Origin: a virus
Strand: one strand, 5' to 3'
Virus record (IMG/VR): IMGVR_UViG_3300030102_003183
Span: 1-22,344 of that record
Length of the DNA: 22,344 bases
Shown one piece after another: positions 1 to 22,344 of this stretch. The notes under the pieces were generated by a model. That model was given only the letters and a program-made list of their open reading frames with translations. It was not told the DNA's origin and searched no databases. Both the position numbers and the translations under genes were made by a program. How positions within the stretch are numbered: the stretch's first letter is position 1; the number at the start of each line of letters is the position of its first letter.

Positions 1-15
1 ACAATACAAGCATGA
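1..15 (+). CDS. 3' end of an upstream gene (tentative)
   Basis: Reading from base 1, the frame gives four codons (Thr-Ile-Gln-Ala) and then TGA at 13-15, which overlaps the ATG of the next gene as ATGA. A four-base stop/start overlap is typical of tightly packed phage genes, and every other junction in the window is tight, so this is probably the tail of an upstream late gene. Only five codons are visible, so nothing can be said about its function, and the stop could be coincidental. Confidence 0.35.
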   Translation, partial: TIQA

Positions 16-209
16 TTAAATTAATTAAAAAATGGATAAAAGCTTGGATGGGAATTAAAGATGAAGAAATGGATCCCCATGCTGAGTTGTATTTAAAAAA
101 AGAGGAACCAGAAGTTCCAATCTATGAGGAAAAACAAACACATTGTGGAAGTCATTTAAGATTTAAAAAAAGCTGTCCTGATTGTTTAAAAGTAGTAGGG
201 GTTAAATAG
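12..209 (+). CDS. Small zinc-knuckle-like phage protein, 65 aa
   Basis: I do not recognise a named family. Residues 1-14 are a basic, amphipathic, tryptophan-containing stretch. The middle is acidic. The C-terminus carries C45-x2-H48-x6-C55-x2-C58, four well-spaced potential zinc ligands. This resembles a minimal zinc knuckle and is the only such motif seen in the window. The stop TAG at 207-209 shares its G with the GTG of the next gene. Its place just before the neck/adaptor gene suggests a virion-morphogenesis helper, but DNA or RNA binding is equally possible. Coding status is supported by the tight junctions at both ends. Zinc binding is inferred from residue spacing only. Confidence 0.75.
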   Translation: MIKLIKKWIKAWMGIKDEEMDPHAELYLKKEEPEVPIYEEKQTHCGSHLRFKKSCPDCLKVVGVK

Positions 210-880
210 TGGCATATACTTTAACCAACTTGCAAGATGATATTAGAAACTATACTGAAGTAGATGATGGAGTTTTATCTACAGGTGTTTTAGCTACTAT
301 AATTAAAAATGCAGAAAACAGAATATACAGAGATTCTGACTCTGACGATAATAGATTTTATGCAACATCTAATCTACAAGCTGGTAACAGGTATGTAACT
401 ATTCCATCTGATTTAAGAGTAATCAGATATGCACAATTAAAAAATGCAGCTGGAGATCAAGTATTTTTGGAGAAAAAAGATACATCTTACATGGCTGAAT
501 TCTATGATACACCAGGCACACAATCTGGTTTTCCTAAGTATTATGCTAACTGGGATGCTAATTTTTGGGTCGTAGCACCTACTCCAGATAGCACTTATCA
601 AATAACTTTGGCTTATATTAAACAACCAGATTCTATAACAACTGGAACAACCAGTACTACAGGAACTTATGTATCTAATAAATATCAGGATTTACTTTTG
701 TATGCTTGTCTGGTAGAAGCATATGGATACTTGAAAGGTCCTGCAGATCTGTTACAATACTACGAACAGTCATATAGAAGGGCTTTACAATCGTACTCTA
801 TCGAACAACAAGGTAGAAGACGCCGAGACGAATATCAAGATGGTGTTATTCGTACTCCTTTAAAATCACCATCACCATAA
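209..880 (+). CDS. Putative head-to-tail adaptor (neck) protein, 223 aa
   Basis: Probably forms the ring joining portal to tail, like T7 gp11 or the SU10-type adaptor proteins. The N-terminus (TLTNLQDDIRNYTEVDD) is predicted helical. It is followed by a helix containing IIKNAENRIYRDSDSDDNRF, then a beta-rich centre with a YVTIPSDLR motif near residues 63-71. The C-terminus has a long helix (YQDLLLYACLVEAYGYL) and an arginine-rich tail (QGRRRRDEYQDG). This helix / beta domain / helix order and the length fit podovirus adaptors. Translation starts at GTG, overlapping the preceding TAG by one base, with AGGGG shortly upstream as a ribosome site. The nozzle-like gene at 11241 is its expected tail partner, but more than 10 kb of fibre genes separates them here. 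The family assignment is from sequence pattern, not a search. Confidence 0.7.
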   Translation: MAYTLTNLQDDIRNYTEVDDGVLSTGVLATIIKNAENRIYRDSDSDDNRFYATSNLQAGNRYVTIPSDLRVIRYAQLKNAAGDQVFLEKKDTSYMAEFYDTPGTQSGFPKYYANWDANFWVVAPTPDSTYQITLAYIKQPDSITTGTTSTTGTYVSNKYQDLLLYACLVEAYGYLKGPADLLQYYEQSYRRALQSYSIEQQGRRRRDEYQDGVIRTPLKSPSP

Positions 881-899
881 ATTGAAGGAGAAAAAATAA

Positions 900-1325
900 A
901 TGGCTAATATAGTACCTGACTCTTTTAAAACAGACCTACTTGGTGGCGTGTTTGATTTTGATTCATCTGGTGGATCAACTTTTAAACTTGCGCTTTATAC
1001 ATCTTTAGGTGGTTTCAGTACTTCTACAACAGCGTATACAACTACTAATGAAGTTTCTTCATCTGGTACAAACTATACAGCAGGTGGAAATACTTTAACT
1101 AATAACGGTGTAGCTGTGTCAAGTAACATTGCATATGTTGACTTTGCAGATTCAACTTTTTCATCTGTAACTTTAACAGCTGTAGGTGCTCTGATTTACA
1201 AAGGGACTTCTAATGAAGCAGTATTAGTTTTAGATTTCGGCGGATCAAAAACAGCAACAAACGGAGATTTTGTTGTTCAGTTTCCAACTGCTGATTCTTC
1301 TAATGCTATTATTAGATTAACATAA
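900..1325 (+). CDS. Beta-rich virion protein, 141 aa
   Basis: Rich in Ser, Thr, Gly and Val with alternating hydrophobic residues, so it is very likely an all-beta virion protein. The N-terminus (MANIVPDSFKTDLLGGVFDF) and the following KLALYTS are shared, as I recall, with small structural proteins of many marine and other podoviruses and siphoviruses whose role is not established. A GAAGGAG Shine-Dalgarno at 884-890 precedes the ATG. It lies between the adaptor and a chain of fibre-like genes, so a tail or capsid decoration role is possible. No cysteine, signal peptide or membrane segment is seen. Confidence 0.75.
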   Translation: MANIVPDSFKTDLLGGVFDFDSSGGSTFKLALYTSLGGFSTSTTAYTTTNEVSSSGTNYTAGGNTLTNNGVAVSSNIAYVDFADSTFSSVTLTAVGALIYKGTSNEAVLVLDFGGSKTATNGDFVVQFPTADSSNAIIRLT

Positions 1326-1342
1326 TATTTGGAGTAAAATAA

Positions 1343-1831
1343 ATGGCACTTGTTTTAAATGACAGAGTCAAAGAGACTACTACAACTACTGGAACTGGAA
1401 CGTTAACTTTAGCGGGTGCAGCAACAGGGTTTGAAACATTCTCTTCTGGCATTGGAAATGGTAATACGACTTACTATGCAATTGCTTCTGATACAGGAAG
1501 TCAATTTGAAGTAGGTATTGGAACAGTTAATGCAGGAGTTTTACAAAGAGACGTATCTGTTATTTCTTCTTCTAACAGTGACGCTTTAGAAAACTTTGCT
1601 GCAGGAACTAAAAATGTATTTTGTACTTTCCCTGCAAGTAAAACCATGGAAATGGTTTTAACAACTCAAGGTGATGTGCCTTATGCTTCAGCTGCTAATA
1701 CACCAGCCCGTTTAGCTTTAGGTTCTGCAGGTCAAATTTTACAAGTTAATTCAGGAGGAACGGCACCCGAATGGGCAACATCTAGTTCTGTTAGTGCAGG
1801 GTTTGCAGTGGCAATGGCCATTGCACTTTAG
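1343..1831 (+). CDS. Tail-fibre-like structural protein, 162 aa
   Basis: The N-terminal domain (LNDRVKETTTTTGTGTLTLAG, then an ATGFETF segment) is a recurrent module in phage tail and appendage proteins. It is followed near residues 104-146 by the fibre-type motif LTTQGDVPYASAANTPARL and then GSAGQILQVNSGGTAPEWA. Proteins with that second motif usually end in a fibre shaft or trimer. The extreme C-terminus (SAGFAVAMAIAL) is short and hydrophobic and may pack inside an oligomer. GGAG sits just upstream of the ATG. A minor virion protein or appendage component is likely; the precise site is unknown. Confidence 0.75.
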   Translation: MALVLNDRVKETTTTTGTGTLTLAGAATGFETFSSGIGNGNTTYYAIASDTGSQFEVGIGTVNAGVLQRDVSVISSSNSDALENFAAGTKNVFCTFPASKTMEMVLTTQGDVPYASAANTPARLALGSAGQILQVNSGGTAPEWATSSSVSAGFAVAMAIAL

Positions 1832-1856
1832 ACAAGATTAATATATAAGGAAAATT

Positions 1857-2195
1857 ATGGCACAAGATTTTGAAAGGTATGGACAACATTCAGTAGGAAC
1901 TAGCGCAGTAGCTATTCATACTAGTAACTCGGATGACGCAATCATTTCTATTCGTTTAGCGAACACTACAACATCAACTATAAATGCAAGTATATTTGTT
2001 ACATCTTCTGTAACAGGTGGTTCACAAGACCACTACATAATTAAAAATGCGCCCATAGTTAGTGGCGGATCTTTGGAACTTATTGATGGGGGTTCAAAAA
2101 TAGTAATTGAGTCTGGAGACGTAGTGAAAGCACAATCAGATACTGCAAGTTCACTAAGTGTTTGGATGTCAGTTGTTGATGCAATAAGTACGTAA
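1857..2195 (+). CDS. Small beta-sandwich virion protein, 112 aa
   Basis: An all-beta pattern of alternating hydrophobic residues, with strands such as AIISIRLANTT, INASIFVTSSVT and GSKIVIESGDVVKAQSD. The strand order and closing region resemble the protein at 13369-13725, so both may share a fold used in neck or tail attachment proteins. The Shine-Dalgarno is AAGGA before the ATG. Its stop TAA overlaps the AAGGAG that serves the next gene. I recognise this type as a recurring unnamed phage structural protein. Confidence 0.72.
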   Translation: MAQDFERYGQHSVGTSAVAIHTSNSDDAIISIRLANTTTSTINASIFVTSSVTGGSQDHYIIKNAPIVSGGSLELIDGGSKIVIESGDVVKAQSDTASSLSVWMSVVDAIST

Positions 2196-2203
2196 GGAGA
2201 TTC

Positions 2204-2647
2204 ATGGCCTATCTAGGAAACGCACCAAAAGGAAATTTACTTACCATGAACTCTTCGCAGTTCTCTGGTGATGGTTCAACTGTAAACTTTACTCTTTCAC
2301 AAACTGTCGGTAACACCAACGAAATAGAAGTTTTTGTAGGAAATGTTCGTCAAGATCCTCACTCAGCATACACGGTATCTGGTGGTACAACTTTAGCATT
2401 TACTGCTGCACCACCAACAGGAACTAATAATATTTATGTAGTATATATTGGAAAATCTTTAGGTGAATCAACACCTGGAGAAAATTCAATTGAATTTGGT
2501 ATGATAAAAGCAATCAACGGTGGTTTTGAAAACAAAGCAACCATATCATCTAATATCACAGTTGCATCTGGAGATAACATGATGGTCTGTGGTCCAGCTT
2601 CCTTTACAGGCACAGTAACAGTTAACGGGACATTGACGGTAGTATAA
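2204..2647 (+). CDS. Fibre anchor-like protein, cassette A (147 aa)
   Basis: First gene of receptor-binding cassette A. Residues 20-83 contain FSGDGSTVNFTL, then EIEVFVGNVRQDPHSAYTV, then LAFTAAPPTGTNNIYVVYIG. This is the pattern of virion-anchoring domains at the start of T7-type tail fibres (Gly-Ser-Thr-x-x-Phe, hydrophobic strand, then a Phe-Thr/Ala-Pro-Pro turn). The remainder (112-147) is short repeated beta rungs ending TVTVNGTLTVV, like a small triple-stranded helix. I infer that it attaches cassette A fibres to the tail. The paralogue in cassette B is the gene at 5981. Strong Shine-Dalgarno AAGGAG at 2194-2199. Its GC content is visibly higher than that of the fibre heads downstream. 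Stop and next start overlap as TAATG. Confidence 0.78.
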   Translation: MAYLGNAPKGNLLTMNSSQFSGDGSTVNFTLSQTVGNTNEIEVFVGNVRQDPHSAYTVSGGTTLAFTAAPPTGTNNIYVVYIGKSLGESTPGENSIEFGMIKAINGGFENKATISSNITVASGDNMMVCGPASFTGTVTVNGTLTVV

Positions 2648-3207
2648 TGGGAACAATATTTGTAGATAATATTAAACAACAATCTTCACAAGGTAGTGGT
2701 ACAATTACTATTGGTGCGTCTGGTGAAACAGTCGCTTTAGCATCTGGTGTTAAACAAAGTAACTTAATGTACCCAGCTTTTTTTGCTCATGCTTCTTCAA
2801 ACACTAATATAAGTGACGGTGTTGTAACAACTATAATTTTTGGAACTGAGGTTTATGATACCGATAGTGCTTATGATAATAGCAATGGAAGATTTACTGT
2901 ACCAAGTGGTAAAGCTGGAAAATATTTTATTTATTCTGGTGTTCAATTGCAAGGTAGTAGTGATAATATTTTTTTAGATGGACAAATACAATTATTTAAA
3001 AATGGAAGTAGTGCGCATACATCAAGGATGATGCCATTAGGAGATGGTTTAATTTATACATTACAAGTCAATTTTGCTATCGATTTAGTTGCAACTGATT
3101 ATATAGAAATTAAAGCGTATCAGGATACTAACGGAGGTAATGGAGCATACAATGGTCATGCTTCACAATATAAATCATACTTTGGTGCATACAGAATAGG
3201 AGCATAA
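2647..3207 (+). CDS. C1q/TNF-like small tail fibre, cassette A-alpha (186 aa)
   Basis: Two parts are visible. Residues 1-35 (IFVDNIKQQSSQGSGTITIG then SGETVALASGV) are a short attachment segment shared with the genes at 3207 and 6999. From MYPAFFAHAS (residue 41) to the end is a C1q/TNF-like jelly-roll head with the landmarks VIFxTExYDTDxAYDN, GRFTVPSGKAGKYF, LFKNG and the terminal YFGAYRIGA. C1q-like heads in phages form trimers and bind host surface polymers. It starts inside the previous stop (TAATG) without a strong Shine-Dalgarno, so it is probably translationally coupled. Its nearest relative in cassette B is 6999-7544 (shared SGKAGKY and SGET(V/I)AL). Confidence 0.85.
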   Translation: MGTIFVDNIKQQSSQGSGTITIGASGETVALASGVKQSNLMYPAFFAHASSNTNISDGVVTTIIFGTEVYDTDSAYDNSNGRFTVPSGKAGKYFIYSGVQLQGSSDNIFLDGQIQLFKNGSSAHTSRMMPLGDGLIYTLQVNFAIDLVATDYIEIKAYQDTNGGNGAYNGHASQYKSYFGAYRIGA

Positions 3208-3758
3208 TGGGAACACTTAAAACAACAAACATACAAACGATCACTGGTTCAGGAACCCTGACTCTTGGTACATCGGGAGAGACTGTTAGTTTCGGATCAG
3301 GTGTTACAGGTTTGAATTATCCAGCTTTTCATGCTTTTATATCATCAAATCAAACTGTATCTGATAGTGTCGACACAAAAGCACAATGTGATACTGAGTT
3401 ACTTGATACAGATAGTTGTTATGATAATTCAACTAATTATCGTTTTACACCTAATGTTGCTGGTAAATATTTTGTTTTTGGACAAGTAAGAGGAGACTCA
3501 ACAGGTGCTGATAGTTTAGCAAGAGTTATTGTTAAAATTTATAAAAATGGTGCAAATGCTGCAGCCGCACAAAATTTTGGTTCTGTTACTAATTATTCAA
3601 ACGTTTATAGTCCATTTGTTTCTGTAATTTTAGACATGAACGGAACTTCAGATTATATTGAATTATTTGGTTTGGTTGACTCAGCAAGTGGAACACCTGA
3701 ATTTATTAGTGGCACAGTACCAATAACACACTTCGGTGCATACAGGATAGGAACATAA
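3207..3758 (+). CDS. C1q/TNF-like small tail fibre, cassette A-beta (183 aa)
   Basis: Residues 1-36 are the shared attachment segment (LKTTNIQTITGSGTLTLG, SGETVSFGSGV). The head begins at NYPAFHAFISS (residue 37) and carries DTDSCYDNSTNYRFTP, VAGKYFVFGQV, KIYKNG and the C-terminal FGAYRIGT. It is closest to 6439-6999 in cassette B, which has CYDNTTNYRFTPTVAGKYYV. The attachment segment is about 50% GC (30 of 60 bases in 3241-3300), while the head falls to 25% (15 of 60 in 3421-3480), which suggests a different history for the head. The start is coupled to the previous stop by TAATG, with AGGAG encoded by the preceding gene's own last codons. Confidence 0.85.
   Translation: MGTLKTTNIQTITGSGTLTLGTSGETVSFGSGVTGLNYPAFHAFISSNQTVSDSVDTKAQCDTELLDTDSCYDNSTNYRFTPNVAGKYFVFGQVRGDSTGADSLARVIVKIYKNGANAAAAQNFGSVTNYSNVYSPFVSVILDMNGTSDYIELFGLVDSASGTPEFISGTVPITHFGAYRIGT
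3732..3752 (+). repeat. 21-base C-terminal/RBS repeat, copy 1
   Basis: Identical to 6973-6993. It codes for the FGAYRIG ending of a C1q-like fibre and contains AGGATAGGA, which lies at Shine-Dalgarno distance from the next ATG. A sister 21-base pair encoding the FSGYRIG ending is at 4250-4270 and 7518-7538. Confidence 0.85.
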
Positions 3759-4276
3759 TGGCAGGAATAATTAAAGTAAATCAGTATCAAGACTTCAATG
3801 GTAACACAATACTTACCAGTGATGGTAATGGTAATCTTACTAATCAAAAAATATTGGTACCTTATTTTTCAGCGGGTAATAGTGCTAATCAAAGTATTTC
3901 TGCATCTACACTTACAAAAATTACTTTAGATACAGTTAATTATAATATTGGTGTTACTTTTGATACAACAAATTCAAGGTTTATAGTGCCATCAGGTTCT
4001 GCGGGAAAATATTGGTTTTGGGGAAATATAAACTTAGCGTCCAATGATGACAAGAGATATGATGGACAGCTTTATAAAAATGGTTCAGTGGTTAATACTA
4101 CATACACTAGAGAAGTTACAGGTGGTGGTGCAGGTTCAGTTATGATACCTGTTTATGGATTAGTAGATTTAGCTGTAGGGGATTATATAGAATTTTATGT
4201 AACTCATTCCAGCGCGTCTGCTCAAAGCACAAATAATTCATTTACAATTTTTTCAGGATACAGGATAGGAAGTTAA
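3758..4276 (+). CDS. C1q/TNF-like small tail fibre, cassette A-gamma (172 aa)
   Basis: Its N-terminal segment differs from the other two (GIIKVNQYQDFNGNTILTSDG) and matches that of 7546-8115 in cassette B. This marks a separate third position in each cassette. The head starts around PYFSAGNSANQSIS (residue 35) with FDTTNSRFIVPSGSAGKYWF, LYKNGSVV, LAVGDYIEFYV and a terminal FSGYRIGS, typical of C1q-like domains. Stop and start of the previous gene overlap by one base. The head coding region is very AT-rich (14 of 60 GC in 3901-3960). Receptor or surface-glycan binding is inferred from the fold. Confidence 0.85.
   Translation: MAGIIKVNQYQDFNGNTILTSDGNGNLTNQKILVPYFSAGNSANQSISASTLTKITLDTVNYNIGVTFDTTNSRFIVPSGSAGKYWFWGNINLASNDDKRYDGQLYKNGSVVNTTYTREVTGGGAGSVMIPVYGLVDLAVGDYIEFYVTHSSASAQSTNNSFTIFSGYRIGS
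4250..4270 (+). repeat. 21-base FSGYRIG/RBS repeat, copy 1
   Basis: Identical to 7518-7538. It encodes the FSGYRIG ending and supplies the ribosome site for the gene at 4279. Confidence 0.85.
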
Positions 4277-4278
4277 TT

Positions 4279-5403
4279 ATGGCATTAAGTAAAATAGATA
4301 CAACAAACATGATCGAGGATGTACCTCAATCGAAACTTGATAATAATATCAACTTCAGAAATATAATAATTAATGGCGGGATGGATGTAGCGCAAAGAGG
4401 AACTTCTGCTACAGGATTAGGTAATGGAGATAGTCAATATCTAATAGATAGATTTAAATTTTCTGAAGCTGGAGCACCAACTTTTGAATTTACTATGTCG
4501 CAAGATACTGATGTTCCAACTGGTCAAGGTTTTGCAAAGTCATTAAAAATGGATTGTACAACAGCACAAAGTAGTTTAGCTGCTGCTGATGGTTTAAGAA
4601 TAGAACAAAGATTTGAAGGTCAAAATTTACAGTATTTAAAAAAAGGAACATCATCTGCTGAAAGTTTAACTTTATCTTTTTGGGTTAAGTCTAATAAAAC
4701 TGGAACATATATTGCTGAACTTTTTGATAATGATAATACAAGACAAATTTCAAAATCATATACTATTTCTGCATCTAACACTTGGGAAAAGAAAACAATA
4801 ACTTATGCTGGAGATACATCTGGTTCATTAGGTAATGATAGTGGTCATTCTTTGGATGTAAGATTATGGTTAGGTGCTGGGAGTAACTTTACATCTGGAA
4901 CTCTAAATACTTCTTGGAACTCTGTTACAGCAGCTAACAGAGTAGTAGGTCAAGTCAACCTTGCAGATAGCACATCAAACGAATGGTACATAACAGGCGT
5001 ACAATTAGAAGCTGGAACAACTGCATCTGATTTTGAGTTCTTGCCTTTTGATGTAAATTTAAACAGATGTTATAGATATTATTTTGACACAACTAGTACA
5101 ATAAATGGAGGTGCTGGTTCTGGTTTAAGCGGTCTTTTTGTAATGAAAGCATTTAATGCTAATGAAGCTGCTGGGTACAATCCTTTTCCAGTTGCAATGA
5201 GAGCAGCTCCTACATTAACTATAATTGATAATTCTGGAACTGCTGGAAAGATACACAGGTTTGGTTCAGGTGATGTAGGCTCAAATATTAATTTTGGAAA
5301 TATTACAAATAATGCAGTTGTAGCTTGTAATGAAACAAATACATTTACAACGTCTGAGCCTAATCTTTATGGTGGAAGAATAAAAGCAGATGCGGAGTTA
5401 TAA
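4279..5403 (+). CDS. RNIIING-family tail fibre, cassette A (374 aa)
   Basis: A member of the phage fibre family whose N-terminus reads FRNIIINGGMDVAQRGTS (residues 26-43). The middle is a carbohydrate-binding-like jelly roll with the signatures DVPTGQGFAKSLKMDCT, EGQNLQYLKKGTSSAESLTL, FWVKSNKTGTYIAEL and TWEKKTITYAGDT. Near residues 234-269 comes NEWYITGVQLEAG, then DFEFLPFDVNLNRCYRYY. The last roughly 105 residues form a separate head that keeps the PVAMRAAPTLT motif and ends in AEL. The paralogue at 8117 matches up to RYY and then diverges. AGGATAGGA encoded at the end of the previous gene (4262-4270) is the ribosome site. Probable role: host recognition. Confidence 0.87.
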   Translation: MALSKIDTTNMIEDVPQSKLDNNINFRNIIINGGMDVAQRGTSATGLGNGDSQYLIDRFKFSEAGAPTFEFTMSQDTDVPTGQGFAKSLKMDCTTAQSSLAAADGLRIEQRFEGQNLQYLKKGTSSAESLTLSFWVKSNKTGTYIAELFDNDNTRQISKSYTISASNTWEKKTITYAGDTSGSLGNDSGHSLDVRLWLGAGSNFTSGTLNTSWNSVTAANRVVGQVNLADSTSNEWYITGVQLEAGTTASDFEFLPFDVNLNRCYRYYFDTTSTINGGAGSGLSGLFVMKAFNANEAAGYNPFPVAMRAAPTLTIIDNSGTAGKIHRFGSGDVGSNINFGNITNNAVVACNETNTFTTSEPNLYGGRIKADAEL

Positions 5404-5405
5404 TT

Positions 5406-5591
5406 ATGATTAATAAAGATGATATAACAACAGTAAGTAAAGTTTACTTTTTTGATGGAAGTTGGACATATAATGTTGTTGGCGCAGATTTTAAATGTTC
5501 TGTGCCACTAGACGAAGCAAACACAGATTACCAAGCAATACAAGAATGGATAGCAGATGGTGGAACTGTTATTGATAATCCACCAGAATAA
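5406..5591 (+). CDS. XkdW/fibre-assembly-like small protein, cassette A (61 aa)
   Basis: A short protein with a beta-rich start (VSKVYFFDGSWTYNVV) and the motif NTDYQAIQEWIADGGTVID at residues 39-57. The Tyr-x-Ala-Ile-x-Glu-Trp / Gly pattern is typical of XkdW-like and tail-fibre-assembly-like proteins encoded immediately after fibre genes. Such proteins are often fibre chaperones or caps. Its partner at 9211 ends cassette B in the same way and shares a 32-base identical DNA stretch (5518-5549). The GGAG ribosome site lies inside the preceding gene's last codons. A chaperone role is inferred from position and motif only. Confidence 0.72.
   Translation: MINKDDITTVSKVYFFDGSWTYNVVGADFKCSVPLDEANTDYQAIQEWIADGGTVIDNPPE
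5518..5549 (+). repeat. 32-base identical direct repeat, copy 1
   Basis: Identical to 9332-9363 by direct reading. It encodes the NTDYQAIQEW core of the small assembly-like proteins, while the surrounding sequence of the two genes differs. Confidence 0.85.
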
Positions 5592-5598
5592 TATATAA

Positions 5599-5618
5599 CG
5601 GAATAAGGAGGAAAAACT
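5599..5618 (+). promoter_or_regulatory. Strong ribosome-binding site
   Basis: TAAGGAGG lies about six bases before the ATG at 5619. It is a near-perfect Shine-Dalgarno, stronger than those in the fibre cassettes, and suggests independent, efficient initiation of the inter-cassette gene. Confidence 0.7.
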
Positions 5619-5966
5619 ATGGCATCACTATCAAGCAAAATCAAGAAGTACGCAGCGGCGAATGGTGTGGCTTCTGTAGATTTCATGGAAGATGTTCAAC
5701 TTCAGGACGACTCAAACGGTCAAGGCCCATACATTAAAGTATGGAACCTATCGATTGCAAAGCCGACTGATGAACAACTTGCATCTCATGATTCTGCAGC
5801 TGATCTTGAAGAGAGACAGAATGCAGTAAGAGCTACAAGAAGAGCAGCTTACGGTGATTTGGGTAGCCAGCTCGACATGCAGTACCACGATTCAGTAGAT
5901 GGTACAACTACGTGGAAAGACCATGTAGCAGCTGTCAAAACTGCAAACCCAATCCCAACTGAATAA
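5619..5966 (+). CDS. Tail-associated conserved phage protein, 115 aa, between fibre cassettes
   Basis: Contains YIKVWNLSIAKPTDEQLA (residues 38-55) and RRAAYGDLGSQLDMQYHD (74-91), followed by GTTTWKDHVAAVK. Proteins with a Tyr-Gly-x-x-Gly-x-Gln-Leu-Asp-Met-x-Tyr-His-Asp motif are widespread next to phage fibre genes and resemble the C-terminal part of fibre-assembly proteins; the function is not firmly known. It is predicted soluble and helical toward the end. Composition is unusual here: lines 5641-5940 are about 43-50% GC by hand count, against 23-30% in nearby fibre heads. It carries the strongest Shine-Dalgarno in the region. Its TAA overlaps the AAGGAGG for the next gene. It could be a chaperone shared by both cassettes. 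Confidence 0.75.
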   Translation: MASLSSKIKKYAAANGVASVDFMEDVQLQDDSNGQGPYIKVWNLSIAKPTDEQLASHDSAADLEERQNAVRATRRAAYGDLGSQLDMQYHDSVDGTTTWKDHVAAVKTANPIPTE

Positions 5967-5971
5967 GGAGG
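5965..5971 (+). promoter_or_regulatory. Shine-Dalgarno deciding a TTG start
   Basis: AAGGAGG nine bases before TTG at 5981. No in-frame ATG gives the conserved MAYxGxAP start, so this site and homology to the gene at 2204 support TTG initiation. Confidence 0.7.
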
Positions 5972-5980
5972 TAATACAAA

Positions 5981-6439
5981 TTGGCTTACGTAGGAAAAGC
6001 TCCATCATCGGGGCGATATAGTATACTAGATGATATCAGTGGTTCATTCACTGGATCAACAGCGGGTCCGTTTAACTTAACGGTCAATGGGACTGCTATA
6101 TCTCCAGGTAACGAAGCTAATTGTATTATCTCTATTTCGGGAGTCGTTCAAGAACCTCAAAGCGCATTTATAATCACAGGATCACAAATTACTTTCACAA
6201 GTAATCCTGCATCGTCAGATACATTTTTTGGTGTAGTGTTAGGTGATGTGTATGATATTGGAACTCCAACAGATTCAACAGTATCAGCAGGTTCTTTAAG
6301 TTCAACCTTCTTTGTAAAGAATAATCAAACCTGGTCAGATATTAATATGACAGGTTCAAACAACGGAGCGTTGGTTGGTCCAGTAACAGTTAGTGGTACA
6401 ATCACAATTCCATCAGGGAGTACATTTGTAATTTTATAA
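5981..6439 (+). CDS. Fibre anchor-like protein, cassette B (152 aa)
   Basis: Paralogue of the gene at 2204. Shared points are the start (MAYVGKAPSS against MAYLGNAPKG), a central strand series (CIISISGVVQEPQSAFIITGSQITF against the IEVFVGNVRQDPHSAYTV region) and a C-terminal beta-rung tail (GPVTVSGTITIPSGSTFVIL). Translation starts at TTG. I infer that it anchors cassette B fibres to the virion. GC is comparatively high (28 of 60 in 6061-6120), as in the other anchor gene. The stop overlaps the next ATG as TAATG. It is shorter and more divergent in its first 50 residues than a simple recent duplicate would be. Confidence 0.77.
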   Translation: MAYVGKAPSSGRYSILDDISGSFTGSTAGPFNLTVNGTAISPGNEANCIISISGVVQEPQSAFIITGSQITFTSNPASSDTFFGVVLGDVYDIGTPTDSTVSAGSLSSTFFVKNNQTWSDINMTGSNNGALVGPVTVSGTITIPSGSTFVIL

Positions 6440-6999
6440 TGAGTAAGTTAGAGACAAATACAATTGATACAGTATCAGGAACAACTAATTTAACTATTGG
6501 TTCTACTAATACGTCTACAATAACTGTTCCTAATGGTGCATTGTCTGGACAGAACTATCCAGCGTTTGAAGCAATTTTATCATCTACTCAAGCAACGACA
6601 GATGCTACACATACTAAAATTCAATTTAATACTGAAATTTTTGATACAGACAATTGTTACGACAACACTACAAATTACAGATTTACTCCAACAGTAGCTG
6701 GTAAGTATTATGTTTATGTAAAAGCTGAAATTGATTTTTCTGCAAATCAACAAGGTAATCAATCACAGGCTAGAATTTATAAAAATGGTTCTGCCTATTC
6801 TATGGCAGTTATACAAGCAACTTCAAATGCTATTGGAAGATTTGTTACTGTTTTTAACCATGCAATAGTAGATTTTAATGGAACGACAGACTATGTGGAA
6901 GGATATGGGTATGGTGATGATACGTCAGGTAATCCATCTATAACTGGTAATTCAAGTAATTATCGATCTGTGTTCGGTGCATACAGGATAGGAGCATAA
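6439..6999 (+). CDS. C1q/TNF-like small tail fibre, cassette B-beta (186 aa)
   Basis: N-terminal attachment segment SKLETNTIDTVSGTTNLTIG, then head from NYPAFEAILSS (residue 39). The head carries FNTEIFDTDNCYDNTTNYRFTP, VAGKYYVYVKAEI, RIYKNGSAY, VDFNGTTDYVEGYG and the terminal FGAYRIGA. It is most similar to 3207-3758 of cassette A (CYDN, TNYRFTP, VAGKY), although it holds the first C1q position in this cassette rather than the second. The head region is about 25% GC (15 of 60 in 6601-6660). The last codons provide AGGATAGGAG (6985-6994) for the next gene. Host-surface binding is inferred from the domain family. Confidence 0.85.
   Translation: MSKLETNTIDTVSGTTNLTIGSTNTSTITVPNGALSGQNYPAFEAILSSTQATTDATHTKIQFNTEIFDTDNCYDNTTNYRFTPTVAGKYYVYVKAEIDFSANQQGNQSQARIYKNGSAYSMAVIQATSNAIGRFVTVFNHAIVDFNGTTDYVEGYGYGDDTSGNPSITGNSSNYRSVFGAYRIGA
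6973..6993 (+). repeat. 21-base C-terminal/RBS repeat, copy 2
   Basis: Second copy of 3732-3752, at the end of the first C1q gene of cassette B and directly before the start at 6999. Confidence 0.85.
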
Positions 7000-7544
7000 T
7001 GGCAAACGGAACATTAAAAGTACAAAACATACAAACTAGCTCTGGATCAGGAACTATTACACTTGGTCAATCTGGGGAGACGATTGCTTTAGGAAGTGGT
7101 GTTACAAGTAATTTATTATATCCAGCTTTTAAAGCAACACTTTCAGCAAATCAAACTTTAGCAGACGACACATTAACAAGGTTTGCTTTTGATACTGAAG
7201 AATATGATACCGATAATGCTTATGATACCTCTACATATTTATTTACTTGTCCATCAGGAAAAGCAGGTAAATATGTTTTCGAATTCCATACATTAGTAGA
7301 TGACATAGATGATACTGATAGTGCAATAGCTTATATGGAATTAAATGGAACAAAAGTTGTAGGTTCTTTAGAACAAAAGTATGGTAGTAGTGGAACTCAA
7401 AATATAACTTTAAGCAATACAGTTACTGTTACATTAGTTGCTGGCGATGAAGTTGAAGTAGTAGGCAAACATTCAGGTACATCAGCTTCACAAGTTTTAA
7501 GAAGTGATGATACATTTTTTTCAGGATACAGGATAGGAGCATAA
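6999..7544 (+). CDS. C1q/TNF-like small tail fibre, cassette B-alpha (181 aa)
   Basis: Residues 1-36 (GTLKVQNIQTSSGSGTITLG, SGETIALGSGV) are the attachment segment shared with 2647 and 3207. The head runs from LYPAFKATLSANQ (residue 40) with FDTEEYDTDNAYDTSTYLFTCPSGKAGKYVFEF, YMELNGTKVV, LVAGDEVEVVGKHSG and the terminal FFSGYRIGA. In head features it pairs with 2647-3207, so the first two C1q genes appear in opposite order in the two cassettes. The start overlaps the previous stop by one base. No signal peptide or membrane segment is present, as expected of a virion protein. Confidence 0.85.
   Translation: MANGTLKVQNIQTSSGSGTITLGQSGETIALGSGVTSNLLYPAFKATLSANQTLADDTLTRFAFDTEEYDTDNAYDTSTYLFTCPSGKAGKYVFEFHTLVDDIDDTDSAIAYMELNGTKVVGSLEQKYGSSGTQNITLSNTVTVTLVAGDEVEVVGKHSGTSASQVLRSDDTFFSGYRIGA
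7518..7538 (+). repeat. 21-base FSGYRIG/RBS repeat, copy 2
   Basis: Identical to 4250-4270. It encodes the end of 6999-7544 and supplies the ribosome site for the gene at 7546. Confidence 0.85.
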
Positions 7545-7545
7545 T

Positions 7546-8115
7546 ATGAGCAGTATTTTAAAAGTAGACCAGCTTCAGGATTCAGGGGGGAATGAGATAA
7601 TCACTTCCAACGGATCAGGGACTATTACTGTTAATAACCAGACTTTTAAAAATGGAATTACAGAAGTTGACCAATGGAGATTAACAGCAAGTAAAGACAG
7701 TATAACATCAAGTTTTGTTGATATTACAGCAGATTTAGAAAGAGTTGATGAACCTGCCGCAACTTACATTGGAACAGGTATGTCACAATCTTCTGGTATA
7801 TTTACATTTCCTGTAACTGGAAAATGGAAAGTAGAGCAAACGGCAAGATGGTTTTCTAGTAGTGATGTTGATTGGTGTACTGTTGCTATTTTTGTAACAC
7901 AAGATAATTCTTCATATAACCAAGCAACCGAAGTTTACACTCACATGACTTCAAATCATTTTGGCAATCAATCATCATCTATAATTATTAATGTAACTGA
8001 CACATCATTAGTAAAAGTAAAATTTAGTGCAAAAGCACAGGCATCAGCAAACATAAATGGACACACAGATGAAAACCATACATTTTTTACATTTACAAGA
8101 TTAGGGGACACATAA
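7546..8115 (+). CDS. C1q-like/jelly-roll small tail fibre, cassette B-gamma (189 aa)
   Basis: The N-terminus (ILKVDQLQDSGGNEIITSNG) matches that of 3758-4276, so it occupies the third position. The body is more divergent than the other heads. It has SGIFTFPVTGKWKVEQTARW (a C1q-type strand pair), a VDWCTVAIFVTQDNSS stretch, SSIIINVTDTSLVKVKF and the ending FFTFTRLGDT in place of YRIG. It may therefore be a different jelly-roll subtype on the same attachment segment. Composition changes sharply after that segment: 29 of 60 GC in 7561-7620, then 18 of 60 in 7621-7680. AGGATAGGAG at 7530-7539 is the ribosome site. Its AGGGGAC-containing end may serve the next gene. Confidence 0.8.
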   Translation: MSSILKVDQLQDSGGNEIITSNGSGTITVNNQTFKNGITEVDQWRLTASKDSITSSFVDITADLERVDEPAATYIGTGMSQSSGIFTFPVTGKWKVEQTARWFSSSDVDWCTVAIFVTQDNSSYNQATEVYTHMTSNHFGNQSSSIIINVTDTSLVKVKFSAKAQASANINGHTDENHTFFTFTRLGDT

Positions 8116-8116
8116 A

Positions 8117-9208
8117 ATGGCAATAACAAGAATAGGTAACCCAGCAATCGCAGATCAAAGAGGTGTTGATTTTAGGAATATAATAATTAATGGAGATCAA
8201 TCTATCGCTCAACGTGGGACTTCAACAGCAAGTTTATCCTCTGGTGCAACTTTTGGTGCAACAGATAGATTTAAATTATATGGTGTTACTTTTGGAACTT
8301 GGACAATGAGCCAATCAACTGATGTACCAACTGGTCAAGGTTTTGTATCATCTTTAAAAATGGATTGCACGACTGCAAATGGAAGTTTATCTGCCGATAG
8401 TCAAGCACAAATATCACAAGGTATTGAAGGTCAAAATTTACAATATTTAAAAAAAGGCACATCAAATGCTGAAAGTCTTACTTGGTCTTTTTGGACAAAA
8501 TCAAATAAAACTGGAACTTATATTTGTCAAATTAGAGATATAGACAATAGTAGGTCAATATCTAAATCTTATACAATTTCATCTGCTGATACTTGGGAAA
8601 AGAAAATAATTACTTTTCCTGGAGATACTACTGGTGCATTAGGAAATGATAATGATAAAAGCTTCGAAATAAGATGGTGGTTAGTTGCTGGAACTAATTT
8701 TACATCTGGAACTTTAGCAACATCATGGGCTTCAGAAACAAATGCAAATAATGCAGTAGGTCAAGTAAATTTAGCAGATAGTACAAGTAATGAATGGTAT
8801 GTGACTGGAGCTCAATTAGAGGCAGGCAAAGTTGCAAGCGACTTTGAGTTCTTGCCAACTGATGTGAATTTAAGAAGATGCATGAGATACTATCAAGAAC
8901 CTAATAAAGGTTACAGAATGGATAATTACGTAGGTAGCTGTTATAATACTGCTAAAGCTTATGGACAAACAACTTTAAGCGTTCCTATGAGAACTCAACC
9001 TAGTGTAACATGGAACGCAGTAGGAACAGGAGATATTCAAGGATTTGCTGGTAATTCACAAAAAACATTAATTGCTATTTCAACTTCTAGATTGTCTCCT
9101 GATGCAGTTTCTTTTGTAATTGATGGAACATTTACAACAGGACAAGCAATTCATTTTAACAATTACGATACAACAAATCCATTAGTTAAAATAAGTGCGG
9201 AGTTATAA
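8117..9208 (+). CDS. RNIIING-family tail fibre, cassette B (363 aa)
   Basis: Paralogue of 4279-5403. It has FRNIIINGDQSIAQRGTS (residues 19-36), STDVPTGQGFVSSLKMDCT, EGQNLQYLKKGTSNAESLT, FWTKSNKTGTYICQI, TWEKKIITFPGDT and then NEWYVTGAQLEAG and DFEFLPTDVNLRRCMRYY. The region before MRYY aligns with cassette A almost without gaps. After it the heads differ, keeping only a PMRTQPSVT motif and a terminal SAEL. This is the pattern expected if the C-terminal head determines receptor choice. It starts one base after the previous stop. GGAG within the last codons serves the downstream small gene, as in cassette A. Confidence 0.87.
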   Translation: MAITRIGNPAIADQRGVDFRNIIINGDQSIAQRGTSTASLSSGATFGATDRFKLYGVTFGTWTMSQSTDVPTGQGFVSSLKMDCTTANGSLSADSQAQISQGIEGQNLQYLKKGTSNAESLTWSFWTKSNKTGTYICQIRDIDNSRSISKSYTISSADTWEKKIITFPGDTTGALGNDNDKSFEIRWWLVAGTNFTSGTLATSWASETNANNAVGQVNLADSTSNEWYVTGAQLEAGKVASDFEFLPTDVNLRRCMRYYQEPNKGYRMDNYVGSCYNTAKAYGQTTLSVPMRTQPSVTWNAVGTGDIQGFAGNSQKTLIAISTSRLSPDAVSFVIDGTFTTGQAIHFNNYDTTNPLVKISAEL

Positions 9209-9210
9209 TT

Positions 9211-9405
9211 ATGGTTAATAAAGAAAACATAGTATCAGTAGAAAAAAAATATCATGAAATAGATAATAGTTTTGTTTGCTATTCAGTAACTCATCAAAAT
9301 AATTTTATTGTTGATGTACCACATAACGAAACAAACACAGATTACCAAGCAATACAAGAATGGGCCGCAATAGAAGGCAATAACATTATCGATCCAGGAG
9401 CGTAA
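9211..9405 (+). CDS. XkdW/fibre-assembly-like small protein, cassette B (64 aa)
   Basis: Partner of 5406-5591. The start (VNKENIVSVEKKY against INKDDITTVSKVY) and NTDYQAIQEW (residues 42-51) are shared, while the middle differs. The DNA coding for the shared motif is identical over 32 bases (9332-9363) although the flanks are not. Its place after the large fibre, repeated in both cassettes, supports a role in folding or assembling that fibre. An 18-base junction sequence (TGCGGAGTTATAATTATG, 9196-9213) including the ribosome site and start codon is also the same as in cassette A. Confidence 0.72.
   Translation: MVNKENIVSVEKKYHEIDNSFVCYSVTHQNNFIVDVPHNETNTDYQAIQEWAAIEGNNIIDPGA
9332..9363 (+). 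repeat. 32-base identical direct repeat, copy 2
   Basis: Second copy of the repeat at 5518-5549, at the equivalent codon position of the cassette B small gene. Confidence 0.85.
9396..9400 (+). promoter_or_regulatory. Shine-Dalgarno deciding a GTG start
   Basis: AGGAG seven bases upstream of GTG at 9408. The protein start MFFGAQAF is confirmed by the paralogue at 10256, which begins MFFGATTF with ATG. Confidence 0.65.
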
Positions 9406-9407
9406 CC

Positions 9408-10256
9408 GTGTTCTTTGGTGCGCAGGCTTTTTCAGAGCGAGCTTTTGCCTCTGATTTCACACCAAACGCTTTAGCCGTTTTAACAGGTAGTCAACTAACA
9501 ACTAACGTTGGAAACGTTACTACAACTGCTGGTGCAAACACAGCAGTTACAGGGAATTCTTTTGCACTAGCAAATGGTACTGTTATTACAACAGCAGGTG
9601 CAAATGTTCCTATAACTGGTAATCCATTTACTCTTGGAACAGGAACTGTAAGCGTTACAGGAAATGCTAATGTAGCTGCTACAGGAAGTAATCTAACTTT
9701 CACAATCGGTAATGTAACTGTTACTGCAGCGGCTAATGTTTCAGTAACCGGTAATCAAGTAACAATTACAACAGGTAATCCAACTATTGTTGCAAATGCA
9801 GTTACAGCATTAACTGGATCCGGTGTTACACTTGCAACAGGAACAGCTCAAAGTAAAGTAAATATCACAGCTGCTGTTACAGGAAATCAATTTACAACAT
9901 CTGTTGGTAATGTAACCACAACTGCTGCGGCAACAATCTTGCCTAACGGATCAGCGGTTACAACATCAACAGGAACAGTTACTATATCTGGAGCTGCAAA
10001 CTTTGCAGTTACAGGAAGTAATGTTACTCTAACTGTAGGAAATGCTACAACTAAAGCAAATGCAACAATATCTGTTACAGGAAATCAAGCAAGTTTAGCT
10101 ACAGGAACTGTAACAATTACAGCTGCCGCAACAGCTCTACCTACAGGAAGTTCTTTATCATTAGATACAAGTGATGTATTAATAAGAAAATGGGATGGTA
10201 TTTTACCTGGAGCAACGCAGGTATGGGTACCGGTACAAACAGGAAAAGGTAGTTAA
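9408..10256 (+). CDS. 22-residue-repeat virion protein, 282 aa
   Basis: After a 25-residue leader (MFFGAQAFSERAFASDFTPN...), residues 26-245 are ten exact-length 22-residue repeats of the type TG(N/S)xxTxxxGxVTxTAxAN. An eleventh, degenerate unit spans 246-267, and a tail (GATQVWVPVQTGKGS) closes the protein. No charged residue occurs in most units, and Val, Thr, Ala and Gly dominate. The regular spacing suggests a beta-solenoid or stacked beta-hairpin shaft. The neighbouring gene at 10256 has the same leader and the same kind of ending with only about two units. I recall similar Thr/Val/Gly repeat proteins in marine phages, without assigned function. A thin fibre, spike or spacer on the virion is plausible. 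It starts at GTG. Confidence 0.82.
   Translation: MFFGAQAFSERAFASDFTPNALAVLTGSQLTTNVGNVTTTAGANTAVTGNSFALANGTVITTAGANVPITGNPFTLGTGTVSVTGNANVAATGSNLTFTIGNVTVTAAANVSVTGNQVTITTGNPTIVANAVTALTGSGVTLATGTAQSKVNITAAVTGNQFTTSVGNVTTTAAATILPNGSAVTTSTGTVTISGAANFAVTGSNVTLTVGNATTKANATISVTGNQASLATGTVTITAAATALPTGSSLSLDTSDVLIRKWDGILPGATQVWVPVQTGKGS
9483..10208 (+). repeat. Tandem 66-base coding repeats (11 units)
   Basis: Eleven consecutive 66-base units encode the 22-residue repeats. Units are diverged at DNA level but retain short identical words; for example GTTACAGGAAATCAA occurs at 9876-9890 and 10074-10088, and again at 10328-10342 in the next gene. There are no length errors across units, so the frame has been kept under selection. 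Confidence 0.85.
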
Positions 10257-10501
10257 TGTTTTTTGGAGCAACAACATTTGCAGGTGACGCTTTTGCAGGA
10301 TTAGGTACATTTGGTAATGTGGTTAATGTTACAGGAAATCAAACTACAATAAGTATAGGAAACACGACTACAGCATCAGGTTATCCTGTTACAGGTAGTC
10401 AAATTAGTGTTGCAACTGGCAGTCCTTTTGTGGTAATATGGACGCCAATCGATCCAAACGCATCGGGAACGTGGATACCTATTGATCCACTTAACCCATA
10501 A
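10256..10501 (+). CDS. Short paralogue of the 22-residue-repeat protein, 81 aa
   Basis: The leader MFFGATTFAGDAFAGLGTFG matches the start of the preceding protein (MFFGAQAF...AFA). It is followed by about two repeat-like units (VTGNQTTISIGNTTTASGYP, VTGSQISVATGSP) and an aromatic Trp-x-Pro ending (GTWIPIDPLNP against QVWVPVQTG). It therefore looks like a contracted version of the long gene with both caps kept. The ATG overlaps the previous TAA by one base, so the two are probably translated together and may co-assemble, for instance as long and short forms. Function unknown. Confidence 0.8.
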   Translation: MFFGATTFAGDAFAGLGTFGNVVNVTGNQTTISIGNTTTASGYPVTGSQISVATGSPFVVIWTPIDPNASGTWIPIDPLNP

Positions 10502-10509
10502 GGAGAAAT

Positions 10510-11229
10510 ATGGCATCAAGTTATTCAAGTGATATAAAATTAGAACTAATGACAACCGGTGAAAAGTCCGGTACATGGGGTACAATTACTAATACAAACC
10601 TACAGATTTTAGAACAAGCAGCATCAGGATATCATACAGCAAATATAGGAGCAGCAGATTTAGCTCTTAGTTTATCTAACGGTGCAACATCAAATGGTAA
10701 GAATTTATACTTTAAATTTACAGGTACATTAACTGCAAACAGAACAGTTACAATGCCAGACTCTGCTGAAAGAGTATTTATTGTAGAAGATGCAACAGCT
10801 AGATCTTCATCAAATTACACATTAACTGTAAAAACAGTATCAGGTACAGGAGTTGCAATACCTATAGGTGCTAAAATAGTATTATATTCTGATGGCACAA
10901 ATATAAACGCAGGTCCTATCACTAAAGGTTATTATACACCTAGTGCCACTTACACTACGGTTAATGGAGACCAAGTATTAATTGATACATCAGGAGGTGG
11001 AATAGGTACTGCTATAACAATAAACTTACCAGCTTCCCCAAGTATAGGTAATGAAGTTACATTTATAGATAGTGGTAATAACCTTGCATCTAACAACTTA
11101 ACAGTTGGAAGAAACGGATCTAACATTAATGGAGCTGCTTCTGACTTAGTTGTTTCAACAAATGCTTCAGCTTTTACTTTGGTGTATGTTAATGCAACTA
11201 GAGGCTGGGTCTATAAAGATAAGATATAG
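10510..11229 (+). CDS. GEKSGTWG-family virion protein, 239 aa
   Basis: The N-terminal signature ELMTTGEKSGTWGTITNTNL followed by QILEQAASGY (residues about 12-41) is found, as I recall, in many tail-fibre-like and structural proteins of marine phages. The rest is beta-rich, with FKFTGTLTANRTVTMPDSAE (pyocin-knob-like wording often seen in fibres), TLTVKTVSGTGVAIPIGAKI and GNEVTFIDSGNNL, and it closes with FTLVYVNATRGWVYKDKI. That ending, in which a Trp reads out a final strand, is common in these proteins. Strong Shine-Dalgarno AAGGAG at 10500-10505. It is likely part of the tail appendage or of the fibre-nozzle junction, as it lies directly before the nozzle-like gene. Confidence 0.8.
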   Translation: MASSYSSDIKLELMTTGEKSGTWGTITNTNLQILEQAASGYHTANIGAADLALSLSNGATSNGKNLYFKFTGTLTANRTVTMPDSAERVFIVEDATARSSSNYTLTVKTVSGTGVAIPIGAKIVLYSDGTNINAGPITKGYYTPSATYTTVNGDQVLIDTSGGGIGTAITINLPASPSIGNEVTFIDSGNNLASNNLTVGRNGSNINGAASDLVVSTNASAFTLVYVNATRGWVYKDKI

Positions 11230-11240
11230 GAGCACGGACC

Positions 11241-13193
11241 ATGGCTCTTATTGAATTTAAATTCAAACCAGGAATCGATAAACAAGACACTGAAGTGGGT
11301 GCAGAATCAAGATGGGTTGATTCTGATAATGTTAGATTTAGATATGGTTTACCAGAAAAAGTTGGTGGCTGGTCTTCTTTAGTAACAGATTCTTTAGTAG
11401 GTGTTGCAAGACAACAACACGCTTTTGTTGATTTAGATGGTAATAGATATATCGCAATCGGTACAGATAAATTCTTGATTATATACTTTGAAGGTCAATT
11501 CTACGATGTTACTCCTTTAGCAACAGCCTTAACTTCTTGTACTATAACAACTGTTTCTGGATCTGCTGAAGTTACAATTACAAAAACTTCACATGGATTA
11601 AAAGCAGGAGACATTGTTTTATTATCTTCAACAACTTTACCAGGTGGTACAGGTTATTCTGCATCTGACTTTGATGACAAACTATTTCAAGTAACTTCAA
11701 TTACAAACGCAAACAATTTTAAAATAACACAAACCAGTAATGCTACTGGTAATGCAGGTCCAGGAGGCAGTGTTACAGTTACACCTTATGAAACAGTAGG
11801 TCCTGCAGCACAATCGTATGGTTATGGTTGGGGTACAGATACATGGGGATCAAGCACTTGGGGTACAGCTTCATCAGCAGATGATGTAGTTCTTGAACCG
11901 GGGTTATGGTCTTTAGATAACTTTGGTGAAGTATTAATTGCAACTATTGCAAATGGTAAAACATTTACATGGAATGCAGGTGATGCTGCAAGATTAACTA
12001 CAAGAGCTTCTACTGGTACAACAGGTTTTTCAACTACCAATAATCCAACTGCATCAAGAATGACAATGGTATCACCAACAACAAGACACTTAGTACACTT
12101 TGGAACAGAAACAACTATTGCAGATTCTACAACACAAGATGATATGTTTGTAAGGTTCTCGGACCAAGAAAATATAAATAGTTTTGCACCAACTGCAGTT
12201 AACACTGCAGGTGATTTTAGATTACAAGATGGTACAAAAATCATGGGTGCTATGAAAGCAAAAGAAACAATATTGATATGGACTGACAATGCATTGTATA
12301 CAATGAAGTTTGTTGGTGCACCTTTTACATTTGGTTTTGAACAAGTTGGTACAAACTGTGGATTGATTGGTAAAAATGCAGTAATAGAAATTGATGGTAA
12401 TGCATTTTGGATGAGTCCAAAAGGTTTCTTTATGTATGATGGTACAGTTAAATCTTTACCATGTAGTGTTGAAGATTTTGTTTATGATAGTATTGACACT
12501 ACAAAAGGACAACAAGTTGCAGCAGGATTAAATAATTTATTTACAGAAGTTGTTTGGTATTATCCTTCTTCAGGTTCAGAATATAATGACAAGTATGTTG
12601 TATTTAATTATGGTGAGTCTGGTAGAGAAGGTGTTTGGTACACAGGAACAGAAGCAAGAACATCATGGATCGATGCAACTATATATCCAAAACCATCTGC
12701 AACTAAATTTAACGCATCTGCATCAGGAAGTTTTCCAACTGTAGTTGGTGAATCTGGTTTAGGTCAAACAGTATTATTTGAACATGAGGTTGGAACAGAT
12801 CAAGTAAATCCTGATGGTACAACAACCACAGTTACATCATTTATAAAATCGTTTGATATAGATTTAGAACAAAGACAAAGAACAGCAACTGGTCAATCTA
12901 CTGGTCCAAAAGTTGCAGGTGAAGTATTTTTAGCTATGAGAAGATTTGTACCTGATTTTAAAACACTTGCAGGTAATGCAAAAGTTACTTTAAAAGTAAA
13001 AAGATACCCGCAAGATTCTGATTCAAATACACAAGCAGCACTAAGTCCTTTTACAATTACTGCAACGACACAGAAAAAAGATACAAGAGCAAGAGGACGT
13101 TTTGTTAATTTAAAAATAGAGAACGATGCTGTATCAGAATCATGGAGATTTGGTACATTACGTTTAGATTTACAACCGGATGGTAGGAGATAA
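11241..13193 (+). CDS. Probable tail nozzle / DNA-stabilisation protein, 650 aa
   Basis: The N-terminus (FKPGIDKQDTEVGAESRW, then DNVRFRYGLPEKVGGW) is the conserved start of a podovirus family related in layout to T7 gp12 (nozzle) and P22 gp10 (packaged-DNA stabilisation). An inserted domain near residues 90-185 has TSHGLKAGDIVLLSS and FQVTSITNANNFKITQT, a small beta domain known from several phage proteins. The remainder has blade-like repeats (LWSLDNFGEVLIATIANGKT, RHLVHFGTETTIADSTTQDD, ILIWTDNALYTMKFVGAP, GNAFWMSPKGFFMYDG, WYYPSSGSEYNDKYVVFNYG) suggesting a beta-propeller. It probably closes the tail tube below the adaptor. AGGAG at 11228-11232 precedes the ATG. The nozzle assignment is inferred from sequence pattern and gene order. 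Confidence 0.78.
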   Translation: MALIEFKFKPGIDKQDTEVGAESRWVDSDNVRFRYGLPEKVGGWSSLVTDSLVGVARQQHAFVDLDGNRYIAIGTDKFLIIYFEGQFYDVTPLATALTSCTITTVSGSAEVTITKTSHGLKAGDIVLLSSTTLPGGTGYSASDFDDKLFQVTSITNANNFKITQTSNATGNAGPGGSVTVTPYETVGPAAQSYGYGWGTDTWGSSTWGTASSADDVVLEPGLWSLDNFGEVLIATIANGKTFTWNAGDAARLTTRASTGTTGFSTTNNPTASRMTMVSPTTRHLVHFGTETTIADSTTQDDMFVRFSDQENINSFAPTAVNTAGDFRLQDGTKIMGAMKAKETILIWTDNALYTMKFVGAPFTFGFEQVGTNCGLIGKNAVIEIDGNAFWMSPKGFFMYDGTVKSLPCSVEDFVYDSIDTTKGQQVAAGLNNLFTEVVWYYPSSGSEYNDKYVVFNYGESGREGVWYTGTEARTSWIDATIYPKPSATKFNASASGSFPTVVGESGLGQTVLFEHEVGTDQVNPDGTTTTVTSFIKSFDIDLEQRQRTATGQSTGPKVAGEVFLAMRRFVPDFKTLAGNAKVTLKVKRYPQDSDSNTQAALSPFTITATTQKKDTRARGRFVNLKIENDAVSESWRFGTLRLDLQPDGRR

Positions 13194-13369
13194 TGTCTAA
13201 AATAGTAGTAAGAATACCAGAACCAAAACAAGAATACGATGTATCTACACAAAAACAAATTAACAGATCTCTTCAATCTGTTATAGATCAATTAAATTCT
13301 ACATACTTACAACAACTAAAAGAAGAAAGTGAACAGTATACATGGTTTAAAGGTGGGAGTAATACTTAA
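13193..13369 (+). CDS. Small helical protein, 58 aa
   Basis: This reads ATG at 13193 to TAA at 13367-13369, sharing one base with the stop before it and with the start after it. The product begins MSKIVVRIPEPKQEYDVSTQ, continues with a helix (NRSLQSVIDQLNSTYLQQLK) and ends EQYTWFKGGSNT. The pattern of a beta N-terminus with IPEPK, then DVxxQxQINRS and a coiled helix is one I have seen in other marine phage late operons. The perfect nesting between two stop/start overlaps strongly supports it as a real gene. A small virion or assembly factor is likely; function unknown. Confidence 0.85.
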   Translation: MSKIVVRIPEPKQEYDVSTQKQINRSLQSVIDQLNSTYLQQLKEESEQYTWFKGGSNT

Positions 13370-13725
13370 TGGCTAATAAATATAAAAACGCATTTTATAC
13401 ACCAAGTGGTACAAATACACAGGACCTTATTTATACATGTCCTGATCAAACTAGATCCATATTTCAAACAATACAATTAACTAATATAAGTGGTAGTAAG
13501 AATGTAACTGTTAGGATCACTGATGCGTCAGCTTCAACTAGTTATGTTATAGCCTATGTAGAGATCACTGGACCAACCATTGTTAACGTCTTAAAAGGGT
13601 CTATTGTGCTAGAAGAATTGGATACATTAACAATTGAAACCACTGCTACATCTGGTATAAGTGGAACTGCAGCTTTATTAGAAACAACTAGAGTATATAT
13701 AGCTGAAACTGGAGGACCATCATAA
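13369..13725 (+). CDS. Small beta-sandwich virion protein, 118 aa
   Basis: All-beta pattern: SIFQTIQLTNISGSKNVTVR, TSYVIAYVEITGPTIVNVLK, GSIVLEELDTLTIETTA, ending LLETTRVYIAETGGPS. The strand order resembles 1857-2195, and both fit small Ig-like or neck-associated phage proteins. The N-terminus (MANKYKNAFYTPSGTN) resembles proteins next to nozzle genes in related phages. One-base overlaps at both ends imply coupled translation with its neighbours. A role in tail completion is plausible; no specific family name is claimed. Confidence 0.8.
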   Translation: MANKYKNAFYTPSGTNTQDLIYTCPDQTRSIFQTIQLTNISGSKNVTVRITDASASTSYVIAYVEITGPTIVNVLKGSIVLEELDTLTIETTATSGISGTAALLETTRVYIAETGGPS

Positions 13726-13970
13726 TGTTTAAAGAACCCGCATCCGTAAGATATGAAACAATAAACGGCAAGAAAGTACCTGTCGTAGAATGCGAAACTG
13801 AAGTAGTATTAAGAAATACACAGACAAATTACGAATACAATTCTGACCAAGAGGCAGAAGATGATATTGCGAATCCTGAAACAGATACGCAAAGAGAACA
13901 CATTACAAGATCATTAAAAATTAAAGTAGCAGCAATGCCACCAATAGGTGCAGAATCAGATAGTGAATAA
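13725..13970 (+). CDS. Small acidic protein, 81 aa
   Basis: The first half is a likely beta hairpin (VRYETINGKKVPVVECETEV). The second half is strongly acidic (SDQEAEDDIANPETDTQREH) and then ends in a basic strand and a disordered Asp/Glu tail. No enzyme motif is seen. It sits between the small neck proteins and the first ejection-like protein, sharing one base with each. Its charge pattern would suit a scaffolding-like or packing partner of the basic protein that follows, but this is speculation. Confidence 0.75.
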   Translation: MFKEPASVRYETINGKKVPVVECETEVVLRNTQTNYEYNSDQEAEDDIANPETDTQREHITRSLKIKVAAMPPIGAESDSE

Positions 13971-16144
13971 TGGCAATAACTAACGCACAACAATACCAAC
14001 AACTTGTAAGAAAAGACGCCAACGGTAAACGTCCAGGTTATCGTGGAGATGCTGCGTATAGAAGTAGAAGTGCACAGTCAAGCACTAAAGCTGGTGGACA
14101 AGGTAATGTTGGAACACAAGCTAGTTTTGGTGGAAGCGATAGAGATAGTCGTCAATCTACAGTTTATGGACCTACTCGTCCATCTGATAATGCTCCTACA
14201 AAAAAATCAATAGATAAAGCAAAAAAATTTCAAGAAGAGCAAAAACAAAAAAGAGAAGAAGCGGAGAAAAAAAGAAAACAACAAGAAATATTAAATTTCT
14301 TTGATCCAAGACCGAAAGCTTATAAATTAGCTTCTTTGATACCGGGTGCAGAAAAAAATTTAGGTTCTCAAAGACGAAAGTATAAAAAATATTTGAAGTA
14401 TAGAGGCGCTCCAATTCCTGATTTTTTAGAAGACGAAGAAAATTTAACAAGTTATGATACGTATAAGGATTTGTTATCTTACAAACCAACTGAATATACT
14501 AGAGGTGTAGGGGATGAAGCTGTTTTAATGCCTGCTCCTGATACATATGAAGATTATTTATATAAAAAAGGTAACCCTACTTTAAAAATGAAAGGGAATG
14601 TAGGAGGTTTAAGATTTGAACCAAGCACTGGTGAGTATGTTAGAACAGGAGACGGTGGCCAAGATCAACCAATCATTCCAGTTGTTCCTACAACCACAGG
14701 AATTGCATCAGCTACAACAGGTACAACCGCAGCCAGTGACACATCAGATTTAGATGACTACATAGCACAAATGAGAGAAGGAGCTGCTTATAGATTCTTT
14801 GCAGATGGTGGTAGAGTTCCTGCTCAACAAGGTGGGATCATGCCTAGACTAAATGAATTAAGTGGTGGTGTGTCTTCCGCAGAACAAATGTTACAAGAAA
14901 TAAATCAAAGATTAGATTCAGCTGAATCTACTTTAGGTGAAAGTGGAGGATCAATATCAAGTAGTCAAATACCTTTTAGACCATTACCTGGTTTTTACGA
15001 TCAATTAAGACAAATGCCAATTGGACAACCTTTAAATAATTCAAGAACTGCTGGTCTAGCTTCAATAACAAACTATACTCCGTTTGCAGGAGAAACTTTT
15101 AATCAAGTTCCAGAACAATTTAGAGCTGGTTTTGATGAATACACAAAAGAAAATCCAATAGGAATTGGGGGACAAGCTATGACTCCTGTAGGGCTTCCAG
15201 ATGGAAATAGAGTAATGTTCAGTAACACTGCTAGTGCTGGAGCATTTAGTGATTATTTAAATTCAATAGGTCAAGGTGTTTCTCCAGTTGGTACAGCAAC
15301 AGCAATACAATCACCAATAGCAAATGCTATGAGACCGTTTGCAGATGGTGGTAGAGCTGACGATGATGAGGATTACGTAGGTGGGATCATGGACCTTGAA
15401 TCAGCAAGACAGATGTATGGTCTAGGTAAACTTGTAAAGAAAGTAACACGTGGTATTAAAAAGATTGCTAAATCTCCTGTGGGTAAAATTGCATTGTTAG
15501 CAGGTGGTGCAGGGCTTTTATCAAAAGGAGGTTTTGGTTTACCAAGTTTTTTATCTAAAAAAGGTCTTTCAGATTTCTTTTTTGCAGGAAAACCTATGGC
15601 TTTAAAAAATTTAACTCAAAGAGGTTTATTAACAGGTATTGGAGGGTTATCTGCATTCGCAGGTCTTATGACTCCTAAAGAAGAAGAAGATGAAGATACT
15701 TATTTAGGACCAACACTAGACATAGCTGGGATTAGACAAAACCCTTACGCAGCTATGGGTGAAACATATAGATTTGCAGCTGATGGTGGTTTAATGAGAC
15801 AAAATTATGCTGAAGGTTCTAAAGAACCAGTAGCTAAAAAAACTATGCCATTATTAGATATGGATGGTATGGAAAAGGATTATAGAGCAGATGGTGGATT
15901 CGTGCCAATAGGTAGAATGGAAAGAGCTGACGACGTACCTGCTAGACTATCTAAAAATGAGTTCGTATTTACAGCTGATGCTGTAAGAAACGCTGGTGAT
16001 GGAGATGTAGACAAAGGCGCAGAAGTTATGTATAACATGATGAAAAACCTCGAAGCCGGAGGTAACGTATCAGAGGAATCGCAAGGCTTAGATGGCGCTA
16101 GAAAAATGTTTCAAACATCACAAAGATTAGAGGAAGTATTGTAA
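13970..16144 (+). CDS. Putative internal virion (ejection) protein with ADGG motifs, 724 aa
   Basis: The N-terminus is basic and disordered (GKRPGYRGDAAYRSRSAQSS), followed by a highly charged helix at residues 78-109 (Lys/Glu/Gln-rich). Short ADGG motifs recur at about residues 278, 458, 605 and 640, twice as ADGGR. Residues about 488-530 form a basic amphipathic then glycine-rich hydrophobic region (LVKKVTRGIKKIAKSPVGKI, then ALLAGGAGLL) that could insert in or cross a membrane. The C-terminus has ERADDVPARLSKNEFVFTAD (651-670), a motif shared by many phage tail and internal proteins. Gene order after the nozzle matches T7 gp14-gp16 ejection proteins. It shares one base with both neighbours. 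The ejection role is inferred. Confidence 0.75.
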   Translation: MAITNAQQYQQLVRKDANGKRPGYRGDAAYRSRSAQSSTKAGGQGNVGTQASFGGSDRDSRQSTVYGPTRPSDNAPTKKSIDKAKKFQEEQKQKREEAEKKRKQQEILNFFDPRPKAYKLASLIPGAEKNLGSQRRKYKKYLKYRGAPIPDFLEDEENLTSYDTYKDLLSYKPTEYTRGVGDEAVLMPAPDTYEDYLYKKGNPTLKMKGNVGGLRFEPSTGEYVRTGDGGQDQPIIPVVPTTTGIASATTGTTAASDTSDLDDYIAQMREGAAYRFFADGGRVPAQQGGIMPRLNELSGGVSSAEQMLQEINQRLDSAESTLGESGGSISSSQIPFRPLPGFYDQLRQMPIGQPLNNSRTAGLASITNYTPFAGETFNQVPEQFRAGFDEYTKENPIGIGGQAMTPVGLPDGNRVMFSNTASAGAFSDYLNSIGQGVSPVGTATAIQSPIANAMRPFADGGRADDDEDYVGGIMDLESARQMYGLGKLVKKVTRGIKKIAKSPVGKIALLAGGAGLLSKGGFGLPSFLSKKGLSDFFFAGKPMALKNLTQRGLLTGIGGLSAFAGLMTPKEEEDEDTYLGPTLDIAGIRQNPYAAMGETYRFAADGGLMRQNYAEGSKEPVAKKTMPLLDMDGMEKDYRADGGFVPIGRMERADDVPARLSKNEFVFTADAVRNAGDGDVDKGAEVMYNMMKNLEAGGNVSEESQGLDGARKMFQTSQRLEEVL

Positions 16145-17076
16145 TGGCAACACAAACAACGATAGCGAGACCCGCACCATTTGTAGAATCATTAGGAAAA
16201 GATTTAGCAACACAAGTTGTTGCACAAACAGCTGTACCGATAGTAGCACCAGGAACTGGTGGTATTACACAATTAGCCGGAGAATCAGCTGGTCAATTTG
16301 CAGCTAGACAAAAAGCTGCTCAACAATTTGATATTAGACAACAAAGTTTAGCTGGACTTGCACCACAAGTTGCAGGTCAAGATGCTTTACAAAAAAGAGC
16401 ACAAACGTTAGCGGAAAAAGGTATAGGCTCTTTTGAACCATTCTTACAACAAGCACAATTTGCATCAGCTGCAGGTCTATCTCCACAGGTTGCACAGCAG
16501 TTCATGTCACCATACCAACAACAAGTTATTGATGTAACATTAGAAGAATTTGACAGAAACAGAGCGATGCAAGAACAACGAATCGCGGACCAAGCATATG
16601 CTTCGGGAGCTTTTGGTGGTGGAAGACAAGGAGTATTAGAATCAGAATTTAGAACAGGCAGCGATAGGGAAAGAGCTGCTATACAAGCACAATTATTACA
16701 ACAAGGTTATGGTCAAGCACAGCAATTAGCTGCACAAAGATTTGGTCAACAACAAGGTCTAGCACAATTGGTACCAGGATTACAAAAACAAGACGTTGGA
16801 ACTTTAGGTCAGCTGGGCGCGCTGAACCAAGCTCAACAACAAGCACAACTTGATGCACAAAGAGAAGCAGCAAGAATGGCAGCATTCCAACCACAAGAAC
16901 AAGTGGACAGATATGCAAACATTGTAACTGGAATCATGGGTGGTTATCCTGGTCAGGTACAATCAACAAATATACCTAATCCTACACCATTACAAACGGC
17001 TCTTGGAACAGGGTTTACGGCAGCAGGGATATATGGAGCGTTAGGAAAAGGTTTTTCAGGATTTAACCCAGCTTAA
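16144..17076 (+). CDS. Putative internal virion / DNA-transfer protein, 310 aa
   Basis: Gln- and Ala-rich, with long predicted helices. The signature MSPYQQQVIDVTLEEFDRNR, then IADQAYASGAFGGGRQGVLE (residues 121-166), is characteristic of DNA-transfer or ejection proteins of podoviruses, in the manner of P22 gp7 and related gene products. The Gly-Ala-Phe-Gly-Gly-x-Arg-Gln-Gly loop is the strongest marker. Its ending (PLQTALGTGFTAAGIYGALG) is mildly hydrophobic. The start overlaps the preceding stop as TAATG and the next gene begins three bases after its TAA. Such proteins leave the capsid early in infection to build a channel for DNA. This role follows from family resemblance and context. Confidence 0.78.
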   Translation: MATQTTIARPAPFVESLGKDLATQVVAQTAVPIVAPGTGGITQLAGESAGQFAARQKAAQQFDIRQQSLAGLAPQVAGQDALQKRAQTLAEKGIGSFEPFLQQAQFASAAGLSPQVAQQFMSPYQQQVIDVTLEEFDRNRAMQEQRIADQAYASGAFGGGRQGVLESEFRTGSDRERAAIQAQLLQQGYGQAQQLAAQRFGQQQGLAQLVPGLQKQDVGTLGQLGALNQAQQQAQLDAQREAARMAAFQPQEQVDRYANIVTGIMGGYPGQVQSTNIPNPTPLQTALGTGFTAAGIYGALGKGFSGFNPA

Positions 17077-17079
17077 ATT

Positions 17080-18228
17080 ATGAACAGAACACTTAAAAGA
17101 CCAATGTTTAGAAGAGGTGGTTCGGCAGGAACTGGTATTACATCGGGACTGGACCAACCAAGAAATCAATATAAAGAAGGTGACAGAGTTTCACAAAATT
17201 TAAATCCATATATTGAAGATACACTTAAAGCGTATAGAGAATATGGAGGAGTTCCTGAACAATCTTTATTTGCACCTGGAACAGGTCCAGGATTTTTAAC
17301 TTCTTTTGGATTAGACTTATTAGGTAGAGCTCCAGCAGGAAACATATTTCAAACAATGAGTTTAGCGGCTAAAGGACCTTTTGAAAGATTTCAAGCTGGA
17401 ACTGCAGCAAAAGCAGCAGAACAAGCCGCATTAAATAGATCTGCGATTGACAAAGCTATATCTATGAAAGAAACAGCTGATGCTACATCAGCGTCCATGA
17501 AAAAAACACAAATGTTAATTGATGCAGATATTTCAATGATTGATCAAGAACACGCTAATGAAATAGAAAAAATAAAATTAGAAGCAGATCTTGGTACAGG
17601 AGACTCTACGACATATGCTAAAAAACAGGCAGCAGAAGCTTACAGAGCAACTTATGCACCAGAACTAGAAAGATTAAATGATTTAATAAATAATACAGCA
17701 GATCCTAATTTACGTTCTCAATACGAAACACAAAAAGAAGGATTGTTAAATAAAATTATAAGAGGTGAGCAAGCAATTTATTTAGGTCAAAAAACTGACA
17801 CAGAATTTAACAGAGAAATAATATTAAAAATATTACAAGGTGCAGCAACAGCTGGTGAATTAGAAGATACAGAAGGTATCTCAAATATATTTAATGCCAT
17901 ATCTCAAATCTTTCCAAACTATCAAGAAATACTTGGACCAGATTTTAAACTACCTGGACAAGCTATGGCAGATGGTGGTAGAGCAGGTTATCAAATGGGT
18001 GGTATGACTGATCCTATGGGGTCTGTTCAAGCAGAAGCACAAGTGCAGGATTTATCTTTTTCTGAATTAAGATCTAGATTACCAGAGTCAATAAGTAATG
18101 ATGTTGTAAACATATTAGCAAATAGCAAACAAGCATTATTAGATTTTGCAAACATAAGAGATCAACAAGATGTTGATGAATTTAATCAAAGATACGGCGT
18201 AAGTTTATCAATACCACAGGAGGGTTAA
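17080..18228 (+). CDS. Putative internal virion protein with RPMFRRGGS N-terminus, 382 aa
   Basis: The start MNRTLKRPMFRRGGSAGTGI followed by TSGLDQPR (residues 1-28) is a recognisable lead sequence in marine phage proteins of this position. It continues with FLTSFGLDLLGRAPAGNIFQ, an alanine-rich helical section with likely coiled coils (about 110-170 and 185-225), and an ADGGRAGYQMGG motif at residues 297-308 of the same type as in the gene at 13970. No catalytic motif is visible. It lies between two other ejection-like genes and is probably another internal core component. The next gene starts one base after its stop, with CAGGAGGG as ribosome site. Confidence 0.72.
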   Translation: MNRTLKRPMFRRGGSAGTGITSGLDQPRNQYKEGDRVSQNLNPYIEDTLKAYREYGGVPEQSLFAPGTGPGFLTSFGLDLLGRAPAGNIFQTMSLAAKGPFERFQAGTAAKAAEQAALNRSAIDKAISMKETADATSASMKKTQMLIDADISMIDQEHANEIEKIKLEADLGTGDSTTYAKKQAAEAYRATYAPELERLNDLINNTADPNLRSQYETQKEGLLNKIIRGEQAIYLGQKTDTEFNREIILKILQGAATAGELEDTEGISNIFNAISQIFPNYQEILGPDFKLPGQAMADGGRAGYQMGGMTDPMGSVQAEAQVQDLSFSELRSRLPESISNDVVNILANSKQALLDFANIRDQQDVDEFNQRYGVSLSIPQEG

Positions 18229-18229
18229 C

Positions 18230-21200
18230 ATGGACCCTTTTAAGAAAAAAGACCCTCAAGTAGAAGCGGACGAACTTCAGGCTATTATAAAAGATAAATT
18301 AAATAAAAAGAAAAAACCTGTAAAGTTTACATGGAAAGGTTTAACTAATTTATCCACAAGTTTATTTACAACAAATCCTTTTGATAAACTAAAAACAGAA
18401 AGACTAAAAGAACTTACAGCTGGTTCAAAATCTAACGAAAAAGACTATATAGATTTTTTTGAAGACATAGAAAAAGGTGTAACAGGTGGTCTTCAAGATT
18501 TTGGTTATGCAATAGGTGACTTACTTACATCTGGTATAGACGCTGCAGCAGATACAGATTTAGGTGAAAAACTTACAGAAGTATATGAAGAAAATAAAAT
18601 AAAAGATCCTGAAACATTAACTGGTGAAATTACTAAAGTTCTTACACAGTACGGTATGCCTGGTGGTGCAGCATTTAAAATATTAAATAGATTTAAAATA
18701 TTTCAAAGAAGTAAAAGAGCTGCTGCTACCGGAACCATGGCTCAAAAAACATCGCAAATTGCAAAAAGAGTTGGTTATATGGCTAGTGCTTTAGCTGCAA
18801 CTGATTTTATTGCATCAACACCTGACAAAAAAACTTTATTTGTAGAAGAGGAAAAAACAGAAGGGTTGCAAGGAAGAGATCTTGCATTAGCTAGATTAAG
18901 AAACAGGGTGAGATTTGGTACAGAGGGTGCATTAATTGGTGGTGGTTTTTCTTTGATAGGTAAACCGGTTGCTCTTGGTTTCAAATATGGTATCTTTAAA
19001 CCTGGTGCAAAGATTGCAGGACTTGGTTTAAAAGCAGTAGACAAAGCTGTGGTAACACCGATCACGTATCTTGGATCAAAAGCAATACCAGAACCTGTAG
19101 GTAAAGGTGCAAGAAAAGCCAGTGCATGGGTTATTAATAAAGCCTTAACACCCTTAAGAATCGGAACAGGTGCAAAACAATTACCAAAATTTCAAGAATG
19201 GAAACTATTTAGTAAAGATAGTAAAGATCCATTACAAAAAAGACTAAAAACTTTATCAAATTTTTTAGAAAAATTTACATCACAAGGCAGACTTACAGGT
19301 CTTGGTTATCAAATATCATCAGAAGCTAGGAGAGAAATAAAAGCTCAATCAAGAACAATAGAAAAATATTTAGAGTCCATTGAAAAGAAAGCATATAATT
19401 TAGCTGAAGACTTTCAAACAAAACACAATACAAAGACTGCATCGGAAGCTAGTCAAGATTATTATTTAGATCAAATTCTTGGATATTTAAAAGGTAATGT
19501 CAAATTAAAATCTCTTCCATCAGATCTACAAGGAAGTGCAAAGAGTTTAGGTGATGAAATGTTAAAAATAAAAGAAAAGTTTGCAGGTTTATTACCACAA
19601 GGGGATTTAAAAAATTTTATGTTAGATAATTTAAAAACATACATGAGACAATCTTTTGCAATATTTACAAATCCAAACTATCAACCAGATAAAAAAATAT
19701 ATGATGGTGCAGCTAATTGGATAACAAAAAATGTTATAGATAAAAATAAAGATTTAAGAGAGGAAGCTTTAAAATTAAAAACAAGTAGGATGACAAACAA
19801 ACAAGCCATGGAAGAATATGCTGAGTCATTAACAGATAAAATATTAAAAGCTGGTAAACAAGATGGTGCAGATCCACTACAAGTATTAAAAAATATAGCA
19901 GGTAAGGATTTTTTAAGAACAGATAGAATAATAAGAACAGGTGAAGAACTACCAGATGCAATTAGAAAACTATTAGGACAAGAAGATAACTTAAAAGCAT
20001 CTGTATTAACTACAACATCACATGCAATTACACACGCAGTAAACAAACAAGCTTTTGATAAGTTAGCTAAAATAGGTTTAGATGAGGGTTGGTTATTTAG
20101 AAGTAAAGCTGCAGCTGATGCTAAAAGATATTTTGATGCGGAAAGAATAGGTGAAGTAAAAAGTTTAGGTTTATTAAAAAGTGAAATGAATAAACTATTT
20201 GCTACACCAGAACTTACACAAGTTTTTAGACAAACAAGAAAAGGTTTAGATACTTGGATACAAAACGGTATTTATAGAAACATACTACAATTAAAAGTAG
20301 CGGCTCAGTATGGTAAAACTGTATTATCTCCAGTAACACAAGTACGTAACGTATCCTCTGCAAGTTTATTTCCGTTAGCAAACGGACACATAGGTGGTAG
20401 ATCTTCTGTATCAGAAGCTTTGAAAATGACAATTGATGATATTTTTGGTGCTGGTAAAGTCATAGATGAAGACACATTTATTAAAAATATAGAAAATAAA
20501 ATACGTCTTGGTGTATTAGATGAAAACATTGTAGCATCAGAACTTAAAGCAGTATTACAAGAAATTAAAAATACAAAAGGTTTAACAAGTATGGATAGAA
20601 TTATCAGAGCATTATCTGATGGTAAATTTGCATTCTCTGACGAAACTATGCAAAGTTTAGGTAAGAAGATAAGTGGGTTTGGTAAAGGAGCAGCAAGGGT
20701 TTATGCTGGTGGTGATAACCTTTGGAAATGGTACGGTCATGAATATGTTAAATCACAATTACGTAGTATTTATAGTAAAACAGATGATATAGCTAAATGG
20801 TATGATGAAATAGTTGGTAGAAAATTTGACAAGTTTAATACATTTACAGGTAAAGCAAAAACATTTGATGAAGCTGTAGATGAAGCTGCGGCGTGGTATA
20901 TTAGAAATACGTATCCAACTTACAGTAAAGTTCCAGAATTTGTACAAGCAATAAGAAAACTACCTTTTGGTAACTTCGTATCATTCCCGGCTGAGATGAT
21001 AAGAACTACATATAACATTGTAGAATTAGGTGCAAAAGAAGCAACATCTGCAAATCCTAAATTAAGACAAATGGGTCTTAGAAGATTGTTAGGAGCTTAT
21101 GTTACGTTAGTTGGTACAGGAAAAGCTATTGGTAAAACAGCTCAAGCATTAACAGGTGTTACCATGGAAGAAATAGAAGCATATAAAAGAAGTTTATCAG

Positions 21201-22344
21201 CGCCGTGGGAAAAGAGAGCACAAATTATACCTATCAATAAATGGAAAGAGGGTATTGGAAAAGCTATAAACTTTTCATACTTTAGTCCATATGAAGTTAT
21301 AACAAAACCAATTGAAGCTACATTTAAACAATGGCAAGAAGGAACTGTAAAAGGTCAAGACATTGGCGATAAATTGTTAGCACAAGCTTTTGATCAAGAT
21401 GGTCCTCTTAGAACTTTATTAGATCCATTCCTAACTCAATCTATTGCACTTGAAAGATTTACCGATGTATTACCTGCAGAACTAGGTCTTGGTAACAGAG
21501 GAGGTGTAACTAAAACTGGTGCAAAAGTATACTCACAAACAGACACAGCTGGAGATAAAATTGCAAAAAGTTTTGTTCATATATTAAAAGGTGTAGAACC
21601 AGGTGCAGTTACAACTGGTAGAAAATTAGTACAAGGTTTACAAGAAGATGTGTCAAGAGGAGGAGTGCCTGTAAATCTTAGGGATGAAATACTTGCATTA
21701 CTTTCAGGTATTAGAATTATAAATATAGATGTGCCAAGAACCATGCAATATAAGATTACTGAATACAATAACAATAAAAGAAGTGTAACAGCCACAGAAA
21801 AATTTTTTAGTCTACAAGATTTTAGACAAAGAGGACCAGAAGTCATGGCTGAAGAATTTAGAGATATACAAAATGAAAATTTAAAAGTTAATAAAGATTT
21901 TTATCAAGTACTACAAGATGCACAAACAATGGGTGTAAGTGAAAAAGAGTTGAAAAAAATTATGAGAAAAAGAGGATTATCTGCTAGAAATGCAAATTTT
22001 TTACTTAAAGGTAAAAATATTCCATACACAGGTTTTGATGGTCGTATGAGAAAAAGAGTTCAAGATGCTAAAAAATTAGCAAAAGAAAGAGGGGAAGAAA
22101 TAAATAAAGATTATTTTTATCCAAAAAAATTATTTAGACAAATACTAAGAGAATTTAAAAAAGAATCTTTAATACCAGAAGAACAAAAGCCAGGAATTAT
22201 TAACAGAGGTTTAAATGTCGTTAGAGATTTATTTAGTGAAACACCACAAGTCCAACAAGATACACAATTAGCTGATATACAAACACCACCATTACCAAGT
22301 ACACCAACGCCAAAAGTGCAAATGGCGCAAGCAAAAGATCCTAG
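18230..22344 (+). CDS. Very large internal virion/ejection protein (partial, 1371+ aa)
   Basis: Open from ATG at 18230 to the last base of the window without a stop (1371 full codons), so the 3' end is missing. The position after two other ejection-like genes and the size match T7 gp16-type DNA-ejection proteins. Visible features are a basic N-terminus (MDPFKKKDPQVEADELQAII), a glycine-rich hydrophobic stretch at about 230-250 (GTEGALIGGGFSLIG), long charged helices, and RNVSSASLFPLANGHIG at 706-722, a motif I associate with large marine phage virion proteins. Later come FVSFPAEMIRTTYNIVELG and the Pro/Gln-rich end (PPLPSTPTPKVQ). I see no lytic transglycosylase signature in the visible part. 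Strong Shine-Dalgarno AGGAGG at 18218-18223. Confidence 0.82.
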   Translation, partial: MDPFKKKDPQVEADELQAIIKDKLNKKKKPVKFTWKGLTNLSTSLFTTNPFDKLKTERLKELTAGSKSNEKDYIDFFEDIEKGVTGGLQDFGYAIGDLLTSGIDAAADTDLGEKLTEVYEENKIKDPETLTGEITKVLTQYGMPGGAAFKILNRFKIFQRSKRAAATGTMAQKTSQIAKRVGYMASALAATDFIASTPDKKTLFVEEEKTEGLQGRDLALARLRNRVRFGTEGALIGGGFSLIGKPVALGFKYGIFKPGAKIAGLGLKAVDKAVVTPITYLGSKAIPEPVGKGARKASAWVINKALTPLRIGTGAKQLPKFQEWKLFSKDSKDPLQKRLKTLSNFLEKFTSQGRLTGLGYQISSEARREIKAQSRTIEKYLESIEKKAYNLAEDFQTKHNTKTASEASQDYYLDQILGYLKGNVKLKSLPSDLQGSAKSLGDEMLKIKEKFAGLLPQGDLKNFMLDNLKTYMRQSFAIFTNPNYQPDKKIYDGAANWITKNVIDKNKDLREEALKLKTSRMTNKQAMEEYAESLTDKILKAGKQDGADPLQVLKNIAGKDFLRTDRIIRTGEELPDAIRKLLGQEDNLKASVLTTTSHAITHAVNKQAFDKLAKIGLDEGWLFRSKAAADAKRYFDAERIGEVKSLGLLKSEMNKLFATPELTQVFRQTRKGLDTWIQNGIYRNILQLKVAAQYGKTVLSPVTQVRNVSSASLFPLANGHIGGRSSVSEALKMTIDDIFGAGKVIDEDTFIKNIENKIRLGVLDENIVASELKAVLQEIKNTKGLTSMDRIIRALSDGKFAFSDETMQSLGKKISGFGKGAARVYAGGDNLWKWYGHEYVKSQLRSIYSKTDDIAKWYDEIVGRKFDKFNTFTGKAKTFDEAVDEAAAWYIRNTYPTYSKVPEFVQAIRKLPFGNFVSFPAEMIRTTYNIVELGAKEATSANPKLRQMGLRRLLGAYVTLVGTGKAIGKTAQALTGVTMEEIEAYKRSLSAPWEKRAQIIPINKWKEGIGKAINFSYFSPYEVITKPIEATFKQWQEGTVKGQDIGDKLLAQAFDQDGPLRTLLDPFLTQSIALERFTDVLPAELGLGNRGGVTKTGAKVYSQTDTAGDKIAKSFVHILKGVEPGAVTTGRKLVQGLQEDVSRGGVPVNLRDEILALLSGIRIINIDVPRTMQYKITEYNNNKRSVTATEKFFSLQDFRQRGPEVMAEEFRDIQNENLKVNKDFYQVLQDAQTMGVSEKELKKIMRKRGLSARNANFLLKGKNIPYTGFDGRMRKRVQDAKKLAKERGEEINKDYFYPKKLFRQILREFKKESLIPEEQKPGIINRGLNVVRDLFSETPQVQQDTQLADIQTPPLPSTPTPKVQMAQAKDP

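Follow-up and report, generated by a model that had tools for sequence, protein, structure and literature searches.

Two putative tail arms with slot-specific N-terminal tags and exchangeable heads in a phage related to SAR11 phages

Results

Organization of the locus

The window, i.e., the whole analyzed stretch of 22,344 nucleotides, comes from a phage with a short tail, a relative of the HTVC023P-type phages of SAR11 (Pelagibacter). Its tail hub is 66% identical to that of 023Pt_psg01, 51% to that of HTVC027P, and 46% to that of HTVC023P, and the genes downstream of the hub are ordered as in HTVC023P and HTVC027P. Genes for PolA, helicase, and primase are absent from the window, which is a fragment of 22 kb, and a tRNA scan of it yielded none. 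The region 2204-9405 is tightly packed, with overlapping stop and start codons at several gene borders, and contains two sets of six genes (2204-5591 and 5981-9405), separated by the single XkdW-like gene X (5619-5966). The genes of each set were lettered by their order as anchor (A), three small heads (B, C, and D), RNIIING fibre (E), and partner (F), and both sets lie between the head-tail adaptor gene g2 (PF24175, E 5e-24) and the tail hub gene h4. This bears out the order and the coordinates of the twelve adjacent genes given by the original prediction. The sets are referred to as arms 1 and 2, after the structures they may form, and the genes B to E as the slots p1, p2, p3, and terminal:

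1857-2195, + strand: g5, small virion-type protein, preceding the two-arm module in relatives and isolates
2204-2647, + strand: A1, arm 1 anchor, 147 aa; phrog_18673 tail fiber, E 3.5e-13; in a clade with arm-1 anchors of other phages
2647-3207, + strand: arm 1 slot p1, tag (approximately residues 1-30) plus C1q-like head; Pfam C1q E 5e-4 (below cut-off), head-only C1q profile E 3e-38, tag
3207-3758, + strand: arm 1 slot p2, tag MGTLKTTNIQTITGSGTLTLG plus C1q-like head; head-only C1q profile E 1e-45, tag
3758-4276, + strand: arm 1 slot p3, tag MAGIIKVNQYQDFNGNTILTSDG plus C1q head; Pfam C1q E 1.6e-7, tag
4279-5403, + strand: E1, arm 1 terminal slot, arm-specific tag MALSKIDTTNMIEDVPQSKLDNN plus RNIIING fibre; phrog_4492 tail fiber, E 4e-67
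5406-5591, + strand: F1, small partner of E1; C-terminal third arm-specific (YQAIQEWIADGGTVIDNPPE)
5619-5966, + strand: X, XkdW-family protein between the arms; PF09636, E 1.5e-13
5981-6439, + strand: A2, arm 2 anchor, 152 aa, TTG start; phrog_18673 tail fiber, E 3e-49; in a clade of its own
6439-6999, + strand: arm 2 slot p1, tag MSKLETNTIDTVSGTTNLTIG (found too in isolate HTVC115P) plus C1q-like head; Pfam C1q E 5.5e-4 (below cut-off), head-only profile E 3e-49
6999-7544, + strand: arm 2 slot p2, tag MANGTLKVQNIQTSSGSGTITLG plus C1q head; Pfam C1q E 1.4e-10, C1q-like PDB matches
7546-8115, + strand: arm 2 slot p3, tag MSSILKVDQLQDSGGNEIITSNG plus D2-type head with predicted C1q/TNF jelly-roll fold (AlphaFold2, Foldseek)
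8117-9208, + strand: E2, arm 2 terminal slot, tag MAITRIGNPAIADQRG plus RNIIING fibre; phrog_4492, E 5e-53, tag
9211-9405, + strand: F2, small partner of E2; C-terminal third arm-specific (YQAIQEWAAIEGNNIIDPGA)

Homologues of g5 in HTVC019P and HTVC010P are annotated as virion structural protein. Gene X keeps its position in relatives, where its product is mostly 75-89% identical; searches of the PDB by sequence with X and E1 recovered no relatives.

Similarity between the two sets

The paired genes had been expected to resemble each other, which protein comparison confirms for A, E, and F, but not for the heads. A1 and A2 are 26% identical (E 2e-5), E1 and E2 59% over 291 aa (E 1e-100), and F1 and F2 47% (E 3e-10). 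Among the heads, B1 is closest to C2 and C1 to B2, hence not to the paired positions, and the similarity of D1 and D2 is confined to the first 28 residues. Repeats spaced by 3.8 kb are present at the DNA level, with 77% identity along 300 nt of E. In addition, the window contains four copies of a 32-nt repeat at gene junctions. The sixth gene of each set had been taken for XkdW-like, which is rejected: F1 and F2 gave no XkdW match at E 0.1.

Small heads and their exchange

Of the six small heads, four match Pfam C1q (two with scores above the cut-off), and a head-only profile built in this analysis assigns five to the C1q type. D2 matched no Pfam family and found no relatives by sequence in the PDB, and its fold was therefore predicted. 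The AlphaFold2 model (pLDDT 90, with the tag region at a low-confidence 59-72 as a monomer) is a predicted C1q/TNF jelly roll, which Foldseek relates to C1QL3 (E 2e-6, TM 0.80 by target). The head families comprise C1q-like heads, D2-type heads of predicted C1q/TNF fold, a third small family termed altE, and the large RNIIING fibre. Near-identical heads are found behind different tags, with 99% identity (arm 1 p2 and arm 1 p1), 95% (arm 1 p3 and arm 2 p2), 92%, and 90%, and the DNA identity of such pairs starts behind the tag and stops at the stop codon. The last residues of the C1q heads are conserved.

Slot-specific N-terminal tags

The relation between tag and position was analyzed with 270 proteins from 61 loci, whose eight slots (p1, p2, p3, and terminal in each arm) were assigned by gene order and not by the tag. 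As judged by the nearest neighbour over residues 1-25, the tag predicts the slot for 96.7% of the 270 proteins, and for 94.8% after exclusion of relatives with anchors at least 85% identical, while permutations reach a mean of 14% and a maximum of 20%. The heads predict the slot in 30% of cases overall and in 13% for p1-p3 of arm 1. In arm 1, anchor distances correlate with those of the tags (r 0.45, 0.78, 0.81, and 0.28; p 0.0005 in all cases), but hardly with those of the heads between the tags (r 0.10-0.19). Anchors and tags of arm 2 are weakly correlated (r 0.16-0.25), and some slot preference is seen in the heads (30-45%), the D2 type favouring p3. HTVC115P and Lederberg EXVC029P have the four arm-2 tag types in common, behind which one of the pair has three C1q heads and the other four altE heads. 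The proposed variation of heads behind constant attachment segments is thus supported. Identity at 4-fold degenerate third bases amounts to 0.59-0.73 in the tags versus 0.51-0.57 in the anchors; since the tags are conserved at the DNA level too, part of their constancy could come from use as recombination joints.

Terminal fibre and small partners

In a tree of the RNIIING fibres including the tag, the arm label changes once, a value reached by none of 500 shuffles. After removal of the tag, 11 changes are needed, compared to a shuffled mean of 12.1, and 142 of 500 shuffles are as low; the tagless fibre keeps no memory of its arm. Simple mixing of the fibres between arms, as read from best BLAST labels, is contradicted by the full-length tree, and removing the tag resolves this conflict. 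The RNIIING fibre is followed by F in 44 of 46 cases and altE by the small partner sm in 37 of 48, and the two pairings are never crossed. The sm proteins match Phage_tail_APC (best E 2e-11), and the large fibre is replaced jointly with its small partner, a probable assembly chaperone. Co-evolution of the variable part of F with the RNIIING head was not significant (r 0.12, p 0.10).

Anchors and relatives

Both arms are present in all 25 related contigs spanning the region and in SAR11 isolates such as HTVC115P, and the arrangement is thus not an oddity of a single phage. Orthologues of A1 and A2 occupy the same places in other phages, mostly with 70-90% identity where A1 is unfused; those of A2 are 58% identical in HTVC115P and 62% in Lederberg. 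In the anchor tree, A1-type and A2-type proteins form separate old clades, which include isolates of different pelagiphage groups. Fusions of anchor and head genes are seen in relatives and isolates. A joint profile of A1 and A2 matches residues 580-674 of fibre gp28 of cyanophage P-SCSP1u (E 1.4e-12), while the T7-type tail-fibre anchor PF03906 matches A1 below the cut-off (E 0.019) and does not match A2. Structure prediction gave a weak anchor model (pLDDT 74), and none of the folds it matched reached significance (best E 0.011), T7-type fibre N-termini (T7 gp17 N-terminus, E 0.19) and CBA120 TSP4 being among them.

Discussion

The comparisons point to two sets of probable binding proteins, as originally suggested, and the probable reading is that they form two tail-attached arms, each with four address-coded sockets for interchangeable heads of several families. 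Each arm would start from a small, probably trimeric anchor (A1 or A2) that is attached to the tail and carries the slots p1, p2, p3, and terminal. The slot-specific tag of approximately 20-30 residues would most likely dock each protein at its position in the arm, and the C-terminal head would bind the cell surface. Heads are swapped among phages, slots, and arms through recombination behind the tag, and under this proposal the arm would remain buildable while its specificity changes. A widened or switched host range is a reasonable putative purpose.

That the tags are kept mainly as DNA, serving as recombination joints or as translation-start signals at the overlapping borders, would agree with the exchange boundaries at the tag and the stop/start junction, the higher third-base identity compared to the anchors, and the four copies of the 32-nt junction repeat. 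However, a pure recombination joint would be uniform, whereas the tags vary between slots, and their amino acid pattern spans 20-30 codons, longer than any start signal, survives where 27-41% of the 4-fold third bases differ, and in arm 1 tracks the type of anchor. A role of the tags purely as DNA signals is judged less likely than protein docking, and this explanation appears unlikely. The usual presence of three small heads per arm, all three of C1q type in 29 arms, and the conserved final residues of these heads would suit a single heterotrimer of p1, p2, and p3, comparable to chains A, B, and C of vertebrate C1q, or a chain stacked end to end. Such an assembly is rather improbable, because unrelated head families are often mixed in p1-p3 of one arm, the C1q ending is missing from D2-type and altE heads, and near-identical heads change position, which a heterotrimer should resist.

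Small jelly-roll proteins are able to decorate capsids, but a location of the set on capsid or neck is very unlikely, given the position of the genes between adaptor and tail hub, the match of the anchors to a tail-fibre family, and the partners falling in tail-assembly-chaperone families. Finally, the repeated gene order and the 59% identity of E1 and E2 could recall the originally predicted tandem duplication of a six-gene cassette, which would have arisen recently in this lineage and widened its host range. This is hardly credible and is ruled out by the anchor trees and the relatives: A1 and A2 belong to old clades common to other phages, all 25 spanning contigs have both arms, and corresponding heads are not mutual closest relatives. 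For the attachment parts, an ancient duplication in register is plausible. Among the 24 possible orders of arm 1 versus arm 2 tags, the best is p1-p1, p2-p2, p3-p3, and terminal-terminal, with p1 and p2 being hard to separate in this comparison. For the heads, co-duplication is no longer visible, as they have been exchanged between slots, arms, and phages.

The two-arm arrangement proposed here is closest in principle to the branched tailspike complex (TSP1-4) of Ackermannviridae, which likewise combines several binding proteins per complex (PMC11414711). Conserved N-terminal parts place each of these proteins, variable C-termini set the receptor, and similar 5' ends allow gene exchange (PMC11414711). 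However, the N-termini of these large spikes are whole domains (XD2, XD3, and TD1; PMC11414711), whereas short tags and eight slots are found here, together with mostly small jelly-roll heads moving between slots and arms and a separate anchor at the start of each arm. No Pfam or PHROGs match to XD/Gp10-like N-terminal domains or beta-helix spikes was obtained in the region, which works like the Ackermannviridae complex, yet is not classed as a member of this group. Metaviromic islands of pelagiphages were reported to hold hypervariable C1q genes near tail fibres, together with XkdW and tail-fibre-assembly genes, and marine phage C1q to under-recruit in the head and not in the N-terminus (Mizuno 2014; PMC3909814). 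The portions of that study considered here compare single genes, and contain no account of slots or address tags, of two arms, or of exchange from one position to another. A report connected with the terms "interchangeable" and C1q deals with allele shuffling of phage genes, not with slot tags (PMC7468147). As an analogy only, in the BclA-BxpB system of the Bacillus exosporium, trimers with C1q-like heads are fastened to another trimeric protein through part of an N-terminal domain of 38 residues (PMC10470788). That system differs in belonging to the spore surface of a cell, in its collagen-like stalk, and in having neither a slot series nor head swapping.

Among cultured pelagiphages, HTVC115P, HTVC019P, HTVC100P, HTVC106P, HTVC035P, and Lederberg EXVC029P share the order g5, A1 (fused to a head), fibre(s), and A2 with additional heads, X being located either between the arms or behind them. 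In several of them, the arm 2 anchor is also a long fused protein, and the deposited annotations mostly read hypothetical protein or tail fiber. In HTVC023P-type phages lacking the arms, similar tags (MSKIEVDxIDKQSG, MTSTIKVDNIQ, and MSEVKVNKISP) precede long fibres, three or four in number; in psg01, these follow a 58-residue stub resembling the anchor end. It seems somewhat more probable than the opposite that a modular, address-coded adhesion machine is common to the phages of SAR11 and of neighbouring marine bacteria. In it, related tags would each specify one socket on a tail anchor, and each socket would accept heads from any of several families.

In the ocean, SAR11 bacteria and the phages infecting them rank among the most abundant organisms and viruses, and little is known of host recognition by these phages. 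If the proposed arrangement is true, eight sockets for tag-coded heads would explain how a stable tail is combined with a changing binding surface, and would account mechanistically for the hypervariable C1q islands described in 2014. The tag would also make receptor-binding genes recognizable in many unannotated marine phage contigs.

Layout of the locus

The window, a 22,344-base virus record in IMG/VR, is a fragment in which two gene sets, referred to as arms 1 and 2, lie between a head-tail adaptor and the tail hub:

Upstream of the two sets: g2, SU10-type head-tail adaptor (E 5e-24)
2204-5591: set 1, with anchor A1, three heads, the RNIIING fibre E1 and its small partner F1
5619-5966: X, one XkdW-family gene, between set 1 and set 2
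5981-9405: set 2, with anchor A2, three heads, the RNIIING fibre E2 and its small partner F2
11241-13193: tail hub h4 (66% identity to 023Pt_psg01, 51% to Pelagibacter phage HTVC027P, 46% to HTVC023P)

The original prediction gave the gene order and coordinates of the two sets correctly; its XkdW-like label for F1 and F2 was wrong, X being the sole XkdW-family gene. The third head of set 2 is without a Pfam match, and its predicted structure is a C1q/TNF jelly roll (pLDDT 90; match to C1QL3, E 2e-6). The ejection-type genes downstream of h4 are ordered as in HTVC023P-type relatives. The mutually related (41%) Thr/Gly-rich repeat proteins h1 and h2 (9408-10501) have relatives adjoining h3 in many loci, and an ADGGR motif is repeated in h7 and h9 (14801-18005), with DNA repeats at 14801 and 17968 that are 74% identical.

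Slot-specific tags and exchangeable heads

Every slot protein carries N-terminal residues characteristic of its slot, the slots being named purely by their place in the gene order (arm 1 or arm 2; p1, p2, p3 and terminal T). Examples of these tags are MGTIKTTNIE.. (arm 1 p2), MSKLETNTID.. (arm 2 p1) and MxSILKVDxIQD..GN (arm 2 p3). In a nearest-neighbour classification of 270 proteins, residues 1-25 called the slot correctly in 96.7% (permutations, 14%; maximum, 20%), whereas the head behind the tag (residues 45 to the end) did so in 30% and, for the three small-head slots of arm 1, in 13%, which equals chance. With neighbours from loci of at least 85% anchor identity excluded, the values were 94.8% for the tag and 25% for the head.

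One arm can mix head families, as classified on the head alone, and highly similar heads occur behind differing tags (identities of 99, 95, 92 and 90%, the second across arms); in these pairs, the DNA identity climbs directly after the tag and ends at the stop codon. Likewise, the RNIIING fibre tree separates the arms in one change when the tag is included (0 of 500 shuffles as low), whereas the arm label needs eleven changes without it, like shuffles. Two further loci (L174, about 10459-11400; L166, about 6314-7450) encode arm heads of ~160-230 amino acids that have DVDDSTVIIVK or DVDDTTVIIVK at the end; two small proteins come next.

The tag most likely docks the head on the arm. In arm 1, anchor distance tracks the tags (r 0.45, 0.78, 0.81 and 0.28); the heads, even though they alternate with the tags along the DNA, show hardly any such correlation (0.10-0.19). 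In arm 2 the anchor-tag correlation is weak (r 0.16-0.25), a possible reason being the small variation of A2. A profile of the anchors hits part of the cyanophage P-SCSP1u tail fibre (E 1.4e-12); fold matches, among them the N-termini of T7 gp17 and CBA120 TSP4, were not significant. Since the tags are also conserved as DNA (identity at 4-fold third bases of 0.59-0.73 vs 0.51-0.57 in anchors), they may serve recombination as well.

The terminal gene is swapped jointly with its partner: the RNIIING fibre occurred with F in 44 of 46 cases and the alternative head altE with its partner sm in 37 of 48, and the crossed pairs were never seen. F is without a match to anything of known function, but is probably a chaperone like sm, because some sm proteins belong to a tail-assembly-chaperone family. 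Full arm specificity in F is confined to its C-terminal third, so the exchange unit of the T slot seems to begin after the fibre's tag and to extend into F.

Relation to known systems and related loci

Both conserved N-termini paired with variable receptor-binding C-termini and branched multi-protein complexes have precedents, best in Ackermannviridae (PMC11414711), the closest in principle to the arms proposed here. Hypervariable C1q genes of pelagiphages are likewise already known (PMC3909814). Searches of an open-access library turned up no account of short tags specific to a slot, of two arms with four sockets each or of heads that move from socket to socket.

In other HTVC023P-type phages this position is occupied by three or four long fibres instead, some of them with similar tags, which may be another, related way of using the tag grammar. 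Loci without two arms (L081, 2914-7297; L083, 235-5931; L038, 278-4708) contain long fibres in a row with arm-like tags and the common C-terminus IIRYKFQ, and in psg01 a 58-residue stub similar to the anchor end precedes the long fibres. A different replacement of the locus occurs in L013 and L052 (about 1.4-8.2 kb), where the long fibres carry the tags MSEVKVNKISPRSG and MSSILKVDTIQD and have recurring ends, e.g., PATAR. In the SAR116 phage HMO-2011 (L243, 3713-10243), many small fibre genes have endings such as HGDLA and two proteins resemble anchors; this may be a variant whose slots are smaller and more numerous.

Age and spread of the two arms

Several hundred related loci were collected using the hub, E2, A2, A1 and X as queries. 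In 25 of 25 region-spanning contigs, from a sample biased towards two-arm phages by the use of window proteins as bait, both arms were present and followed the same order, and X, A2 and an anchor of A1 type, fused or not, were all in place. A 70-anchor tree puts the anchors of arm 1 from the window, environmental contigs and isolates (HTVC115P, HTVC019P, HTVC100P, HTVC106P, HTVC035P and Lederberg) into one group separate from A2. Because X sits elsewhere in some relatives, the label by position switches a few times along this tree, whereas the anchor type does not. The relatives and the tree together contradict a recent duplication, and that reading is rejected. Tags of arm 1 and arm 2 correspond in register, which makes it plausible, though not proven, that the attachment parts arose by an old duplication: this order is the best of 24 overall and in 6 of the 11 loci having all eight slots, while in the window's own comparison p1 and p2 are exchanged.

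In the isolates, g5 (a small virion-type gene) is followed by A1 as a fusion with a head, then by fibre(s), A2 and more heads, and such fused genes indicate that anchors and heads are parts of one structure. Nearly all contigs have an A2 that is 72-93% identical to the window's, whereas the hub identities lie between 45 and 76%; the two-arm module thus spans differing backbones. In Melnitz-3 (L349, 4741-12027), an OM43 phage of the Kyanoviridae, two g5-like genes accompany several anchors that resemble A1, an anchor of A2 type and assembly chaperones, a gene content suggesting that the module may extend beyond short-tailed phages.
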